DNA from: Natronomonas halophila
GTDB lineage: Archaea; Halobacteriota; Halobacteria; Halobacteriales; Haloarculaceae
NCBI RefSeq assembly: GCF_013391085.1
Contig: NZ_CP058334.1
Coordinates: 558,001-622,000, forward strand
Length of the DNA stretch: 64,000 bases
Reading direction: 5' to 3'
Of this stretch, positions 1-64,000 are shown one piece after another; positions within the stretch are counted from its first letter, which is position 1, and the number at the start of each line of letters is the position of its first letter. A program made the position numbers and the translations under genes. Below the pieces are notes generated by a model. That model saw nothing but the letters and a program-made list of their open reading frames with translations. It ran no database searches and was not told the origin of the DNA.

Positions 1-197
1 CAGGCGAGTTGGCGGGCTTTGCGAACGATTCGCCCCGACGCGACGCCGACCGTCGCACCGACGACGGCGGCAGTGGTCACCGCGGGATGGGCGGCGAACA
101 CCAGCAGTCCGAGGAAGCCGCCGAGGATGACGGCCGTCACAGCGAGGTAGGCGCCGAGCGAGGCGGCGGACCGACGGGCGTAGTCTCTGTCTCTCAT
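1..197 (-). CDS. Small membrane protein, N-terminal part (cut by window edge)
   Basis: From an ATG at 197 the minus strand gives 65 residues with no stop before the left edge, so the C-terminus is missing. The start MRDRDYARRSAASLGAYLAV is followed by a long hydrophobic stretch (about residues 16-55, probably two helices) rich in Ala, Val and Gly. A TATA-like CTTATTGG on the minus strand (222-229) lies about 27 nt before the ATG, which suggests a leaderless transcript. Palindromic sequence at 236-282 lies just upstream of that promoter. I recognise no family; function unknown. Confidence 0.6.
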   Translation of the reverse strand, partial: MRDRDYARRSAASLGAYLAVTAVILGGFLGLLVFAAHPAVTTAAVVGATVGVASGRIVRKARQLA

Positions 198-260
198 ACA
201 TGTGAAGACAGGGCTGGCACCCCAATAAGTGTAATCTGAAATTCATTTCTGTTGGGCGAT

Positions 261-282
261 TTACTGAAATCGATTTCAGTAA
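261..282. promoter_or_regulatory. 22-bp perfect palindrome between two minus-strand genes
   Basis: The arms TTACTGAAATC and GATTTCAGTAA form an uninterrupted perfect palindrome. It covers the stop codon of the FAD oxidoreductase (276-278) and lies about 35 bp upstream of the TATA box of the small membrane gene starting at 197. A second, looser CTGAAAT..ATTTC element is at 237-252. Position and perfect symmetry suggest a dimeric regulator site for the downstream gene; a terminator hairpin is the alternative, but no U-run follows it. Confidence 0.45.
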
Positions 283-1622
283 TCGTCGTCGAGAATCCGG
301 TCGGCGGCCGCATACCCCGCCTCTATGGCACCGTCGAGGCTCCGCTCGGGGTACTGCGCCCGGGAGGCCATTCCCGCGTAGTGGACGCCCGGTGCGACCT
401 CAGCGGAGAGGTCGTAGGGGATGACCATGTCGAGATAGCCGCGCTCGTAGACGGGCGCCGTCTTCGGGTTCCGCGCGATGAGCGTCCAGTTGACAGCCTC
501 GCGGTCGAACCCAGGGAACATGTCCTCGATACCGTCGAGCCACAACTCCTCGACGCCCTCGTCGTCGAGTTTCCACAGTTCCTCGTCGGTATCCTGAACG
601 TAACTGGCAACGTACAGCAGGTGTTCGCCACCGTAGCGCTCCGGCGGGATGAAGTTCGTATGTTCGATGAGCGCGCCGAAAGGCGCTTCGTCGGCGATAT
701 TGAGCCAGTAGGTGTCCATCAACTGCTCGTCCATCGAGACGACCGCACAGACCGACCCCTGAAAGTCGATATCGCACTCGTAGCCCGTCAGGTCCTCCAA
801 GACGTCGGGCATCGTGGCGACCACGACATCGTCGACGGCGTGCGTCTCGCTCGTCGCCTCACCGTTTTCCGCCCGCGTTTCGACCGTAAGCGATTCGACG
901 GGCCCGCGGCTGTCGGCACTCTCCTCGAAGCCGAGGCCCGTAACGAAGGCCCCCGTCTCGATGTTCTCGCGGCCGACAGCCTCGACCAGTTCGTCGACGA
1001 GGACGCCGAATCCGCCCTCGATGTAGCCCAGAATCTCGCCCTTCAGGAGGTCCCGTTCACCGCGGAACTTGACGCGGCCGAGGAGCCACGCCGCCGAGAC
1101 GTCCTCCTTGCGCGAGCCGAACTTGGCGTCGAGCAGGGGTTCGAAGAAGTACTCGTAGACGCCGCGGGACGTATGTTCGATGAGGAACTCCTTGATGGGA
1201 ACGTCCTCGAAATCCACGAGGTTCTCGTAGGTATCGGTCCGCGGGATGCCACTGCGGACGTCGACCTCCATGGTCAACATCGCCAGCCGGAACTTGTCGT
1301 ACAGCGAGAGGTACGGGTAGGCCGCGATTTCCCACGGTTTGTCGAGGGGATGGGCGACGCCGTCGACGTAGTAGGCGTTCTCGCCGACGCGCCACTCGAT
1401 GCGGTCGCCGAGGCCCAGTTCCTCGGCCAACTCGACGATGGTTTGTTCGGATTTCGAGAGGTGGTGATAGAACGCCTCGATGCGGTCCCCGCGGGTCTCG
1501 TAGGTGGCCGCAAGGCCGCCGACGCGGTCGTTGGCCTCGAAGACACGTACCTCGTGGCCCGCTTGCTGGAGGCGATAGGCCGCGGAAAGTCCCGCGAGGC
1601 CGCCGCCGACGATACCGATCAT
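276..1622 (-). CDS. FAD-dependent amine-oxidase-fold oxidoreductase
   Basis: A 448-aa protein opening directly with a Rossmann dinucleotide-binding motif ([18 protein letters not shown]), then the second FAD signature [15 protein letters not shown]. This is the layout of the protoporphyrinogen-oxidase/phytoene-desaturase/monoamine-oxidase superfamily. The C-terminal region has the usual FAD-closing segment ([20 protein letters not shown]). [20 protein letters not shown] near residue 50 is typical of a subgroup found near cell-surface sugar or lipid genes, but there is no such neighbour here, so the substrate cannot be assigned. The ATG at 1622 abuts the Rossmann motif, which fixes the start. 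Confidence 0.8.
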
Positions 1623-1712
1623 AGTCTCATCTCGACACCCCGCGTTGTTGGCTCTTGCTACTCGGTTGGCTCTTCGGAGGTACCCACCATTGATGCCGTG
1701 AGGTTCTCACAA

Positions 1713-1973
1713 GCATCCGCGCGAGCGAAGCGAGCGCGGTTCCCCGGACGCGAGGCCGAAGGCCGAGCGCCCGGTAGCGCCGACTGACTAACGCTCAGCC
1801 GACCGTAGGGAGGCTGAGCGGCTGGAAGGAGGCGCGCATATTTCCCCCACGTTTTTGCCGTCATCAGACCGCGACGCGGTCTGATTGCCCATCAGATTCC
1901 TGCGGAATCTGATGACCGCGGAGGCGTGTCGCGCCCCAAAGCGGGCGCGACCGTCGGAGCGTGCAAAAAGTGG
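1713..1973 (+). repeat. Palindrome-rich intergenic element, copy A
   Basis: This fills the 356-base gap between the FAD oxidoreductase and thrB. It starts with GCATCCGC and ends with GTGCAAAAAGTGG six bases from the thrB stop codon. Inside are several hairpins (for example CAGACCGC/GCGGTCTG and ATCAGATTCC/GGAATCTGAT) and an unpaired core, GCGCGCATATTT followed by GTTTTTGCC (1832-1859). Copies B (6001-6128, inverted) and C (7087-7339) share the end motifs and the core, while the hairpin stems differ in sequence. Confidence 0.75.
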
Positions 1974-1978
1974 CTGCG

Positions 1979-2854
1979 TTAGAAAATAGTCGCGCCCTGT
2001 CCGATGCGCGTCTGATAGGCGCGGGCGTCGATGCCCTCCTCTTCGAAGGTATCGATCATCGCACTGGCGATGGTGCGGCGGTCGCCCTCGTGGCAGGCGG
2101 CGATGACCGTCGGGCCGGCACCGGAGATGGTGACGCCCGTCGCGCCGGCCTCGAAAGCGGCCTCGCGGACCTCCTCGTAGCCCGTGATGAGTTCCGCGCG
2201 GGCGGGCGTGACGATGGTGTCGGTCATACCGCGGCCAACGAGGTCGGGGTCGTCGCGAGCCATCCCGACCGAGAGGGTCGCGGCGTTGCCGACGGTTTCG
2301 ACGACCTGTTCCATGCGAGCGCCGTCGGGGACGACTTCGCGAGCGTCCCGCGTCGAGACGACGATTTCCGGCAAGCAAGTGACCAGTGGGATAGAGGCGT
2401 CGACCTGCGTGACGCCGTCCTCACGGGCGATGGTAAAGCCGCCCATGATGGACGGTGCGACGTTGTCGGAGTGGGCCGCGCCGGAAACGACCGCCTCGCC
2501 CTCGGCGGCGATGGGGACGAGTTCCTCGCGGGTGAGACCGCGGTCGTAGAGTTCGTTGAGGCCGACGGCGGCGGCCGCGGCGGAGGCTGCCGACGAACCG
2601 AGACCGGAGGCCGGACGAACGCCCTTGTCGATTTCTATGTGGGCGGGCGCGTCCAGCGCCTCCGCAACGGCCCCGACGGTGTTCTTGTCGGGGTCCTCGG
2701 GGATGTACTGGCTGCCGACGCCCGTGATGTCGATCGTGGTGCGGTCGGCCTTGGAGACGCGGACGACGTCGGCCGGCTTTTCGAGGGCCGCACCGAAGAC
2801 GTCGAAGCCACTCCCCAGGTTCGCACTCGTCGCAGGGGCCCGCACCGTTACCAT
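1979..2854 (-). CDS. thrB: Homoserine kinase
   Basis: A GHMP-kinase family protein of 291 aa that phosphorylates L-homoserine in threonine biosynthesis. It opens with MVTVRAPATSANLGSGFDVF, the family N-terminal signature, and has the ATP-binding Gly/Ser loop PASGLGSSAASAAAAA near residue 85. GATGVTISGAGPTVIA is the C-terminal GHMP motif. A longer reading starts 12 codons upstream, but the ATG at 2854 begins the conserved domain exactly and is preferred. No other thr gene is adjacent. The intergenic element copy A follows its stop codon. Confidence 0.93.
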   Translation of the reverse strand: MVTVRAPATSANLGSGFDVFGAALEKPADVVRVSKADRTTIDITGVGSQYIPEDPDKNTVGAVAEALDAPAHIEIDKGVRPASGLGSSAASAAAAAVGLNELYDRGLTREELVPIAAEGEAVVSGAAHSDNVAPSIMGGFTIAREDGVTQVDASIPLVTCLPEIVVSTRDAREVVPDGARMEQVVETVGNAATLSVGMARDDPDLVGRGMTDTIVTPARAELITGYEEVREAAFEAGATGVTISGAGPTVIAACHEGDRRTIASAMIDTFEEEGIDARAYQTRIGQGATIF

Positions 2855-2996
2855 GGCCGGAGTATCCCGGCGCCCCCGGATAAAACCCACTTTTCAGACC
2901 CACTTTTCGCACTGCCTTCGGATGCGCTCGGTCAGGGCGGCGGCGAAGTCACCACGGTATACGGTCGCGGCTATGCTGCAACCCCGAAACGTGGCT

Positions 2997-5408
2997 TCAG
3001 AACTCCTTGACGACCCCGTAGCCGAGGCCCATGATGAGGCCGTAGACGACGAAGGCCAGCAGGAAGAACGGCTGGAGTTCGGGGACGAACATCCCGAAGG
3101 GGGTCATCATGTTGACCGCCACCGGGACCCCGATTGCGCCGACGGCGATGGCCAGCACGATGCCGTAGACGACGCCCGCAAGCGTGGCCGCCGTCGTGAC
3201 GGGCGCACGGTCGAGGAAGTCGCCGAGGACGGCATCGACGTCCTCGTCGTGCTCGGCGACCTGGTCCATCGAGTCGGCGTACCGGCTGAGACGCGGGCCG
3301 ACGGCGACGGCAAAGGCCATTCCGAGGATGAGCGAGAGACTGAGCCAGACCATCCAGCCGATTTCCATACTGCCGCCGTAGCCGACCAATGCGCCGAAAT
3401 AGCGCATCGCGACCGGGCCGACCATGTGATGGACGACGAGGCCGCCGACGGCACCGCCGAACAGCGAGCCGAAGACGATGGCGCGCTGACCGGAGGTGCC
3501 GATGGCCGTCGAGGTAGGGAACTCCTCGCCGGTGATGGTATGCTTGCGGAGGTGGCCGTAGGCGCCGCCGAACAGCGTACCGAAGACGAAGTAGCCCGCG
3601 ACGGGGCTGCCGGTGTGCGGGATGTCGAGGGCGATACCCTGCGAGCGAACGATGGCGGGGATGGCGAACACGCCGATGACGCCGGTGAGGGCGGCACCGT
3701 AGGCGAGACCAACCGCGAGGCCCCGCGGAATGCCGACTCGGTATTCGACGACGCGGGCGGCCAGCGGAACGAAGACCAGCCCGAAGAGCAGCGAGAGGCC
3801 GAACCAGAGGGCGAGGCCGGTCGTGAAGGACGGTGAGCCGACGATGGTGCCGAGAATCAGGAAGTAGACGCCACCGGGACTGACCGCGTTGACGACGACC
3901 GCGCCCGCGGCGCCGCCGACGATGGCCCCGCCGACGACGGGGACGCCACGACCCTGCAGGAACCCGGGCGTGACACGCGTGGGGCCGCGAAGGCCGTCGT
4001 AGGCCACCCCGAGGGCGAGGCCGAAGACTAGGTAGGCAGCGAGCACCGGGCCGTTCGTGTACGGCGTCGGGATGAGGTAGGGCGTTCCGCCGTTGATGAC
4101 CGATGGCATCACGAAGACGCCAGCGACTACCGCAAGCAGGAAGCCGTAGACGAGACCGGTCTTGAGACCGGTCTGGCCGCCGATGTCCTCACGCTCGATG
4201 CGCCGGGCCGGAAACACCGCAAAGCCAAGCCCGAGCAGGACGGAAACGACGAGCCAGATGCCGAAGCCGAGGTACGGCGTCCCGCCGAAGCCGACGAGTG
4301 CGCCGATGAGTCGCAGGTAAATCGGCGCCTGTGACAGCATGAAAGCGCCGGAGGCGACGCCCGCAACGAGCGATGCGGTAGCGGTCGCGCGACTCCGGCC
4401 GACGAGGAACGCCGGTCGAAGCGGGCGACCGTTGACGATTTTACCGAACGTCGACCCGAGAACGAGACCGTAGAGGACCCAAGCGCCGAGGGTAACGCCC
4501 CCAACGCCCTGGAATCCGAACGTCCATCGGGTGCCGGCAGTGACGGCCGCGGGAACCGCCAACAGGCCGACGAAGACGGCGATGACGATACCGTAGACGA
4601 CGCCGTAGCCGGTCGTGCTGTTACCGCGGGCCGCGTGACCGCCCGCGATGACGGCGAAAACGATACCGAGTGCGAAGGAAACGCCGACCCAGAGACCGAG
4701 GCCGGCCGTCGGCGTCGAGATATCGACGAGCGAGGAGAGATACCGGAGATAGAGGGGCTGTTGGCTGTAGACGACGACACCCGAAACCGCACCCGCCAGA
4801 AGCGGCGCGAACACGGAGGCTCGGAGCCGTGACCCGATAAACGAAAACGAGGGAATCGGGAGCGTACCGTCGAGGGCAAGCCCGTAGGTAGTCCCCGAAA
4901 CGAGGCCGAAGGCCGCGTAGCCGACGAGGACGTTCGTTTTGACGAGCGGAACGTCGGCGCCGACGGCGGCCGGCACGCCGACGAACCCGACGACGACGCC
5001 GAGGACGAGGCCGTAAACGAGGCCGACGCCGCCGGCCGCCGTCGCGAGCGCAGAGCGCTTCATCAGCGGCTTGGTCAGTAGCCGAAGCAGTCCGATTCGT
5101 GCGGTCAACCACGTCGTCCCGGCGGTGTAGTAATTGATCGCCGGCTGGGCGATAGCCCCGAAGAGAAGGCCGAAGACCACGGCAAACCCCATCCAGACAC
5201 CGAGGGCCGCCGGCATCCCACCCATTCCGACGATGGAACCGACGAACGTGAGATGGAACACGGTGAGGGAGTTGAGGGCGACCCCACCGACGGCGCCGCC
5301 GACGAGAGCCCCCACCAGCGCCGCGCTGACGACGCCGTCGCTGGAGGTTGTCGACGCCGTCGACTCGCCGGTTTCGGTCGGTTGACCATGCGCGTTACTT
5401 GTAGTCAC
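2997..5408 (-). CDS. Large membrane protein built from five internal repeats
   Basis: An 803-aa, very hydrophobic protein after a polar Ser/Thr-rich N-terminus (about 25 residues). Three motifs recur five times each in the same order. The first is G-h-h-V-G-x-G-G, as in GSIVGMGGMPAALGVWMGF and GALVGFGGTPYLGFGIW. The second is YG-h(8)-G-h-h-h-h-P, as in VYGIVLAIAVGAIGVPVAV. The third is h-FG-x(4)-h-YG, as in YAAFGLVSGTTYGLAL. Units are about 150 residues with several glycine-zipper helices each. I recognise no transporter signature. It appears to be a haloarchaea-type protein of unknown function, transcribed alone. Confidence 0.75.
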   Translation of the reverse strand: MTTSNAHGQPTETGESTASTTSSDGVVSAALVGALVGGAVGGVALNSLTVFHLTFVGSIVGMGGMPAALGVWMGFAVVFGLLFGAIAQPAINYYTAGTTWLTARIGLLRLLTKPLMKRSALATAAGGVGLVYGLVLGVVVGFVGVPAAVGADVPLVKTNVLVGYAAFGLVSGTTYGLALDGTLPIPSFSFIGSRLRASVFAPLLAGAVSGVVVYSQQPLYLRYLSSLVDISTPTAGLGLWVGVSFALGIVFAVIAGGHAARGNSTTGYGVVYGIVIAVFVGLLAVPAAVTAGTRWTFGFQGVGGVTLGAWVLYGLVLGSTFGKIVNGRPLRPAFLVGRSRATATASLVAGVASGAFMLSQAPIYLRLIGALVGFGGTPYLGFGIWLVVSVLLGLGFAVFPARRIEREDIGGQTGLKTGLVYGFLLAVVAGVFVMPSVINGGTPYLIPTPYTNGPVLAAYLVFGLALGVAYDGLRGPTRVTPGFLQGRGVPVVGGAIVGGAAGAVVVNAVSPGGVYFLILGTIVGSPSFTTGLALWFGLSLLFGLVFVPLAARVVEYRVGIPRGLAVGLAYGAALTGVIGVFAIPAIVRSQGIALDIPHTGSPVAGYFVFGTLFGGAYGHLRKHTITGEEFPTSTAIGTSGQRAIVFGSLFGGAVGGLVVHHMVGPVAMRYFGALVGYGGSMEIGWMVWLSLSLILGMAFAVAVGPRLSRYADSMDQVAEHDEDVDAVLGDFLDRAPVTTAATLAGVVYGIVLAIAVGAIGVPVAVNMMTPFGMFVPELQPFFLLAFVVYGLIMGLGYGVVKEF

Positions 5409-5529
5409 GGGTCTCTACTCACTCTGTCTGGGCTATCTAATAAAACGTTGCGGGGGGCTTACCCGGCTATTTAAGAGCCAATGGCGTACCCACGCGGTTC
5501 CGCGGTTCGCGGGACGGCACGGCCGAACG

Positions 5530-5536
5530 TTTATAT
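5530..5536 (+). promoter_or_regulatory. TATA box of the SCP2-like gene
   Basis: TTTATAT lies 37 nt upstream of the ATG at 5573, so the transcript would have a leader of only about ten nucleotides. This favours the ATG at 5573 over the TTG at 5558 as the start. Confidence 0.55.
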
Positions 5537-5572
5537 CGCCGACCTACGAGGTGTGGGTTGGCGACACATAAC

Positions 5573-5995
5573 ATGTCCGTACCGTTTCCATCCGACGAGT
5601 GGATCAAAGAGTGGCGTGAGCGACTGAACGACAACGACGAGTACGCCGAGAAGGGACAGGGCTGGGGCGTCGGTTTCAACGGTGATTTCATCTTCCACAT
5701 CCGTGCCGACGACAAACTCCCCGAAGACCACTACTTCTATATCGCCCTCGAAGACGGAACCTGCTCCGAAGCCCGCGAAATCAACGCCCCCGACGACGTC
5801 GACGCCGGCTTCGTCTATCGCGGCGATTACAGCGACTGGGTCGACCTGAACCGGGGCGATATCGGCCCCATCGACGGGATGATGTCCGGCATCTTCGATA
5901 TCGACGGTGACATGCAGAAAGTCCTCCAGTACAGCGAGGCCGCCGTCGCGATGACCGAAACCGGCCGCGAGATCGAGACGGACTATCAGTACTAG
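5573..5995 (+). CDS. SCP2 sterol-binding-domain-like protein
   Basis: A 140-aa acidic soluble protein starting MSVPFPSDEWIKEW. The central part (GVGFNGDFIFHIRAD, then a Tyr-rich strand and VDLNRGDIGPIDGMMSG) resembles the SCP2/lipid-transfer fold, in which a beta sheet packs on helices around a hydrophobic pocket. Haloarchaea carry several such single-domain proteins; the ligand is unknown. A TTG at 5558 would add five residues, but the TATA spacing favours 5573. Intergenic element copy B begins five bases after its stop codon, with its CCACTTTTT end nearest. Confidence 0.6.
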   Translation: MSVPFPSDEWIKEWRERLNDNDEYAEKGQGWGVGFNGDFIFHIRADDKLPEDHYFYIALEDGTCSEAREINAPDDVDAGFVYRGDYSDWVDLNRGDIGPIDGMMSGIFDIDGDMQKVLQYSEAAVAMTETGREIETDYQY

Positions 5996-6000
5996 AAACT

Positions 6001-6128
6001 CCACTTTTTACACGGCTCCTCGCTGCACTCGGGACCCGGCAAAAGCTTGGTGAAAATATGCGCGAGAGACTCCCTCAGGAAGACCCGCTTCGCTCACGAG
6101 ACCTCCGAAGGCCCCGCTCGGCGGATGC
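6001..6128 (-). repeat. Palindrome-rich intergenic element, copy B (short)
   Basis: A shorter, inverted copy of the element at 1713-1973 and 7087-7339. Read on the minus strand it starts GCATCCGCCGAGCGGGGCC, has the core CGCGCATATTTTCACC followed by CTTTTGCC, and ends GTGTAAAAAGTGG next to the stop codon of the SCP2-like gene. One or two hairpins present in copies A and C are missing between the core and the end. Confidence 0.7.
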
Positions 6129-6217
6129 CACGAATGGTGAACGGCTCCCGTTTTTAAACAGCCAGTATTGAGAGGCGACACATCCAATCCCACCAGTCCG
6201 TATTGTCGTGATGAATC

Positions 6218-6472
6218 ATGGCAGACCGAGACGAAGTACGTCAGCAATTCGAGGAAGCGTTCGAAGGCGCGGACTATCCCGTCAACAGCCCGATGGACCT
6301 CGTGCCCGCCCTCCCGCAGGGGCCCGGCACGACGTTCGATGTCGGCGAGGAGACCATCACGGCGATGGAACTCAATCAGGAAGCGGCGGGTCAGGGCGAC
6401 TACCCCTACGACAGCGTCGACGAACTCGTCGACGACCTGATGGACGGACTCGAAGACGAAGGCTACGTCTAA
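6218..6472 (+). CDS. MTH865-like small protein
   Basis: An 84-aa acidic protein with features of the archaeal MTH865 family: an N-terminal helix MADRDEVRQQFEEAFEGADY, the segment NSPMDLVPALPQGPGTTF, a helix around TAMELNQEA, and an acidic C-terminal helix (DELVDDLMDGLEDEGYV). A structure is known for the family founder, but the function is not. No Shine-Dalgarno site is evident. It stands alone between copy B of the intergenic element and a cupin gene. Confidence 0.75.
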   Translation: MADRDEVRQQFEEAFEGADYPVNSPMDLVPALPQGPGTTFDVGEETITAMELNQEAAGQGDYPYDSVDELVDDLMDGLEDEGYV

Positions 6473-6576
6473 GACACTGCTTTCCTCGGAGGTCGTCTTT
6501 CCTGCCCGCCGTTTCCGGCGGGCGTTCGCTACGCTCTGAGACCAAGGATTATCAAAGAGGCTCCAGACTGGCGACT

Positions 6577-7056
6577 ATGGGCCCCGTACACGAACCTGAC
6601 ATCGAGTGGACGGAGACCGAGCGTGGAGAGACGACGTTCAAGCGCAAACAACTCGGCGAGGCCGCCGATAGCGAGCAGTTGGGCTGTAGCCTCTACGAAC
6701 TCCCCGCCGAGAGCAAATCCTGGCCGTACCATTATCACACCGCCAACGAGGAAGCCCTCTACGTTCTCGACGGGACGGGGACGCTCCGACTGGGCGGCGA
6801 AACGCATGACCTCCGTGCGGGCGATTACGTCGCGTTCCCGGCCGACGAATCGGGCGCACACAGGGTCGTGAACGACTCCGAAGAACCGCTCCGATACCTC
6901 GCCTTCTCGACGATGAACGAACCCGATGTGACGAAGTACCCCGATTCGGAGAAGGTCGGCGTCTTCGTCGGGGCACCGCCCGGCGGCCGGGACGGACGAA
7001 CGCTCACGAAGTACTACCGCCAAGACGACGACGTGGACTACTGGGAAGACGAATAG
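6577..7056 (+). CDS. Cupin-domain protein
   Basis: A 159-aa single-domain cupin. Motif 1 is visible as WPYHYHTANEEALYVLDGTG (metal ligands H, H, E) and motif 2 as RAGDYVAFPADESGAHRVVN (last His ligand). The C-terminal tail (KVGVFVGAPPGGRDGRTLTK) is conserved in a group of haloarchaeal and proteobacterial cupins of unknown substrate. It may bind a metal and act on, or sense, a small molecule. An upstream in-frame GTG extension is possible, but the ATG at 6577 matches the start of the conserved region. Confidence 0.8.
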   Translation: MGPVHEPDIEWTETERGETTFKRKQLGEAADSEQLGCSLYELPAESKSWPYHYHTANEEALYVLDGTGTLRLGGETHDLRAGDYVAFPADESGAHRVVNDSEEPLRYLAFSTMNEPDVTKYPDSEKVGVFVGAPPGGRDGRTLTKYYRQDDDVDYWEDE

Positions 7057-7086
7057 GAGCGTCTAACCAAGAGTTCATCAGAGAGA

Positions 7087-7339
7087 GCATCCGCCGAGTG
7101 GGGCCTTCGGAGAAGGCCCCCGAGGCGGTTCGCCGGACGCGAACGAAGTGAGCGTCCGGTAGCGCGCGACGACTACCGCGGCGCTGACCGAAGGGAAGCG
7201 CCGCGACTGGAGGAGCGCGCGCATATTTTCACCGTGTTTTTGCCCTGGGTCGCGGCTACGCCGCGACCTTATAACGTGGCGGCAGAGCCGCCACGCTGAC
7301 TGAGCGCGCCGCAGGCGCGCGAAGGAGGTGCAAAAGTGG
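7087..7339 (+). repeat. Palindrome-rich intergenic element, copy C
   Basis: Same architecture and orientation as copy A: GCATCCGC start, GAGCGTCCGGTAGCGC, core GCGCGCATATTTT then GTGTTTTTGCC, three hairpins, and GTGCAAAAGTGG ending just before the hemA stop codon. The stems are perfect but differ from copy A: GGGGCCTTC/GAAGGCCCC, GTCGCGGC/GCCGCGAC, CGTGGCGGC/GCCGCCACG, GCGCGCC/GGCGCGC. It fills the gap between the cupin gene and hemA. Confidence 0.75.
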
Positions 7340-7342
7340 GAT

Positions 7343-8701
7343 TTAATCAGCGTCTTCGGCGCCCAACTGCTCCAGCACGTGGGCCGGCATCTCCTGACGC
7401 ATCTCCTCGGGGACCTCTTCGGGCCCGTCGGGGATGGAGGGAATCTCGGCGGAGTCCGGCTGGAGGCTGGAACCGAACAGCTGGAGGGCGGTGTTGATAG
7501 TCGACCAGTCGTCGTTTTCGGCGGCGTCTCGGAGGCTCTGGGTCGGCGCCGAAAGCAGTTGGCCGACGAGCGCGTCGGCCATGGATTCGATGACTTCGCG
7601 TTCGGCTTCCCCAACCTCGGTACCTTCGGATTCGAGTTTCGAGATGGCAGTTCGGAGTTCGCGGGCCTTGATGCGCTCGGCGCCTTCGTACATCGCGGCG
7701 ATGACCTGGTCGGCGCGTTTGCGCTTGTACTGGCTGATGAGGTGGTCGAACTCGTCGTCGATCATCGCCTCGACGGCCTCGGCGGCTTCGCGGCGCTGTT
7801 CGCGCGTCCGGTCGGTAACCGACTGGAGGGTATCGAGATCCCGGACGTCGATGCCGTCGATGTCGTCGGCCTCGGGCGCTATGTCGCGCGGCTGTGCGAG
7901 GTCGATGAGCAGCGTTTCGCCAACGTCGGTCAGGTCCGCATGGTCGAGAACGTGGTCGTTGCTGCCCGTTGCGGTGATGACGAGGTCGGCGTCGGCCGCG
8001 GCCGCGGGGACGGCATCGAGGCCGAGCGCCGAGCCGTCGGCGTCGATTTCCTTGACGACGTGTTCGGCGTGGGGGACGGTGCGGTTGGCGACGAGGACGC
8101 GGTCGACTTCCTCGGCGAGCGCTTGCGCCGAGAGGGTGGCCATCTCGCCGGCACCGACGACGAGTGCGGTGGCGCCCTCGATGTCGCGTTCGCTCTTGGC
8201 GAGGCGGACGGCCGCGGAACCGAGCGAGACGACGCCCTCGTTGATGGCAGTCTCGCTGCGAGCGCGCTCGCCGACGTGGAGTGCCTTGAGAAGCGCGTCG
8301 TCCAGCGTCGGGCCGATGCCGCCCGCGGCGCGGGCGTCCTCGTAGGCGTCCCGGACCTGTCCGAGAATCTGGTCCTCACCGAGGACGAGCGATTCGAGCC
8401 CACAGGCCACACGCATCAGGTGTCGAAGGCTCGTTTCGTGGCCGAGGTCACGGCCGGCGCCGGCCGCGCTGCCGAGATGCCGTTCGAGGGCCTCGCGGCC
8501 GGTCGATTCGCTCTCGGCGACGACGTAGGCCTCCGCGCGGTTGCACGTCTGGAGGACGAACGCCTCGGAGACGCCCGGCTCGTCGAGGAGGGATTCGACT
8601 GCCACGCGCTGTGAGTCGGCGCACGCGGCCTCTATCTCCTCGACGGCCGCATCGCTGTGAGAGACGCTGATTCCCGCGATGATGCCTGTTCCAATTGTCA
8701 C
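7343..8701 (-). CDS. hemA: Glutamyl-tRNA reductase
   Basis: A 452-aa enzyme that reduces glutamyl-tRNA to glutamate-1-semialdehyde, the first committed step of tetrapyrrole synthesis. The catalytic cysteine lies in LQTCNRAEAYVV near residue 51. The NADPH Rossmann domain shows ATALVVGAGEMATLSAQALA around residue 180, and a C-terminal dimerisation helix region follows. The start is GTG at 8701, whose last two bases overlap the sirC stop (GTGA). It is the third gene of an ahbAB-sirC-hemA operon, so heme and siroheme synthesis are co-transcribed. Confidence 0.95.
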   Translation of the reverse strand: MTIGTGIIAGISVSHSDAAVEEIEAACADSQRVAVESLLDEPGVSEAFVLQTCNRAEAYVVAESESTGREALERHLGSAAGAGRDLGHETSLRHLMRVACGLESLVLGEDQILGQVRDAYEDARAAGGIGPTLDDALLKALHVGERARSETAINEGVVSLGSAAVRLAKSERDIEGATALVVGAGEMATLSAQALAEEVDRVLVANRTVPHAEHVVKEIDADGSALGLDAVPAAAADADLVITATGSNDHVLDHADLTDVGETLLIDLAQPRDIAPEADDIDGIDVRDLDTLQSVTDRTREQRREAAEAVEAMIDDEFDHLISQYKRKRADQVIAAMYEGAERIKARELRTAISKLESEGTEVGEAEREVIESMADALVGQLLSAPTQSLRDAAENDDWSTINTALQLFGSSLQPDSAEIPSIPDGPEEVPEEMRQEMPAHVLEQLGAEDAD

Positions 8702-9345
8702 TCGTTGTCACCCAACGCCGCTTCTACCACGGCGTCTACTGTTCGCTGACGCTTGGACCTTCCCGTACCTAAATCCTTCCAAACCTGCGGGGATTGCACG
8801 ACCGCTCGTACCGCCGTCCGGCGCTCGGCCGGCGAGAGGTCCCGGGCCTTCAAGTCGGCACGGAGGTCAGCGGTCAACTCCGCCATCTCGCCCGCGCCCT
8901 CGAGTTCGGTCTCGATGCGCTTGCGGAGTTCCTTCGATAGCGCGGGACTGGCGCCGCCGGTCGAAATCGAGACCACGACGTCGCCGTCTCGGATCGTCGC
9001 AGGGACGACGACGCTACCGACGTCACGGCCGCCGGAGTGGTCCGCCCGATTGACCAGAACGTCGCGTTCCTGTGCGACCGATTCGACCGCTTCGTTGACG
9101 GCGTCGTCGTTCGTCGCCGCGACTGCGAGGACGGGGTCGGTCCGGTCGAACCACGTCGGGATTTCATCGGGGCCGGGTGCGGCGCGTACGCGTTCGGCGC
9201 CGCCGTAGTCGTCGGCCGGGAACTCCGGCGAGACGACGACCACCTCGGCCTCACGAGCGAACCGCCGGGCCTTCCGTGCGCCGACGGGGCCGCCGCCGAC
9301 GACGAGGACGGTTTCGTCGGTAAAATCGTGATAGAGGGGAATCAT
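8698..9345 (-). CDS. Precorrin-2 dehydrogenase / siroheme synthase-type protein
   Basis: A 215-aa protein of the CysG N-terminal/Met8/SirC family. The NAD-binding motif is VLVVGGGPVGARKARRF near residue 14, and a conserved active-site region follows (VLVNRADHSGGRDVG, VSISTGGASPALSKELR). It oxidises precorrin-2 to sirohydrochlorin with NAD; ferrochelation is possible in some members. Its place between ahbAB and hemA fits the archaeal siroheme-dependent heme route, where siroheme is both product and intermediate. It overlaps hemA by four bases and lies five bases after ahbAB. Confidence 0.9.
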   Translation of the reverse strand: MIPLYHDFTDETVLVVGGGPVGARKARRFAREAEVVVVSPEFPADDYGGAERVRAAPGPDEIPTWFDRTDPVLAVAATNDDAVNEAVESVAQERDVLVNRADHSGGRDVGSVVVPATIRDGDVVVSISTGGASPALSKELRKRIETELEGAGEMAELTADLRADLKARDLSPAERRTAVRAVVQSPQVWKDLGTGRSKRQRTVDAVVEAALGDNE

Positions 9346-9349
9346 GGGC

Positions 9350-10414
9350 TCACTCGCCGTCCGTGTTCGCCTCGGCGCGTTCGTCGAGGCGGATGCCCGT
9401 CTTCTTCAGGATTTCGCTGGAAAACAGCGTGTCCCAGTCGTCGTCGCCGACGTCCCAGTACTCGTCCATCGTCTCTTTGACCTGCTGGATGCGCTCTCGG
9501 CTTTCCTCCTCGGAGCGGCCGTGGGTCATCGCGAAGAAGTTGTACGGCCAGACGCCCTCGTGACGGGGGCGCTCGTAACAATGCGTGACGAAGCCGAGGC
9601 CCGCGACTTCGGGGCCGACCTCCTCGACCAGGTCGTCGGGGACGTTCCAAACGGTCATCCCGTTCTCGGTGTAGCCGAGCGAATAGTGGTTCGGGATGAC
9701 GCCGACCCGGCGAACCTTCCCTTCCTCGTTGAATCGCTTGATGGTCTCGATAACCCACTCGGTATCGACGCCCAACTCCGCGGCGATGTCGGCGTAGGGC
9801 GTCGCCGAAATCGGCAGCCCGCCCTGAATCTCGACGACGAGGTCGCGCTCGTCGGGGGTCAGACTGTCACGGTGGACTGACTCGACGTCGGGACCGACCC
9901 CCGAGAGGTCCACGTCACCGTCGGGAACGGGACCGTCCAGTAGGAACTTCGCTTCGACGCGGAACTCCTGCTGTTTCGGGAGGTTGTACGTCTCCTGACC
10001 CGTTTCCTCCTCGATGTCGGCCAGCACGCGCTCGACGGCGTCGGGGTCGGCCACCGAGACGACGAACCACATGTTGAGGTGCGGATGTTCGCGCCGGTAG
10101 TTGTGTGCGACCTCACGGTGGCTGTTGACCTGTTCGGCCACCTCCTCGAAGCGGTCTTCGGGGGCGTGCATCGCGACGAGCGTCGCCGCACCGCCGATTT
10201 CCTGGGCGTTGATGAGGGCACCGAACCGCGTGAGAACGCCCTCTTCGTCCAGTTCCTGCACGCGGGCCAGCAGTTCGTCGGCAGTAATCTCGATGCCGCG
10301 ATCGCGGAGCGCCTCGGCGGCCGGTCCGAACGGTTCCTCGACGACCGGAAAGCCGCCTTGGAAGGCGTTGATGACGGCCCGGTCGATTCGGTCCAACCCG
10401 GCGGTTTCACTCAT
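9350..10414 (-). CDS. ahbAB: Siroheme decarboxylase, AhbA and AhbB fused
   Basis: A 354-aa protein made of two similar Lrp/AsnC-type halves. Half 1 (residues about 5-165) begins LDRIDRAVINAFQGGFPV and has RFGALINAQEIGG; half 2 (about 185-340) begins LTPDERDLVVEIQGGLPI and has RRVGVIPNHYSLGY. The separate AhbA and AhbB subunits decarboxylate siroheme to 12,18-didecarboxysiroheme in the alternative heme pathway; here they are one chain. The ATG at 10414 begins the conserved MSETAGLDRI; nine upstream codons are open but look non-coding. First gene of the ahbAB-sirC-hemA operon. Confidence 0.88.
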   Translation of the reverse strand: MSETAGLDRIDRAVINAFQGGFPVVEEPFGPAAEALRDRGIEITADELLARVQELDEEGVLTRFGALINAQEIGGAATLVAMHAPEDRFEEVAEQVNSHREVAHNYRREHPHLNMWFVVSVADPDAVERVLADIEEETGQETYNLPKQQEFRVEAKFLLDGPVPDGDVDLSGVGPDVESVHRDSLTPDERDLVVEIQGGLPISATPYADIAAELGVDTEWVIETIKRFNEEGKVRRVGVIPNHYSLGYTENGMTVWNVPDDLVEEVGPEVAGLGFVTHCYERPRHEGVWPYNFFAMTHGRSEEESRERIQQVKETMDEYWDVGDDDWDTLFSSEILKKTGIRLDERAEANTDGE

Positions 10415-10471
10415 TAAAAGTGTCTCCGTGTTTCTGGGCAATAAGCACCGTGCTCGCGGTGAGAGGGTCGT

Positions 10472-10876
10472 TTACTCACCGCGGACGCCCGTCGCGTCGA
10501 AGCCGAGTTCCTCGACGCTCTCGACGATGACCTCCTGATCGGCGTCGGCCTCGTAGTAGAAGACGATATCGTAGGTGCCGTCGCGGGCGAGTTGCTGACA
10601 CTCCCAGACGAACTCCTCGTCGTCCAGCGTCAGGCCCTGATGCTGGTTGACACCGAAGCGGTCGTCGTCGTTGCCCGAGTAGACGTAGGTGTCCTTCGGG
10701 TCGAGACCGCTTGCTTCGGCGATGATGTTCCCGATATCCAGCGTGGCCTGATGCAGAGTCGGCTCTTCGTCGCCGGTCAGGTCGGTCCGGACGATGACGC
10801 CGTTCAGTTGTATCTCTCCGGGTTCGAGCAGCGCACGGGTCCGCTCATAAAGGTCCTCGTCGATAGCGTCACTCAT
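10472..10876 (-). CDS. Conserved haloarchaeal protein, 134 aa
   Basis: An acidic 134-aa soluble protein starting MSDAIDEDLYERTRALLEPG. It has alternating strands and helices (NGVIVRTDLTG, HQATLDIGNIIAEAS, YDIVFYYEADADQEVIVESV) and no cysteine cluster or nucleotide-binding motif. I recall a haloarchaeal uncharacterised family of this type (possibly DUF5778) but cannot confirm it. It lies 57 bases upstream of ahbAB on the same strand, so it could be co-transcribed with the heme genes. Confidence 0.7.
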   Translation of the reverse strand: MSDAIDEDLYERTRALLEPGEIQLNGVIVRTDLTGDEEPTLHQATLDIGNIIAEASGLDPKDTYVYSGNDDDRFGVNQHQGLTLDDEEFVWECQQLARDGTYDIVFYYEADADQEVIVESVEELGFDATGVRGE

Positions 10877-10974
10877 TGGTAAAGCAGACGCTATCGAGGG
10901 TAATACAGGTCACGGTCCGCGACGAGAACGCCCGCACCGCGCCGAACTCATCCGCTATGCCTCAACTGCCGGTG

Positions 10975-11169
10975 TTACAGTCGTTCGAGGTTCTTCGCCC
11001 GCGGGCCTTTCTCGGCCTCCTCGATCTCGAATTCGACCTCTTGCCCCTCTTCGAGGTCCGGGCCGCCGACGTCTTCCATGTGGAAGAACACGTCTTCGTC
11101 AGCTTCGTCAGTCTCGATGAAACCGTAACCGCCAGTGTCGTTGAAGAAGTCAACCACGCCTTTCGCCAT
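10975..11169 (-). CDS. cspA: Cold-shock-domain protein
   Basis: A 64-aa single OB-fold nucleic-acid binder starting MAKGVVDFFNDTGGYGFIET. Both RNA-binding motifs are visible: RNP1 around GYGFIE and RNP2 around DVFFH. Length and acidity match haloarchaeal CspA paralogues. An open frame continues 42 codons upstream, but the ATG at 11169 starts the domain and has a TATA box 27 nt away (minus-strand TTTTTATTT, 11194-11202), so the mRNA is probably leaderless. Likely an RNA chaperone. Confidence 0.93.
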   Translation of the reverse strand: MAKGVVDFFNDTGGYGFIETDEADEDVFFHMEDVGGPDLEEGQEVEFEIEEAEKGPRAKNLERL

Positions 11170-11193
11170 TGCATCAATTCCGTTGACGGGCCC

Positions 11194-11202
11194 AAATAAA
11201 AA
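11194..11202 (-). promoter_or_regulatory. TATA box of cspA
   Basis: TTTTTATTT on the minus strand, about 27 nt upstream of the cspA ATG, the spacing expected for a leaderless transcript. Confidence 0.6.
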
Positions 11203-11398
11203 CCCTATGGGTACGTAGATACCAGTTGACATTTGTGAGCGATATCGGTTCGAGACGACCTGAAACCCACTCTTAGCGGGAGTCATACTATCCATTCAGT
11301 AGGCGCCGGTCGGTGAAGCAGGTGTCTTTCGGGTCATGGCCACGGCGCCGAGTGTGAACCAACAAGACTCATTTGGCTGGCTCGCCTCGCCTCGATAT

Positions 11399-12322
11399 AT
11401 GAGACGACTTCGTGGGCTCCTCGAAGGCGCGTACGAACGGCTCCTCGAACGCGAGGTTTCGGGCGCGCCGTCGCACGTCGCCGTCATTCAGGACGGTAAC
11501 CGGAGATACGCGCGCAAGCAGGGCGAGGAAAAGACCGAAGGCCACCGCGCGGGCGCCGACACCACCGAGAGCATCCTCCAGTGGTGCTCGGAGCTCGGCG
11601 TCGAGGAACTGACGCTGTATGCCTTCTCCACGGAGAACTTCAACCGCCCCGAGGACGAACGCGAAGCGCTGTTCGACCTGATAACCGACAAACTCCGAAC
11701 CTTCGCCGACCGCGAGGAGGTCCACGACGAGCGCGTCCGTATCCGCGCCATCGGCGAGACGCAACGGCTCCCACCCCGCGTCCGCGAGGCCATCGACTAC
11801 GCCGAATCCCGGACGGCGGACTACGACGACCTGCAGTTGAACGTCGCACTGGCCTACGGCGGCCGCGCGGAACTCCTGGGCGTCGCCCGTGACATCGCCG
11901 AGGAGGCCGCGGACGGCCGACTCGGCCCTGCCGACGTCGGTGTCGAGGAGATCGAGCGCAGGCTGACCACCAACCCGACGCGTGCGGTCGACCTCATCAT
12001 CCGAACCGGTGGCGACGAACGCACCTCGAACTTCCTGCCGTGGCACGCCAACGGCAACGAGGCGGCGGTCTACTTCTGTACGCCCTACTGGCCGGAGTTC
12101 TCCCGGGTGGACTTCCTGCGTGCGATTCGAACCTACGAATCCAGACAGGAATCGTGGCGCCGCACCCGTGCCCGCCGTGCGGCCGCCCTCATCCGCTCGG
12201 TCGGCGACGTGGAGCTGGAGGAAGCCCGCAACGTCGTGGGGCGCTTCCGCGAGTACCTCGACGACGATATCGAGGATATCGAACCGGCTGAGGCCGCAGA
12301 CCCCGAACCGACGGCTGACTGA
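11399..12322 (+). CDS. uppS: cis-Prenyltransferase (undecaprenyl/polyprenyl diphosphate synthase)
   Basis: A 307-aa enzyme that extends an allylic diphosphate with cis isoprene units to make the polyprenyl glycosyl carrier lipid. The catalytic aspartate motif is present (HVAVIQDGNRRYARKQ, near residue 30), as are LTLYAFSTENFNRPEDE and the C-terminal isopentenyl-diphosphate site IIRTGGDERTSNFLPW. An in-frame ATG at 11336 would add 21 residues; the ATG at 11399 is preferred because the family begins near MRRLRGLLEGAYERLL. It converges, six bases apart, on a second cis-prenyltransferase-like gene. Confidence 0.9.
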   Translation: MRRLRGLLEGAYERLLEREVSGAPSHVAVIQDGNRRYARKQGEEKTEGHRAGADTTESILQWCSELGVEELTLYAFSTENFNRPEDEREALFDLITDKLRTFADREEVHDERVRIRAIGETQRLPPRVREAIDYAESRTADYDDLQLNVALAYGGRAELLGVARDIAEEAADGRLGPADVGVEEIERRLTTNPTRAVDLIIRTGGDERTSNFLPWHANGNEAAVYFCTPYWPEFSRVDFLRAIRTYESRQESWRRTRARRAAALIRSVGDVELEEARNVVGRFREYLDDDIEDIEPAEAADPEPTAD

Positions 12323-12328
12323 GTCTCG

Positions 12329-12937
12329 TTACCGGCCAAAGCGGCGTTGACGCTCCTGATACTCCCGAACCGCCCGGAGGAAGTCCCGACGGCGGAAGTC
12401 CCGCCAGTTGACGTCGGTGAAGTAGAGTTCCGAGTAGACGGACTGCCAGATGAGGAAATCCGAGAGGCGTTCGGCGCCGGTCTTGATGACGAGGTCCGGC
12501 GGCGTCTGGAAGACGAGCCGTTCCTCGATGGTCTCCTCGTCGATATCCTCCGGGTCGAGGTCGCCGTCGGCAGCGGCTTCGGCGATTTGCCGGACGGCCG
12601 CGGCGAACTCCTCGCGGCCGCCGAGGCCGATGCTCACCTGAACGGGCGCGTCGGCGGCGGCATCGTCCTCTGGGCTGCGGACGGCGACCGGTCGGGGGCT
12701 ATCCAGATCCGAGAGGGCGTTCCGCAGGGTCGGGACGGCGGCTTTGTCGAGGACGCTGACGTAGATGAGAACGCGCTCGACGCCGGTATCGAAGGCCCAT
12801 TCGAGGAACGCCGAGAGCGTGTCGTAGGCGCCCTGTTCGAGCAGGTCGTGTTCGGTGATGACCAAGGCGACCCGTTCGGGGACGTCGGCGTCGCTCAGGC
12901 GGACCCTGGCGGCGAGGTATCGGTCGTAGAGTCCCAC
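12329..12937 (-). CDS. cis-Prenyltransferase-like protein lacking the catalytic DGN motif
   Basis: A roughly 202-aa relative of UppS. The C-terminus is clearly homologous ([20 protein letters not shown], then [13 protein letters not shown]). Where UppS has its catalytic DGNRR, this protein reads [18 protein letters not shown], so the phosphate-binding Asp and Asn-Arg are missing. By analogy with NgBR/Nus1 it may be a non-catalytic subunit. The start is uncertain: GTG 12937 ([11 protein letters not shown]) fits the family, but GTG 13003 and ATG 13045 are also open. The DUF92 gene's probable TATA (12988-12994) would lie inside the longer versions. Confidence 0.75.
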
Positions 12938-13019
12938 ACCCGGGCTTCCGTCTCGGGGCGCCTGAACGTGTCGGTCCCCCTTCGGGAAGGTTAAGTGGGC
13001 CACGGCGGAATCACGGGGC

Positions 13020-14342
13020 GTGACTGGCGACGTAGGCCGTGCCATCGGGTTCGCTGTCGTCGGAGCGTTGGCCCTGCTCGCGCCCCTGCTGGAGGGCCGG
13101 GTCGATGACCGCGTGGCGGCGGTCGGAACCGTCGCTCCGTTCGTGGTCGTCGCCGCCGTCGCTTACCTCTCGACGAGCGGCCCGCTTTTCGAACTCTTCG
13201 CCCGCCCCGGCGACCGCGAGGAGGGGCGGCTCTACGGGCTTGCCTCCTTCAGCCTCGGCATCGCCGGCCTCGCGGTCATCTACGTCGCCTTCGAGTTCCC
13301 GGTTTCGGCGTTCCTCGTCGCCGTCTTCGCCCTGACGGTCGGCAATCTCGGACAGGAACTCACCGCCCGCTACACCCCCGACCCGGCCGTCGGCACGTCG
13401 GCGTTCGCCGTTCTCGGAACCATCGGAGCCGTCTGTGCGATGTTGCTGGCTGGCGTGCTCGGCGCGTCGGTACCCGCACTTCCCCTCGCCGTGTTCGTCG
13501 CTGCAAGCGGTGCGCTGCTGGGCGCGCTCATCCGGTCGGTGCTGTTCGTCCGTGACGACTCGCTCGTCGTCCTCTCGGTCGGTCTCGTCGTCTGGTTCTT
13601 CCTGGAACTCGGCCTCGCGCCGACACTCCGGCGGGTCGGCATCGGCATCGCGTTGACTGCGGCGCTCGGCTACGTCGCCTACGGCCTCGGTACCGCCTCG
13701 GTGACAGGGATGCTCACCGGAGTCCTGCTGGCGCTCTTTACCGTCGTTTTGGGTGGGTTCGGCTGGTTCGTCCTCCTCGTAACGTTCTTCGGGTTGGGCG
13801 GCCTCGCCTCGAAGTACCGCTACGATGAAAAACTCGACCGCGGCATCGCCCAAGAGAACGAGGGCGCCCGCGGCGGCGGTAACGTGCTGGCGAATTCGGC
13901 GGTCGCCCTCGTCGCCGTCGTCGCCTTCGCCGTTTCGGGCCACGTCGGCGTCCCCTCTGCCGTCTTCCGGTTTGCCTTCGCCGGCGCCGTCGCCGCCGCG
14001 CTGGCCGATACGTTCTCCAGCGAGTTCGGCGGCCTCTTCGATACGCCGCGGCTCATCACGACCCTTCGGCCGGTCGCACCCGGTACCGACGGCGCCGTCA
14101 CCTGGCAGGGCGTCGTCGCCGGCCTCGTCGGGTCGGCGATTATCGGCGGCCTCAGTGGCGTCTTTTTCGGCCTCAACGCGCCGGGCGTCCTACTCGTCGT
14201 CTTCGCGGGCGTCGTCGGGATGACCGTCGATAGCCTCCTCGGAGCCACGCTCGAAGGCGACTATCTCGGTAATCAGGGTGTCAACCTGCTGGCGACGCTG
14301 TCGGCCGGCCTCGTCGCGGGTCTCGCGGCGCTGTGGCTGTGA
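13020..14342 (+). CDS. DUF92 (VTE6/TMEM19-like) membrane protein with an N-terminal extra domain
   Basis: A 440-aa polytopic membrane protein with a GTG start. The C-terminal half has the DUF92 signatures [41 protein letters not shown] and [15 protein letters not shown]. The plant member VTE6 phosphorylates phytyl-phosphate. The N-terminal 200 residues are further membrane helices that could be a VTE5/dolichol-kinase-like domain, but the motifs are weak. Next to uppS, a role in polyprenol or phytol phosphate salvage is plausible. GGTTAAGT at 12987-12994 is a probable TATA for a leaderless start. Confidence 0.8.
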
Positions 14343-14749
14343 CGGTTCGCCCACTCCGAACGGCCGACGAATCGTCCGTCCGGTCGCTCCAATCGCTTCT
14401 CGACTACGCGGACCCCGATATCGTCGATGCCGCGCTCGTCGGCCCCTTCGTCGGCCGCGTCGCCATCGAGGACGGCGAGGTCGTCGGCTACGCCATCGCC
14501 TTGCCCGGCGAGGAGGCGACGCTCTCGGAGTTGGCCGTCACTCCGGAGTCTCGACGGGAGGGCTATGGGCGGCAACTGGTCGACGAAATCGCCGAAGTGA
14601 CCGACGCCGACCGACTGGTGGTCACGACGCCGAAAGAAAACGAGGCCGCAAAGGCGTTCTACGAATCGCTCGGGTTCGACGTCGACGAGCGCCTGTCGGG
14701 GTTTTACGCCGACGGGAGCGACGCGTTACGCCTCGTTCGCCGCAAGTAA
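14333..14749 (+). CDS. GNAT family N-acetyltransferase
   Basis: A 138-aa GNAT-fold protein. The acetyl-CoA binding motif A is [20 protein letters not shown] (residues about 70-90). Motif B, with [13 protein letters not shown], and the final strand [11 protein letters not shown] complete the fold. The acceptor substrate cannot be told. It starts at GTG 14333, overlapping the DUF92 gene by ten bases, so the two are probably translated together. Its 3' end overlaps the convergent dnaG by 24 bases. Confidence 0.85.
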
Positions 14750-16189
14750 CTGGTCGGCGGTTCGGACGCGAACGCTCGTCGGTTGTTTGACGAAATCGCC
14801 GGTCGATGCGGCGACGAGGTTGCCGATACCGCGCTGGGCGGCCACGTCGAGGACGCGCTGGCTCAACTCGCCGTCGACGACGACGGTTGCCGGGGCCGGC
14901 TCGGTTTCGGCGACGAGGTCGAAGGTGTCATCGGCGTCGCCCTCGGCGATGATGCCGAAGGAGTCGTCCAGCAGCCGGACGGTGCCGGTCTCGTGGCCGA
15001 CGACCGCCTCGACGTGACCCCGAAGCGTCTCGGGGTCGTCCCCCTCGGATTCGGCTTCTTCAGTCCCAGTCTCCGTTTCTGCCTCCGATTCCGGACTCGT
15101 CTCGGATACCGTTTCAGTGTCCATAGCGGCGGTATCCGTGTCCGTCTCGTCGGCCGCTTCGACGGCCGTGGCTGCCGGTCCGGTCGTTGATTCGACCGCC
15201 GCAGCCTCCCCGTCCGCTGTCGATTCGGCGACGGCCGACCCGTCGGGAACCGGTTCCTCGGCGACCGTGGTGGACCCCTCATCGGCTTCGATTCCCGCGT
15301 CCGGTTCCACGCTCGGGGGCTTCCCGGGCGCGTCGACGCTGGCGCCCTCATCGACATCGGGAGCGATAGACGCCGCGGGCGTCTCCTCGTCGACCCGGTC
15401 GTAGGGAACCTTCTCGCGGAGCGCGGCCATCACCTCGTGCCGGGAGAGGTCCTCGACCGACTGGTCCTGCGGCGCGAAGGCGACGTAGTCCACGTCCCCG
15501 ACCTGTGCGAGTTCCTTCAGGATGAGGTCGCCCCCCCGGTCACCGTCGAGGAACGTCGTGACGGTGCGGTTCTGGGTCAACTCGGCGACCTGTTCGGGGA
15601 CGTTCGTCCCCTCGACGGCGACTGCGTTCTTGATGCCGTACCGAAGCAGCGTCAGCACGTCGGCCCGCCCCTCGACGACGATGATGGCATCCGAATCGGC
15701 GACGTTCGGTCCCGCGGGGAGCCCCTCGTATTCCGTGATGTCCTCGACGCGAACCGACTCACGGACCTCCTCGACGAGGTCGCGACTGGAGCGCATCGAC
15801 TCGTCGAAGGCCTCCGTGAGGAGCCCCTTGGCGCGCTCGACGACCTCGCGGCGTTTCGCGGCCCGGACGTCCTCGATGCGGCGGACCTCGATGGTCGACC
15901 GGCAGGGACCGACCCGGTCTATGGTCTCCAGTGCCGCCCCGAGGATGGCCGTCTCGACCTGGTCGAGGCTCGTGGCGATGGTGATGCGGCCGAACGACTG
16001 GCCGTTCTGGGAATCTATTTCGACGTCGATGCGGCCGACCTTGGAGGCGTCCTGTAGCTCCCGGAGGTCGAGTTCGTCGCCGAGGAGGCCCTCGGTCTGC
16101 CCGAAGACCGCCCCGACCACGTCGGAGCGTTCGACCACTCCGTCCGCTGTGATGTCCGCGTGAACGAGATATTTTGCTGTATCCTGCAT
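14726..16189 (-). CDS. dnaG: DnaG-type TOPRIM protein (archaeal primase/exosome component)
   Basis: A 487-aa archaeal DnaG. The N-terminal domain starts [20 protein letters not shown]. The TOPRIM domain (about residues 165-260) carries the catalytic Glu in [18 protein letters not shown] and the DxD pair in [15 protein letters not shown] long, very acidic Thr/Glu-rich linker (about 275-395) follows, then a C-terminal domain conserved in archaea. The family has primase activity in vitro and binds the RNA exosome in several archaea. The linker is longer than usual, as in other haloarchaea. Confidence 0.93.
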
Positions 16190-16345
16190 GGGTGAACTGC
16201 CCGTTGCCGGGCGGTGATGATGATTCCATGAGCGAACTCATGGGTATTTAAAATACACTCGGGCGCGCATATAAGCTATGCGGCACTCTCCCAACCTCCG
16301 GGCGTAGCTGTTTTCCTCGCCGCCGAATTGCCCCTGCCACGACGG

Positions 16346-16353
16346 TTTATAAG
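16346..16353 (+). promoter_or_regulatory. TATA box of the tRNA-binding-domain gene
   Basis: TTTATAAG lies 26 nt from the ATG at 16375, a canonical haloarchaeal leaderless promoter. The rest of the 185-base gap to dnaG holds the dnaG promoter (minus-strand ATTTTAAAT, 16250-16258) and nothing else I recognise. Confidence 0.65.
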
Positions 16354-16374
16354 CAGCCGCGCTGACGTGCCGCC

Positions 16375-16722
16375 ATGGGAATCGAGGAAGACCCTATCGA
16401 CCCGACCGCGTTCCTGAAAGACGTAGAGATGCGTATCGGCGAAATCACGAGCGTCGAGCCGTTCCCCGAGGCGCGGAAGGACGTTTATAAGCTACGCGTC
16501 GACTTCGGCGAGGAGGAGTTGCAGTCGGCGGCGGGTCTCACCGACCTCTACGAACCCGATGACCTGCTCGGCTCGCAGGTCGTCGCCGTCGTCAACCTCG
16601 GCACCGTCAACATCGCGGGCTTCGAGAGTCAGTGTCTCGTCACGGGCGTCGACAACGGCGAGGGCGACGTCGTCCACCTCCAGCCGGAACGCGAGGTGCC
16701 GAACGGGGAACGCGTCTACTGA
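16375..16722 (+). CDS. tRNA-binding-domain (CsaA/MetG C-terminal-like) protein
   Basis: A 115-aa single OB-fold protein of the EMAP/CsaA/methionyl-tRNA synthetase beta family. Recognisable segments are DVEMRIGEITSVEPFPEARK, DVYKLRVDFGEEE, VVAVVNLGTVNIAGFESQCL and VHLQPEREVPNGERVY. Free-standing versions act as tRNA-binding or chaperone-like proteins; the partner here is unknown. TATA spacing gives a leaderless mRNA. Confidence 0.87.
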   Translation: MGIEEDPIDPTAFLKDVEMRIGEITSVEPFPEARKDVYKLRVDFGEEELQSAAGLTDLYEPDDLLGSQVVAVVNLGTVNIAGFESQCLVTGVDNGEGDVVHLQPEREVPNGERVY

Positions 16723-16733
16723 GAACGTCCGAA

Positions 16734-16747
16734 GAAGAATATTCTTC
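16734..16747. promoter_or_regulatory. 14-bp perfect palindrome upstream of the symporter operon
   Basis: GAAGAATATTCTTC is perfectly palindromic, 12 bases after the stop of the tRNA-binding gene and about 35 bp upstream of the probable TATA (TTTTAGG, about 16780) of the DUF3311-symporter pair. It could be an operator for the transporter or a small hairpin terminator for the gene before. Confidence 0.4.
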
Positions 16748-16813
16748 GACCGGTGCTGTTGGTGAGTAATCAACAACGTTTTAGGAAACGTGCGTGTGAA
16801 CGACGAACAACCG

Positions 16814-17044
16814 ATGGTTTCGAGAACGGAGCGGTACGGTTGGGTACTCGTCATGGCGGTGCTCGTGGCGCTGGCGATTCCGTGGTTCCTCTGGGGGGAC
16901 AGTCGGATGGCCTACGGCCTCCCGCTGTGGCTCTGGTGGCATATCGGGTGGATGGCGCTCGCGGCGCTGGCCTTCTGGGGCTTTGCGACCCGCGCGTGGG
17001 GCATCGGCATCACCGAACCGATTCGTGGGGAGGGTGAGGTATGA
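16814..17044 (+). CDS. DUF3311 small membrane protein
   Basis: A 76-aa protein with two transmembrane helices (YGWVLVMAVLVALAIPWFLW and LPLWLWWHIGWMALAALAFW). This small family is regularly found just upstream of sodium:solute symporters of the PanF type, as here, and probably forms a complex with them. GTG codons at 16790 and 16796 could also start translation; the ATG at 16814 fits a leaderless transcript from TTTTAGG at about 16780. It overlaps the symporter gene by four bases (ATGA). Confidence 0.8.
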   Translation: MVSRTERYGWVLVMAVLVALAIPWFLWGDSRMAYGLPLWLWWHIGWMALAALAFWGFATRAWGIGITEPIRGEGEV

Positions 17045-18570
17045 CGGCGACGCTGCAACTCGGTATCATCGTCGCCTACCTGCTGGTCGCGCTGGCGGTC
17101 GGCCTCGTCGCCTATCGTCTCACCGAACGGACCGCCGAGGACTTCTATCTCGCCTCCCGAACCTTCGGCACCGTCGTCCTCCTGTTTACGGTGTTCGCGA
17201 CACTGCTGTCGGCCTTTACGTTCTTCGGCGGCCCCGACACGTCCTACGCCTACGGCCCCGAATGGATTCTCGTAATGGGGCTGATGGACGGCATCATCTT
17301 CGCCGTCCTCTGGTACGTCATCGGCTACAAGCAGTGGCTGCTCGGCCAGAAACACGGCTACGTCACGCTGGGTGAGATGCTCGGCGACCGATTCGGGTCG
17401 ACGGCGGTCCGAGCGCTCGTCGCGGTCGTCTCGCTGTTCTGGCTGTTCCCCTACGTCATGCTCCAGCAAATCGGGGCCGGCGGCGCGCTGGCATCGCTGA
17501 CGGACGGCACCTTCCCGTTCTGGGCCGGCGCCACGCTGGTGACCGTCTTCATGATTCTCTACGTCGCGCTGGCCGGAATGCGCGGCATCGCCTGGACCGA
17601 CACCTTGCAGGGCCTCTTCATGCTCGTGATGGTGTGGGCGGCGGTGCTGTGGGTGCTGGTCGCCGTCGACGGCGGCCTCGCGACCATCAACGCCGGCCTC
17701 GAAGCGAGCAACCCCGAATTCCTCGCACTCGGCGGCGGCTTCTACAGCCCGGCGTCGATGCTCACCTTCGCCGTCTCCATCGCCTTCGGCGTCGCCATGT
17801 TCCCGCAGGTCAACCAGCGGTTCTTCGCGGCCTCCTCGGAGAAAGTCCTCAAGCGCTCGTTCGCGCTGTGGCCCGTGCTCGTCCTCCTGCTTTTCGTTCC
17901 CGCTTTCCTCCTCGGGACGTGGGCGACCGGCCTCGGATTGGAAGCCGACATCGCCGCCGGCGAGAGCATCCTGCCGGTTATCCTCGCGGAGTACACGCCC
18001 GCCTGGTTCGCCGCGCTGGTCATCGCCGGCGCCATCGCCGCGATGATGTCCTCCTCCGATTCGATGCTGCTTTCGGGGTCGTCGTATTTCACCCGCGACC
18101 TCTATCGCCCGCTCATCGACGAGGGCCTCACCGACGCGCGGGAGGACCGCCTGGGCCGTCTCGGCGTCGCCGTCTTCGCGCTGGCCGCCCTCGCCGCGAG
18201 CATCTGGGCTGAGGCCGCCGCCTTCGGTGGTGGGACCGTCGGATCGATTCTCGTCTCCATCGGCGACCTCGCCTTCGGCGGGTTCGCCCAGATGGCCCTG
18301 CCCGTCATCGTCGCCCTCTACTGGCGGCGGACGACCCGCAAGGGGATACTCGCCGGCATCCTCGTCCCGCAACTCGTCTACATCGCGTTCAACTTCCTGC
18401 CCGAGATGACGGTCGGGTCACTGACGCTGTTCTCAGATGCCTACCTCGGCTGGGGCGTTTCCATCTACTGCATGCTGGTCGGCCTGCTGGTCACCGTCGG
18501 CGTTTCGGCGATGACCGCCCAGACGTCCGAGGAGGAGACGGACCTCTACTTCGAGCAGTTGGCGGATTAG
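17041..18570 (+). CDS. Sodium:solute symporter (SSS family)
   Basis: A 509-aa polytopic protein, about 13 helices, with family hallmarks: DFYLASRTFGTVVLLFTVFA, FFGGPDTSYAYGPEW, IAWTDTLQGLFMLVMVW, FPQVNQRFFAASSEKVLKRS, and the sodium-site Ser-rich segment AAMMSSSDSMLLSGSSYFTR. It resembles pantothenate/carboxylate-type members paired with a DUF3311 subunit. The substrate cannot be told. Translation is coupled to the upstream gene. Confidence 0.9.
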   Translation: MTATLQLGIIVAYLLVALAVGLVAYRLTERTAEDFYLASRTFGTVVLLFTVFATLLSAFTFFGGPDTSYAYGPEWILVMGLMDGIIFAVLWYVIGYKQWLLGQKHGYVTLGEMLGDRFGSTAVRALVAVVSLFWLFPYVMLQQIGAGGALASLTDGTFPFWAGATLVTVFMILYVALAGMRGIAWTDTLQGLFMLVMVWAAVLWVLVAVDGGLATINAGLEASNPEFLALGGGFYSPASMLTFAVSIAFGVAMFPQVNQRFFAASSEKVLKRSFALWPVLVLLLFVPAFLLGTWATGLGLEADIAAGESILPVILAEYTPAWFAALVIAGAIAAMMSSSDSMLLSGSSYFTRDLYRPLIDEGLTDAREDRLGRLGVAVFALAALAASIWAEAAAFGGGTVGSILVSIGDLAFGGFAQMALPVIVALYWRRTTRKGILAGILVPQLVYIAFNFLPEMTVGSLTLFSDAYLGWGVSIYCMLVGLLVTVGVSAMTAQTSEEETDLYFEQLAD

Positions 18571-18644
18571 AAGGGGGAGACCGTCTGCCGCCTCGTCGCC
18601 TCCAACGCCACGGATTTTTACGCCTCTCCAGTGAACGGCCATCC

Positions 18645-19547
18645 ATGCAAACCCACATCGTCCCGGTCGGCTTCGATTACGACCGGCTCATCGCGCCGCT
18701 GGTCCGGGACCAGCTCGACGTCGACCGCGTCGTCCTCCTCGAAGGGGCGGTCGGCAGCGAGGCCAACGTCGAATACTCCCGCAATCTCGCCCAGAAACTC
18801 GAACAGGACTTCACGAACCTGTTGGGCGCCGAAACCGAGCGGTTCGTCGTCGAGGACGTCTACGACTACGACGCCGCCTTCGAACAGGCATACGACCTCA
18901 TCAACAGCGAACTCGACGAGGGCGGCGAGGTCTGGGTCAACGTCTCGGCGATGCCGCGGACCGTCTCCTTCGCCTTCGCGACGGCGGCCCACTCCATCAT
19001 GGTCGAACGCGAGGGCGACCGCGACCGGATTCACACTTACTACACGGTCCCCGAGAAGTACCTCGAAACCGAACTCGCCGAGGAGTTACGCGCCCAGTGT
19101 GACCTGCTGGCGGATATCCTCGATGAGGCAAGCGAGGTCGAGGAGGACCGCATCGAGGAACACCTCGACGTCGCCCGCGAACTGCTCAACGAGTTCGACG
19201 AGCGCGGGACGACCATCGGCGCCAAGAAGTTCGGCGATAGCCACATCATCGAACTCCCCGTGGCCTCCTTCTCGAACGTCAAGCCCTTCGAGGAACTCAT
19301 CCTCTTTACGCTCGGCGAGCACGACGAGTTCGAGTCCGTCTCGGAACTGGCCCAGACGCTGGCCCGCGAACTCGGCGAGGAATACACCGACTCCTTCCGG
19401 TCGAAGGTCATCTACAACGTCGACCGACTCGGCCCCGGCGGCAAGGGCTACATCGAACAGGAAGAACACGGCAAATCGTATCGGACACGTCTGTCACGTA
19501 TCGGAGAACTGTGGGTGCGCTCGCACGCGGACCAGTCGGACCTTTAA
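18645..19547 (+). CDS. CARF-like plus winged-helix regulator (HFX_2341-type)
   Basis: A 300-aa soluble protein. The N-terminal half is a Rossmann-like domain (THIVPVGFDYDRLIAPLV; later VWVNVSAMPRTVSFAFATAA, in the place of the nucleotide-ligand loop of CARF domains). The C-terminal half has a winged helix (SVSELAQTLARELGEEYTDS, then SKVIYNVDRLGPGGKGYIEQ). It matches a widespread haloarchaeal putative regulator family recalled as HFX_2341 or DUF6293. The architecture parallels Csa3. No CRISPR or cas gene is nearby, so the ligand may not be a CRISPR signal. Confidence 0.78.
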   Translation: MQTHIVPVGFDYDRLIAPLVRDQLDVDRVVLLEGAVGSEANVEYSRNLAQKLEQDFTNLLGAETERFVVEDVYDYDAAFEQAYDLINSELDEGGEVWVNVSAMPRTVSFAFATAAHSIMVEREGDRDRIHTYYTVPEKYLETELAEELRAQCDLLADILDEASEVEEDRIEEHLDVARELLNEFDERGTTIGAKKFGDSHIIELPVASFSNVKPFEELILFTLGEHDEFESVSELAQTLARELGEEYTDSFRSKVIYNVDRLGPGGKGYIEQEEHGKSYRTRLSRIGELWVRSHADQSDL

Positions 19548-19553
19548 AAATCG

Positions 19554-19823
19554 TTATCGCGGCTGTACGCGGAAGCGGACCGTTCCAACGCCCGGAATCG
19601 ATATCTCCCGGACGCGGTCGGCCGTCCGACGGACGCGTGCGGCAAGGCTTCGCTGTAGTAGTTTCAGGCCGACGATGGCGCTGACGGTCACGACGACTGC
19701 CTGAAGCGGATAGCTGATGGCGACGAACAGCGCGATAACCGCCAGCGGAAGGGCGAGCAGGAACGCGACTGAGGGGTCGTCGATGGGCCGTACGGGTCCC
19801 GAGGGAAGTGTTGAGTTTTTCAT
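19554..19823 (-). CDS. Small two-helix membrane protein
   Basis: An 89-aa protein with an adjacent pair of hydrophobic helices (SVAFLLALPLAVIALFVAIS and QAVVVTVSAIVGLKLL), then a basic, Arg-rich C-terminal tail (SLAARVRRTADRVREISIPG). No motif identifies its function. It converges on the CARF-like regulator gene, six bases apart. The 232-base gap upstream (19824-20055) is AT-rich; it holds a probable minus-strand promoter near 19850-19880 and no other feature I recognise. Confidence 0.6.
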   Translation of the reverse strand: MKNSTLPSGPVRPIDDPSVAFLLALPLAVIALFVAISYPLQAVVVTVSAIVGLKLLQRSLAARVRRTADRVREISIPGVGTVRFRVQPR

Positions 19824-20055
19824 GGTAGTAGATGGACGGAGAGAACCGTCTTATTCAGTCGTACGTGACCGGTACGTAAAAAGTCTAAGATATCAGATAA
19901 GAATTGAGACGTGTTAGCACATATATTTCACAATTATTCCGTTAGAGAGCTTCAAAATAGATGTAGTTAGTACCATGCTAGTCCTTTCACACGTATCTAC
20001 CATCTTATCATATCGTGAACCGAGGTCTTGAGACAGTCCCGCTTCTGGGACCTAT

Positions 20056-20742
20056 TCAGCGGGCCTTCAGTTTCTCGACGCGGGTGAGCATCGCCAGATA
20101 CAGCGCGATGACGAAAAGCACGACGGCGCCCGCGGTGGCCGCACCGAGGGCGTCGGCCCCGAGAATCGACGGGGCGTTTCGCTCGGCCGGAATCCACGTG
20201 TGATGGAGGTTACCGACGACTGGGATGAAGTAATCGACCACCGTATCGAGGCCGTACCACAGCGTCGCGATGCCGACTGCTTTCCCGGAGAAATCGCTGA
20301 TGCGATGGAGGAGGAACGCCTGCAGAACCATCGCCGCGTGGCTCCAGATGAGGAACTGCCGCATCGGTTCCCAGAGGTAACTGAACTCCGCCCAGAAGAC
20401 GAGATGGACCCAGACGGTCCAGCCACCGAGGATGATGTTCCCGAAGAAGGCCAGCGCGACGAGCCAGTCCTGTCGATAGCCGAGTTTCCACGAGGCCAGC
20501 GCCAGCGCGATAAACAGCGTCGCCACGGGACTGTCGGGTACGAACGGCCACATCACCGTCGGCTCGAAGGCGAACTGAAAGCGATAATACCAGAACCCGA
20601 AGGCGGTCCCGACGAGGTTGACCGCGACGATGAGCCACGCGAGGTTCAACCCGAGGTTCTCGATGCGTTCCGGCAGCGGCGCGACGTACCACGGCAACTC
20701 CTCGCGGGGCACGTCGGATTCGAACAGCCGACCTACGTCCAT
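20056..20742 (-). CDS. DUF1405-like integral membrane protein
   Basis: A 228-aa protein with about six transmembrane helices, starting [20 protein letters not shown]. Segments such as [30 protein letters not shown] and [20 protein letters not shown] match the DUF1405 (YpjA-like) family, whose function is unknown. The frame is open far upstream, but that part overlaps pdxS and is antisense; the ATG at 20742 is the first sensible start. Confidence 0.75.
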
Positions 20743-20863
20743 ACGGGCATCACCGGGCCATCGCACAAAAACGTCCCCGACGGACGCCGGATGGCCGACC
20801 CCTCGGTCGGAACCTGCCACCGGAAAGACACGCATTAAGTGCATCCGACCCCAACACGAGCGT

Positions 20864-21769
20864 ATGACCGAAACGGATATCGAGGAACTCCGACGGGGGA
20901 CGGACCTCGTCAAGCGCGGTTTCGCCAAGATGCAGAAGGGCGGCGTCATCATGGACGTCGTCACCCGCGAACAGGCCCGCATCGCCGAGGACGCGGGCGC
21001 TGTCGCGGTCATGTCCCTGGAGGCCGTCCCGGCCGACATCCGCAAACGCGGCGGCGTCGCCCGGATGGCCGACCCCGGAATGCTCGAAGAAATCATCGAC
21101 GAAGTCTCCATCCCCGTGATGGGCAAATGCCGCATCGGCCACACCGCCGAGGCCCAGATTCTGGAAGCCACGGGCGCCGACATGGTCGACGAAAGCGAGG
21201 TCCTGACGCCCGCCGACGACCGCTATCACATCGACAAGCGACCCTTCGATTCGCCCTTCGTCTGCGGGGCCCGCAACCTCGGCGAAGCCCTCCGACGTAT
21301 CGACGAGGGCGCCGCCATGATTCGAACCAAAGGCGAGGCCGGCACCGGCGACGTCAATCAGGCCGTCACCCACCAGCGGACCATCAAGCGCTCCATCCGC
21401 AAACTCACTGGCATGAACCACGAGGAACGCGAGGAATGGGCCCGCGAGAACGGCGCCCCCCGCGACCTCGTCCACGAGACCGCCGAGATGGGTCGTCTCC
21501 CTGTCGTCAACTTCGCCGCTGGCGGTATCGCCACGCCCGCGGACGCCGCGCTCATGATGCAACTCGGCTGTGACGGTATCTTCGTCGGCTCCGGCATCTT
21601 CGGCGCCGAGGACCCCGAAAAGATGGGCTCGGCCATCGTCGAAGCCGTCAACAACTACGACGACCCCGAGAAACTCCGGGACATCGCCAAGGACATCGGG
21701 AAGGGCATGAAGGGACAGGCCAACGAAGGCATGTCCGAAGAAGAGCAACTGCAGGGCCGCGGCGTCTAA
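20864..21769 (+). CDS. pdxS: Pyridoxal 5'-phosphate synthase, PdxS subunit
   Basis: A 301-aa TIM-barrel enzyme that builds PLP from ribose 5-phosphate, glyceraldehyde 3-phosphate and ammonia supplied by PdxT. Visible hallmarks are [20 protein letters not shown], the lysine-bearing [29 protein letters not shown], and the phosphate loop [16 protein letters not shown] with GIFVGSGIF. It is highly conserved and complete. pdxT is not adjacent. CATTAAGT (20833-20840) is the likely TATA box 27 nt before the ATG. Confidence 0.96.
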
Positions 21770-21826
21770 GCCCACGTTTCGCACGGGCCGACTTCGCCGT
21801 CGGTCGCCAATGGGAACCGACTCGGG

Positions 21827-21842
21827 AGGTCTTCGAAGACCT
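21827..21842. terminator. 16-bp palindrome between convergent genes
   Basis: AGGTCTTCGAAGACCT is perfectly palindromic and sits between the 3' end of pdxS (plus) and of the RNase H gene (minus), a place where a bidirectional stem or terminator is expected. The rest of the 212-base gap shows nothing recognisable. Confidence 0.35.
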
Positions 21843-21981
21843 GAGGCGGATAATCGAGGCTCCGACGTAGAGCAAATTCAGTTCTTTCGGGCGTCAGACT
21901 GGCAGTCCCAACGCGGTTTTCGACACCAAGCGTCGTGAAGGTCCAGTAGTACGCTGAAACAGCGGCACGAACGAACCGGGT

Positions 21982-22650
21982 TCAATCGCTCGCGGAGCCG
22001 CCGCCCGCCAGATTACTGGAGCGGTCGCGGTCGGCCCGGGACGGCGGCGGATAGCGGTCGTCGTCGGGCGCCCGCCAGCGTTCGTCGTCCCGTGGGAGGA
22101 CACAGCGGTCGGGTTCGCGGTTGACGTGGGCGTACTCCTCGGGCGTGTTGGCCAGCGGGTGGGCGGGGTTGTTCCGGCTATCGATGCGGGCCGCGCGGAG
22201 TTCGTCGAACCCGGCGACGCGGGCCCGGATTCCGCGCCAGTGATAGGCGGTTTCCGACGGGACGCGAACGGGGTGGGGCGGACTGGCCTCGGGTTGCTGG
22301 CCGGCCAGCATGACGCGATTGACGTTAGCCGCGAGGTCGTCGTGGTCGATGAGGACGCCGACGCGGGCGCCGTTCGGCGCGCGGTTGGCGAGGACGTCGA
22401 GGCCGAGATGGAGCGCCCGATACTCGGCGACGTTGTTGTCCGGGACGGAATCCGGCACCGAGAGGCGGGCGACGCGCTCGCCATCTCGGGTCTCGATAAC
22501 GACACCCAACCCTCCGCGGTCGTTGGGGCGATAGGAACCGTCCGTCGCGAGATAGAAGTCGCGGCGGTGTGTGCGCGGGGGATGCGCGATATGGGGGGTC
22601 GGTGAGTCGTCGAACAGGTTGCGTAAGACCGGCCGGCAGTACGCGGCCAT
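21982..22650 (-). CDS. Ribonuclease H-like protein
   Basis: A 222-aa RNase HI-type protein. The first catalytic Asp lies in DFYLATDGSYRPNDRGGLG (near residue 38), the Glu in DNNVAEYRALHLGLDVLA, and a further Asp in VGVLIDHDDLAANVN, matching the archaeal/plant-like RNase HI layout. It likely degrades RNA in RNA-DNA hybrids. The last 50 residues are polar and Arg/Asp-rich, probably disordered. It converges with pdxS. Confidence 0.85.
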   Translation of the reverse strand: MAAYCRPVLRNLFDDSPTPHIAHPPRTHRRDFYLATDGSYRPNDRGGLGVVIETRDGERVARLSVPDSVPDNNVAEYRALHLGLDVLANRAPNGARVGVLIDHDDLAANVNRVMLAGQQPEASPPHPVRVPSETAYHWRGIRARVAGFDELRAARIDSRNNPAHPLANTPEEYAHVNREPDRCVLPRDDERWRAPDDDRYPPPSRADRDRSSNLAGGGSASD

Positions 22651-22712
22651 ACGCGGGGGTAGGGGACGCCCTATATATAAATCTCCGGGCGAAAATCGGT
22701 GTAATCGGCCGG

Positions 22713-23678
22713 TTAATCCGCAGGTTCGTCGACGGGCGCGGCGACCTCACTGCTCCCCCGCCGGTCGCGGAGTTTGCCCCCGAGGACGGCGAGGATGTAG
22801 ATGCCGACCGCGACGAGGACGATAGTCCCGCCAGCGGTCGTCTCGTACTGATACGAGAGGGTGATGCCGGTCAGGACGGCCAGTTCGGCCAGCACGACCG
22901 AGGCGAGAAGCGCGGTGCTGAATCCCCGAGCAAGTTGTGCAGCCGCGGCGACGGGCACGACGAGCATCGCGGCGACGAGGATGACGCCCATGATCTGCAT
23001 CGCGCCGACGACGACCATCGCGGTCAACATCGCCATCACGCGATTGTACCAGGGGACGTTGAGGCCGGCGACGCGGGCGGCCGTCTCGTCGAAGGTGACG
23101 TAGAGCAACTGTTTATAAGTGATACCGACGACGGCGACGATGACCCCGAAGAGGACCAGCAGGATGGCGGCGTTCTCCCGGGAGACCGTCGAGAGGTTCC
23201 CGAAGAGGTACTGATTGACGCCGACGGCGAGGCCGCCTGCGTTGATACTTATAAGGACCGCTCCGAGCGCGAAGCCCGTCGAGAGGACGATAGCCATCGA
23301 GACGTCGTTGTAGGCGTCGGTCACCTCCGAGATGAGTTCGATAGCAAGCGCGGCTAACATGGCGACGATGACGGCCGTGATGTAGGGCGAAACGCCCGCA
23401 TCGAAGACTGCATTTATAAACAGGCCGACGGCGACGCCGGCGAAGGCGGTATGAGCCAGCGCGTCCCCGATAAGCGACAACTGTCGGTGGACGAGGAACG
23501 TTCCGATGAGCGGCGCCATGACGCCGATGAGGAGGCCGACGAGGAACGCCCGGTGCATGAAGGAGTACTCGAACATCCCGATGCCGAAGAGGTCGCCGAG
23601 AATCGAGAGCAGATCGCTCCAGCGGTCGATGAGCCATCCGAGTGGTGCCAACTGGAGGATGAGCGCGCTGGGAGTCAT
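22713..23678 (-). CDS. Metal ABC transporter permease
   Basis: A 321-aa membrane protein of the ABC-3 (ZnuB/MntB) family with about nine helices. Typical parts are FMHRAFLVGLLIGVMAPLIG, LVHRQLSLIGDALAHTAFAG (coupling helix with SLIGDALAH), and VVGAMQIMGVILVAAMLVVP. It is the last gene of a znuA-znuC-znuB operon and overlaps the ATPase gene by four bases. Confidence 0.9.
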   Translation of the reverse strand: MTPSALILQLAPLGWLIDRWSDLLSILGDLFGIGMFEYSFMHRAFLVGLLIGVMAPLIGTFLVHRQLSLIGDALAHTAFAGVAVGLFINAVFDAGVSPYITAVIVAMLAALAIELISEVTDAYNDVSMAIVLSTGFALGAVLISINAGGLAVGVNQYLFGNLSTVSRENAAILLVLFGVIVAVVGITYKQLLYVTFDETAARVAGLNVPWYNRVMAMLTAMVVVGAMQIMGVILVAAMLVVPVAAAAQLARGFSTALLASVVLAELAVLTGITLSYQYETTAGGTIVLVAVGIYILAVLGGKLRDRRGSSEVAAPVDEPAD

Positions 23679-24424
23679 CGCGACACCTCCGCGGTCAGCC
23701 GAAGCCGCGTCCCGTAGGCCCGTTCGAGCGCGTCACCGTCGAGGAACGCCTCGGGTGGACCGTCGAAGTAGAGTTCGCGGTTCAGACAGACCACACGCGA
23801 GGCGTGTTCGACGACGGCGCCGATGTCGTGTTCGACCAGCAGAACGGTGATGTCCTCGCCGTTGAGCGAATCGAGTAACTCGAAGAACGCCTCGACGGAC
23901 TCGGCGTCGACGCCGACGGTGGGTTCGTCGAGGACGAGCAGTTCGGCTTCGGCCGCGAGCGCGCGGGCGATGTAGGCCCGCTGGCGCTGGCCCCCGGAGA
24001 GTTTCGAAATCTGTCGGTCGGCGAGATGGTCGATGCCCACCGTCCGGAGCGCCTCGCGGGCGCGTTCGCGGTCCGCTCCCGTGATGCGTCCGAAACCGGC
24101 GTGAGGATACCGACCCATCAGGACGACTTCGGCGACGGTAATCGGCATACCCTTCGTGTCCTGTGTGACGTCCTGTGCGACGTAGCCGACGCGTTCGCGG
24201 TTCTCGAAGGCCCGGGCGGGCGCACCGAGCAGTTCGACGCTGCCCGCGTCGGGTTCCAGCAGGCCGAGAACGAGTTTCAAAAGCGTGCTCTTGCCGGAGC
24301 CGTTCGGGCCGACGATGCCGACGTACTCGCCGGCCTCGACGTCGAAGGAGACGTCCTCGACGACGGGTTGGGCGGTGTAGCCGAACGTCACATCATCGAC
24401 GGCGACGAGGGTATCGTCGGTCAT
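23675..24424 (-). CDS. Metal ABC transporter ATP-binding protein
   Basis: A 249-aa ABC ATPase with Walker [20 protein letters not shown], signature [16 protein letters not shown], Walker [17 protein letters not shown] and switch His in [12 protein letters not shown]. It powers the ZnuB-like permease. The ATG at 24424 overlaps the stop codon of the binding-protein gene, so five further upstream codons are unlikely to be used. Zinc and manganese cannot be told apart from the ATPase alone. Confidence 0.92.
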
Positions 24425-25446
24425 TCGAAGTTCCGCCATTCAGCGCCGAGACCCGTTTCGTCGGGGGATGTGGCTCCGAGAGCGATGCGGAACGTCTCCA
24501 TGTTGATGTTACGGGCGATTTCGGCGTAGCCCCAGCCACGGTCGACCCACGCTTCGGTCGTCCCGGCGTAGGGCGTAACGGGATAGTAGGCCTCGACGCG
24601 CGTATCCTCGACGAGTTGGCGGGCCGGCCGCCGGGGTTCGAACACTGCGGCGCCGATATACTGGATATCGTATTCCTCGATGGTTTTGCGGGCCCGCTGC
24701 ATGTCGGCCGGCCGGACGTCGTCGCTGGCCGCGAGGTTCGTCACGAGCGGTTCGACGGTCGCCCCGTAGCGGTCGCTAACGTACTGGAACGCGTTGTGGG
24801 CCGCGAGGAAGGCCACCTCACGTTCGGCCGCCTCGAAGATCGCTTCCCACTCGTCGTCGATGGTATCGAGGTCCGCCCGGAGCGCCTCGCCGTTTTCGGC
24901 GAGCGTCTCGGCGTGGTCCGGCACGACGTCGGCGAGACCCGCGACGATGTTGTCGACGGACTGTTTGGCTCGCTGTGGGTCCAGCCAGAAGTGGGGGTCC
25001 CGGCCATCGGCGACCTCCTCGTCCTCGTCGAGGCCCGCACCGAGCGGGAGGAGGTCGATGCCCTCGCGGACGTTGACGAGGTCGGTCTCGGCCTCGTCGT
25101 CCTTGACGGTCTGGATGGCGCGGTCGGCCCACGGTTGGAAGTCCGGGCCGACGTGGAGGAACGCCTCGGCGTCGATGATGTCGCGGGTGATGGAGGGGTC
25201 CGGCTCCCAGCCGTGGCCGTGCAGGCCCGTCGGGACGAGGTTTCGGACCGAAAGCGGCGTCCCCTCGGCGACCTGTCGGGCGAAATCGTAGAACGTGAAG
25301 AACGATGCGACGGCCGTGGGGCCGTCGTCGGACGGCTCGTCGGCCGCCCCGCCGAGACAGCCAGCCAGTCCGACGGCGCCGAGACTCCCGGCGCCGGCGA
25401 GGACTGACCGCCGCGAAACCCGGCTGTCCCTCGTAGAGTTCGTCAT
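24421..25446 (-). CDS. Metal ABC transporter substrate-binding lipoprotein
   Basis: A 341-aa ZnuA/TroA-family (cluster A-I) protein. The N-terminus has a twin-arginine signal (SRRSVLAGAG) and a lipobox ending in Cys (AVGLAGC), so it is probably exported folded and lipid-anchored. Metal ligands are likely His in GLHGHGWEPDP and DPHFWLDPQRA and in LAAHNAFQY, and Glu/Asp in the C-terminal lobe. The long His-rich loop of many ZnuA proteins is absent, so manganese is as likely as zinc. First gene of the operon, behind a promoter with DtxR-like repeats. Confidence 0.9.
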   Translation of the reverse strand: MTNSTRDSRVSRRSVLAGAGSLGAVGLAGCLGGAADEPSDDGPTAVASFFTFYDFARQVAEGTPLSVRNLVPTGLHGHGWEPDPSITRDIIDAEAFLHVGPDFQPWADRAIQTVKDDEAETDLVNVREGIDLLPLGAGLDEDEEVADGRDPHFWLDPQRAKQSVDNIVAGLADVVPDHAETLAENGEALRADLDTIDDEWEAIFEAAEREVAFLAAHNAFQYVSDRYGATVEPLVTNLAASDDVRPADMQRARKTIEEYDIQYIGAAVFEPRRPARQLVEDTRVEAYYPVTPYAGTTEAWVDRGWGYAEIARNINMETFRIALGATSPDETGLGAEWRNFE

Positions 25447-25454
25447 TACGTGAG

Positions 25455-25512
25455 GATGAGGGACCTAACCATATAATGATTCGTATCTAAGCAAAAGATT
25501 AGACGTATCTAA
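25455..25512 (-). promoter_or_regulatory. Promoter and metal-regulator-like operator of the metal ABC operon
   Basis: On the minus strand this reads TTAGATACGTCTAA (25512-25499, an inverted repeat of TTAGA), then TTAGATACGA (25490-25481), then the TATA segment ATTATATGG (25477-25469), then TTAGGTCC (25462-25455). TTAG...CTAA dyads are typical of DtxR/MntR/SirR-type metal repressor sites. The TATA-to-ATG distance (about 25 nt) gives a leaderless mRNA, so a regulator bound here would overlap the core promoter. Confidence 0.6.
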
Positions 25513-25557
25513 ATCAGTACCCGAACGCCTACCTTGGAGGCCCGCAAACGGTCGCGT

Positions 25558-26067
25558 ATGGTCACCGCACGCGATATCATGACCCGCGAGGTCGAGACCG
25601 TCTCGCCGGACGACGACGTGAGCGAAGTCCTCACGCGACTCGCCAGGGCCGATTTCAACGGCTTTCCCGTCACCGAGGACGGCATCGTCGTCGGCATCGT
25701 CACGCAGGGCGACCTCGTGGACCTCTTTCAGCCCTCCGACCGGACGCTGTGGATTCCCATCGGTTTTCCGCCCTTCCTCGAATCGCTCACCTACGCCGTC
25801 GACCTCTCGTGGGACGAACTCGACGTCGGCCTCGATATGGCGAAAAACGCCGGCCGCCCCATCAGCGAGGTCATGACCGAGGAGGTCGTCACCGTCGGCC
25901 CGAAGACCGATATCGACGAGATACTCGCGGTGGTCGCTGACAAGGACCGGGACATCAACCGCCTGCCTGTCGTCGACGAGGCCGGCGCCCTGATGGGAAT
26001 CATCGCCCGACAGGACGTGCTGCGGGCGCTCAAGGAAGAACGCGACGCCGGGACCGCAACGGAGTAA
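25558..26067 (+). CDS. Two-CBS-domain protein
   Basis: A 169-aa protein made of a CBS pair: the first domain begins VTARDIMTREVETVSPDDDV and the second ISEVMTEEVVTVGPKTDIDE. CBS pairs bind adenosyl ligands and usually control a partner. It stands alone beside the divergent metal-transport operon, so the partner is unknown. Confidence 0.88.
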   Translation: MVTARDIMTREVETVSPDDDVSEVLTRLARADFNGFPVTEDGIVVGIVTQGDLVDLFQPSDRTLWIPIGFPPFLESLTYAVDLSWDELDVGLDMAKNAGRPISEVMTEEVVTVGPKTDIDEILAVVADKDRDINRLPVVDEAGALMGIIARQDVLRALKEERDAGTATE

Positions 26068-26134
26068 CCAACCACTCGCCCTCGTGGGTTTCCTGAGACG
26101 AAACCTTGAGGCAACCCCCGTTCGGAGTTCCGCC

Positions 26135-27052
26135 GTGCGCTATCGTAACCTCCTGTTGTTCTGTACGCTTGCGGCGGTGTGGGGATCGGCCTTCATGGCC
26201 ATCAAGGCCGGACTCGGAAGTGCCGCCGCGCCCGCGTACTTCTACGATGCTCCCGTGTTGTTCGCCGCGGTTCGCTACGATGTCGCCGGCGTCCTCATGC
26301 TCGGCTACGCCGCGTGGGTCACCGACCGCTGGCGGCCCCGGAGCGGCCCCGAGTGGCTCGTCGTCGGCATCGGCGCCGTCTTCCTCATCGCTGGCTATCA
26401 CGCCCTGCTGTTCATCGGCCAGTTAGGGACGACCAGCGCCGCCGCCGCGGTCATCGTCTCGCTGTCGCCCGTCCTGACGACGGCCTTCGCCCGCGCGTTC
26501 CTCCCGGAGGAACGACTCACCGCGGTCGGCCTCGTCGGAATGGCGCTCGGCCTCGTCGGCGTCGTCATCCTCGCCCGACCCGACCCCGGCAACCTCGTCG
26601 GGTCACGCTTCGAGGCGCTTGTCTTCGGCGCCGCGCTCTGTTTCGCTCTGGGCAGCGTCCTCACCCGACGGTTCGAGACGGACCTTCCCATCGAGACGAT
26701 GGAAGCGTGGTCGATGGTCGGTGGCGCCCTTCTGATGCACGGCATCAGCCTCGGTCTTCAGGAATCGGTCAGCGGTCTGCCACCGCTTCGGGAAACCGTC
26801 GCGCTCGTCTATCTCGCCATCGTCGCCAGCGCCGCCGGCTTCCTCATCTACTTCGACCTGCTGGACCGACTCGGCCCCATCGAAATCAACCTCGTCTCCT
26901 ACGTCGCGCCTGTGTTCGCGGCGCTGACGGGGTTTCTCTTCCTCGGAGAGGTCATCGACGCGCCGACTGTCCTCGGCTTCCTCGTCATCCTCGTCGGGTT
27001 CGTCCTCATCAAACGCCGGGCTATCCGCGAAGAACTGGCGCGGCAGCGGTAA
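26135..27052 (+). CDS. EamA/DMT-family transporter
   Basis: A 305-aa ten-helix transporter of the drug/metabolite superfamily with two EamA repeats. The first begins LLLFCTLAAVWGSAFMAIKA, ending in TTSAAAAVIVSLSPVLTTAF; the second ends EINLVSYVAPVFAALTGFLF. Substrate unknown; members export amino acids or metabolites. Starts at GTG 26135 (VRYRNLLLFC) or GTG 26084 are possible; the first is closer to the usual N-terminus. Confidence 0.85.
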   Translation: MRYRNLLLFCTLAAVWGSAFMAIKAGLGSAAAPAYFYDAPVLFAAVRYDVAGVLMLGYAAWVTDRWRPRSGPEWLVVGIGAVFLIAGYHALLFIGQLGTTSAAAAVIVSLSPVLTTAFARAFLPEERLTAVGLVGMALGLVGVVILARPDPGNLVGSRFEALVFGAALCFALGSVLTRRFETDLPIETMEAWSMVGGALLMHGISLGLQESVSGLPPLRETVALVYLAIVASAAGFLIYFDLLDRLGPIEINLVSYVAPVFAALTGFLFLGEVIDAPTVLGFLVILVGFVLIKRRAIREELARQR

Positions 27053-27283
27053 CTACGCCCGGTAGTCGTGACCGAGAAACAGGGCGAACACGTTGCCGGC
27101 AAGGAGGCCGGCGAGGACCAGATAATCGCCGTTCCCATCCAGACCGTTAGCGAGCACCGCGAGCGTACAGAAGGGCAGCAACACCGCCGCCCAGAAGGCG
27201 CCGGCCCGGAGCCGTTGCTGCAACCGGGACCGGTCACCAGCCGTGACGGATGGGTCGTTGGTGGAGGTGGAGGGACTCATCAC
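27053..27283 (-). CDS. Small two-helix membrane protein
   Basis: A 76-aa protein with a polar N-terminus (STSTNDPSVTAGDRSRLQQR) and two hydrophobic segments (AGAFWAAVLLPFCTLAVLA and YLVLAGLLAGNVFALFLG). ATG codons at 27283 and 27280 are equivalent. It converges directly on the DMT transporter. Function unknown. Confidence 0.6.
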   Translation of the reverse strand: MMSPSTSTNDPSVTAGDRSRLQQRLRAGAFWAAVLLPFCTLAVLANGLDGNGDYLVLAGLLAGNVFALFLGHDYRA

Positions 27284-27430
27284 GGTCGATTCATCCGGCG
27301 GAACCCACTAATAACTGCGAGAGCCTTCGACACGTTTCGAGACGTTTCACGATATTAGTCGCCGTATATACGACATTTTATAACCAGTTCTGTGCCGCCG
27401 AGAGGTTTCAGCCGTACCGCAGGACGCGTT

Positions 27431-27856
27431 TCAGCCGAGCACCGTGACCTGTATCTCGTGTGGCCCATCGGGGGTTTCGACGGTGACCCGGTCGCGAATC
27501 CGCTCCCGAACCGCCTCGCGCCACGCCTCGACGGCCGCCTCGTGTCGCTTCCGGTGTTCGGACCGACTGTATTCGACCTCGGGGTCCGAACGGAGGTCGT
27601 CCTCCGTGTCGTCGGCGCTCGGAAACGACGGCACCGACGCGACGAGTTTCGCCGGCGGGATATGGAGCGGTTCCGGCGTTCCGTAGTCGCTCTCGGTCCC
27701 TGCCCGATGGAGTCGGGCCCGCATACGACCGCTGAAGGGTGGCGTCACGCGCAGGACGGCACCCGCGTCGCGCCGCTCGTTGGCTTCAAGCGCGGCCACG
27801 ACGTCGTCGGCCGTGACGGCGATAGTCCGGACGGTCGACGGGTCCTCCGAGGTCAC
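27431..27856 (-). CDS. Conserved haloarchaeal protein, about 141 aa
   Basis: A soluble protein with an N-terminal part TIAVTADDVVAALEANERRD, a beta segment RVTPPFSGRMRARLHRAG, and a C-terminal helix rich in Glu and Arg (HRKRHEAAVEAWREAVRERI). No catalytic motif is visible. Starts at GTG 27877 or GTG 27856 are both possible; GTTAACC about 30 nt upstream of 27856 looks like the TATA, favouring the shorter form. Function unknown. Confidence 0.6.
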   Translation of the reverse strand: MTSEDPSTVRTIAVTADDVVAALEANERRDAGAVLRVTPPFSGRMRARLHRAGTESDYGTPEPLHIPPAKLVASVPSFPSADDTEDDLRSDPEVEYSRSEHRKRHEAAVEAWREAVRERIRDRVTVETPDGPHEIQVTVLG

Positions 27857-27958
27857 GTCCGATACCGAGGCGGCCACCCGCTTGAGGTTAACGCCGACGG
27901 CGCGGCCGACGGGACAACGTCAGTGCGACACAGGCGTACCGCGGCGCTAAACCCTCGA

Positions 27959-28375
27959 TTAAAGCGCCGGCTCGAACTCCCGGAACCGCTCGCGCCACTC
28001 CTCGGGGACCGGCTGTGTGCTTTCCCCGTTCTCGTCCAAGACGACCTGCACCGTCGTTCCGGTCGCGGCGGGCTTGTCGTCGTCGCCCGCATAGACGCGG
28101 TAGCCGAGGGTGAAACTCGACTCCCCGACCTCGGTGACGCCAACCTCGACGCGGACGTACTCGTCGGCGTGGACGACAGGCCGGCGGAAATCGAGGTTGA
28201 TGTTTGCGAGGACCATCTCAAACTCGTCGAACGTCATGTCGATTACCTCTTCAACGTACTCGATTCGGGCCTGTTCGAGATAGGAACCGTAGACGGCGTT
28301 GTTGACGTGCGCGAGGGCATCCATGTCACGATACCGAACCGTCATCTCGACGTCGAATCGGAACTCCTGGTCCAT
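27959..28375 (-). CDS. Acyl-CoA thioesterase (4HBT hot-dog family)
   Basis: A 138-aa hot-dog-fold protein. The active-site motif is TVRYRDMDALAHVNNAVYGS, with the Asp and the HVNN signature of 4-hydroxybenzoyl-CoA thioesterase-like enzymes near residue 20. The following strand is YLEQARIEYVEEV. It probably cleaves an acyl-CoA thioester; the acyl group is unknown. It lies 56 bases after the enolase-superfamily gene on the same strand and may be co-transcribed with it. Confidence 0.87.
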   Translation of the reverse strand: MDQEFRFDVEMTVRYRDMDALAHVNNAVYGSYLEQARIEYVEEVIDMTFDEFEMVLANINLDFRRPVVHADEYVRVEVGVTEVGESSFTLGYRVYAGDDDKPAATGTTVQVVLDENGESTQPVPEEWRERFREFEPAL

Positions 28376-28431
28376 ATCCGAGGCGCGTCCCTCTCCGCGA
28401 AGGGCGTTTCGCTTCGGGCCAATCCCACGAC

Positions 28432-29547
28432 TCAGGGCGGCCACGCTATTCCCCGCCGATTTTCGGGCGGCGACAGGGGACTCGACGGCAGGTCCGTCCG
28501 TGGCTCCGGGTCGTTGTACCCGCCCGGCGCCACGTCGTTGGGCGCGTCGGGATAGAACAGCGACGCAAGCGCCTGAATGTGCGCGCGCCCGACGTCGAGT
28601 TCGAACTGGCCGCCGCCGTAGCACCGAATTTCCTGCTCCTCGCAGTAATCGATTGTTTCCAGAAGCGACCGTACCGACCCGAACCGGGAGGGTTTGATGT
28701 TGAGCCAGTTCGGCTCCCATGGCAGCGCCTCGACACTGTCGATGCCCGTAATCGGGTAGTCCCACGAAATCCGGTCGGCAGCATCCTCGATTATCGGCCG
28801 CGTCTCATCGGTGAGGTGTGGGTCCTCGATGACGGCCTCGGGAAAGGCGTCGACGACCATCCCGTAGAGGTCCGGGTCCCCCGGTTGGTCGACGTCGGTG
28901 CCCTCGTACTGGCCCTTGAGGTCGAGGATCCGGACGGCGTCGGTCTCGGCGAGGCGCTCGACGAGACCGGCGGTCCACTCGTCGGTCGGGTCGAGTTTGA
29001 ATGCCAGCGTCGACTCGATATCCAGCAGCGTCTCGATACGGTCGAACGTCGGCGGGTCCCCGAGGCGCGTGCTCACCACGAACCTGACGGGGTCGTACTC
29101 GCGGCCCACGGCCTCGCCGAGGGTCGTTTCGGCCTGCTTCAACGCGAGGTCGAGGGCGGCGCTCTCGAAGGCCCACCGGCGGTAGTTCCGGAACGACGAT
29201 TGCTCGGGGGCGCCCGCCGGAAACAGGTCGCGGTCGCCGACCATCTCGGAGAACTCGTCGAAGGCGTATTCCCCGGCCAGCGACGGCGTTTCGGCTTCCT
29301 CGTGGAAGCGGTAATGGTCCTCGCTTTCGTAGGTGACGTCCTCGCCGTAGCCCGTCACGCCGTCGCCGCGGAGTTCGACGACGGTCGTCGTCCGGGTGAA
29401 ATCGCTCGACGTCTCGCGTTCGCGAAGCGAGAGCCGACACTCATCGACAACGAGCGGCAGGTCGGAAACGGCGTCGTACAGCGACACGGGACGGTAATCG
29501 GGCGCTGTGGTCTTGGTCGTTCCGCCGGTGACGGGACTGCCGCTCAC
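28432..29547 (-). CDS. Enolase-superfamily (MR/MLE, OSBS-like) protein
   Basis: A 371-aa enzyme of the mandelate racemase/muconate lactonising group. Likely catalytic and metal residues are spread as expected over the barrel: Lys in TLAFKLDPTDEW, Asp in VRILDLKGQYEG, Glu in EAVIEDPHLTDE, Asp in PITGIDSVEAL and Lys in WLNIKPSRFGSV. This spacing fits o-succinylbenzoate synthase or dipeptide epimerase-like members; no menaquinone gene is adjacent, so the reaction stays open. The start is GTG 29547; the frame continues upstream only through the tRNA-Met gene, which rules out a longer protein. Confidence 0.8.
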   Translation of the reverse strand: MSGSPVTGGTTKTTAPDYRPVSLYDAVSDLPLVVDECRLSLRERETSSDFTRTTTVVELRGDGVTGYGEDVTYESEDHYRFHEEAETPSLAGEYAFDEFSEMVGDRDLFPAGAPEQSSFRNYRRWAFESAALDLALKQAETTLGEAVGREYDPVRFVVSTRLGDPPTFDRIETLLDIESTLAFKLDPTDEWTAGLVERLAETDAVRILDLKGQYEGTDVDQPGDPDLYGMVVDAFPEAVIEDPHLTDETRPIIEDAADRISWDYPITGIDSVEALPWEPNWLNIKPSRFGSVRSLLETIDYCEEQEIRCYGGGQFELDVGRAHIQALASLFYPDAPNDVAPGGYNDPEPRTDLPSSPLSPPENRRGIAWPP

Positions 29548-29577
29548 TACGTTACGCTCCTCGCTTAGAAATGTAAG

Positions 29578-29711
29578 TGCCCGGGGAGGGCTCCGAACCC
29601 TCGATCTCCGCATGTCCCAGGAACGAGGCGCAGGCAACGCCTCGGGACATCGCGGTTGCCGCCTCGTTAACCCTATGAGTGCGGCGCTATGTCCAGCTAA
29701 GCCACCCGGGC
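29578..29711 (-). tRNA. tRNA-Met (CAU), elongator type, with a 60-nt intron
   Basis: The acceptor arms GCCCGGG (29711-29705) and CCCGGGC (29585-29579) pair, with discriminator A at 29578. The T-arm reads GAGGGTTCGGAGCCCTC. Anticodon stem CCGCA/TGCGG closes the loop CTCATAA once the intron 29673-29614 is removed between positions 37 and 38, leaving a 74-nt tRNA. Sequence around both splice points can form a bulge-helix-bulge. Elongator tRNA-Met introns are known in haloarchaea. A CAU tRNA-Ile is the alternative but fits the body sequence less well. Confidence 0.9.
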
Positions 29712-29802
29712 TCATTTTTCGATTGCCGGTTGGCACCCTTCAACCTTCCTATCTCCGTCGGGTGATTCGCCCCGCCACCACACCCCACGACCTGACCCAT
29801 CG

Positions 29803-29809
29803 TTTTATA
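29803..29809 (+). promoter_or_regulatory. TATA box of the gene at 29834
   Basis: TTTTATA about 28 nt before the ATG at 29834, giving a leaderless transcript. Confidence 0.6.
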
Positions 29810-29833
29810 GCCCGCAACGAACACACCGCAGGC

Positions 29834-30805
29834 ATGGACGAACTCCCGGAACGCCTCGTCGAGGCCGTCGGTGATGCGACGGCCATCGAACTCATCGACA
29901 TCGGCGGTGGCGACATCGTCGCTATCACCCCCGCGGAGACGTACTGCTACCGCTCCGAGGGGCTGTTGTCCGACGAGACCGTCGACCGCTACCCGCACGA
30001 CATCGACCGGCTGACGACCGAAGCCGGCCGCCGGAAGACGACGATTCACTTCGAGACCATCGACGGCGAACGGAGCCTCACAGTCCCCGGTAACGTCGCC
30101 GACGAGGTCATCGAAGCCATCCTGAAAGGCGTCCTCCGAACGGCCGACGTCGTCGACGATGGCGAGACGATTCAGGCGTTGTTCCGGTTCAGCGAACTCA
30201 CCCTCGTGGTGACCGAAGACCAACTCCTGAAACACGTCGGCAGCGCCGTCTGGAACGACGACTACGAGGCCTTCGCCTACGAGGCGCTGACCGACCTCGA
30301 TTTCGAGGAGGGCAGCGTCGCCACACAGGTCATCGTGGAGGTCGACGGCCGCCGCCAGCGCGTGAAAGTGCCGAACGAACACGCCGGCCGTGTCCGACAG
30401 GAGGTTCAAAGCGCCGTCTTCGAGTACCACGACGTCTCCTCGCTGGGCGGCCTCCGCGCGGAGGTCCGCGAGGAGGAAGACGAAGAGGAGTCGGAAGCCG
30501 ACGAGGACGATACCGATTCCGAGTCCTCCGCAGTGGTCGATTCCGACTGGTCGCCGCCCGCTGACCAGGACGTGACCAGTCTCTCGGAGAACAAAGCCAG
30601 CAGCGGCGGTACGGACGAGTCAATCACGGGGAGTGACGCCGAACGCAACACCGACGATGCTGCGGGTGCGACCGCGGCCGACGTCGACGCGCTCGCCGAA
30701 CAAGTCGATGAACTGACCGAAACCGTCGAACGGCAGAGCGAACTCATCGAGGCACAACAGGAGACGCTCGAAAAATTAGTCGACGAACTCCGCCGCGGCC
30801 GGTAG
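29834..30805 (+). CDS. Conserved haloarchaeal protein with PH-like repeats and a C-terminal coiled coil
   Basis: A 323-aa protein. Two similar beta-rich halves fill residues about 1-210 (IELIDIGGGDIVAITPAETY; FRFSELTLVVTEDQLLKHVG, with strands like those of PH-type domains). A very acidic Glu/Asp/Ser linker (about 215-280) leads to a coiled-coil helix (LAEQVDELTETVERQSELIE) at the C-terminus. I recall a haloarchaeal family of this design without assigned function. The coiled coil suggests a scaffold or complex partner. Confidence 0.7.
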   Translation: MDELPERLVEAVGDATAIELIDIGGGDIVAITPAETYCYRSEGLLSDETVDRYPHDIDRLTTEAGRRKTTIHFETIDGERSLTVPGNVADEVIEAILKGVLRTADVVDDGETIQALFRFSELTLVVTEDQLLKHVGSAVWNDDYEAFAYEALTDLDFEEGSVATQVIVEVDGRRQRVKVPNEHAGRVRQEVQSAVFEYHDVSSLGGLRAEVREEEDEEESEADEDDTDSESSAVVDSDWSPPADQDVTSLSENKASSGGTDESITGSDAERNTDDAAGATAADVDALAEQVDELTETVERQSELIEAQQETLEKLVDELRRGR

Positions 30806-30809
30806 CCGC

Positions 30810-31172
30810 CTATTCTCGCCCGGTCACTTTCCGGATACACGACGACCCGAAGGGGCCGTGTTCGCCGGCTTCCAGTTTCATGAAGTAGCCGGTCGATATC
30901 GACGCACCGCAGCGACGGCACTCGAAGTCACCCTCTCGGGAGACGACCTCGCTTTCGAAACTGAGGAACTGGCCGCCGGCCGGCTTGACGGTATCGCCCT
31001 CGCGGGTGATGTGGCCCCGCTTTTCGGCCTCTTCGAGGATGGCACGGGTCGTCTCGGGATGGGTCGTAATCGTCTCGATGCGGTCGATGACGTCCGGCAG
31101 CGCAAGTTCGGCGTCTTCGAGGCGGGCCAGCAGTTGCACGCCGAGTTCGACCGGGTTCTCCGACTCGTCCAC
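30810..31172 (-). CDS. Winged-helix plus zinc-binding conserved protein (DUF5830-like)
   Basis: A 120-aa protein. The N-terminal part (VELGVQLLARLEDAELALPD, ILEEAEKRGHITREGDTV) looks like a small helix-turn-helix domain. The C-terminal part holds a cysteine pair, FECRRCGASISTGYFMKL, and a later Cys in GPFGSSCIRKVTGRE, so a zinc site is likely. I recall this as a haloarchaeal DUF (possibly DUF5830). The start is GTG 31172, 26 nt from the minus-strand TATA (31194-31202). Confidence 0.72.
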   Translation of the reverse strand: MDESENPVELGVQLLARLEDAELALPDVIDRIETITTHPETTRAILEEAEKRGHITREGDTVKPAGGQFLSFESEVVSREGDFECRRCGASISTGYFMKLEAGEHGPFGSSCIRKVTGRE

Positions 31173-31193
31173 AGCGGTTGCTCGGTTGGGTCG

Positions 31194-31202
31194 AATAAAA
31201 AT
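31194..31202 (-). promoter_or_regulatory. TATA box of the gene starting at 31172
   Basis: ATTTTTATT on the minus strand, about 26 nt before the GTG at 31172; it supports that start over a frame reaching 31223. Confidence 0.55.
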
Positions 31203-31254
31203 CGCCGGGTCACCCCACCACAAGAGGTTTGTCCTGCGGGTTGCTTCCTCCGAC

Positions 31255-31908
31255 GTGAACCGCGCGACCGCACGTCAGTTGGTCGGCATCGGCGTCGTCG
31301 TTGCCATCGCCGGCGCTGCCGCCCTGTCGACATCGCCGTCGGCGCTCTTCGCTCACGCGGAGGCGCTGGCGGCCCGACCGGTCCTCCTTGCGCTCGCGCT
31401 CGGCGGCCTGTATCTCGTCCGTCCCGCGCTGGCCTGGCCGATTAGCGCGCTCTCGATTCTCCTCGGCTACCTGTTCGGTCCCATCGCCATCCCCATTGCA
31501 CTCGGCGGCGCCGTCCTGACGGCCCTGCCGGCCTACACGCTCGCCCGCTATCTCGGCCACGACGCCGGGATGCTCGCCCGGGTCGGCGACGCCGGCAGCC
31601 TCGTCCGGAAGACGACCGGCGACCTCCGCGGTATCGTCGCGGTCCGCCTCGCCCCGCTTCCGACCGACCCCGTCTCCTATGCCGCCGGCCTCGCCGGCGT
31701 CCCGCTCCGCCCCTACGTCCTCGGCACCGTTATCGGCGAGTCGCCGTGGGTCGTGACCGCCGTTCTCCTCGGGGCATCGATGGGCGAGTTGACCACCGCA
31801 GGCGCCTCGGCCGACCCGCTTTTGCTCGGAACCGCCCTCGCGCTTGCGGTCCTGCTCGCGCTGTCAGGGCCGGCCTATCGCCGTATCGTGGGCAACGCCG
31901 GGGCCTAA
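31255..31908 (+). CDS. TVP38/TMEM64 (VTT domain) membrane protein
   Basis: A 217-aa protein with about five helices and the SNARE-associated/VTT-domain pattern: RPALAWPISALSILLGYLFG, then the re-entrant AYTLARYLGHDAG, RLAPLPTDPVSYAAGLAGVP and GTVIGESPWVVTAVLLGASM. This superfamily includes DedA and lipid scramblases; the cargo is not known. The start GTG 31255 (VNRATARQLVG) just precedes the first helix. Its stop overlaps the convergent zinc-finger gene by four bases. Confidence 0.83.
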   Translation: MNRATARQLVGIGVVVAIAGAAALSTSPSALFAHAEALAARPVLLALALGGLYLVRPALAWPISALSILLGYLFGPIAIPIALGGAVLTALPAYTLARYLGHDAGMLARVGDAGSLVRKTTGDLRGIVAVRLAPLPTDPVSYAAGLAGVPLRPYVLGTVIGESPWVVTAVLLGASMGELTTAGASADPLLLGTALALAVLLALSGPAYRRIVGNAGA

Positions 31909-32030
31909 TAGAAGGTATCAGCGCAGTCGTAGACGACGCCGTGTTGCGGGCAGACGTACTTGCAATGGCGCTCGTACATCGGCCGCTCGCACATGGGACA
32001 CGGCCGGCCGCCCGTCTCGCCGTCGGTCAT
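31905..32030 (-). CDS. Small zinc-finger protein (HVO_2523-type)
   Basis: A 41-aa protein with two CxxC-like knuckles, PCPMCERPMYERHCKYVCPQ, then HGVVYDCADTFY. The pattern matches a conserved haloarchaeal small zinc-finger family I recall as HVO_2523. Such microproteins bind zinc and affect cell physiology, by unknown means. A minus-strand CTTATTC (near 32057) is the likely TATA for leaderless start 32030. Confidence 0.8.
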   Translation of the reverse strand: MTDGETGGRPCPMCERPMYERHCKYVCPQHGVVYDCADTFY

Positions 32031-32076
32031 TGTCCGCTCCTCACACCGCGGGAGAATAAGCCTGCCCCACTCCGGT

Positions 32077-33864
32077 TCAGTCCTCGCTTCGTTCGACACC
32101 CGAGACTTCGAAGCGGGCACCGCCGCTTTCGGCCCCCGTACAGGAGACGGACCAGCCGTGAGCCTTCGCGATACGCTGGATGATGGTCAGCCCGGTGCCC
32201 GTTCCGGCGCTACTGGTCGAATGGCCCTCCTCGAAGATTCGCTCGCGTTCGTCCGCCGGGATGCCCCGGCCGTCGTCGGCGACGTAGAAGCCGTCCGGGG
32301 TTGGGCCGACGGTCACCGTGAGTGTGGCACCCCCGTCCCGACTGATGTTGGCCGTCGAGGTGCCGGGTTCCGATGTCTTCGTCGCCGTATTTGTAGCGCC
32401 ATGCTCGACAGCGTCCTCGCGAGTGGACGAGCGAGGGCTCGTGGAACCATGTTCCACGGCGTTCCGAAAGAAGTTCTCGAAGAGGCGAACGAGTCGTGCC
32501 CGGTCGGCCAGAAGCGTCGCGTCGTCGACGACTCGGAGGCTACAGTCGCCCGAGTCGACGTTCTGCCATGCGGTTTCCGCGGTCTCCCGGAGGTCCGTCG
32601 GCGAGAGGTCGGTCACGTCGTCGCCGCCACGGGCCAACGCCAGCACGTCGTCGATAATCGTCTCCATCCGCTTGTGGGCGGCATCGGTCTCATCGAGATG
32701 TGAGAGGTCGCCCGTCTCCCGAGTGAGGTCGGTGTAGCCACGGGCGACCGTCAGCGGATTGCGCAGGTCGTGGCTGACGACGCTGGCGAACTGGTCGAGT
32801 TGTTCGTTCCGTTCCCGGAGTTGGCGCTCGCGGCGCTCCCGTTCGGTGACGTCCCGAACGAGGAACAGCCACCCGACGGGGCGGCCCCGCCCGCCGGACA
32901 TCGGGGTCGCCGTGATCTGGAAATGCGAGTCCTCGATGGTGAGGTCGACCTCCTGTTCGGTCTCGGCGTTTCGGAGTCGCCGATAGAGGCGCTGGGCTTC
33001 CGGCACCGATTCGAGGACGGTATCGAGTTCCCGGCCAACGAGAGTTGTCTCGGCCGCCCCGTCGAGGAGTTCGTCGGCGAGTTCCCGACCCGCCGCGTTG
33101 ACGTCGACGAGGTGGCCGTCCGCATCGACGATGAACACCGCGTCGTTGATGTCGTCGAGGACCCGGTCCCGCGCGATGGGCACGAGGTCGATGAACTGAT
33201 AGCGCGTGATGGCGACCGTAAACAGCGCCGCCGAGGCGACGAAGCCGAGCGGCGCGGCGTCGAACCCGATTTGCCCGGCGATGTACGCGAAGTTCGCGAG
33301 GGTCGGCGCAGCGATGGCGCCGAAGACGGTGACGTACTGGGCCGCATCCAGGGCCGGCGCCCGATAGAGCAGGCCGACGACCAGCAGGGCTGCGATGCTG
33401 ACGAGTAGATACGAGTAGGTCGTATGCACCCAGAACGCGGGACCGAACGCGATAGCGACGCCGGTCACCGACGCCGGGTCCGACGCGATTGACTCGAAGA
33501 AGAGCGCTCGCGGATTGGCCGTAATCATGACCAGCACCGCGAGCGGGTGAATCGACAGCACAGCGAGCGTGTGTCGGGTTATCAGGTACTCCCGCCCCGT
33601 GTATTCGAGGCCGAACAGGAAGATGGAGGCGACGACGACCACGACACCGACGTAGACGCTCCGCTGGAGCCACATCGAGGCGGTGTAATCGGCCGTGAGG
33701 CTGGCGAGAAACAGCGCGGTACACCACCAGCCGGCACCGACGATACTGCCCAACAGCGGTATCGCCCCGGGTTTCCGGCCGTGCCGATGGACGATGTAAC
33801 CGAGACCGACCGTCGATAGCGCGGAAATACCATACAGCGCGGCTATCGTCGATTGGGCTGCCAT
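32077..33864 (-). CDS. Membrane sensor histidine kinase (7TM, PAS, HisKA, HATPase)
   Basis: A 595-aa kinase. Residues about 1-215 form a seven-helix histidine-kinase sensor region. A PAS domain follows (DAVFIVDADGHLVDVNAAGR), then the H box FASVVSHDLRNPLTVARGY, and an ATPase domain with N box FFRNAVEHGSTSP, G1 VADDGRGIPADERERIFEEG and G2 TGTGLTIIQRIAKAHG. Between N box and the next strand there is a 40-residue polar insertion that repeats AVEHG. No response regulator is next to it. The signal is unknown. Confidence 0.88.
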   Translation of the reverse strand: MAAQSTIAALYGISALSTVGLGYIVHRHGRKPGAIPLLGSIVGAGWWCTALFLASLTADYTASMWLQRSVYVGVVVVVASIFLFGLEYTGREYLITRHTLAVLSIHPLAVLVMITANPRALFFESIASDPASVTGVAIAFGPAFWVHTTYSYLLVSIAALLVVGLLYRAPALDAAQYVTVFGAIAAPTLANFAYIAGQIGFDAAPLGFVASAALFTVAITRYQFIDLVPIARDRVLDDINDAVFIVDADGHLVDVNAAGRELADELLDGAAETTLVGRELDTVLESVPEAQRLYRRLRNAETEQEVDLTIEDSHFQITATPMSGGRGRPVGWLFLVRDVTERERRERQLRERNEQLDQFASVVSHDLRNPLTVARGYTDLTRETGDLSHLDETDAAHKRMETIIDDVLALARGGDDVTDLSPTDLRETAETAWQNVDSGDCSLRVVDDATLLADRARLVRLFENFFRNAVEHGSTSPRSSTREDAVEHGATNTATKTSEPGTSTANISRDGGATLTVTVGPTPDGFYVADDGRGIPADERERIFEEGHSTSSAGTGTGLTIIQRIAKAHGWSVSCTGAESGGARFEVSGVERSED

Positions 33865-34043
33865 GGGTCGCTCACCGACCCGTCGACGGGCGGATGCCCA
33901 CACATCCGGACCGTTCCCTACCGTCCATTGCCAACACCCAACACGAATTCATACGTTGGAATCCGTCGCATCCGAATAAAACCCACGGCCGAACTCAACG
34001 GGAAAAGCGATGACAAGCCGCGTCGCTCGTTAGCGGGGCCGCC

Positions 34044-37000
34044 TTAGCACTCGGACCAGCCGCAGGACTCGCAGGTCTTGCAGCCTTCCGAGTAGTACAG
34101 CGTCATGCTGCTGCATTCGGGGCATTCGGGGGATTCGCCGGAGTCGATGAGCGACTGGGTGTCGCCGGTGTCGTCGTTCGGCGATTCCGCGGACTGGGAA
34201 GCCGAACCGGAAGCGGAGACTGCGCCACCGTCGGACGCGCCCGCGTCCGACGAGGATCGGCTCACGGCGCTCGCCTCACCGCCGTCCGTCTCGGGCGCCG
34301 CAGCGTCACGCTCTGCTTCCTCGCGTTCCTCGACCTGCTGGGCCGTCTGGTCGAGGGTGGCCTGGTCGGGGTAGGCCTTGTCGACCTCGCCGTCGAGGTA
34401 GCGGCGCATCGCGGTGCCGATGGCGTCAGGGATGGAGTTAATCTGCTCGCCCTTGTCCCAGGCAACCTTCGGCGACCGGATACCCTGCAGTTCGTCGGCG
34501 ATTTCCTCGGGGTCGACGCCCGAGCGAAGCGCCGTCGAGATGGTCTTCGCGAGCGCCTCGGTGAAGGAGGCGGTGAAGCCGCCGGAGTTGCCGATGTTGG
34601 CGAAGAGTTCGAACGGCCGACCTGTCTCGGGGTCCTCATTGATGTTGACGTAGAGTTTCCCGTAGCCGGTATCGATGCGCTGGGTGACGCCGTGGAGGAC
34701 GTCGGGCCGCGGGCGCTTCTTGCCGAGGTCGACCTCGACGTCAAGCAGGCTCTCGACGTCGGTTTCGAGAGCCGCGGCGACCTCCTCGCTGTCGAGGAAG
34801 CCCTCGATGTCACCGAAGATTTCCTGAATGTTCTCGACGATGGCTTCGGCCGCCTCGGCCTCGTCCATGTCGGAGAACTCGGCGTTCTTCGCGCGGGTGG
34901 TCAGCACCTGCTTCGAGCGGGTGCCGTCACGGTAGTAGGTGACGCCCTTGCCGCCGTGTTCGTAGATGTACTCGAAGACTTCCTTGGCGTCCTCGACGGT
35001 GGAGTCGTTGGGCGCGTTGACCGTCTTCGAGATGGCGGAGTCGACACCCTCCTGACAGGCGACCTGCACGCCGGCGTGCTGCTTCGCGGAGAGGTCGCCG
35101 GTGACGACGAAGAGTTCGCCGATGGCGTCCGGGACGGTTTCGAGGCCGTCGATGCCGTCGAACTCGTTGTTGGCCATCTGCTCCTGTGCTTCCTTCTTGA
35201 CGGCCTCGACGTCGAGGCCGTTCTCCTCCAGCACGCGGAGGAAGTAGTCGTCGAACTCGACGAGCATCTCGTCGCCCTGCACGTCGTCGGAGACGTTCTT
35301 GTAGTAGGCGACGTTGTAAATCGGCTCACAGCCACCCGTCGTGTTGCCCACCATCGAGGTGGTGCCGGTCGGCGCGATGGTCGTCGTGTTGTGGTTCCGA
35401 ATCGGGAAGCCGTCCTCCCAGTTGTCCGCGTCGAGGCCGGTCTGCTTCTCGAACCACTCGCGGTATTCGGTGGGGTTGGCGTACTTGGATTTGTCCCACT
35501 CGTCGAAGCTACCGCGCTCCTTGGCGAGTTCGTGAGAAGCCGACTTCGAGCCGTGGTTGATGTGCCGCATCACCTGTCGGGCGACCTCGTTGCCCTCGTC
35601 GCTGCCGTACTTGATGCCGAGTTGGATGTACAGTTGGGCCAGCCCCATGACGCCGAGGCCGATTTTCCGCATCTCGCGGACCTTCTCCTCGATCTGTGGG
35701 ACCGGGAAGTCCGACATCGTGACGACGTTCTCGAGGAAACGCGTGCCCATCTCGATGCGTCGGTCGAACTCGTCCCAGTCGATAGACTCCTCGAGGAACG
35801 CCGCGACGGCGTCCTCGGTGGAGGCGTACTCGTCGCCGTGGCGCTCGTTCCAGACGCGCCAGTCCGGGGAGTCCTCGGCGGCCAGCGTCGAGAGGTTGAT
35901 GTGGCCGAGGTTACAGGCCTCGTACTCTTCGAGCGGCTGTTCGCCGCAGGGGTTCGTCGCGAGGATGCGGTGGTCGGGGTGTTCCTCGACGTCGAAGGAG
36001 TGCTGTTTGTTGATACGTTCGAGGTAGACGACGCCGGGTTCACCGTTCTCGTGGGCGCCCTCGACGATGTGTTCCCACAGTTCCTCGGCGGGCACGGAGA
36101 GTTCCTCGCCGACTTCGACGTGCTCTCCCATGTCGAACATGTCGTAGAGTTCCTTCGTTTCGGGCGTCGCGATGTGGGCTTCGCCGGTTCGGGGGTTGGT
36201 GAAGGTGAACTCCTCGCCGTTCTTGACGGCGTCCATGAAGTCGTCGGTGATGCCGACGGAGATATTGAAGTTCGAGAGGTGGCCTTCGACGGCGTTCCGC
36301 AGGTGCTTGGGGACGCGTCCCTCGTCGTCGATGAGTTCGCGGGCCTCCTCGAGAGCGTCCGCGAAGGAGTTGTGCGTGAAGTCGTCGGGGTCGTTCAGTC
36401 GCAGCGTCTCCGCCAGCGAGACGTCCTTGTTCTTGGCGTGGAGGAACTGGATGACGTCAGGGTGGGAGACCCGCATGACGCCCATCTGGGCCCCGCGCCG
36501 GGCGCCGCCCTGGGCGATGGTCTCGCACATCTGGTCGTAGGTCCGCATGAACGTGATGGGCCCGGAGGCGATGCCGCCGGTCGAACCGACCGCGTCGCCG
36601 TAGGGGCGAAGCCGCCAGAACGCATATCCCATGCCACCGCCGGACTGGAAGACCTGTGCGGCCTCCTTGGCGGTCTGGTGGATGTCGTCGATGTCGTCCT
36701 TCGGGGAGTCGACGAAACAGGCCGACAGCTGCTGGAGTTCGTCGCCGGCGTTCATCAGCGTCGGCGAGTTCGGCATGAAGGAGAGCCGTTCCATCAGCTC
36801 TTGGAACTCGTCGGCGGTCTCCTCGACGTGTTCGCGGATGTCGTCGGGGAGTTCGGGGACGAGCGTCTCGTAGGCGAACTTGTTGACGTTGTAAATGGAG
36901 AGGGTCGTCTCGGCGTCGTCGTCGGCGGTGACGCCCGTGCCGAAGACTTCCGCGGCGAGTTCGTCGCGGCGCGGGTGGTCGGGCTTGAGCAGGTCGGGGG

Positions 37001-37247
37001 TGACCGTAACGTCGAGGCCCTGCTTTTCGGCCTCGAAGACGGCCTCGGCCAGCGCGATGTTCTTGGCGACGCGGTCGAAGAGGTCCTCCTGTTCCTCGAT
37101 GGGGTCGCCGTTGGCGTCCTTGCGCAGATAGCGGGCCGGCAGGATGTTGTGATAGGCGTTGCCCGTGAGTCGGTCCTCGAGGGTGTCGCCCTCGGTCCGC
37201 TTGACGGGCAGCGTAATCTCGTCCGCGGAAAGGTCGGCCCCGGACAT
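34044..37247 (-). CDS. nrdJ: Ribonucleotide reductase, adenosylcobalamin-dependent (class II)
   Basis: A 1067-aa NrdJ making deoxyribonucleotides. It shows LMNAGDELQQLSACFVDSPK (substrate-site Cys), FQSGGGMGYAFWRLRP, ATNPCGEQPLEEYEACNLGH (active-site NxCxE), and IAPTGTTSMVGNTTGG. The far C-terminus carries a zinc-ribbon tail, ECPECSSMTLYYSEGCKTCE followed by SCGW, preceded by a Ser/Ala/Asp-rich linker. Its length is normal for haloarchaea and no intein is present. It needs vitamin B12; the 568-base gap upstream contains no cobalamin-riboswitch box that I can see. Confidence 0.95.
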   Translation of the reverse strand: MSGADLSADEITLPVKRTEGDTLEDRLTGNAYHNILPARYLRKDANGDPIEEQEDLFDRVAKNIALAEAVFEAEKQGLDVTVTPDLLKPDHPRRDELAAEVFGTGVTADDDAETTLSIYNVNKFAYETLVPELPDDIREHVEETADEFQELMERLSFMPNSPTLMNAGDELQQLSACFVDSPKDDIDDIHQTAKEAAQVFQSGGGMGYAFWRLRPYGDAVGSTGGIASGPITFMRTYDQMCETIAQGGARRGAQMGVMRVSHPDVIQFLHAKNKDVSLAETLRLNDPDDFTHNSFADALEEARELIDDEGRVPKHLRNAVEGHLSNFNISVGITDDFMDAVKNGEEFTFTNPRTGEAHIATPETKELYDMFDMGEHVEVGEELSVPAEELWEHIVEGAHENGEPGVVYLERINKQHSFDVEEHPDHRILATNPCGEQPLEEYEACNLGHINLSTLAAEDSPDWRVWNERHGDEYASTEDAVAAFLEESIDWDEFDRRIEMGTRFLENVVTMSDFPVPQIEEKVREMRKIGLGVMGLAQLYIQLGIKYGSDEGNEVARQVMRHINHGSKSASHELAKERGSFDEWDKSKYANPTEYREWFEKQTGLDADNWEDGFPIRNHNTTTIAPTGTTSMVGNTTGGCEPIYNVAYYKNVSDDVQGDEMLVEFDDYFLRVLEENGLDVEAVKKEAQEQMANNEFDGIDGLETVPDAIGELFVVTGDLSAKQHAGVQVACQEGVDSAISKTVNAPNDSTVEDAKEVFEYIYEHGGKGVTYYRDGTRSKQVLTTRAKNAEFSDMDEAEAAEAIVENIQEIFGDIEGFLDSEEVAAALETDVESLLDVEVDLGKKRPRPDVLHGVTQRIDTGYGKLYVNINEDPETGRPFELFANIGNSGGFTASFTEALAKTISTALRSGVDPEEIADELQGIRSPKVAWDKGEQINSIPDAIGTAMRRYLDGEVDKAYPDQATLDQTAQQVEEREEAERDAAAPETDGGEASAVSRSSSDAGASDGGAVSASGSASQSAESPNDDTGDTQSLIDSGESPECPECSSMTLYYSEGCKTCESCGWSEC

Positions 37248-37815
37248 TACTCGGCCCTCCGGCGACGTGCGGCTTGTTCCCCTACGATTCCTCGGCTAAC
37301 GAAAGTGATGGCGCGGGTCATCTATGACGGAGTTTGCGTACTGTGGGATGCCCAATAACCCTTGGCATCTCGGAAGGGTTCTTGTCGGAAATTCGATACC
37401 GGTTGTGGGCACTAGTGGTTTCCAGCGGAGATGAGTGTGCGCGTGCCCTTGCGCGTACGACATGTGTTGTTCGTTGGGATGCTTATAAGAATGGGTAGAC
37501 CGAAGTGAAAGTGAAAGTTCAACCCCCGAAACCGAGGGATAGAAGCGCTGTTTCCATTGGAAATAAGCGGGGGTTGCAATCAGCTGTTGCACAGGTGTAT
37601 CGATTCACGTGGGAATCCCGTGACCAATCTTCACACCGTCGTATGGTCACGACACAAAACGCGCTCGTGGCCGTGACCTCCAGCAAGTATAATATTCCTT
37701 ATAAAACTCGTTCGCCTTCTTTTCGACCAGTTTCCAGTACTAGAATGTCGTAGTGCACGCCCTGTCGCCGACGTGTGAAATCCGGCCGGGATACGGACCT
37801 ACCTGCGGGCCGGAG
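37248..37815. other. 568-base AT-richer gap with a likely origin recognition box (ORB)
   Basis: At 37551-37576 the plus strand reads TTTCCATTGGAAA, then TAAG, then CGGGGGTTG: the dyad plus G-string layout of archaeal Orc1/Cdc6-binding ORBs. An inverted CAACCCCCG lies at 37520-37528, so the G-strings face each other across a 39-base spacer. Partial dyads are at 37417-37430 (GTTTCCAGCGGAG) and 37729-37745 (GTTTCCAGTACTAGAA). CTTATAAG near 37481 is a symmetrical TATA usable in either direction. No orc1/cdc6 gene lies in the window, and I found no credible gene here. Confidence 0.5.
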
Positions 37816-38403
37816 CTATTCGACGCCTGCCAGGAAGTTGGCAATGACGTCGTGGCCAACCGCCGTCAGCACCGACTCGGGGTGGAACTGGACGGCCTCG
37901 ATGGGGTGCTTACGATGCCGAACCCCCATCACTAACTCCTCGCCTTCGTGGTCCGTGGTTGCCGTCACCTCGAAGACGTCGGGAACCTCCAGTGCGACGA
38001 GGGAGTGATAGCGGCCGCCCTGAAAGCCATCGTCCAGGCCCGCGAAGACCCCCTCGCCGTCGTGGTCGACCGGGAAGGCCTTGCCGTGAATCGGCTCGGG
38101 CGCGCGGCCGACCGAGCCGCCGTACTCGTAGACGGCGGCTTCGAGGCCGAGACACACTCCGAGGGTCGGCACCTCGGGGCTGACCTCTCGCAGTACGTCC
38201 ATCGTCACGCCGACGTCCCGGTCGTTCTTCGGGTGGCCGGGGCCGGGGGAGATGATGATGGCATCCGGGTCGACGGCCCGGACGTCCTCGAGGGAGGCCG
38301 TGTTCCGAAGGACTTCGGTTTCCGTGCCCTCGTGTTGGCTCACGTACTCCACGAGGTTGTACGTAAAGGAGTCGAAGTTGTCGATGAAGAGGACGCGCGT
38401 CAT
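37816..38403 (-). CDS. trpG: Anthranilate synthase component II (glutamine amidotransferase)
   Basis: A 195-aa class I amidotransferase supplying ammonia to TrpE. The oxyanion strand is IIISPGPGHPKND, the nucleophile Cys is in TLGVCLGLEAAVYEYGG, and the catalytic His-Glu is in EAVQFHPESVLTAVG. It starts MTRVLFIDNFDSFTYNLVEY. Last gene of the trpD-trpF-trpE-trpG operon, overlapping trpE by four bases. Confidence 0.94.
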   Translation of the reverse strand: MTRVLFIDNFDSFTYNLVEYVSQHEGTETEVLRNTASLEDVRAVDPDAIIISPGPGHPKNDRDVGVTMDVLREVSPEVPTLGVCLGLEAAVYEYGGSVGRAPEPIHGKAFPVDHDGEGVFAGLDDGFQGGRYHSLVALEVPDVFEVTATTDHEGEELVMGVRHRKHPIEAVQFHPESVLTAVGHDVIANFLAGVE

Positions 38404-39995
38404 TGCGAGACCTCCTCGATTTCCTCAGGGTCGGACCCCCGAATCCGGTCTATCGCGGCCAGTACACCGTCCATCTTCTTTTCCGTTTCCTCGAACTCGC
38501 TTTCGGGGTCGGAATCGGCGACGATGCCCGCGCCTGCCTGTACGGTCACGCGGTCGGTATCGTCGACGCCGGCACCGTCTTCGACCGTCGCGGTTCGGAT
38601 GACGATGGCGAAATCGGCGTCGCCGGTCCACGAATAGTAGCCGACGCCGCCGCCGTAGAGGCCGCGGGGCCGTTCTTCGAGGTCGTCGATGATTTCCATG
38701 GCGCGGATCTTCGGCGCCCCCGAGAGCGTCCCGGCGGGGAAGGAGGCCCGCGTCGCGTCGAAGGCATCGCGGTCCGCGCGCAACTGGCCGGTCACCGTCG
38801 ACTCGATGTGCTGGACGTGGCTATATTTGAGGACGTTCATGAACTCCTCGACGCGGACGCTGCCGGCTTCACAGACCCGGCGGACGTCGTTGCGCGCGAG
38901 GTCGACGAGCATCGTGTGTTCGGCCCGTTCCTTACCGTCCGCGAGCATCTCGCCCGCGAGTCGTCGGTCCTCGACGGGGCTGTTGCCGCGCGGGCAGGTG
39001 CCCGCGATGGGATTGCTCATCACCTCGCGGCCCCGCACCGACACGAGCGTCTCGGGGGAGGCGCCGACCACCGAGAGGTCGTCGTAATCGAGAACGTACA
39101 TGTACGGCGAGGGATTGACCTCACGAAGCGCCTCGTAGAGCCCCAGCGGGTCGATATCGCCGTCGAGTTCGCGCGTCCGGGAGATGACGCCCTGATAGAT
39201 GTCGCCATCGAGGACGTGCTCTTTCGCGGTTCGAACCGCTTCCTCGTAGTCGTCCTGCGGGCCGGCCCGCTCTGCGACCTGTCGGAAGCCTCCCGTCTCG
39301 ACGTTCTCGGCGTCAGCCAGCAGGCCCTCGACACGCTCGACCTCCTCCTGGAGGTCGTCGTAAATCGCACCGGGGTCGTCCGCCTCACGGACGACAGGCG
39401 TGAACACCAGCGAGACGGTGTCCGCGGCATCGTCGAAGACCAGCGTCTTCGTGTTGAGGATGAACTGCGCGTCCGGGAACCGCGAGTCGGGATGCTCCAG
39501 CCCCACTTCGTCGAGCCACAGGTCGTAGACGGCATCGTAGGAGAGGAACCCGACTAGTCCACCCTGTAACTGCTGGCGGTCCGTCTCCGGGAAGTTCCGC
39601 AACGGCAGGTCCGGCAGGGACGCTCGCAGTTGGTCGACGGTGTCGCCGCCGTTCGGCGACAGCAGGCCCTCGTAGCGTTCGTCGACGACGTCGATGGACG
39701 TCCCATCCTCGGCGTTGACGGTCACCACGGCCGCGGGGTCGTAGCCGACGAACGAGTACCGGGCGTGTTTATCGGCGCCGTGGCCGGCCGTGAAGGCGCC
39801 GTCCGGGTCGCTGGAAGCTACCTTCTCGGCGCTTTCCAGCAGGAAGGCGTGGTCGCCGGCCTCGACGCCGGTCGTTCGCCCGGTGACCGCCGCGTAGGCC
39901 GCCAGCGGTTCCGTCGACGCGTCCAGCTCCGCGACGGCCCGAACGACGGCCGGCCCCTCGCCCGCCAGTTCCACAAACGCTTCGCGGGAAATCAC
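38400..39995 (-). CDS. trpE: Anthranilate synthase component I
   Basis: A 531-aa chorismate-utilising enzyme making anthranilate. Conserved parts include the N-terminal domain up to VGFLSYDAVYDLWLDEVG, GDIYQGVISRTRELDG, SPETLVSVRGREVMSNPIAG followed by TCPRG, and TVTGQLRADRDAFDATRASF with PAGTLSGAPKIRAMEII. It works with TrpG and is usually feedback-inhibited by tryptophan. It overlaps trpF and trpG by four bases each. Confidence 0.95.
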   Translation of the reverse strand: MISREAFVELAGEGPAVVRAVAELDASTEPLAAYAAVTGRTTGVEAGDHAFLLESAEKVASSDPDGAFTAGHGADKHARYSFVGYDPAAVVTVNAEDGTSIDVVDERYEGLLSPNGGDTVDQLRASLPDLPLRNFPETDRQQLQGGLVGFLSYDAVYDLWLDEVGLEHPDSRFPDAQFILNTKTLVFDDAADTVSLVFTPVVREADDPGAIYDDLQEEVERVEGLLADAENVETGGFRQVAERAGPQDDYEEAVRTAKEHVLDGDIYQGVISRTRELDGDIDPLGLYEALREVNPSPYMYVLDYDDLSVVGASPETLVSVRGREVMSNPIAGTCPRGNSPVEDRRLAGEMLADGKERAEHTMLVDLARNDVRRVCEAGSVRVEEFMNVLKYSHVQHIESTVTGQLRADRDAFDATRASFPAGTLSGAPKIRAMEIIDDLEERPRGLYGGGVGYYSWTGDADFAIVIRTATVEDGAGVDDTDRVTVQAGAGIVADSDPESEFEETEKKMDGVLAAIDRIRGSDPEEIEEVSQ

Positions 39996-40618
39996 GGCCG
40001 TTTCCCTCCCGCCTCGACGAACGCCGAAACCGCCTCGGGGTCCTTGCGTCCGGGGTCGGCTTCGACGCCGCTTGCGACGTCGACGGCGAACGGTTCGACG
40101 CGACGAACGGCCTCGCCGACGTTCTCCGGTGTCAATCCGCCAGCGAGCACGACGGGCGAATCGAGGGATTCGACCAGTTCAGCCGCCCGGTCCCAATCGT
40201 GTGTCTCGCCCGTACCGCCGGCGCCCGATTCGTCCAGCGAGTCGATGAGCAACGCGTCCGCGACGGTGTCATACTTCGGCGCGTCCTCCGGCGAGACCGC
40301 CTTGATGACGTCACCGTGAATCTTCGCCGAGAGAAAGGCGAGGTCGCCGGGCGAGAGGTCGCCGTGAACCTGGACGACGTCCGGCTGGACGCGTGAGGCC
40401 AGGTCGACGGTCGCCTCGGGGCGTTCGGCCATCGTCACCAGTACCGTCGTCACGAACGGCGGCGCGGCACGCGCGAGTTCGACCGCACGGGTGGCCGGAA
40501 TCTCTCGGGGGGTATCGGTTGGCACGTCGGCGATGAAGCCGACCGCATCGGCGCCCGCCGCGACGGCCACGTCGAGGTCCTCGCGAGTCGTGATGCCACA
40601 GACCTTCACGCGCGTCAT
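39992..40618 (-). CDS. trpF: Phosphoribosylanthranilate isomerase
   Basis: A 208-aa TIM barrel starting MTRVKVCGITTREDLDVAVA, with the catalytic Cys in VKVCGIT and Asp in the strand ADALLIDSLDESGAGGTG. The C-terminal phosphate motif is PVVLAGGLTPENVGEAV, then VDVASGVEADPGRKD. It isomerises N-(5-phosphoribosyl)anthranilate. The frame is open upstream across trpD, but the ATG at 40618 overlaps the trpD stop (ATGA) and starts the domain. Confidence 0.93.
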   Translation of the reverse strand: MTRVKVCGITTREDLDVAVAAGADAVGFIADVPTDTPREIPATRAVELARAAPPFVTTVLVTMAERPEATVDLASRVQPDVVQVHGDLSPGDLAFLSAKIHGDVIKAVSPEDAPKYDTVADALLIDSLDESGAGGTGETHDWDRAAELVESLDSPVVLAGGLTPENVGEAVRRVEPFAVDVASGVEADPGRKDPEAVSAFVEAGGKRP

Positions 40619-41616
40619 GGCTCGAAGTCGCGGAGCGCCCGCAGTTGCTCCGCTGCGCCCCCGGACTCGATGGACTCGCGGGCGGCGTCGACGCCCGCCT
40701 GTAGACTGTCGGCTTCCCCGGAGATGTAAATCGCCGCGCCCGCGTTCGCGAGGATGATATCCCGCTTTGCGCCGCCGACCTCGCCTTCGAGGATACCTTT
40801 GAGGTCCGCGGCGTTCTCCTCGGGCGTGCCGCCGGCGACGTCTTCGAGTTGATACCGGCCGACGCCGAGGTCCGTGGGCCGAACCGTGTACTCCTCGACG
40901 GTATCGCCATCGACTTCGGCGACTTTCGACTCGCCGTGGACGCCGATTTCGTCCAGACCGGCGCCGTGAACCACCAGTGCGCGGTCGACGGCCATCTGGG
41001 AGAGCGCGTTCGCGAGGACGGGCACGAGGTCCGGGTCGTAGACGCCGACGACCTGTGCGTCCGCGCCCGCGGGATTGGTCAGCGGGCCAAGGACGTTGAA
41101 GATGGTCCGCATCCCGAGTTCCTTTCGCGGGCCGATGACCGCCTTCATCGCCGGGTGGAACACCGGCGCGAGCATGAAGCCCATGCCGATGTCCTCGATA
41201 CACTGCTCGACGGCCGGCGGTTCGGCGTCGATGGTGACGTCGAGTTCCTCGAGCACGTCGGCGCTTCCCGACGAGGAGGATACCGAGTAGTTGCCGTGTT
41301 TGGCGACGGGGACGCCGGCACCGGCGACGACGAAGGAACTCGTCGTCGAGACGTTGATCGTATCGTGGCCGTCGCCGCCGGTCCCACAGGTGTCGACGAG
41401 CGGTTCGCGGTCGGGAGCGATAGTCCGAGCCGCATCCCGCATCCCCTGGGCGAAGCCCGCGATTTCCGTTTCGGTCTCGCCCTTGGCTCGGAGGGCGGTC
41501 AGAAGCGCACCGATCTGTGCCTCCGTCGCGTCCTCGAACACCAGCGATGCTGCGTCACGCGCCTCCGCCTGCGTGAGGTCTTCACCGTCAGTAACTCGTC
41601 GAATGAACTCCTTCAT
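40615..41616 (-). CDS. trpD: Anthranilate phosphoribosyltransferase
   Basis: A 333-aa enzyme of the nucleoside phosphorylase-like family transferring phosphoribose to anthranilate. The PRPP site is PLVDTCGTGGDGHDTINVST; KHGNYSVSSSSGSADVLEEL and FNVLGPLTNPAGA are also diagnostic. The ATG at 41616 is preferred over one four codons upstream. First gene of the trp operon; a TGTACA repeat lies at its promoter. Confidence 0.95.
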   Translation of the reverse strand: MKEFIRRVTDGEDLTQAEARDAASLVFEDATEAQIGALLTALRAKGETETEIAGFAQGMRDAARTIAPDREPLVDTCGTGGDGHDTINVSTTSSFVVAGAGVPVAKHGNYSVSSSSGSADVLEELDVTIDAEPPAVEQCIEDIGMGFMLAPVFHPAMKAVIGPRKELGMRTIFNVLGPLTNPAGADAQVVGVYDPDLVPVLANALSQMAVDRALVVHGAGLDEIGVHGESKVAEVDGDTVEEYTVRPTDLGVGRYQLEDVAGGTPEENAADLKGILEGEVGGAKRDIILANAGAAIYISGEADSLQAGVDAARESIESGGAAEQLRALRDFEP

Positions 41617-41648
41617 GCTGAACACCAATGGTCAATACTGAGTCGTAA

Positions 41649-41674
41649 TGTACAAATCAGTACACCAGTATAAG
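41649..41674 (-). promoter_or_regulatory. trp promoter with TGTACA boxes
   Basis: On the minus strand this reads CTTATACTGG (TATA, 41674-41665), then TGTACTGATTTGTACA (41664-41649), an inverted repeat TGTAC/GTACA with a six-base spacer. The repeat lies between the TATA and the expected transcript start near 41640. Methanothermobacter TrpY represses its trp operon through TGTACA boxes, so an equivalent repressor is inferred. Confidence 0.5.
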
Positions 41675-41730
41675 CCTGTCGCTACGGCTAGCGCTGATGG
41701 GAGGAAAAGACAAAAGCGAAAACAGCCCCG

Positions 41731-43302
41731 TTATTCGTCGCCGGTAGGGGCGGGGAAGGAGGGATACTCGACGAACGTCGGGAGGCCACGCGTCCCGGGC
41801 TGGCACTCCTCGCCATCACACGTGACTTCAACACCGAGACGCTTGTTCAGCAACTCAACGTCCGTGTAGGTGTAAATGCGACCATCCTCCCAGTATCGGA
41901 ACCGCGGCTCAACCGCGTATTCCTTTTCCCCGTCGCTGACCGCGAACCGGAAGTGGTTGTCCCCGTACTGGGGGTTCGAGCCGACAGCGACGAAGCCGGA
42001 GGCGCCGGGCCCGTTGCCCGACTCGTTCAACGTCGCGTCGTAGAGCACCACGGCGAGGATACCGCCGTCGTTTTCGCCGATGTACTGAACTTCCTCGTCG
42101 TAGGCCGGGTCGACTTCGTCATCGCCCGTCACCGGGTTGTACGGCGGGTCGTTGGGGTCGAAAACCTCACACTGATTCGGCGTCGCGCCGAAGACGATGG
42201 CCGCAATCGACTGCGGCGTCACGATATCCGTCGGCACGCCCGGCGGCTGGGCCTCCTGCGGCAAGTCGTCGAACCACGGCACCTGCTCGAACGGCACGTT
42301 CTCCTGAGCCCGGTCGCCCAGGTCCGTGCAGACCTCACTCGGGAACGGGCCGTCCTCTTCGCCGTCCCCACCATCATCACCGGTAGGGGCGGGGAAGGAG
42401 GGATACTCGACGAACGTCGGGAGGCCACGCGTCCCGGGCTGGCACTCCTCACCGTCACAGCTGACTTCAACACCGAGACGCTTGTTCAGCAACTCAACGT
42501 CCGTGTAGGTGTAAATACGACCGTCCTCCCAGTATCGGAACCGCGGCTCAACCGCGTATTCCTTTTCCCCATCGCTGACCGCGAACCGGAAGTGGTTGTC
42601 CCCGTACTGGGGATTCGCACCGAGAGCGACGAATCCGGAGGCACCAGGGCCGTTGCCCGACTCGTTCAGCGTCGCCTCGTAGAGGACGACACCGAGAACG
42701 CCCCCGTCGTTTTCGCCGATGTACTGGACTTCCTCGTCGTAGGCCGGGTCGACTTCGTCGTCACCAGTCACCGGGTTGTACGGCGGGTCGTTGGGGTCGA
42801 AAACCTCACACTGGTTCGGCGTCGCACCGAAGACGATGGCCGCAATCGACTGCGGCGTCACGACGTCGGTCGGCACGCCCGGCGGTTGGGCCTCCTGCGG
42901 CAGGTCATCGAACCACGGCACCTGCTCAAGCGGTACGTTCTCCTGAACCTGCTCTCCAACATCCGTACAAACCTCCTCCGGGAACGGTTCGTCCGTCGCG
43001 TTGCCCAACGGACTATCCTGGGCATCCGCCTGCGTATCGTCGGTTGCTACGTCGCTGACGGAGTCGTTGACGTCGACCTCCTCGTCGGTCGGGGATTCGA
43101 CGACATCGCCGACCGAGTCGTCGACGGAGAGATTGTCGTCGATCGATGAGTCATCCCCGATGTCGATCGAGACGTCATCGTCGTCGCCGAGTGAAATCCC
43201 ATCGTCGCCGTCGACGGCCGCGGCAGGAGCGGCCGTGAACCCGACAACCATCACGACGGCGAGAAGACAGGATATTGCTGCTCTGACGGTACTCGATTCC
43301 AT
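41731..43302 (-). CDS. Secreted acidic protein with two near-identical tandem domains
   Basis: A 523-aa protein with a Sec-type signal peptide (AAISCLLAVVMVVGFTAAPA then AAA). A Ser/Asp/Val-rich spacer (to about residue 105) follows, then two domains of about 200 aa repeated at an exact 213-codon step. Both domains share QVPWFDDLPQEAQPPGVPTD, AAIVFGATPNQCEVFDPNDP and PGTRGLPTFVEYPSFPAPTG, and four cysteines each, likely two disulfides. There is no C-terminal anchor. Function unknown. The promoter is probably the minus-strand CTTATAAAAAC near 43365. Confidence 0.75.
   Translation of the reverse strand: MESSTVRAAISCLLAVVMVVGFTAAPAAAVDGDDGISLGDDDDVSIDIGDDSSIDDNLSVDDSVGDVVESPTDEEVDVNDSVSDVATDDTQADAQDSPLGNATDEPFPEEVCTDVGEQVQENVPLEQVPWFDDLPQEAQPPGVPTDVVTPQSIAAIVFGATPNQCEVFDPNDPPYNPVTGDDEVDPAYDEEVQYIGENDGGVLGVVLYEATLNESGNGPGASGFVALGANPQYGDNHFRFAVSDGEKEYAVEPRFRYWEDGRIYTYTDVELLNKRLGVEVSCDGEECQPGTRGLPTFVEYPSFPAPTGDDGGDGEEDGPFPSEVCTDLGDRAQENVPFEQVPWFDDLPQEAQPPGVPTDIVTPQSIAAIVFGATPNQCEVFDPNDPPYNPVTGDDEVDPAYDEEVQYIGENDGGILAVVLYDATLNESGNGPGASGFVAVGSNPQYGDNHFRFAVSDGEKEYAVEPRFRYWEDGRIYTYTDVELLNKRLGVEVTCDGEECQPGTRGLPTFVEYPSFPAPTGDE
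41739..42981 (-). repeat. Tandem duplication, 639-bp step, inside the secreted-protein gene
   Basis: DNA of unit 1 (about 42378-42981) and unit 2 (about 41739-42342) is nearly identical over some 600 bp: for example CCGGTAGGGGCGGGGAAGGA starts at both 41741 and 42380. The few changes are mostly silent or conservative, so the duplication is recent or kept uniform by gene conversion. Confidence 0.8.
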
Positions 43303-43536
43303 TTCTGATTCCTTCTTGCTCGTTTCCCTGTATCACACTTGTGCCCGGCATATACGGGAGTTTTTATAAGCCAGTCAAAAGACGGGTTTCACGCCATGGA
43401 GCGCCCGATGTCCGACGCTTCCACGGAAGCAGTCGCGCAGCGATAGTGCCACGTTGAAGAATGACGGACGGCGGGCTATTCCGAAAGGTTCAATTACTTC
43501 ACCGGGGTATGAATGAGTGCAGGCAAGCACCAGCGT

Positions 43537-43611
43537 GGGTTCGTGGTCTAGGCTGGTTATGACACCTCCTTGACATGGAGGAGGCCGGCAGTTCAAATCT
43601 GCCCGAACCCA
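43537..43611 (+). tRNA. tRNA-Val (GAC), element attachment site
   Basis: Acceptor arms GGGTTCG and CGAACCC pair, with discriminator A at 43611. Anticodon stem CCTCC/GGAGG encloses TTGACAT, anticodon GAC for valine. The T-arm is GGCAGTTCAAATCTGCC. Length 75 nt, no intron, CCA not encoded. The 234-base gap before it holds the promoter of the secreted protein and an AATTACT TATA-like box near 43490, and nothing else I recognise. The integrated element starts directly after the tRNA. Confidence 0.95.
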
Positions 43612-43679
43612 CTCCCTTATTGCGTTTCTACCTCCTATCAGAGGTACTTAACTCAACCCTCTATAGCGGGAGGTGCGGC

Positions 43680-43817
43680 ATGAGCCGCCCCCAGACCAAC
43701 ACCGCCGACAGCCGCGCGGCCGTCGGCGACCACCCGGTCTGTGACTACTGCGGCGGTTACATCGTCACCGACGGGCAGGACTGTCCTGCCCTCGACGACG
43801 GGAGGTGTTTCCCGTGA
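43680..43817 (+). CDS. Zinc-finger microprotein, 45 aa
   Basis: A short protein with four cysteines spaced as a zinc knuckle: HPVCDYCGGYIVTDGQDCPA then LDDGRC. The start ATG has a strong Shine-Dalgarno site GGAGGTG (43669-43675). First gene of the element's plus-strand operon; its stop overlaps the next GTG start. Function unknown. Confidence 0.65.
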   Translation: MSRPQTNTADSRAAVGDHPVCDYCGGYIVTDGQDCPALDDGRCFP

Positions 43818-44293
43818 GCGCCGACAGCGCCCAGCAGGACCTCGAGGCCACACCCGAGGACCTCCCCGACGTCGGCGTTCGCTCCCGGAAACAGTACTCC
43901 AAGAAGATCCACCGCCGACGCGACGCCGCCGAGGACCCACGACCTGCCTGTCGCGAGCACCACCGAGGGGACCGCTTCAAAACCTGCCATCCGCAAACGC
44001 TTCTCGCGTTCGCGCGCTGGAGTCTCTGCGGGAACCCCGAATGCTTCGGCGAAGATGACGGCGTCGATCGTGGCGATGGCACGATAGCCGACGGCGGAAA
44101 ACCAGTCGAACACTACCTCGACAGCGCTGGGGACCAGCTCGAGACAGCACTCGAGAAAAGCGAAGACGACTGGCAGCGAGAAGCCATCGCCGAACTTCGA
44201 GAGGATCTTGCAGCACTACAGGGATTCGAACGAGACCCGTCAGCTGCCGCTTTCACTGACGCCGGTAACGGGGAGGTGTTCCGTGGCCCATGA
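43814..44293 (+). CDS. Element protein of unknown function, 159 aa
   Basis: It starts at GTG 43814, overlapping the previous stop, with GGAGGTG seven bases upstream. The N-terminal half is basic and contains RKQYSKKIHRRRDAAED and a His/Cys-rich stretch (CREHHRGDRFKTC, LCGNPECFGEDD) that may bind zinc. The C-terminal half is a charged helix (SAGDQLETALEKSEDDWQRE). This fits a small DNA-binding or adaptor protein, but I recognise no family. Confidence 0.6.
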   Translation: MSADSAQQDLEATPEDLPDVGVRSRKQYSKKIHRRRDAAEDPRPACREHHRGDRFKTCHPQTLLAFARWSLCGNPECFGEDDGVDRGDGTIADGGKPVEHYLDSAGDQLETALEKSEDDWQREAIAELREDLAALQGFERDPSAAAFTDAGNGEVFRGP

Positions 44294-44478
44294 CCGACAG
44301 CGAGATCGGTCAATCTGCGGACGGCATTGAGCAAATAAAGTTCGACCTGATTAGAGCGAACAACGCCACAGACCCGAAGGTAGACGAGTCGCCTAAGTAC
44401 GGCTTGATTCACGGACTGCGTGGGATAGTTCGGTACTTCGACTCGGATACTGACCGATCCGAAGGAGGTGAGCGCTGA
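44290..44478 (+). CDS. Small element protein, 62 aa
   Basis: Starts MTDSEIGQSADGIEQIKFDL, overlapping the previous gene as ATGA and preceded by GGAGGTG (44272-44278). No motif is visible; it is mixed acidic/basic and soluble. Coupling on both sides (it overlaps the next start by one base) supports that it is translated. Confidence 0.55.
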   Translation: MTDSEIGQSADGIEQIKFDLIRANNATDPKVDESPKYGLIHGLRGIVRYFDSDTDRSEGGER

Positions 44479-44993
44479 TGTCGCTCGCCAAGCCGAAGGG
44501 GCCGCTCACCGAGATCGGCGAGTCCCCGAGCGATCACGAGTGCGAGCATCCCTCGCCCTGCCCGCACGACCCCGTCGTCCGGGTTCCGCATCCGAACCAA
44601 CTCGGCGCCACGGGCATCACGCTCTGCCCGTTCCACCTCGCCATCTGGATCGACGAACGCGCCGACGCCGTCGACCCCGACATCGAAGCCCTCGCCGCTG
44701 ACGACGCGCTCCTCGAGCTTGAAGACCTCCCACCCTGGACTCGCCACGCCGGCCAGGAATGGAGCCGGCTCGGCATCGACCACCACGGCCAGGGCCACCT
44801 CTACCGCGAAGTCAGCAGCGAGGACACCGCCCGCGTCATCCTCGTCGACGCCGACCTCGAAGTCCAGGACGTCAAGCGCGTCCCCGGCGAGCGCGACCTC
44901 GGCGACTGGATTCGCTACGTCCGCCGGAAACGCGGCTGGATGCGCCTCGACCCCGACGCGCGCGCCGCGCACGAAGGAGGTGACGGCCTGTGA
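44478..44993 (+). CDS. Element protein with Cys/His cluster, 171 aa
   Basis: The N-terminal third has Cys and His in a zinc-like arrangement (HECEHPSPCPHDP, TGITLCPFHLAIWIDE). The rest (EDLPPWTRHAGQEW, VILVDADLEVQDVKRVPGER, WIRYVRRKRGWMRLDPD) looks like a small mixed domain. A perfect Shine-Dalgarno GGAGGTGA (44464-44471) precedes the ATG. Function unknown; its place just before the HerA-like gene suggests a partner role. Confidence 0.6.
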   Translation: MSLAKPKGPLTEIGESPSDHECEHPSPCPHDPVVRVPHPNQLGATGITLCPFHLAIWIDERADAVDPDIEALAADDALLELEDLPPWTRHAGQEWSRLGIDHHGQGHLYREVSSEDTARVILVDADLEVQDVKRVPGERDLGDWIRYVRRKRGWMRLDPDARAAHEGGDGL

Positions 44994-46759
44994 GCGACGA
45001 CAGTGTCGTTACGCTGGGTGAGGTCGAATTCGACCCTGTTGACATCCAGGACTTCCGCCTCAGCGTCGAAGGCACCTCGGGAACTGGAAAGTCCAACACC
45101 CTCGCCGTCATCCTCGAGGACCTCGCCGACGTCCCCATCCCGACGCTTATCGTCGAACGACTGGGTGCACTCACACCAGTCCGCCTCGTCGACGAACGGA
45201 TCACCGTCGTCGGCGCTCGCGACGAGGAGGGAATCGACCTCGCAGTCGCCATCGAGGATCTCGACAAAATTGGTGAATGGGTCCTCGACCGCGGGATGAA
45301 GATCCTCGTCGACATCTCAACCTACGCCGACTACGAAGCCGAAAAAAGCCGCATTCACCTCGCCGCGGCGAAGGCTCTCCAATCCCTCAACGACCGTGCA
45401 CACGAGAAGTACCGCTCCAGCGGTCGGACCAAATCGCTGCTGGTTCTCGACGAGGCGCACATGCTCGCGCCGAAGGACTCGGCGCCCCAACCGGAACTCG
45501 ACGACTACGTAAAGCGCTGCCGCGGGCAGATCATCAAAGCCGCCACCGAGGGCGGCAACAAGGGAATTTCAGCCATCGTCGGATACCAGCGCCGCGCTTT
45601 CCTGCACAACGGCGTCATCCAGCTGTGTCAGGACTTCATCTCACACAAGCCAGGTGACGAGGATCTCGGCCGGACTGCCGACGCGCTTCGCTGCTCCGAA
45701 GAACAACTCGATTCCCTGGAGACAGGTGAGATTCTCGCCCGTGGTCAGTCCATCACCGATGGCGACCTCGTCGGACCGACCGAGGTAAGAAAGCGGACGT
45801 CGCCAGACCCTCGCGAGGAGACCTTCGAGATCCCGGAGACCCCCGACGAAATCGCGGACGTCCTCAAGGACATCCAAGAGGAAGTCGAAGAGGAAGCCGA
45901 GCGGCGTTCTGAGCGGGAAGACGAACTGGAGCGGTTACGCGAGAAGAATGAAGCTCTTGAGGAAGAAAACGAGGAGCTTCGACAGGAACTCGAGGACACC
46001 GACCGCCTCGCGTCTGCGCTGGAAAACCTTGGGTCGAACGGTGGCGGCGCTGTCCAAGATGTTGGTGAAGGCGTCGCCGACTTGCAGGAGCGCGTAGACG
46101 AACTAAAAGCGAAACGTGACGCACTCGAGGCCGACCTCGAGGACGCCAGAGCAGAAGCCGAAGCTGCTCGCGAAGAGCGCGACGAACTGGAAGACCAGTT
46201 GGCTGATGTCGAAGCGGAACTGCAGGAACTCCGCGCCGCTTTCGACGGTGCGGCCGAAGACGTCGCGAGTCTCGTCGAAACCTTCGACGTCGAAGTCGAC
46301 TTCGAGCAACCGACGACATCGCCCGAGACACATTCATCGGTCGACGCGTCGACGGAGCATACTGCTGGTAGTGGAGGCGTCCAAGACGACATCCTCGCTG
46401 ACTTCGTTCAGGATGCGGTCGACCGCCTCGTCGAGAAGACCGCCTCACTCTCCGAGCAGGAGAAGAAGCTCCTGAAATTCATCGAGGCACGCGGCAAAAC
46501 GCTCGACAGCCAGAAGGCGTGGGCACAGGCCGCTCTCGGGCTCGACGGCAACCCGAACTCGACGCACTACAACTGGATGTCGGACCTCATCGACGCCGGG
46601 TTCGTTCGAAAGAACAACAACGGGAGCATCGCCCCGAATGTTCGGGGCCTTGTCAAGAACGAACTCGCTGATTACGACGTCAACGAGGAGACCGTCGAGG
46701 AAACCTACGAAGCGGTTCTCGCCCAACTCGCGCAGCGGAACGAGGGTGGCGAACGTTGA
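44990..46759 (+). CDS. HerA-like ATPase with coiled coil and C-terminal winged helix
   Basis: A 589-aa protein. The ATPase region (residues about 1-275) has Walker A SVEGTSGTGKSNTLAVILED and Walker B KSLLVLDEAHMLAPKDSAPQ, with a later AIVGYQRRAFLHNGVIQLCQ typical of HerA/DUF87 ATPases. The usual N-terminal HAS barrel is missing. A coiled coil of about 130 residues follows (EEEAERRSEREDELERLREK onwards). The last 100 residues include a winged helix (LDSQKAWAQAALGLDGNPNS). GTG 44990 has GGAGGTGA upstream. Likely hexameric DNA translocase; role in the element unknown. Confidence 0.82.
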   Translation: MSDDSVVTLGEVEFDPVDIQDFRLSVEGTSGTGKSNTLAVILEDLADVPIPTLIVERLGALTPVRLVDERITVVGARDEEGIDLAVAIEDLDKIGEWVLDRGMKILVDISTYADYEAEKSRIHLAAAKALQSLNDRAHEKYRSSGRTKSLLVLDEAHMLAPKDSAPQPELDDYVKRCRGQIIKAATEGGNKGISAIVGYQRRAFLHNGVIQLCQDFISHKPGDEDLGRTADALRCSEEQLDSLETGEILARGQSITDGDLVGPTEVRKRTSPDPREETFEIPETPDEIADVLKDIQEEVEEEAERRSEREDELERLREKNEALEEENEELRQELEDTDRLASALENLGSNGGGAVQDVGEGVADLQERVDELKAKRDALEADLEDARAEAEAAREERDELEDQLADVEAELQELRAAFDGAAEDVASLVETFDVEVDFEQPTTSPETHSSVDASTEHTAGSGGVQDDILADFVQDAVDRLVEKTASLSEQEKKLLKFIEARGKTLDSQKAWAQAALGLDGNPNSTHYNWMSDLIDAGFVRKNNNGSIAPNVRGLVKNELADYDVNEETVEETYEAVLAQLAQRNEGGER

Positions 46760-46887
46760 GCCTCCGACTCGGGGACTGCGGCGAGTGCGGCAATCTCGTC
46801 TGGACCACCGACGATTACGAACTCTGGACCGGCGATTCGACTGTCGTTCACGCTAACTGCGGTGGGGAGGCGATGCTCGATGAGTGA
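46756..46887 (+). CDS. Zinc-finger microprotein, 43 aa
   Basis: TTG start overlapping the HerA-like stop (TTGA), reading SLRLGDCGECGNLVWTTDDY then ELWTGDSTVVHANCGG. Three cysteines and one His (CxxC...HxxC) form a likely zinc site. Its stop overlaps the next gene's start. Tiny, but bounded by perfect overlaps on both sides, so I think it is real. Confidence 0.55.
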   Translation: MSLRLGDCGECGNLVWTTDDYELWTGDSTVVHANCGGEAMLDE

Positions 46888-47350
46888 AGCCGAACTCGAG
46901 AACGAAGAGGTCGGTCTCCTCGTTGAGCAGGAAGCCTGCAATCGGTGGCACCTCGATCACGACGCCAACAACGGCGACGACCCGAGGCACTACGATGCCA
47001 CCGCCACCACCGATACACCCGTCACCGGCATCGTAGCCGGCGCCCTCGTCGAGGTAAAGGGCTGCGCCGAGTGGATCTCCGACGGCTCCGCGCGGCGCCG
47101 AGGCCGTTGGTGGTTTTCAAAATCCAATCACGACGCGCTGCTCGATGAGGGCGGCTACTACGCCCTCGGCGTCTACGACTCCGACGAAGTCGAAGTCCAC
47201 CGAGTCGTCCTGATCAACGCCCGTGCCGTCGACGGCATCCTCGCCGACCGATGGAGTACCTGCGGGAAGCAACACCATTCGAAGGAATCGGCTCAACTCC
47301 CCTGGCCTGAGGTTCTTCACAGCGGCCTCGACGTGGGGGTGAGCGACTGA
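46880..47350 (+). CDS. PD-(D/E)XK nuclease-like protein, 156 aa
   Basis: A small protein with a candidate nuclease core: an Asp-containing segment TATTDTPVTGIVAGALVEVK, where the E-V-K matches the (D/E)xK motif, followed by RGRWWFSKSNHDALLDEGGY and YYALGVYDSDEVEVHRVVLI, strand-helix-strand as in Holliday-junction resolvase/restriction folds. I infer a DNA nuclease; the family is not certain. Starts at ATG 46880 within the preceding microprotein gene. Confidence 0.6.
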   Translation: MSEAELENEEVGLLVEQEACNRWHLDHDANNGDDPRHYDATATTDTPVTGIVAGALVEVKGCAEWISDGSARRRGRWWFSKSNHDALLDEGGYYALGVYDSDEVEVHRVVLINARAVDGILADRWSTCGKQHHSKESAQLPWPEVLHSGLDVGVSD

Positions 47351-47520
47351 TGGCGGTTCGTGTCGAATGCCGGTACTGTACAACGGAATTCGTTCCACAT
47401 CCCGAGTTTGCAGACCACCAAGACACCTGCAGGCTCAACCCGATTAATCGACCCCACATAATCGGTACCGCCAACGCACCAGGTATCGACGTTTCCCTCT
47501 CTGAACGGGGTGAGGGGTGA
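47350..47520 (+). CDS. C2HC zinc-finger microprotein, 56 aa
   Basis: It starts MAVRVECRYCTTEFVPHPEF and continues ADHQDTC: a C-x2-C-x12-H-x3-C finger, much like the one at residues 75-95 of the large protein encoded at 47852. The ATG shares a base with the previous stop, and the stop shares a base with the next ATG. The Gly/Ser C-terminal tail looks unstructured. Probably a DNA- or protein-binding finger. Confidence 0.6.
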   Translation: MAVRVECRYCTTEFVPHPEFADHQDTCRLNPINRPHIIGTANAPGIDVSLSERGEG

Positions 47521-47855
47521 TGGCCTCCGCAAAGGCCCCGTCTCTCGACCATGAAACCGCCCATAACGTCCTCGCTTCTGCCGCCAACAGCCGGCAGGCA
47601 TCGAAAATCATCGACGTCCGCTCCTCGAGCGTGCTCGTCGCCGAGCGCGACAGTGGTATCGCCGTCATCATCGCCGGCTGTGACCGCGGCCTCCACGCCA
47701 TCTGGGCGCGCCAAGGCACCTACTGCGACGATCGCCACATCGGGCTGACACCGCTCGTCGGCGCCGTCGATGCCGCCGACCGAATCGAAGTCGACCAGAA
47801 CCCGTCGAGCGAGACCCGTCGCATCACCTACTGCGAGGAGCGTGATGCCGAATGA
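47520..47855 (+). CDS. Element protein of unknown function, 111 aa
   Basis: A small globular protein (TAHNVLASAANSRQASKIID, VLVAERDSGIAVIIAGCDRG, YCDDRHIGLTPLVGAVDAAD). Alternating strands and helices suggest a single alpha/beta domain; no motif is recognised. It starts at the ATG sharing a base with the preceding stop and overlaps the next gene as ATGA. Confidence 0.6.
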   Translation: MASAKAPSLDHETAHNVLASAANSRQASKIIDVRSSSVLVAERDSGIAVIIAGCDRGLHAIWARQGTYCDDRHIGLTPLVGAVDAADRIEVDQNPSSETRRITYCEERDAE

Positions 47856-49996
47856 CCGACCGGCATCACGCCGGCGACGACAAAGACATCCCCGGCCTCG
47901 AGGACGTCAACGACACCGACGACCCCGAGCAAGCAGACGAAATCCTCGAAGGCCTCCTCGGGCCCGACGCCGGCGACCGCGACGACGTCCCGACCAGCGC
48001 CGGCGACGATCAGGAAGAGAACGACGAGTCACGCGCTACTCGCGACGAGACACCGACCGGCAAGTGGGCCTGCCGGTTCTGCCGGGAAACACGCCGCTAC
48101 GCCGACCCCGACGAGCATCACGATGCCTGCCGCGAATCCGCTCTCCATTGGGAGGAGCTCGAAAGTGAAGCCGACTCCCAACCCGAAGACGAACCCGACC
48201 TCCCGACGCCAGAAGACCGAGCGGGCGCCGAAGAGATGGGTGAAACGCCGGAGGAACAGCACACCTATCTCGTCGATACCGCCTGGCACGAGTTCCGCGC
48301 CTACCTCAAGTTCGAACGCCACGGCCTCGACCCCTACTACGCGCTCCACTCGCTGATGCGTCGGACCGACTGGCACGACGGGGCGCCCACGCGCGAAATC
48401 GAGTACATGGACACGACGTTCACCGTCGAATTCACCTATCGCGAGACCGACGCCGAGGAGAAGCGCTACGAGCCCTGGTCGAACCCCGACTTCCAGATTC
48501 AGCGCCCGCGCGAGTTCCACCTCCAGGTCGACGGCCCCGGCGATCTCCGAAAGGCCAGCTTCCATATCCGCCCGCGCTGGCCCGGCATCCAACTCCAAGA
48601 CGGCACCGACGTCAACAACCCCCGGCAGATGACCGGCGTCGACGTCGACGCCGAAGGGTCGAACCTCGAGCCCGGCGCCTACCCCGAACTCCTCGACAAG
48701 GCCATGCAGGCCTTCGGCGTCAACGGCGGCAGCGACTACAGCCGGAAGCGGTACCTCTCACCGCCGAACGTCGCCCCCTGGAGCGTCGTCGTCGACGGAG
48801 AACTCTACGTCCGCATCAACGAGCGCTGGAGCGGCCGCATCATCGGCATCAAGGGCCCGCTTGAGCGGATGACCTACCTGCTCGCCGACGAGCGCAGCGG
48901 CTACCGTAAGCGCGTCGCCGACGACACCAAACGCGAAGGCTACTACCACACGACCACGCTCGGCTCCATGCGCTGCCGTCGTCTTCTCGACGGCCACCAG
49001 CTGGGCAAGGAGATCAAGCACTACCACGTCAAGAACCCCGACTCACTCGACGAGGATGACCCGCTCCGACAGCCGAAGGTCGGTGTCTCTCTCCAGCGCC
49101 GCATCTCGGATACGACCGTCTACTGGGATGCCGGTGCCCTCGAGGACGACGCCCGCGCTGCTGACGACGCCGTCGGCCTCAACGATATGGAGCGCGAACT
49201 CGACGAAGTCCTCCTGAACGTCCTCCGCTGGGCCGACATCCCCACTCGGCCGGATGCCCAGGTCTTCGTCGAGGACAACGTCTTCAAGCCCGACCTGAAC
49301 CGTCGCGAACGACGTCTCGTCCCCGATCCGCTCCCGGTGATCGAGAACAAGCAGGAGCACATGGTTACGCGCGCGCTCAACAAGATGACCGACTTGGAGC
49401 GCAGCGACACCGACGCCCAGGTCGTCACCGAACTGCTCGCCGACGGCGGCCCGCAAACACCGAAAGGCCTCGCCAAACGCACCGGGAAGACCTACGAAAC
49501 CATTCTCCGGAGCCTCCAGCGACTCGACGACGTCGTCGAACACAACTACGACGAAGTGAAGTTGAAGAGCCAGCACGTCGCCCAGCAACTCGCCGAGCGC
49601 GCCGGCAAGCTCCTGGAGGACTTCGGCTGGGTCACCGAGGAGATCGACCGCCTCGGCGACCAGCTCGCGAACGCCGTCGAAGGCCTCTCCCGACAGGACT
49701 CCGCCTTCGAGCAATGGGCCGAACGCTACCTCGAAGGTATCGACGACCTCGACGACGACCCTCGCATCATCCTCCGGTTCGGCTACCGGCCGAAGGACAT
49801 GGAGGAAGCCCGCGAAATCCTTCAGGACGGCCTGATGGCCCTTCGCGACGCCCTCGGCGAGAACGCCGCCGACTCGTCGCGGCTCGTTCGCTGGGGCCAG
49901 CCGAAGATGCAGCTGCGAGACGGCACACCGATGGCGTGGGGTACGGGGGTAACTCTCCTCGACATCCTGAACGGTTCCCGCAGCGCTGTCTCCTGA
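47852..49996 (+). CDS. Large element protein with zinc finger and winged helix, 714 aa
   Basis: An acidic N-terminal linker (residues 1-65) leads to a finger WACRFCRETRRYADPDEHHD then AC. A central region (about 130-460) has mixed alpha/beta character (YLKFERHGLDPYYALHSLMR, YLSPPNVAPWSVVVDGELYV). A winged helix follows (ADGGPQTPKGLAKRTGKTYE; about 520-570), then a helical C-terminus. I recognise no polymerase or helicase motif. As the last and largest gene of the operon it is my candidate for the element's replication initiator or main DNA-binding protein; this is inference. Confidence 0.65.
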   Translation: MTDRHHAGDDKDIPGLEDVNDTDDPEQADEILEGLLGPDAGDRDDVPTSAGDDQEENDESRATRDETPTGKWACRFCRETRRYADPDEHHDACRESALHWEELESEADSQPEDEPDLPTPEDRAGAEEMGETPEEQHTYLVDTAWHEFRAYLKFERHGLDPYYALHSLMRRTDWHDGAPTREIEYMDTTFTVEFTYRETDAEEKRYEPWSNPDFQIQRPREFHLQVDGPGDLRKASFHIRPRWPGIQLQDGTDVNNPRQMTGVDVDAEGSNLEPGAYPELLDKAMQAFGVNGGSDYSRKRYLSPPNVAPWSVVVDGELYVRINERWSGRIIGIKGPLERMTYLLADERSGYRKRVADDTKREGYYHTTTLGSMRCRRLLDGHQLGKEIKHYHVKNPDSLDEDDPLRQPKVGVSLQRRISDTTVYWDAGALEDDARAADDAVGLNDMERELDEVLLNVLRWADIPTRPDAQVFVEDNVFKPDLNRRERRLVPDPLPVIENKQEHMVTRALNKMTDLERSDTDAQVVTELLADGGPQTPKGLAKRTGKTYETILRSLQRLDDVVEHNYDEVKLKSQHVAQQLAERAGKLLEDFGWVTEEIDRLGDQLANAVEGLSRQDSAFEQWAERYLEGIDDLDDDPRIILRFGYRPKDMEEAREILQDGLMALRDALGENAADSSRLVRWGQPKMQLRDGTPMAWGTGVTLLDILNGSRSAVS

Positions 49997-50319
49997 CCAC
50001 CCGACTGGATAGAGGCATCACTCTCCCGGCGTTTTAGAGGCGGCAACAGTTTCCTGCTTTTATTCCTGAAGGTTATTTGCGAGTTACTTACCACCAGCTG
50101 ACCGCTCCCCTCGATCAGCGGCGGCGCTTCGAAAATCGGTGGGGGGGCCCCTAATTCCCGTTTAGGAGGTGTGCCTAAGGGCACATCCAAAAGGACACCT
50201 CCGGGCCTTCGGCCCTCCGGTACCGCACCACCAACCGCAAAAGAACAACCGCACGGTACTTTAATGAATCTTGTAGGCTCCAACAAGAGTTTTCCTTCCA
50301 CTCATCTATTTGCCTGAAT
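49997..50319. other. 323-base gap with nested hairpins, boundary to AT-rich cargo
   Basis: After the large protein comes an AT-richer stretch, then nested inverted repeats: GGAGGTGT (50165-50172) with ACACCTCC (50191-50198), enclosing TGTGCC/GGGCACA, then GGGCC-TTC-GGCCC, then GGTACCG and CGGTAC arms near 50220-50260. It could be a terminator for the operon, an accessory origin of the element, or a recombination boundary. No gene is visible. Base composition falls sharply to the right of about 50260. Confidence 0.45.
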
Positions 50320-51291
50320 ATGTCTGATGAAGACCTTGGTTCAGATCCCGGTCGCAATCTGGTGCGTAGATCGCTTCCCCTTATCATCGCCGTCTCGGCG
50401 ATTGGCGCTTTTCTAATAACAGCTGGGCATACTATTGCTATAGGTCTACCACAACTCAGTTATAACGGCGATTGGGGTGTGGTATCTTCTGGTTTGGTCG
50501 CGCTTGCTACACTCATTTTAGCATTTGTCACATATTCCACTCTTCAGCATACGGAGGAACAAATCCGTCATCTCCAAAGACAAGTCGAATTGCAAGAAAC
50601 CCGTCTGATCAATTATCAAAAAGAAATAGAACGACCCTTAGTCAAAGATGTTCTGCAGCAAGTGCTTCTGCCATCCTTGGAAGGTATCGAGTCTAACCTT
50701 GCCCGGTTGGATTCATCGTCCAACAAAGGTATAGGCTGGAAACAGTCTAACCCCCAAGGAGCGCAATCAACAGAGTTGGACTCTCTTGTTGAACTCGATG
50801 AAGTCGATCCAGTCCTCATTGACTGGCTTCGCGACAATTATCCAAGCTTGATTGATTCCATAGAAGCATATCAAGAGAAGAAGGTTGACTTTGAAGATAC
50901 AATGGATACCGTTGCTAGAGAGATCGAGGTGCCCATTAGGAAGGAGTTTCAAACCGGACGATTCGACCCCCTTTTACAGGAAGAAGAAGATGACATTCCG
51001 AGCGCGGTGGACGAGGTTGAGTGGTTGATCAGAAAAGCAATTAATCAAAAATCGTGGTCGAACCCAAAAGGTGGGATGATTCATCCTGAAAAAACTCTTG
51101 TTGGAGCCTCCGGGGGTAACATCCGCGGCCTATTTAGACGAGAGAATTACGGGAGGGAGGAAACTGCTGAAAGATATCAAGAGAGCATGAAGGAATTAAC
51201 CGCAGCGAGCGAGGAATTAAAAGAAGAAGTCTCGGAGGTCATTCAGGAGGTCCAAAATGAATACAATATTCCGCCAAACGAATTTGACTAA
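50320..51291 (+). CDS. Membrane-anchored coiled-coil protein, 323 aa (AT-rich cargo)
   Basis: Two N-terminal transmembrane helices (SLPLIIAVSAIGAFLITAGH and VVSSGLVALATLILAFVTYS) are followed directly by a coiled coil (TLQHTEEQIRHLQRQVELQE) and a polar helical cytoplasmic region ending in another charged helix. The codon use is much more AT-rich than the operon to the left. The family is not recognised. Proteins of this shape occur among accessory and abortive-infection-type genes, but nothing here proves such a role. Confidence 0.6.
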   Translation: MSDEDLGSDPGRNLVRRSLPLIIAVSAIGAFLITAGHTIAIGLPQLSYNGDWGVVSSGLVALATLILAFVTYSTLQHTEEQIRHLQRQVELQETRLINYQKEIERPLVKDVLQQVLLPSLEGIESNLARLDSSSNKGIGWKQSNPQGAQSTELDSLVELDEVDPVLIDWLRDNYPSLIDSIEAYQEKKVDFEDTMDTVAREIEVPIRKEFQTGRFDPLLQEEEDDIPSAVDEVEWLIRKAINQKSWSNPKGGMIHPEKTLVGASGGNIRGLFRRENYGREETAERYQESMKELTAASEELKEEVSEVIQEVQNEYNIPPNEFD

Positions 51292-51369
51292 CTTTACCGG
51301 GAGATAGGAAATGTTCGACTCTCTCAATAGAATCGCACACTTTTGCCGTTCCGGCACACGCCTCTTTAT

Positions 51370-51993
51370 ATGTCCACTCCCAGCCAATCCGGCCGCTCTA
51401 CGGATTCAAACATTTCGTGGCTCAAGGCCGACCAGGTCGAAGCCATGCGTGATGCCGCACACGAAGGCCGCCACGGCCCCCGCGACGACGCGATCGTCAC
51501 GCTCCTCTACGGCACCGGCCTTCGACGCGGCGAGATCGCACAGGTCGACCGGGACATGCTCGACCTCGAGGAAGAGCAACTCCGCATCCCCAGCGGAATC
51601 CAGAAAGACTACCCGAACGACAACACACCTTCGCCGGCGACGTTCGACCTCGATCCGAGTGGCGACCTCCGAACCGTGCGGACCCACCGTGTTTACCTCT
51701 CCGATCACGATGGTGATGATGCGCTCTTCCCAAGCCAGAAGTCGCCCCGGATGACGGGTAAGGCCATCAACGACGTCGTGAAGCGTCTCGCCGAGCGCGC
51801 CGGCGTTGAACCCTACACCTACGCTGGGCGTGGTTCCGCGAAGGACGTGACCGCCCATACATTACGACACTCTGTCGCTTGGCGGATGCTTCGGTACGAA
51901 GACAGGAATACGCTCTATGACGTTCGGAATCGGTTACGACACTCATCTATCCTAACTACTGAGCGGAAATACGACCACTTCGAGACAATCTAA
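51370..51993 (+). CDS. Tyrosine recombinase / integrase
   Basis: A 207-aa catalytic-domain integrase. Catalytic residues are visible: Arg in LYGTGLRRGEIAQVDRDM, the HxxR box in VTAHTLRHSVAWRML, a second His in RNRLRHSSILTTE, and the nucleophile Tyr in RKYDHFETI at the very C-terminus. The N-terminal core-binding SAM-like domain is absent or very short, so it may need a partner or be a resolvase-type enzyme. It is less AT-rich than its neighbours. Likely the integration enzyme of the element. Confidence 0.88.
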   Translation: MSTPSQSGRSTDSNISWLKADQVEAMRDAAHEGRHGPRDDAIVTLLYGTGLRRGEIAQVDRDMLDLEEEQLRIPSGIQKDYPNDNTPSPATFDLDPSGDLRTVRTHRVYLSDHDGDDALFPSQKSPRMTGKAINDVVKRLAERAGVEPYTYAGRGSAKDVTAHTLRHSVAWRMLRYEDRNTLYDVRNRLRHSSILTTERKYDHFETI

Positions 51994-52043
51994 GTTCTAT
52001 TTCTCGGACAAAACCTAAGGCATCTGCCGTGGGGTGTTGCCCT

Positions 52044-52568
52044 ATGCCTGCTGGTCAGACTGTCGACCACTATGACTGCTTAAAATTCGATGTAGAACCA
52101 GATGTTCATCCAGATCCAGTATATTTTACTGAGCAGTCCCCTGCTTTCCAGGTCCATATCACCAATGACAACTCCAAATATGAGTGGTGGGAGCATAGCG
52201 ACTTCGGCTGGAATATGGTAGTTGACGGCGATGTGGTCAGAAGTGAAAGAGAGATTTTTGGACCATTAGATAACGGAGAATCTACGAAGACTACCATAGA
52301 GCCCGGAGTCCTTGCTTATGAGGGCCACGGTGTCATCGAGATCTATACCGGTAAAGCAGGCCAAAGGAGAGACACTACTCGACGAAATCTCCATTCGAAC
52401 GACGAGCGAAACTGTGACCCAGCTTATTCCTTTAGCGTCTGGGATGAATCTCACTACGAAGCGACCGTGAGACGCCCAAAGCAACTACAAAAAGGGATTA
52501 TATTCACGTCTGCTGTGCTCATCATCTTCGCCTTTATACAACTCGTTTTGGCATCTTCGAGTCTCTAA
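52044..52568 (+). CDS. Protein with C-terminal transmembrane anchor, 174 aa
   Basis: A soluble beta-rich domain (FTEQSPAFQVHITNDNSKYE; GHGVIEIYTGKAGQRRDTTR) that may resemble an immunoglobulin-like fold, followed by one C-terminal helix (GIIFTSAVLIIFAFIQLVLA). No signal peptide, so it is probably tail-anchored facing the cytoplasm. GTG 52029 would add five residues. AT-rich codon use. Function unknown; it separates the integrase from the glycosylation genes. Confidence 0.55.
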   Translation: MPAGQTVDHYDCLKFDVEPDVHPDPVYFTEQSPAFQVHITNDNSKYEWWEHSDFGWNMVVDGDVVRSEREIFGPLDNGESTKTTIEPGVLAYEGHGVIEIYTGKAGQRRDTTRRNLHSNDERNCDPAYSFSVWDESHYEATVRRPKQLQKGIIFTSAVLIIFAFIQLVLASSSL

Positions 52569-52694
52569 TCGGTTCCGTGATTGGGCCATTCCCGGAAACG
52601 GCCAGAACTAAACATTTCCCTCCGATTGGCATACACCAAGTGGGAAACGTCCGACCCGTCAATTGTAAGTAAGTAGTGCTGTATCGCTACCAGT

Positions 52695-53690
52695 ATGGGT
52701 AAAAAGGCAGGAGCGATTATCGAAAATGACTCTTCTGCACGACAATCAACTGCTCTATCGATCGTGCTGCCTGTGTATAATGAATCAGGAAACCTTGAGC
52801 CATTACTGGAGGAACTTAGACAAGCCGCCGAATCAGATAATCTGAGCGATTACCAGCCATACGAAATCATTTTTGTTGATGACCGGAGTACAGATGGGTC
52901 GCGGGATCTCTTGCAAGATATCGCAGATAAACATTCGAATGTTAAGGTGATAGTTCTTAGTCGCAATTTCGGCCAAAGCGCGGCACTAGCAGCTGGAATA
53001 GACTCTGCAAGCGGAAATGTTATTGTGACGATGGATTCTGATATGCAGAATGATCCTGCGGATATCCCTCGGCTGCTCGAAGAACTCGAGAAGGGGTATG
53101 ACTGCGTTAGCGGGTGGCGAAAGGATCGCAAGGATTCAATTTCAAAAACGCTCCCGTCGAAGATTCAAACGTACTTAGCTTGGCTAACTGGCCCTAAGAT
53201 ACACGACTTTGGCTGTACGCTCAAAGCGTATCGGTCTGAGGCAATCAAAGACATTGATTTGCATGGTGAGGGCCATCGGTATATTCCTGCAAGGCTACAT
53301 CATCGAGGCTATCGGGTTTCTGAAATCCCCACGAATCACCGTTCGCGTGGAAGTGGGGAAACAAAATACGGCAATAAGAGACTTGTCAAAGGGTCCCTAG
53401 ACTTGTTGTTCCACGCATTTTGGACAAGATTCTCTTCGCGACCGATTCACCTACTGGGGTCTCTTTCACTCCTTTTCATACTTGCAGGGGTGACGCTGGG
53501 TGTCCATTCTGTATATATAAAATATGTTCACAATATTCCGTTGGAGCCGAAAACGCCGAGATTGATATTGATATCCCTATTAATCTTGTTTGGTGTGCAA
53601 CTGTTCATATTTGGCGTTCTCGCAGAAATGATCACAAAACTCTATTATAAAAGCGAAGAACCATACCGTATTAGCGAGGTCATTGAATGA
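52695..53690 (+). CDS. GtrB-like polyprenyl-phosphate glycosyltransferase (GT2)
   Basis: A 331-aa protein with a GT2 domain (LSIVLPVYNESGNLEPLLEE, then EIIFVDDRSTDGSRDLL, and the DxD region VIVTMDSDMQNDPADIPRLL). HRSRGSGETKYGNKRLVKGS is typical of DPM1/GtrB enzymes. Two C-terminal helices (LGSLSLLFILAGVTLGVHSV and ILISLLILFGVQLFIFGVLA) anchor it in the membrane. It would load a sugar onto a polyprenyl phosphate at the inner face. TAAGTAAG at 52666 is a likely TATA. First gene of a coupled three-gene set. Confidence 0.87.
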   Translation: MGKKAGAIIENDSSARQSTALSIVLPVYNESGNLEPLLEELRQAAESDNLSDYQPYEIIFVDDRSTDGSRDLLQDIADKHSNVKVIVLSRNFGQSAALAAGIDSASGNVIVTMDSDMQNDPADIPRLLEELEKGYDCVSGWRKDRKDSISKTLPSKIQTYLAWLTGPKIHDFGCTLKAYRSEAIKDIDLHGEGHRYIPARLHHRGYRVSEIPTNHRSRGSGETKYGNKRLVKGSLDLLFHAFWTRFSSRPIHLLGSLSLLFILAGVTLGVHSVYIKYVHNIPLEPKTPRLILISLLILFGVQLFIFGVLAEMITKLYYKSEEPYRISEVIE

Positions 53691-54226
53691 GTCGTTATAC
53701 CAGAGATGAATTGGTTGAGATCGACGGCTCCCCGGTCGTTCTCAATCTAGGATGTGGTACCGATCGTCGTGGAGTGGGGATAGACGTTAACTATGATACT
53801 GCCGACATATCCGCAGATCTAAATGAAGGGATTCCTGTTGAGGATGACGCAGTCGACCATATAATTATTGAACATGTTCTGGAACATGTTGAGAATCCTT
53901 CTGAAATCCTGCGTGAAATGTATCGAGCTCTACACTCTAATGGGACAGCAATTATCGAAGTCCCGAATGCAGGCTGGCTTCCTGTTCGGCTCTATCTAAC
54001 GCAAGATATCCACCAATTTTGGGCTCATAAGGATCCGAATAAGGAGGGACATTGGTTAGCACGACGACTGGGTAACACCGATCCGGACAGAACAGCACAT
54101 CTAACACTCTGGAGCAAAGCGTTATTGAGAGACCATCTTGACCGGGTTGGTTTCCAATATGAGTTCGTAAATTCCAAACATTGGTCTCGGAATATCCGAG
54201 CCAAAGTTAGCATTCCCGATGAATGA
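53687..54226 (+). CDS. SAM-dependent methyltransferase (class I)
   Basis: A 179-aa methyltransferase with motif I in VVLNLGCGTDRRGVGIDVNY, an acidic motif II, and VDHIIIEHVLEHVENPSEIL, typical of the Methyltransf_11 group. GTAIIEVPNAGWLPVRLYLT completes the fold. It overlaps the GtrB-like and GtrA-like genes by four bases on either side, so it probably methylates a sugar or its carrier in the same pathway. Confidence 0.82.
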   Translation: MSRYTRDELVEIDGSPVVLNLGCGTDRRGVGIDVNYDTADISADLNEGIPVEDDAVDHIIIEHVLEHVENPSEILREMYRALHSNGTAIIEVPNAGWLPVRLYLTQDIHQFWAHKDPNKEGHWLARRLGNTDPDRTAHLTLWSKALLRDHLDRVGFQYEFVNSKHWSRNIRAKVSIPDE

Positions 54227-54612
54227 TAGTACAGCTCCTTCGATATGGTATCTCCAGCCTCGGAGGTCTAATTTTTAATTTATTATTGCTATCCGCTCTT
54301 GTTGAGATAGCTGATGTAGGCGAAATCCCCGCAGCAGTAGTTTCTGCTGGAATCGCCCTTTTACTCACATTTGCGCTGAACCAGGGCTGGGTATTCAGTC
54401 AATATCAAGCTAAGTCCAAACAAGTACTTGCGAAAAGAGCATCTTTTTATTATATCATTATGATTGGGGGGAAATCTGCAAATATAGTAATCTATTCTGT
54501 TTTATTAAAACTGAATATCTGGTATCCACTTGCGTGGGTAATTGGGAGTGGAATCGTATTCGGAGTGACGTTCCTACTGAACCGGAATATTTGGACCAGA
54601 ACAGCTGACTAA
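54223..54612 (+). CDS. GtrA-family membrane protein
   Basis: A 129-aa four-helix protein of the GtrA family: LLRYGISSLGGLIFNLLLLS at the start, LLLTFALNQGWVFSQYQAKS in the middle (the family's conserved N-W-F region), and VTFLLNRNIWTRTAD at the end. GtrA proteins help flip or present polyprenyl-phosphate sugars. It is the last gene of the plus-strand set and converges, four bases apart, with a GT-C transferase gene. Confidence 0.87.
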   Translation: MIVQLLRYGISSLGGLIFNLLLLSALVEIADVGEIPAAVVSAGIALLLTFALNQGWVFSQYQAKSKQVLAKRASFYYIIMIGGKSANIVIYSVLLKLNIWYPLAWVIGSGIVFGVTFLLNRNIWTRTAD

Positions 54613-54616
54613 ATTT

Positions 54617-56407
54617 TCATCCACAACTTTGAGTGTGGTTCTTGTGTGTGTATATTGTCATACTTCTACCCCCATGTTGTGTAATGTTTTCTGAAGCACA
54701 ATAATTCGTATTTACTGACTGTTCAATCGCCGGCGATACGCTGAAAATTGTCTCTGTCCGCCTCTCTACTATGACGTACTGAGTGTTTCCGGATTTTAAA
54801 TCGTTATTTGTATCCCTAATTATATCTTTGCTTCTACTGGATTCAGGGTCCCATGTCACAGTCCAATATTTTCTCGAAAAGTCGTTGGTAACTCTATGAC
54901 CGGCTTCTAATATATATAATGGCTGCGCGCTGAAACCTTGAGCATCGTCCCCGAACTCCTTATGGAGATCGTTGCCGATGGCGACTGTATCCGTAACGGT
55001 GATTTGATTATCTCCACCTGCCGGTCCCACAACTAAAGGATTAGCCATAGTGAGGGAGATTATGATGGCGCTTACGAGTAAGCAACTCCATGCGATTTTC
55101 TGTACTGTTTCAAATTTAATTTCCCGCAAAATTACCAGGGCTGTAATCCCGGTGATTATAGACAAATAGGGGAATGCATCCTGGAAGTACGTGACAAAAA
55201 TACCTCGGTCCCGTATAGCATAACTTGCGACAATAGCTAGTACCAAGCCAGCTGGGAGAAGCAACTTCGGGTTCCATAAAGGTGTATCTGAGTCTCCATC
55301 AATTTGGGGCGTCAGTAGAACCACAGGAAGCCCAAACCCAACAATTACCGACACTACGGTCGATTCCATGAGCCAACTTGATTCGGTAAACGGCGCGAAG
55401 TGGACAGAAAACGTTGATAAAACAGCACCTAATCCAAGTACTACAAACATAGCTAAAGTTCTCGTATTCCCAAGCCTCCTTCTAAGATATGTGACAGGAT
55501 ATATTAATAATAACAGCAGAACAGGGAGTAAGACAATAGCTGCCCGCATGTATGTGATACGATAGCCAATATTTCTTGCTACTACGACATAGACGAACGA
55601 AAATAAATTTTCAAGAATTCCTGTCTGGCCCTCAGCACCATTACCCGGTGAGACCGGTTCTGAAATTAGTCCAAATAGATGTGTGTTCAAGAGTTGGATA
55701 AAGTGTTCCGTAGAACCTCCGGACCATATCATGTATCCAACCATTACGGTTAGGCCTGTGGAAAGGACAAATAAAGCACCCCGTGAAACCGAGTCAATGA
55801 ACGACTTCCCTTTGATGCCATATCGGTAGTACAACAAAAATACTAGAATGACACCAAAGTGAACGACGACCACCCGACGAACAAAAAACGCGGTTCCAAC
55901 CGCCCCACCGAGTAAAATCGGATCACGTAGTGGAAGGTAATCGTCGTCAAGATGACCAAGCAGCGGTAATAGTCCAGTTAGAACTACTAGTTGTGCTACC
56001 TGTTCCGTCTTCAGCCAAAGCCCATAAACTAGTTCGAAAGGGGCCAAAACGAATACAGCCATGGCCATAATCCCGGCCTCGCGGGAATGGAGTTGGGTTG
56101 TGACAAGGTATATCGCCACTCCGAGAGTGAGGCTTACTAAAGCCATCTGTACTCGCGCAATAACGATTGGACTCAAATCGAGGAGTATAGCGGGCGATAG
56201 GAACGCATGGAAAAGAGGTGATCGGCTAAAATAATCTATAAGCGGAACTTGTCCTTCTAAGAGGAGTTTAGTGTCATATAAATATAAACCTGCATCATAG
56301 TTGACAACAACCAGATTAAAAAAGACGATTCGAAAAATGACACCAAGAGCTAGTATTGTGATAACGGGATGAGAATAGACCCGATCTCGAATAGATTCCA
56401 TATTCAT
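54617..56407 (-). CDS. GT-C type integral membrane glycosyltransferase
   Basis: A 596-aa protein with about eleven helices, then a 130-residue soluble C-terminal domain with two cysteines (NYCASENITQHGG region). The first outer loop has the acidic motif NYDAGLYLYDTKLLLEGQ, in the place of the catalytic Asp of GT39/PMT-like enzymes; SRSPLFHAFLSPAILLDLS follows. It would transfer a sugar from the polyprenyl carrier on the outside of the cell. Starts at 56407 or 56401 fit a minus-strand TATA AGATATATC near 56433; 56440 is less likely. Confidence 0.78.
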   Translation of the reverse strand: MNMESIRDRVYSHPVITILALGVIFRIVFFNLVVVNYDAGLYLYDTKLLLEGQVPLIDYFSRSPLFHAFLSPAILLDLSPIVIARVQMALVSLTLGVAIYLVTTQLHSREAGIMAMAVFVLAPFELVYGLWLKTEQVAQLVVLTGLLPLLGHLDDDYLPLRDPILLGGAVGTAFFVRRVVVVHFGVILVFLLYYRYGIKGKSFIDSVSRGALFVLSTGLTVMVGYMIWSGGSTEHFIQLLNTHLFGLISEPVSPGNGAEGQTGILENLFSFVYVVVARNIGYRITYMRAAIVLLPVLLLLLIYPVTYLRRRLGNTRTLAMFVVLGLGAVLSTFSVHFAPFTESSWLMESTVVSVIVGFGLPVVLLTPQIDGDSDTPLWNPKLLLPAGLVLAIVASYAIRDRGIFVTYFQDAFPYLSIITGITALVILREIKFETVQKIAWSCLLVSAIIISLTMANPLVVGPAGGDNQITVTDTVAIGNDLHKEFGDDAQGFSAQPLYILEAGHRVTNDFSRKYWTVTWDPESSRSKDIIRDTNNDLKSGNTQYVIVERRTETIFSVSPAIEQSVNTNYCASENITQHGGRSMTIYTHKNHTQSCG

Positions 56408-56700
56408 TCTTGTCAAAAAGGTAGGCCGATATATCTTCAAATTATCGAACCTGTGATATCGTCTCTGACGCAGAATTTAAGAGCATTTTAATCAACTCCT
56501 CAATACTGACGAGTTGGTTGAGGGCATTCCAGGTTTGATTGATCCCAATGAGGTCCCGATCTATATTGTGTCGGACTGAGCGGGTAAGTTAATGAATTGA
56601 TTTTGTTATCGATTCGCGCTAACGTTTCAAGCGTCTACAGCCGATGGCATCGTGAGCGTGTCATCGACTGATCGATGTCGTTCGGTTCTCGCCGACGCCT

Positions 56701-57030
56701 TCACACGCTTGAGTGTCTCGGCGTCGGCGCTGGGTACTCCTGATGATTACCCTCGAAATGTTTCGCGATGGCCAGCGCCGTCTGCGGGCCGACGACGTCG
56801 ACGGCGGCCCGCATGATCCGTTCGGTGCCGAGCCGCTGGAGAATCATCACCTCGAAGGCGAGATTCTCCTCGTCGTCGATCTCTGTCGAAGCGTAGAGGT
56901 CTTTCGTAGCCTGCAGCTCCTCCTCGAGAACTTCGTCGATCGTGTCGATCTCATCTGATTGTAATCCTCCTCTGATGGCGTAGCCGGCGAGGAAGCCGGT
57001 TCCGACGCCGATAAGAAAGGGTTCGAGCAT
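56701..57030 (-). CDS. Small membrane-anchored element protein, 109 aa
   Basis: Starts MLEPFLIGVGTGFLAGYAIR, a single N-terminal glycine-rich helix, followed by an acidic helical domain (DEIDTIDEVLEEELQATKDL) and a Pro-rich tail. It is the last gene of the right-hand minus-strand operon, 137 bases after the ATPase. The 260-base AT-rich gap beyond it (56441-56700) holds only a 48-codon open remnant without a start codon (complement 56442-56588). Confidence 0.6.
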   Translation of the reverse strand: MLEPFLIGVGTGFLAGYAIRGGLQSDEIDTIDEVLEEELQATKDLYASTEIDDEENLAFEVMILQRLGTERIMRAAVDVVGPQTALAIAKHFEGNHQEYPAPTPRHSSV

Positions 57031-57167
57031 GGAATATCGAGGTATAGCTGGGCCTCTGAAGGTTTTTCTGGGAGTCAGCCGAGTTCGGTAAACTCACCCC
57101 CTGTCCATTACGCGCGCAGTATAGGTCGTGGAACGTGGCGCGCGGGCGTATGTGATGATGATTTGAT

Positions 57168-59525
57168 TCAGGGAACGATGTCAGACCACGGCGCATTGAG
57201 CGCTTTCTCGCCGACGGGCGTCAGTACGTACCCGCCGAGCTCTTCATCCTTTACGATACAGGCACCGAGGTCCTCGTTCGTACTGGCGTAATTCGCGATG
57301 GTCGTCTCTTTCACAGTACAATGGTCGGCAATCTGGCCATAGGTCCCGACACGATTATCGCGGACTGCACGCAGGACGTCCAGCATGTTCGAGCGCTTGT
57401 CATCGCTGACGTATGCCCATGGCTCGATGACAGTCGGGATATCGTGGTCATCGAGGTTGTTCTTGACGCGTTCTTCCTGGGCTTTCTCGGCGTCCCGAAT
57501 CGTCGTCGTCCGCTCGGCCCGCGGTTGCTCGGTCGGGTACAGCGAGAGGTCGCTCGGAACGGGATACTCTCGCCGCCGTTCAAGCGCCTCTGCCACGACC
57601 TCGGCGTCGATGTCGGCCGGACTGATGTCATCGGGGAAATCATCGTCGATGAGATACCAGTCCGAGTAGTAATCCCGAATCGCGGGTTTCTCGTCGCCGT
57701 CGTGGACTTCGATATCGTTGACTTCGACCCACCACTCCACGTCGTCGAATGTGTAGTGCCACTTGTCGCGTTCCTCTTCGCGAACGCGGGCGCCCCACGC
57801 GATGCCGTATCGATCCAACCAGACTCGGTCTTTATCGGAGAGCCCGCACCGCGCGCCGGCGAACTCAACGGGCCAGCGTTTCCATTTCGGCGTTGCGATG
57901 AGGCCCTGGCCCTTTTTGAAACTCTTAATCTGCTCTTCGAGGCCATCGAGGTCCAGGCCCTCTTTCAGCGTGCTAATCCCTTCGTCCTCGTTCGACAGGA
58001 CGATCTTGTTTCGCATGTTCACGCGGATGGAGCGCTCGACGTCGTTGAGTTTCTGGGTCGACCCAACGAGCATGATACCGCGAGAGCCGCCCTGTGAGGC
58101 GAGTTCGAAAATCGTTTGGGTCGTCGCCTTCCGCTCGGCGCTATACTTGTGATTTCGCGGCTGTGAGGGCGCGACGTTCTTCAACTCCCGAATCTCCAGC
58201 GCAATCCGAGGCACGTTCTTGTTCTCGTCGATCGCCGTCCAGATAAGCTGCATCCACAGGTCCATGATGACGAACTGGAGGGCGCCGTGGCCGTCATCGA
58301 GGAAGTTACAGTTCAGCGCGGCGACGCGCTCCTGGTCTTTCAGCACGGCCTCCATATCGAGGTTCGTCTCGGCATCGGCGTCCTCGATGAGGCCGTCGGC
58401 GGCGTACTGGGCGAGTGTGTTGGCCGCCTGCTGGAGGGTTTCGTCTTCCTCCATCTGATAGGAGATGTCGCGCATCGCCTCTTCGTCACCCAGTTCGTTG
58501 ACGGTGACGGTGGCTTCCTTCTCGCCGGCGAGGTCCTGCAGTTCGTCGACGAGTTGGTCGACCGTTCCAGTGCCGCGGCGCGTCGTTTTCAGCGCCTGCT
58601 TGATCCGGCGTTCGGTTGAGCCGCTGGCCGAGGACTTGCCAGCCAGTCGGAGGATGATCTCGGGCGTCAGTGTATCGACGCCGACGGTGAACAACTCGAA
58701 GTTCCCGGGGAGTCGGTCCGGGAGGCCCGGCATCGCGGGCACGTAGACGCGTGTCTCGTATGCTTTCGGTTCCTGCCCGAGGCGTTTGAGACTCTGCCGA
58801 ATCGGGTCTTCGTCGTTCGGGATGGCGATCATCGGGAGTTCGTTTCGGCCGTCGTCGAGGATGGAGACCCACTTGTAGCCGTGTTGGTCCTTCAGGTTCC
58901 CACAGATGCGGGCGTTCGTCGAGTCCTTGCCCTGGCGTGGACTCGCCGTGGTCAGGATGTGGTCACACGACATGTGCGGGACGGCGGCGCTCATGTACTC
59001 GACGGAGGCTGTCGAATCGCCAGCCATCCGCTTCCGGCCGATGGGGAGAAGGTCCTCTTCTTTGACCAGCGAGCGCATCCCCTTCTTATCGAGATGTTCG
59101 AGCGTGATCGGGGCGTAGTTCGTCCGGTCGCTGGCGCCGGCGATGTAGCCCTGCGCTTTCGCAATTTCATGCAGGACGGCGTGTTCGTCGACAGCGTCGG
59201 GGCGGCGACCACGCGTCCGAAGCCGGTGCATCCGGAGAAAGGCGCTGCGGGCCCACGGTGCGACGTCGCTGCCGCGAAGGACGTCGTCGCGGTCGGGGTC
59301 CAGCCACAGGTACCAGTGGGCTTGCGCGAGCAGTTCCTCGGCATCAGCGTCGCTATCGCCGACCAGCGCGTCTTCGGCGTCGCTGATAAGCGTCCGAACC
59401 TCGGCTTCGACCTCACGATTCTCCTGATAGAGTTGCTCACGAATCCGGTCGCGAAGCCGGTTTTCGGCCGCGGTGGCCGTGTCGGTCCGGTCGCGTTCCT
59501 GAATCGCGTCGAATTGGCTATTCAT
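57168..59525 (-). CDS. VirD4/HerA-type ATPase with C-terminal winged helix, 785 aa
   Basis: A soluble ATPase. The P-loop region is HILTTASPRQGKDSTNARIC, where the residue after GK is Asp and the Ser is one place later, an unusual Walker A. WVSILDDGRNELPMIAI follows, like the DxxxE strand of VirD4 coupling proteins. RIALEIRELKNVAPSQ is in the Walker B position, and IMLVGSTQKLNDVERSIRVN carries the family STQ motif. The last 70 residues form a winged helix (GTYGQIADHCTVKETTIANY). It probably moves DNA through the membrane complex encoded upstream. Confidence 0.75.
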   Translation of the reverse strand: MNSQFDAIQERDRTDTATAAENRLRDRIREQLYQENREVEAEVRTLISDAEDALVGDSDADAEELLAQAHWYLWLDPDRDDVLRGSDVAPWARSAFLRMHRLRTRGRRPDAVDEHAVLHEIAKAQGYIAGASDRTNYAPITLEHLDKKGMRSLVKEEDLLPIGRKRMAGDSTASVEYMSAAVPHMSCDHILTTASPRQGKDSTNARICGNLKDQHGYKWVSILDDGRNELPMIAIPNDEDPIRQSLKRLGQEPKAYETRVYVPAMPGLPDRLPGNFELFTVGVDTLTPEIILRLAGKSSASGSTERRIKQALKTTRRGTGTVDQLVDELQDLAGEKEATVTVNELGDEEAMRDISYQMEEDETLQQAANTLAQYAADGLIEDADAETNLDMEAVLKDQERVAALNCNFLDDGHGALQFVIMDLWMQLIWTAIDENKNVPRIALEIRELKNVAPSQPRNHKYSAERKATTQTIFELASQGGSRGIMLVGSTQKLNDVERSIRVNMRNKIVLSNEDEGISTLKEGLDLDGLEEQIKSFKKGQGLIATPKWKRWPVEFAGARCGLSDKDRVWLDRYGIAWGARVREEERDKWHYTFDDVEWWVEVNDIEVHDGDEKPAIRDYYSDWYLIDDDFPDDISPADIDAEVVAEALERRREYPVPSDLSLYPTEQPRAERTTTIRDAEKAQEERVKNNLDDHDIPTVIEPWAYVSDDKRSNMLDVLRAVRDNRVGTYGQIADHCTVKETTIANYASTNEDLGACIVKDEELGGYVLTPVGEKALNAPWSDIVP

Positions 59526-61195
59526 GATGGAATCGTGTACCGTTGGGTCGTTTCTTCAGGCGTTGCGTCCGGCAAGTCGTATCGCGTCTCCAGCGACTGC
59601 ATCGGGAATCGCTGGGAGAAGTTCGCTCGCAGCTTTGCGACGTCCGGAGGCAGCGCCTCGACGCGGGCGCGGACGCCCACGATGTCCCGGCCGCCGTCGG
59701 GTGCCTCCAGCGTCATCTCACGCTCGACGAGCGCCGCGGGCACGAGTTCTTCGTAGCACTCGGCGACGAGATCGGGGCCGTAGCCCATCCCGACAAAGCG
59801 GAGACCTTGCCAGATGTAGCGGCGGTCGTGCTCGGTGACGCGGCCGGCGAGGACGTCTCGTGGGACGATGCCTTCCTCGGAATCCAGCACCTCGCTCACG
59901 AGTTCGTCGTAGATACCGGGCTTCTCGAAGTTCTCCCGCCAGCCCGCGAAGTTGAGGATATAGCGGTCGACACACCACGCGTACCGCTCCTCGATGGCTG
60001 GCGACGGGTGATAGCCGTTCGAGCGTTCGAGGGCCCGCGTCGCGAGCGTCTCCACGAGATCCTCGCGGTCCTTCGAGGCGTATCGCCGCCCGGCGAGAAA
60101 GCCGATGTGGAGGGTGACTTCCGGCGTTTCGACGGTCTTGACGAGGACGCTGATTTCCTCCCACGTCTCGCCGGTGCGGTCGCCGCGAAGGCGTCGGAGG
60201 CGACGTTTTCGCCGCCACTGGTCGGTCTTGTACACGCCGAGGCCGACCAACAGCGCTGCGGCCAGCATCGACGGATACAGCCACACCTGTACCCAGAACT
60301 GGACGACGATGAGCTCAAGGACGAACACAATCGCCGCCGGCACCAGGAGGCGCCAGATGAGTGCCGATGTCTGCAGCGAAGTTGCCAGATCCATGCGCCA
60401 GAGCTTGAAGCGCTCCGAGGCCGACGCCGCCGGGCCGTCGTCGCCGGCATCGTCGCTCTCGTCGGGGCGGTCCGGGACCTGAATAACGGTCTCGGCCTCT
60501 GGCTGGTCGTCAATCGGGCGGACCGCAGGCGTCAGGGCTTCGTCGAAGGGATCGGTGACGCCTTCCTCCAGTGAGAGCGTGTCGGCTTCGCCCTCGAAGG
60601 CGCTGCGGATGTGGGCTTTCGCTTTCTCAACCGTGTCGTCACCGAAGATGATGGCGCGATTCGTGCCCTGCGTCGTCCGAATCTCGTCGGCTGCCTGCGT
60701 AATCGTCTCCGGCGAGTAGCCGGTCTCTTGGGCGGCGCGGCGAATCCGCGCGGACCGAATTCCCCAGATGGTACCGCGGCCGAACACGACGGCCGCGATG
60801 ACGTAGCCCCAGCCGTTCGTCATCCACTCGAAGAGCGCCGAGATGACGGGCGCACTGGAGGCCGACACTTCGGTGCCGGAAGTCGCGGCGTAGAAGAACC
60901 CGGCGCCAGCGATTGACGCCAACAGGATCGCGCCAAGAGTAAGCGCTTTCGTTGCGGGCGAGGCGACGAGCAGACCTCGAATGCTTCGCCAGACGCGAAT
61001 CGGGATACGGAACGGGAACGTGAGGACTCGCCACAGGAGCCTCAGCCCTCGCGACCCTGCCTCGAAAACAGGTCCGAGCAGCGTTTTGATGCGGCGGGCA
61101 GCACGAACCACGAGCCGAACGGGTAGGGTGAGAACCCGCCAGATGAAGCCGATAACCGTCGCGACGGCCGCCCGAAGGCGGTCAAGCGCCCCCAT
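59522..61195 (-). CDS. Multi-helix membrane protein of the export-like operon, 557 aa
   Basis: The N-terminus has amphipathic basic repeats (WRVLTLPVRLVVRAARRIKT and WRVLTFPFRIPIRVWRSIRG), then a helix pair near residues 85-145 and another near 280-330, and a cytoplasmic C-terminal domain of about 220 residues (GYHPSPAIEERYAWCVDRYI). It overlaps both neighbours by one to four bases. No family recognised; topology suits an inner-membrane platform protein. Confidence 0.65.
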   Translation of the reverse strand: MGALDRLRAAVATVIGFIWRVLTLPVRLVVRAARRIKTLLGPVFEAGSRGLRLLWRVLTFPFRIPIRVWRSIRGLLVASPATKALTLGAILLASIAGAGFFYAATSGTEVSASSAPVISALFEWMTNGWGYVIAAVVFGRGTIWGIRSARIRRAAQETGYSPETITQAADEIRTTQGTNRAIIFGDDTVEKAKAHIRSAFEGEADTLSLEEGVTDPFDEALTPAVRPIDDQPEAETVIQVPDRPDESDDAGDDGPAASASERFKLWRMDLATSLQTSALIWRLLVPAAIVFVLELIVVQFWVQVWLYPSMLAAALLVGLGVYKTDQWRRKRRLRRLRGDRTGETWEEISVLVKTVETPEVTLHIGFLAGRRYASKDREDLVETLATRALERSNGYHPSPAIEERYAWCVDRYILNFAGWRENFEKPGIYDELVSEVLDSEEGIVPRDVLAGRVTEHDRRYIWQGLRFVGMGYGPDLVAECYEELVPAALVEREMTLEAPDGGRDIVGVRARVEALPPDVAKLRANFSQRFPMQSLETRYDLPDATPEETTQRYTIPS

Positions 61196-62442
61196 CAGTC
61201 ATCACTCCCGGTGCCGTGGTTCGACGGCCCGAACGCCATCTTGTCCTCGTTATCGAGTTCCTCGATGAGCTGGGCGACGTCGTCGCGAGCGTCTCGATAC
61301 AGGTGGCCGAGGTTGTACTCGGTCTCCATGTACTCGAGTGTCGCCTTCACCTCGCCGAGGGCCTGCTTCGCGGTCGGGATGCGGTTCCCGCGAAGGACGG
61401 GCTCCAGCCACGAGTTCTCGATGTTGCCGGGTTCGAGATCGGCCACGCCGTCGTGGACCTGCTCCAGTCCGTCGTCGGTCTTCCGGTGGGCGCCCAGCGC
61501 TGCCAGCCGGGCGAGTTGGCCCGCGGACCGCGTCTTCAAGCCGTCCTGCCAGTAGATCGCGTTCGACCCGACGGCTGGGATGTCTTCGAGCGGCACTTCG
61601 TCGGCGGTCTGGCGCTGCTCGCGATACGCGAGTTCCAGTTCGCGACGCTCGCGTTCGGCGCGTCCGACGTCGTTCTGCAGGGCCTCCAGGAGGCCGCCGT
61701 AGCGACGCTGAATCCACTTCGCCAGCAGCGCGATACCGGCGAGCAGCAGGACCCAGAACAACCAGTTCGTCGCGGCGGCGATAGCCAGCCCCATCAGTTG
61801 GGCGGCTTTCTCGGTGAGGAAGCCTTCAACGAGGTCGGCGCGGTCATTGATGTAGCCAAGGTAGACCTGGAGTTCGTCGGGGGAGGTCCCGTAGCCGTGG
61901 GCTTCCGAGACCTCCTTCAGTTCCTCAATGACGGGCGCGTATTCCTGCAGTTCACTGGCGCCGACGGAGACGCCGGTCTTCCGCGCATACAGCGTGATCT
62001 CTTTCGTGCTGCCGTCTTCGAAGAACAACTCCAGCGTGTACAGCGATTTCTCGCCGAGCGGCGCGGCATCGTCATCGTAGTCGACGCGGACCTGCCGGCC
62101 GCCGGCCAACACCTCGGCGTTCGCGGGTTGCTGTTGGACACGGGCGGCCTCGACGGATTGAGAGAGGGAGAACACCGCGAACGGCCCGGTGGTTTCGAAC
62201 ACCGAATCCGACTGGTTGACGGCAACGCCAAGGAAGTCCTCGTCGAACTGCACGGGCGTGACGCGCACCTGTGAGGCCGCGGTCGGGCCCTCGGGCTCCG
62301 AGTCACCGGCTGCCGGTGTCGGCGTCGAGGCTGTCTCTGTCGGCGTCGCGGTCGTCGTGTTCGTACCGTCCTGGGCGACGGCGCCCATCGGGACGGCAAC
62401 CAGCGAGAGGATCAGTAGCGCGGCGAGGACGAGACGCTTCAT
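61195..62442 (-). CDS. Secreted/membrane-anchored protein of the export-like operon, 415 aa
   Basis: A Sec signal peptide (LVLAALLILSLVAVPMGAVA) is followed by a Thr-rich stretch, an outer beta-rich domain (about residues 55-150), and one transmembrane helix in the middle (AAATNWLFWVLLLAGIALLA, about 230). A cytoplasmic part with a coiled coil (LQNDVGRAERERRELELAYR) and helical tail comes last. It thus spans the membrane once with domains on both sides, as in a secretion-complex or virion protein. No family recognised. Confidence 0.68.
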   Translation of the reverse strand: MKRLVLAALLILSLVAVPMGAVAQDGTNTTTATPTETASTPTPAAGDSEPEGPTAASQVRVTPVQFDEDFLGVAVNQSDSVFETTGPFAVFSLSQSVEAARVQQQPANAEVLAGGRQVRVDYDDDAAPLGEKSLYTLELFFEDGSTKEITLYARKTGVSVGASELQEYAPVIEELKEVSEAHGYGTSPDELQVYLGYINDRADLVEGFLTEKAAQLMGLAIAAATNWLFWVLLLAGIALLAKWIQRRYGGLLEALQNDVGRAERERRELELAYREQRQTADEVPLEDIPAVGSNAIYWQDGLKTRSAGQLARLAALGAHRKTDDGLEQVHDGVADLEPGNIENSWLEPVLRGNRIPTAKQALGEVKATLEYMETEYNLGHLYRDARDDVAQLIEELDNEDKMAFGPSNHGTGSDD

Positions 62443-63455
62443 GTATCGGCCTCCATGCCGGCGCCGTTGGCCTCACGCTGGTCTTTCGGGAGTCGCTCGG
62501 CACGGCGGTCCTGACGGACTTCGACCGACCGCTGCGGCGTCGGTAGCCGCTCCAACGTCTCCATGATTTCCTCGCGAGCGGCTTCGCGATTGAATCGCTC
62601 GTTGGACTGCATCCGCCGCTGAAGGTCGGACAGCAGCGCCTGTGCCTCGCCGAGTTTCGCGTCCTTGGTGTCGAGTCGCATCTTGTATTTCTCGATTTGC
62701 TCTTTTTGCTGGAGGTAGCTCTCGTAGGGCATCTCGATGGGGGATCGATACTGGTAGTCGGCAGCGTTCGAGACGCCCTCGGTGGTTTCCTGGGCTTGCG
62801 TGCGAATCTGGTAGTGGTCCTCGTCGATCTGGACGGCGTGACCCGGGATTTCGTGGGCGACGCGGTCGCTCAACACCGTGCGTTTCGACCGGAGTTCGCG
62901 GTCGTGGGCGACAAGCTTCCGCCGGCCGAAGAGCCCGAGAATCCGGGTGGGGAAGTGCTCGTAGACGATCTTGTTGCCGTCGGTGTTCGTCGTCGTCTCG
63001 GCTTTGCCGTACCAGACGGTTTCGGTGCTTTCCTCGTCGCCGCCTTCGTCTTCGTAGACGATGTCGAGGCGGCCGCGGCCGCGGTCCTTCTTTGCCCGGT
63101 AGGCGACGCCGCCGAAGATACCGACGATGGCGATAACGCCGGCCTGAATCGCGTTCGCGTACGGGACTTCCGCCGGCGCGCCGGCTTTGAACGTGAAGTA
63201 GACGTAGACGCCAGTTGAGATGATGATGCCGCCGATAGCAAGTACCACCACCTTCGCGGGTAGCGTCAGGGTCTTGTGTTTCTTCAGCCACGAGACGCTG
63301 TAGTCGCCGCTGCGGCGGGCTTCCTGTTTCACGCGGTCGGTCCCGCTGTCGGGGTTTTCGCGGTCGTCACCGAAGACGTTCCAGCGGTCCAGCGCCCAGA
63401 TGACGAGCAGAACGATGACGACGGCGATAACGCCGATGGCGACGTAGTTCACCAT
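62439..63455 (-). CDS. Membrane protein with C-terminal coiled coil, 338 aa
   Basis: Three N-terminal helices (VAIGVIAVVIVLLVIWALDR; AKVVVLAIGGIIISTGVYVY; AIQAGVIAIVGIFGGVAYRA) precede a soluble domain (GRGRLDIVYEDEGG...RKLVAHDRELRSKRTV). A coiled coil follows (QQKEQIEKYKMRLDTKDAKL), with a basic C-terminal tail. It overlaps the genes on both sides (ATGA and a one-base overlap). No family recognised; it looks like a structural subunit of the same membrane complex. Confidence 0.65.
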   Translation of the reverse strand: MVNYVAIGVIAVVIVLLVIWALDRWNVFGDDRENPDSGTDRVKQEARRSGDYSVSWLKKHKTLTLPAKVVVLAIGGIIISTGVYVYFTFKAGAPAEVPYANAIQAGVIAIVGIFGGVAYRAKKDRGRGRLDIVYEDEGGDEESTETVWYGKAETTTNTDGNKIVYEHFPTRILGLFGRRKLVAHDRELRSKRTVLSDRVAHEIPGHAVQIDEDHYQIRTQAQETTEGVSNAADYQYRSPIEMPYESYLQQKEQIEKYKMRLDTKDAKLGEAQALLSDLQRRMQSNERFNREAAREEIMETLERLPTPQRSVEVRQDRRAERLPKDQREANGAGMEADT

Positions 63456-64000
63456 CAGCGGTCCCCCTGAGCGACTTGCGCCTCGATACGGGCGGCTTCA
63501 TCACTCTCGTCAGTGTGGCCGATCTCGACGTCGCTCTCCTCGTAGAGATCCATCCCGCGTTCCCAGAGGGCGTTGTACTCTTCGGCGCGGTCGGCCAACG
63601 CCTGCGTAATTTGGTGGCAGCCGATGGATTCGGCATACCGCCGATAGGCGCGCTTCGTCTGGCTCATATCGGCGTCGGCGTACTCCGATTCGAGCGCTTC
63701 GCGTCGCCGGCGCTCGACTGGATCGATGAACACCGGACAGCGAGTTCGGTAGTGCTCACACCCCTTGCACGAGTCGGGGAAGTCGCCCGTGCCGTCGCCA
63801 TCGACGCGGCGCATCGGATATTCGGCCATCCCGGCGTCTTCGTCGTCGCTATCGATGCGGCGGAGTTGCGTGAGGTGGTGGTCGACGATGCTCACCATAT
63901 CGCCGCCGGGCAGGTCGTGGGCGTCTCGGAGCCACTGGTAGATGCGCTTGGTGAGGTCGGGATCGTCGACGAATCGGACTTCGGCAGCGAGCTCCTCCTG
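63455..64000 (-). CDS. Cysteine-cluster element protein (5' end beyond the window)
   Basis: The frame is open from the stop at 63455 through the right edge, giving 181 residues; the ATG at 63898 is internal, since coding sequence continues before it (FVDDPDLTKRIYQWLRDAHD). A Cys cluster DSCKGCEHYRTRCPVFID (C-x2-C-x6-C) and a later IGCHQ suggest a zinc or iron-sulfur site, as at the C-terminus of archaeal primase large subunits or small Fe-S proteins. Function unknown. It is upstream of, and coupled to, the membrane-protein genes. Confidence 0.6.
   Translation of the reverse strand, partial: QEELAAEVRFVDDPDLTKRIYQWLRDAHDLPGGDMVSIVDHHLTQLRRIDSDDEDAGMAEYPMRRVDGDGTGDFPDSCKGCEHYRTRCPVFIDPVERRRREALESEYADADMSQTKRAYRRYAESIGCHQITQALADRAEEYNALWERGMDLYEESDVEIGHTDESDEAARIEAQVAQGDR

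Follow-up and report, generated by a model that had tools for sequence, protein, structure and literature searches.

An ORB-like box paired with a UV-response motif in the promoter region of haloarchaeal nrdJ

Introduction

To our knowledge, the way in which archaeal dNTP supply is matched to replication and to DNA damage is largely open. The window analyzed here, a 64 kb stretch of a single-contig haloarchaeal genome of 3.21 Mb, poses that question at one locus: why should a sequence resembling an origin recognition box (ORB) lie upstream of nrdJ, a gene for a ribonucleotide reductase (RNR)? The original prediction, made from the letters of this stretch, offered two answers, a dormant or secondary replication origin and Orc-linked control of nrdJ. 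Among the titles and abstract openings that our searches of open-licence PMC papers listed, we found no description of an ORB-like element at nrdJ. A conserved ORB variant together with a UV motif at an RNR gene would bring initiator, damage response and dNTP synthesis into possible contact at a single site.

Results

An ORB-Like Box in the nrdJ–trpG Gap

The features of the locus are collected in Table 1. As predicted, a gap of 568 bases precedes nrdJ, a dyad, TAAG and a G-string follow one another within it at 37551-37576, and an inverted CAACCCCCG is separated by 39 bases from CGGGGGTTG. GC content is about 0.46-0.56 over 37300-37799, with more GC-rich flanks, and a search for plasmid relatives of the gap gave no match. 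The nearest named nrdJ, among the best 80 of 219 relatives, was that of Natronomonas gomsonensis (87% identical over the best segment). NrdR was considered as a ligand of the box and rejected, nrdR having 0 matches in this genome; it was present in 3 of the 31 genomes searched, leaving 28 without it.

Table 1. Genes and sequence elements around the nrdJ upstream region, in window coordinates.
Feature	Position	Strand	Description
nrdJ	34044-37247	-	adenosylcobalamin-dependent (class II) ribonucleotide reductase, 1067 aa; TIGR02504, 739 bits, over cut-off
Intergenic gap nrdJ/trpG	37248-37815		568 bases
Palindrome GTCATAGATGAC	37317-37328	-	directly downstream of second TATA-like block; possible operator, inferred
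Second TATA-like block (AAGGGTTATTGGG)	37351-37363	-	possible proximal nrdJ promoter, inferred
TATA box of distal nrdJ promoter (CTTATAAG), probable	37482-37489	-	inferred from sequence
UV-response block TTTCACTTTCACTTCGGTCT	37497-37516	-	sequence and published motif
UV 11-mer TTTCACTTTCA	37506-37516	-	47 bp from dyad; inside UV-response block
Facing inverted G-string CAACCCCCG	37520-37528	+	39 bases between it and CGGGGGTTG
ORB-like element	37551-37576	+	TTTCCATTGGAAA-TAAGC-GGGGGTTG
Dyad TTTCCATTGGAAA	37551-37563	+	read directly from sequence
Spacer TAAGC	37564-37568	+	
G-run GGGGG	37569-37573	+	followed by TTG; CGGGGGTTG ends at 37576
trpG	37816-38403	-	next gene upstream of nrdJ

The absence of a nearby orc1/cdc6 gene, also part of the original prediction, was borne out by a TIGR02928 profile search of the genome, which gave no match inside the window, a nearest match (below cut-off) about 106 kb from it, and two strong matches about 1.03 Mb off. 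Elsewhere, two orc/cdc6-like frames of 368 aa (C1:447461-448450 and C1:488665-489654) have equal scores below the family cut-off; they lie about 41 kb apart and possibly represent a duplicated segment.

Taken alone, the dyad is mildly unusual: at up to two mismatches the window holds one site, counted on both strands, against a shuffle mean of 0.47, and 13 of 100 shuffles gave at least two matches. The combination of dyad and G-string (TTTCCNNNGGAAA..GGGG) occurs a single time in the 3.21 Mb genome (reversed control 0). When three mismatches were allowed across the genome, the nrdJ box matched with none and eight further sites all with three, as against five control matches.

Conservation With nrdJ

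Searching 20 genomes of the genus (including this one) with the gap gave matches in 14. Seven of the 15 matches outside the window stop at query position 328-329, the end of the G-run (about 37576 in the window), and the alignment holds the box in every member whose segment extends that far. Close relatives in this and the wider alignment keep the box yet lose the facing arm; neither CAACCCCCG nor the partial dyads were conserved in the aligned relatives, as judged by eye, and the facing CAACCCCCG is probably not part of the element.

We then assembled 81 nrdJ upstream regions, namely the window and 80 named loci (the best 80 of 219 relatives), with ten rounds of dinucleotide shuffles as the null. 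The box was recognized in 36 of them at a penalty of at most 3 (shuffles 0-1, opposite strand 0) and in 45 at a penalty of at most 4.5 (shuffles 1-6, opposite strand 9). At the latter threshold it was not recognized in 36 of the 81, among them all sampled Natrialbaceae, Halorussus, Haladaptatus and Halarchaeum. The orc1 gene was present in all 26 genomes checked, four of which are without the box.

Across relatives, the conserved core on the + strand reads TCCA-N3-GAA-N6-GGGGG-TT, and on the nrdJ strand the box of the window reads CCCCC-N5-TTTCYACTGGAWA. Among the 42 boxes of standard spacing, conservation is highest in the C-run and TTC-N3-TGG and lower in the outer parts of what is, in the window, a perfect palindrome. 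The five G-run positions are retained in 42, 42, 42, 42 and 41 of these boxes; the template demanded four of the five, and the G-string is also visible without a template in the alignment anchored on the UV-response block (see below).

Gene order upstream of nrdJ is less constant: with up to 3 kb of upstream sequence taken per locus, trpG was located in 60 of the 80 named loci. The box is kept where trpG was not found, in Haloarcula (L034-L036, L040, L042, L045) as well as in Halorubrum (L075, L080-L083, L085). The alignments show the box to be a conserved putative cis-element of the nrdJ promoter, one that moves with nrdJ. One relative (G005) has two near-identical nrdJ upstream copies about 13 kb apart (C1:981890-981952 and C1:995254-995316; L016 and L010), each with a box.

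Near-Fixed Spacing to a UV-Response Block

On the nrdJ strand, the box is followed 3' by a TTTCACTTTCACTCCGGTCT-like sequence and then by a TATA-like box, whose position is occupied by TTAAG or TTATG in many aligned relatives. The 11-mer TTTCACTTTCA is the published UV-B motif of Halobacterium (Boubriak et al., 2008; PMC2556686). In 45 boxes, the distance from dyad to UV block was 47 bp in 33, 45 in 8, 46 in 3 and 68 in one, whereas the distance from box to start codon varied from 258 to 385.

Of the two elements, the UV block has the wider distribution. It was found, at no fewer than 16 of its 20 bases, in 65 of the 81 upstream regions, with a box at 45-47 bp in 41 of these and none there in 24. 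Examples of the latter (L046, L051, L059, L109) point to loss of the box while the UV block stays. Several Natrialbaceae likewise have the 20-base block and are missing the box; loss of the UV motif in this family, suggested by a search with the 11-mer at one mismatch, was not borne out with the 20-base block.

We searched 391 genomes of the class with two exact composite patterns, each leaving the gap length free. Box plus TTTCACTTTCA, the first pattern, matched once in each of 29 genomes and the second (a looser box plus ACTCCGSTCT) once in each of 40, with 0 matches for either reversed control. All 29 loci of the first pattern lie upstream of nrdJ on the nrdJ strand, with a total length of 68 in 28 cases and 67 in one, and the same placement held for all 30 loci inspected among the 40 matches of the second. 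The 59 inspected loci represent 57 genomes (two are in both sets), and taken together the patterns match in 67 of the 391 genomes, spread over 11 of 84 genera; the remaining 324 have no exact match, with inexact boxes possible there.

The 11-mer occurs six times in this genome (reversed control 3). One site is upstream of nrdJ, and four others, at C1:1132481, 1541335, 3108698 and 3130736, precede a replication factor A gene, radA, a 51-aa frame (MSAGTRTSEPTHNG...) and top6B, respectively. As judged from these sites, the UV-B motif set of Halobacterium extends to Natronomonas. The nrdJ gene is UV-induced in Halobacterium (PMC2556686; PMC1224876, a 2005 study), and by sequence its upstream region has here the makeup of a UV-B response promoter, with the 11-mer upstream of the probable TATA box of a gene that is damage-induced there.

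The sixth site is reversed and falls at the start codon of the second orc gene (C1:1634893-1636014, - strand), where the letters are TGAAAGTGAAA. A GGTGAAAGTGA block, the reverse of the UV motif, lies at or near the second-orc start codon in most of 30 relatives (L127-L156; exceptions L135-L137, L153, L155, L156). It speaks neither for nor against binding of the UV motif by the second Orc, because the same letters contain the Shine-Dalgarno-like GGTGA. The second Orc protein itself was present in all 57 family genomes searched.

Between the distal promoter and the nrdJ start, 37317-37363 (- strand) holds a second TATA-like block and a GTCAnnnATGAC-like palindrome, both kept in many relatives, and may be a second nrdJ promoter with its own operator. 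A structured leader or riboswitch had been suspected from the leader of about 200 nt; the conserved blocks look instead like this second TATA box and palindrome.

Relationship to Origin ORBs

The genome's own origin region, at 1.629-1.636 Mb, contains two strong orc1/cdc6 genes and a cluster of TCCANNNGAAAC-N3-GGGGT ORBs. A family ORB pattern preset to TCCA or TTCNA, GAAA and GGGG was run on 30 orc1 loci and found 110 ORBs in 29 of them, with four bases between GAAA and GGGG in 90 and C after GAAA in 98. The nrdJ box carries both the dyad core, TCCA-N3-GAA(A), and the one-sided G-string of an ORB. Its register in the window is GAAA+5+GGGGG, with no GGGGT in that register, and it does not fit the GAAAC-N3-GGGGT of the group's oriC1 ORBs. 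In all 22 box-holding genomes compared, the box departs from the same genome's ORBs.

Profile comparisons gave a graded picture of this likeness; some genomes may be in both the named and the other records, and distinct sequences were used for the ORB-profile, 79-box and UV-anchored tests. With a fixed-register profile of 144 distinct origin ORBs, the nrdJ box was the top site of the window on both strands at 12.6 bits (next 3.6), below the lowest origin ORB at 16.4 bits. When the G-run was allowed to slide, the box reached 17.9 bits at a shift of 2 (next site 7.4). With up to one mismatch allowed, the canonical ORB pattern matched 15 sites genome-wide (controls 0), none of them the nrdJ box. 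A G-run simply shifted by 1-2 bp against the ORB was entertained as a description and then softened, since positions +6 to +8 of the run overlap in register between nrdJ boxes and origin ORBs.

We further compared 79 distinct nrdJ boxes with two origin profiles, one anchored on GAAAC-N3-GGGGT (174 sequences) and one on TTCCA-N3-GAAAC (130). The scores were 7.9 and 7.7, against null means of 3.1 and 3.0, 0 of 3000 column permutations each, and reverse-complement scores of 4.1 and 4.4; since resemblance to the window's box had guided the choice of boxes, this comparison is in part circular. A cleaner, template-free test aligned 65 upstream regions on the UV block alone, leaving the box unused. 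The resulting 75-nt profile shows aAcCCCCccc..tTTC.ACtGga at the box, and the origin-ORB profile fits it best exactly there, on the ORB strand, at 5.03 (next 2.5, both strands; permutation mean 1.8, maximum 3.03, 0 of 3000 as good).

The original prediction of a haloarchaeal ORB layout thus survives in its core, one-sided G-run and orientation, while the register departs from it, as the 12.6 bits against at least 16.4 reflect. The box is ORB-like, with core, orientation and near-register, and on these letters we do not file it as a canonical ORB. The alignments show an arrangement in which the putative element stands 45-47 bp upstream of the UV block and the UV block just upstream of a TATA-like box, the ORB core being common to the nrdJ boxes and the origin ORBs.

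Some canonical ORBs lie inside coding sequence (C1:1644458-1644477, - strand, equivalent to L250:1501-1520; C1:1644516-1644535, + strand, one mismatch; L028:11085-11104, - strand). One place is the N-terminal linker of orc1; another, about 13 kb away, is the gene for the DNA polymerase II (PolD) small subunit, where they form an inverted pair. In frame, the ORB reads S/A-P-V-E-T-K-G, and the orc1 and PolD small-subunit proteins both carry PVETKGSSS there. An isolated exact canonical match at C1:1245916-1245935 (- strand) stands well apart from the remaining exact matches and the over-cut-off orc matches.

Discussion

The observed spacing and profile similarity lead us to lean towards the box being an upstream operator that would be bound by an Orc1/Cdc6-family protein and would, with the UV-motif factor, control ribonucleotide reductase. 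In the mechanism we propose, the winged helix of this protein would sit on the dyad while its AAA+/ISM part would contact the G-run, some 100 bp ahead of the start site. Given the near-rigid distance between box and UV block, the bound Orc would touch, or act in register with, the factor on TTTCACTTTCA, and nrdJ output would follow initiator amount or nucleotide state as well as DNA damage. The consistent departure from origin ORBs could mean a weaker initiator site or a site for a paralogue, such as the second, widely conserved Orc. Of the Orc-linked control originally proposed, the promoter element has gained support from position and spacing and the Orc family from profile similarity; the box itself departs consistently from the canonical ORB.

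The main rival to Orc binding is an unrelated transcription factor dedicated to nrdJ, for instance a dNTP or cobalamin sensor, whose C-run site merely resembles an ORB; this is possible, if on the unlikely side. It would explain why the inspected matches are all at nrdJ, one per genome, why the next-best sites in this genome have three mismatches, at which the controls match too (8 vs 5), and why the box consistently departs from the ORBs of the same genome. With NrdR missing from most of the genomes searched, a factor of this kind is also plausible for an RNR that depends on B12. It fits less well with the upstream regions aligned on the UV block, where ORB core, spacing and orientation appear and none of the 3000 permutations did as well. 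A binder of the palindrome alone, moreover, needs no one-sided G-run, yet the G-run is among the best-kept columns.

The other answer originally offered, a dormant or secondary replication origin, now appears highly improbable. An ORB-like box with a G-string does lie in a gap less GC-rich than its flanks, and dormant origins are reported in haloarchaea (PMC4595724). In the haloarchaeal layout described, however, inverted ORBs flank an AT-rich element beside an orc gene (PMC3528665, PMC3936714), and deleting either ORB impaired oriC1 of H. hispanica (PMC3936714). Here, the scan for clustered ORBs that had been suggested as a check found one box in the window, where such an origin has at least two inverted ORBs around the AT-rich element, and no second conserved inverted box; the genome's ORB cluster is at 1.63-1.64 Mb instead. 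No orc match falls within 100 kb, the strong orc genes being some 1.03 Mb away rather than directly adjacent, and the box is conserved as a unit with the nrdJ promoter, even where trpG was not found. We therefore reject the origin because the box is single, no orc gene is near and conservation follows nrdJ.

We regard it as extremely improbable that the CAACCCCCG/CGGGGGTTG inverted repeat forms a structured RNA or terminator. Folding is indeed stronger on the + strand than in most shuffles (z -2.55, equalled by 3 of 200; z -1.17 for the - strand), yet the stem is not conserved, because the facing arm is not conserved in the aligned relatives, and no Rfam family passed its cut-off (best E 0.1, 16 of 50 bits). 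Chance resemblance without function, for which the many places to look in 64 kb and the only mildly unusual dyad might be cited, is practically dismissed by the element's conservation and almost constant spacing across dozens of species.

Returning to Orc binding at the nrdJ box, the ORB-like signal sits in the promoter of a gene for DNA building blocks and not at an origin, so that dNTP supply may be tied to the replication machinery. More broadly, and more tentatively, haloarchaea might couple dNTP synthesis to replication through Orc1/Cdc6, either the oriC1 initiator or the second Orc, acting on an ORB variant in cooperation with the damage factor on TTTCACTTTCA. A transcriptional role of Cdc6A has been suggested for H. 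hispanica (PMC3936714). The factor on TTTCACTTTCA goes unnamed in the available part of the 2008 paper (PMC2556686); for isolating it, the nrdJ promoter would also be a clean bait.

Among known systems, the closest in sequence is the Orc1/Cdc6-bound ORB of haloarchaeal oriC1, with which the nrdJ box shares the TCCA-N3-GAA core, a G-run on the same side and the same orientation. The G-run lies at +5 to +8 from GAAA in the oriC1 ORB and at about +6 to +10 in the nrdJ box, which usually has no GGGGT followed by GGGGG, has TT instead of TGGGGG and does not keep the C after GAAA. The ORBs of oriC1 are clustered, while the nrdJ box is single and lies in a promoter. The Halobacterium UV-B promoters are matched by the exact 11-mer upstream of a TATA-like box, here at nrdJ, radA, the replication factor A gene and top6B. 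Four motif genes are named for NRC-1 in the available part of that paper (radA1, vng17, vng280 and top6B; PMC2556686), nrdJ and replication factor A not among them, and that part makes no mention of a paired ORB-like box.

Sulfolobus Orc1-2 provides a likeness of another kind, as an Orc-family regulator of damage genes acting through the DDRE, ANTTTC (PMC9738581). The UV block at nrdJ contains ACTTTC, which fits this element. As described in that paper, Orc1-2 recognizes a short asymmetric hexamer and not an ORB, and the likeness to the nrdJ UV motif is by letters alone. DnaA, finally, acts at the E. coli nrdAB promoter, whose DnaA boxes are likewise sites of the replication-initiator type ahead of a ribonucleotide reductase gene (PMC8203912). 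That system is bacterial, with an unrelated site and protein and a class I enzyme, whereas nrdJ is class II and its initiator binding is inferred. Should Orc bind the nrdJ box, archaea and bacteria would have independently placed an RNR gene under the replication initiator, and the haloarchaeal promoter would be an independently evolved archaeal counterpart of the DnaA control of nrdAB.

Follow-up and report, generated by a model that had tools for sequence, protein, structure and literature searches.

A horizontally acquired, AT-rich cassette was found in the chromosome of Natronomonas halophila. We consider it fairly probable that this cassette modifies a glycan and is cargo in mobile DNA, in which the structural gene cluster 2 of a plasmid-vesicle element related to pR1SE is also present. 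GtrB, GtrA and GT-C genes are linked in two genera, the families of the products can be recognized, the composition of the DNA is foreign, the cassette is absent from congeners, and its neighbourhood contains vesicle genes. To our knowledge, no archaeal mobile element has been established as altering a surface glycan of its host.

Layout and composition of the cassette

The window is the whole stretch of 64,000 nucleotides that was analyzed, and positions are counted from its first letter. The genes of the AT-rich region are:

50320-51291, AT-rich ORF inside the island
51343-51993, plus strand, small XerA-like tyrosine recombinase of 206-216 aa (PF00589, 9.4e-22)
52029-52568, plus strand, AT-rich ORF of 179 aa with one C-terminal TM helix (157-175), between integrase and GtrB
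52695-53690, plus strand, GT2 (GtrB-like) gene
53687-54226, plus strand, methyltransferase (MTase) gene, 179 aa
54223-54612, plus strand, GtrA gene
54617-56440, minus strand, putative GT-C gene, 607 aa from TTG or 596 aa from an internal ATG at 56407

It can be seen from the ORF list that the four genes named in a preliminary description of this DNA are real and lie where it had placed them. The GtrB/MTase and MTase/GtrA junctions are both 4-base ATGA overlaps, and the stop codons of GtrA (54610-54612) and GT-C (54617-54619) converge with 4 bases between them; overlaps of four bases and convergence had been described. The order is gtrB-MTase-gtrA on the plus strand with GT-C on the minus strand; because of this opposite orientation, the GT-C gene does not form one operon with the other three. 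Hydropathy analysis gave two TM segments for the GT2 protein, none for the MTase, three for GtrA and about 11 for the GT-C protein.

The cassette had also been said to be AT-richer than its surroundings, and the GC content of its genes is indeed 0.41-0.46 (GC3 0.37-0.44) as against 0.59-0.66 (GC3 0.73-0.85) in the flanking genes of the element. The AT-rich island extends from about 50.05 to 56.65 kb and thus exceeds the cassette first named; 19-bp repeats are located in it at 50275 and 51091. The GC-rich integrase (GC 0.60) stands between the two additional AT-rich ORFs, and for the 179-aa one family searches (Pfam, NCBIfam and others) gave no match. Horizontal acquisition of the AT-rich cassette DNA, inside mobile DNA, is supported.

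Products of the four genes

The GT2 protein matched PF00535 (3.5e-35), contains a DSDMQ motif and has its two TM helices, at 251-269 and 290-308, in the C-terminal part. Its best NCBIfam match was the ArnC-type PRK10714 (1.1e-50, below cut-off), its nearest solved structures were ArnC, the sll0501 glycosyltransferase and the P. furiosus DPM synthase, and it is 28% identical to the GtrB proteins of SfV and epsilon34. The earlier assignment as a GtrB-like GT2 enzyme with two C-terminal helices was therefore upheld, and from its sequence the product is best read as a GtrB-like polyprenyl(dolichyl)-phosphate sugar synthase.

The small third protein matched PF04138 (1.5e-13, above cut-off), in agreement with its proposed membership of the GtrA family. 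It is best read as a candidate lipid-linked-sugar flippase (GtrA/DPMS transmembrane-domain protein). The flippase-related AglR belongs to another family than GtrA. Since GtrA proteins are present in 136 of the 146 genomes of the taxonomic family, GtrA alone is not distinctive, and it was rejected as a marker of phage cargo. None of the 30 best GtrA loci had a relative of the cassette GtrB within about 1.5 kb, and a scan of IMG/VR for GtrA found nothing.

The second gene had been called a methyltransferase, and its product matched Methyltransf_23 (2.7e-11) and Methyltransf_11 (2.2e-10) and carries an LNLGCG motif I. It is predicted to be a class I SAM-dependent methyltransferase, and methylation of a glycan is a possible role. 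At E<=1e-20 it had no relative among the other 145 genomes of the family.

The fourth protein, which had been proposed to be a GT-C transferase, gave no match of its own in Pfam (up to E=10) or NCBIfam. The proposal has support by way of a homologue: the protein is 30% identical over its full length to a Halosimplex aquaticum protein that matches PMT_2 at 4.9e-13. In profile-profile comparison it matched PMT_2-positive haloarchaeal proteins over residues 18-159 (probability 81, E 1.2e-5). An AlphaFold2 model of the protein, computed with its single homologue, reached a pLDDT of 40 and was discarded. The protein is best read as a putative extracytoplasmic GT-C transferase.

A counterpart in Halosimplex and distribution

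In H. aquaticum XZYJT29 (NZ_CP118158), homologues of the GT-C protein (30% identity), GtrA (43%, encoded beside the GT-C homologue) and GtrB (48%) are located together, and this co-location supports a functional link between GtrB, GtrA and GT-C. The arrangement differs: GtrB converges on GT-C-GtrA in Halosimplex, whereas GT-C converges on GtrB-MTase-GtrA in N. halophila. The Halosimplex set is also GC-rich, unlike the AT-rich cassette, and has no methyltransferase. It adjoins a tRNA-Thr gene and lies about 5 kb from a gene for an S-layer-type glycoprotein and archaeosortase A (artA); no vesicle genes were seen near it. The MTase is unique to the N. halophila cassette locus.

The cassette GtrB stands nearer to GtrBs from a different genus (60% identity), which lack a neighbouring GtrA, than to its Halosimplex counterpart, so the set did not descend as a single unit. 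Related GtrB genes elsewhere are paired with PMT/PMT_2 transferases and LPG_synthase_TM proteins.

None of 19 congeners has a close relative of the GT-C protein or the MTase (in one, GT-C gave a borderline hit at E 8e-4), and only one has a GtrB relative at E<=1e-30. A conserved chromosomal glycosylation locus in relatives, which would have spoken against the preliminary description, was accordingly rejected. The H. aquaticum protein was the sole GT-C relative in a GTDB scan, and IMG/VR gave none. Seven IMG/VR contigs matched GtrB (best 39% identical), and on none of them was there a relative of GtrA or GT-C. The same four-gene set beside integrases of other genomes, to which the preliminary description had looked, was not met again among the plasmids and phages or in the IMG/VR and GTDB data that were searched.

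The carrier DNA

The cassette is flanked by the following features:

43640-50050, plus strand, left part of the mobile region, with a HerA/SMC-like ATPase, a DUF7845 protein and small plasmid or virus genes
44990-46759, plus strand, HerA/SMC-like ATPase of the left part
47852-49996, plus strand, DUF7845 protein of the left part, related to pL6-type plasmid proteins
57168-59525, minus strand, pR1SE ORF25-type ATPase (VirB4/HerA-like), last gene of cluster 2 (38% to pR1SE 25296-27743, E 6e-156)
59522-61195, minus strand, cluster-2 gene
61195-62442, minus strand, cluster-2 gene
62439-63455, minus strand, cluster-2 gene
63455-64057, minus strand, cluster-2 gene
64061-64318, minus strand, cluster-2 gene

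The last two genes were read by joining the window to the next stretch of the chromosome. The five genes beyond the ATPase gave tblastn matches to pR1SE 20352-25166 with E values of 1e-42, 1e-53, 8e-30, 5e-18 and 2e-5, and the six consecutive genes (57168-64318) follow the order of pR1SE cluster 2, which is also kept in further plasmid and genome loci. Homologues of the ORF25-type ATPase were found in 14 haloarchaeal plasmids and 4 other genomes of the family; none was found in phages, and a scan of IMG/VR for the vesicle ATPase found nothing. The left-part genes matched PF25227 (8.2e-94) and phrog_3288 (1e-126), and Haloquadratum plasmids of pL6 size encode proteins 29-30% identical to the DUF7845 protein. 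Temperate phages had been named as the parallel, but the neighbours match plasmid-vesicle plasmids (pR1SE cluster 2) and no phage record, and the carrier is not related to a tailed temperate virus.

pR1SE is a haloarchaeal plasmid spread in vesicles, and pR1SE-DL18 encodes two glycosyltransferases that are found in vesicles (PMC10384203). In pR1SE / apHPV elements, variable cargo adjoins the core (PMC10818511). The N. halophila element shares with them the conserved order of cluster-2 genes and differs in being chromosomal, in that only cluster 2 was found, and in carrying a DUF7845 (pL6-type) gene together with the glycan cassette. No ORF of the element matched cluster 1 of pR1SE (ORF6-9), a whole-genome search with an ORF8 profile, made without a positive control, gave no match, a relative of ORF17 was not seen, and no MCM was found beside cluster 2. 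The element looks incomplete. PADLOC gave no strong match for the adjoining ORFs, and the idea that they belong to a defence system was dropped.

The cassette had been placed next to the integrase of its element. An integrase is indeed nearby, with small integrases on haloarchaeal plasmids as its closest relatives (up to 71%), but the 179-aa ORF intervenes, the integrase could not be tied to the element or to the cassette, and no att repeat was found: no convincing copy of the tRNA-Val 3' end was met within about 85 kb downstream. Searches around this tRNA-Val turned up only a second, different tRNA-Val, on the opposite strand at a distance of 51 kb. Direct repeats are present at the same tRNA-Val in two congeners (G134 and G121). 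In an empty-site comparison, the genes right of the element were not beside tRNA-Val in congeners.

Proposed pathway and alternative explanations

We infer each enzymatic step, together with the sugar, its acceptor and any influence on sensitivity to viruses or vesicles. On the inner side of the membrane, the GtrB-like enzyme would charge dolichyl phosphate with sugar from a nucleotide donor; GtrA would carry the resulting Dol-P-sugar to the other side, or assist in this; and outside, the GT-C protein would pass the sugar on to an acceptor that has already been exported, for which the glycan of the S-layer glycoprotein is the likeliest candidate. The small methyltransferase would probably methylate the sugar or glycan. 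The cassette probably adds one extra sugar to the cell surface. Several observations speak against this reading: the GT-C protein lacks a family match of its own, GtrA is widespread, GtrB has nearer relatives than the one in Halosimplex, the methyltransferase is confined to this locus, and GT-C lies on the opposite strand. If this is true, a minimal Dol-P-sugar transfer module beside vesicle-plasmid genes offers a small, deletable test case, and joins the question of cargo spread by plasmid vesicles to that of surface-glycan diversification under virus pressure.

The cassette might instead be a fragment of an ordinary locus for glycosylation or exopolysaccharide synthesis that came into the mobile DNA by chance, gives the element no advantage and is perhaps in decay. 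GtrB relatives do occur together with GT4, Wzx-type and PMT genes at ordinary EPS/glycan loci, the set is on none of the other pR1SE-like plasmids or viral contigs inspected, and the element has no detectable cluster 1 or att repeat. However, all four frames are intact and tightly overlapped, and the content is of transfer-type genes only, with sugar-synthesis genes absent, as fits a minimal one-sugar transfer module; we regard a chance arrival as fairly unlikely. It is very improbable that the cassette serves the vesicle, glycosylating vesicle proteins (the cluster-2 products) and affecting particle stability instead of the host S-layer. The adjoining genes are homologues of vesicle-protein genes, and vesicle proteins are glycosylated, loss of the host oligosaccharyltransferase cutting the vesicle titre up to fourfold with infection efficiency unchanged (PMC10384203), but in Halosimplex the set has no vesicle genes next to it, such glycan genes are absent from most pR1SE-like plasmids, and the element appears incomplete.

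Serotype-like conversion by the cassette is plausible by analogy. A true equivalent, in which the altered glycan would exclude rival viruses or vesicles, is compatible with the main reading but reaches further, and seems somewhat unlikely. The component-by-component analogy with gtrABC (PMC3688519) and the location on mobile DNA speak for it, whereas infection by pR1SE vesicles is independent of host N-glycans made by AglB (PMC10384203), a point against the view that N-glycans would keep out elements of the same type. Distinctly doubtful, and again drawn from analogy, is the wider idea that haloarchaeal plasmid-vesicle elements carry exchangeable surface-glycan conversion cassettes and might re-label the host S-layer, perhaps also their own vesicles, as serotype-converting phages do the O-antigen.

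Comparison with known systems

Like the phage gtrA-gtrB-gtrC cassettes (Salmonella P22-like, Shigella SfV), the N. halophila cassette lies on mobile DNA and combines a lipid-phosphate sugar synthase (GtrB) that carries two TM helices in its C-terminal part with a small GtrA protein and a putative transferase that is polytopic and poorly conserved in sequence. In contrast to the phage genes, which lie on one strand in that order, it has gtrB-MTase-gtrA with a convergent GT-C, an additional methyltransferase and a plasmid-vesicle-type carrier, and archaeal dolichol presumably takes the place of bactoprenol. Of the GtrAB-like cassette first proposed, the GtrB and GtrA identities (and, through its homologue, the putative GT-C identity) were upheld; in gene order, orientation and carrier it departs from the phage model.

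A precedent is found in Haloferax volcanii, where AglD, AglR and AglS add the final mannose of the S-layer glycan from Dol-P-Man (PMC3871713). As proposed here, a Dol-P-sugar is made inside, moved across and used by a membrane transferase outside; those genes, however, are host-encoded and chromosomal, and the comparison is one of pathway. A second precedent is AepG of Haloarcula hispanica, a GT2 enzyme from a haloarchaeon whose C-terminal part likewise has two TM helices; it makes Dol-P-GlcA and has been likened to Synechocystis GtrB (PMC9943897), but it acts in exopolysaccharide synthesis and belongs to a large chromosomal EPS cluster.

Gene organization and composition of the cassette

The window (558001-622000) is located on a single-contig haloarchaeal chromosome of 3.21 Mb. 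The four cassette genes were confirmed by ORF calling where the preliminary description had placed them, and the four-base overlaps claimed there are present, GtrB/methyltransferase and methyltransferase/GtrA both sharing ATGA. GtrA and the fourth gene are convergent, with 4 bases between their stop codons. The cassette is indeed AT-richer than its surroundings (GC 0.41-0.46, GC3 0.37-0.44, versus about 0.62-0.66 GC around) and is part of a wider AT-rich island (about 50.05-56.65 kb), which contains two further ORFs with a GC-rich integrase gene between them:

50320-51291, island ORF, 323 aa, SLATT-like, membrane
51343-51993, small integrase, GC-rich
52029-52568, island ORF
52695-53690 (+), GtrB-like GT2
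53687-54226 (+), methyltransferase
54223-54612 (+), GtrA
54617-56440 (-), fourth protein, putative GT-C

A perfect 19-bp inverted repeat (AGGCTCCAACAAGAGTTTT) was also observed at 50275-50293 and 51091-51109, 816 bp apart, where none is expected by chance; no further copy was found anywhere in the genome. One arm lies ahead of ORF 50320-51291 and the other within it, and a tyrosine recombinase adjoins. Since inversion would exchange the strand and C-terminus of this ORF, a phase switch is possible.

Identity of the encoded proteins

The GT2 protein carries PF00535 and two C-terminal TM helices, and shares 28% identity with the GtrB proteins of phages SfV and epsilon34. Its nearest solved structures by sequence are ArnC, the sll0501 glycosyltransferase (Synechocystis GtrB) and the P. 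furiosus Dol-P-mannose synthase. The 129-aa protein is a GtrA as proposed (GtrA/DPMS TM family PF04138, 1.5e-13), and the one of 179 aa a class I methyltransferase. The fourth protein, with about 11 TM segments, had been described as a GT-C transferase; its own sequence gave no match in a family profile search. However, a single strong relative exists in the 146 family genomes, and the same one is the only relative in a GTDB contig scan: a Halosimplex aquaticum protein (30% identity, full length) that matches PMT_2 (4.9e-13). In addition, the N-terminal 140 residues of the fourth protein align with PMT_2-positive haloarchaeal proteins in profile-profile comparison (E 1.2e-5, probability 81). 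A GT-C assignment is therefore likely.

The set in Halosimplex and in congeners

In H. aquaticum, of the same family as the window's source, the GT-C gene has GtrA behind it (43% identical to the window GtrA) and itself faces GtrB (48%). The three genes are thus kept together in both loci although order and orientation differ, which is the best evidence that GtrB, GtrA and GT-C may function jointly. The H. aquaticum set has no methyltransferase, and no other genome of the family yielded a relative of the window methyltransferase at E<=1e-20. Within about 10 kb (L102 2082-11797) H. aquaticum carries an S-layer-type glycoprotein gene, archaeosortase A, tRNA-Thr and the set; the set is about 5 kb from the glycoprotein and archaeosortase genes, which hints at the S-layer as acceptor of the transferred sugar. 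Other relatives of GtrB are found in ordinary glycan loci, accompanied by PMT/PMT_2 transferases and LPG_synthase_TM proteins.

The preliminary description had itself raised the alternative of a conserved chromosomal glycosylation locus. This does not agree with the 19 Natronomonas congeners searched, since the GT-C and methyltransferase have no close relative there and only one of these genomes (G129) has a relative of GtrB (50%). The latter is in an EPS-type locus (L054, G129:C74:6001-26000) downstream of the same tRNA-Val, a full glycan locus with GT4, PMT_2, the GtrB relative, a Wzx-type flippase and an epimerase.

From families and precedents, GtrB would synthesize a Dol-P-sugar on the inside, GtrA would move it outward and GT-C would transfer the sugar outside onto an exported acceptor, while the methyltransferase might modify the sugar or glycan. 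An equivalent route with mannose, onto the S-layer N-glycan, is that of Haloferax AglD/AglR/AglS (PMC3871713), and AepG, a haloarchaeal enzyme resembling GtrB, has been proven to be a Dol-P-glucuronosyltransferase (PMC9943897). Of the gtrABC proteins, the third is conserved least (PMC3688519), which fits the orphan GT-C of the window.

The carrier element

The mobile region begins near tRNA-Val(GAC), 43537-43612, a recurrent integration site in the genus (congener loci L106, L107, L110, L114). In two congeners DUF7845 relatives or elements lie directly downstream of it, and in two there are second (partial) copies of the tRNA-Val 3' end, 2.2 kb (G134) or about 37 kb (G121) away. No repeat of this 3' end was found at the window locus, where the first ~25 bases past the tRNA resemble the chromosome of a congener. 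The DNA left of the island encodes a HerA-like ATPase and a DUF7845 protein whose relatives include proteins of pL6-size plasmids. The cassette had been placed in an element next to its integrase. An integrase does lie near it (51343-51993), of a group found on haloarchaeal plasmids, but those of the related plasmids are longer (about 350-425 aa); it is a candidate only, and should not be called the element's own.

Right of the cassette, six consecutive minus-strand genes (57168-64318, continuing into L011, the stretch directly after the window) match pR1SE 20352-27767 in the same order (E-values 6e-156 to 2e-5). pR1SE, a plasmid of Halorubrum lacusprofundi, encodes the membrane vesicles in which it spreads, and the matched genes form its conserved gene cluster 2 (PMC10818511). 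The last of them encodes a VirB4/HerA-like ATPase; homologues of this ATPase were found in 14 haloarchaeal plasmids and not in any phage record searched. After the ATPase gene, most of the related plasmids that were inspected have MCM or another ATPase; the window has a 109-aa ORF there and, beyond it, the AT-rich island. An ORF8 profile search of the genome did not find cluster 1 (a profile without positive control; pR1SE ORF numbers were assigned from position). The element would thus be of a rare type, because cluster 2 alone was present in only 3 of the 38 incomplete elements of a published survey.

An archaellin/type IV pilin-like gene (L011 1350-1940; 65350-65940 in continued window coordinates) lies at the mobile region's right end; two other genomes have relatives of it close to the vesicle genes. 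On the largest contig (3.7 Mb) of another genome of the family, cluster-2 genes are near a DUF7845 gene (G066:C1:2910001-2950000, L088-L089), an unusual pairing shared with the window.

Possible roles in host exclusion or vesicle stability

Computationally, a conversion function would be supported most strongly by recurrence on elements. The GtrB/GtrA/GT-C set is absent from the other ATPase-bearing plasmid records inspected (13 of the 14, judged by annotation) and from every IMG/VR contig found, so this support is lacking. A role of the cassette in vesicle stability, instead of host exclusion, may be regarded as a serious alternative, because two glycosyltransferases encoded by pR1SE-DL18 were detected in its vesicles, and without AglB the vesicle titre fell up to fourfold while infection was unaffected (PMC10384203).
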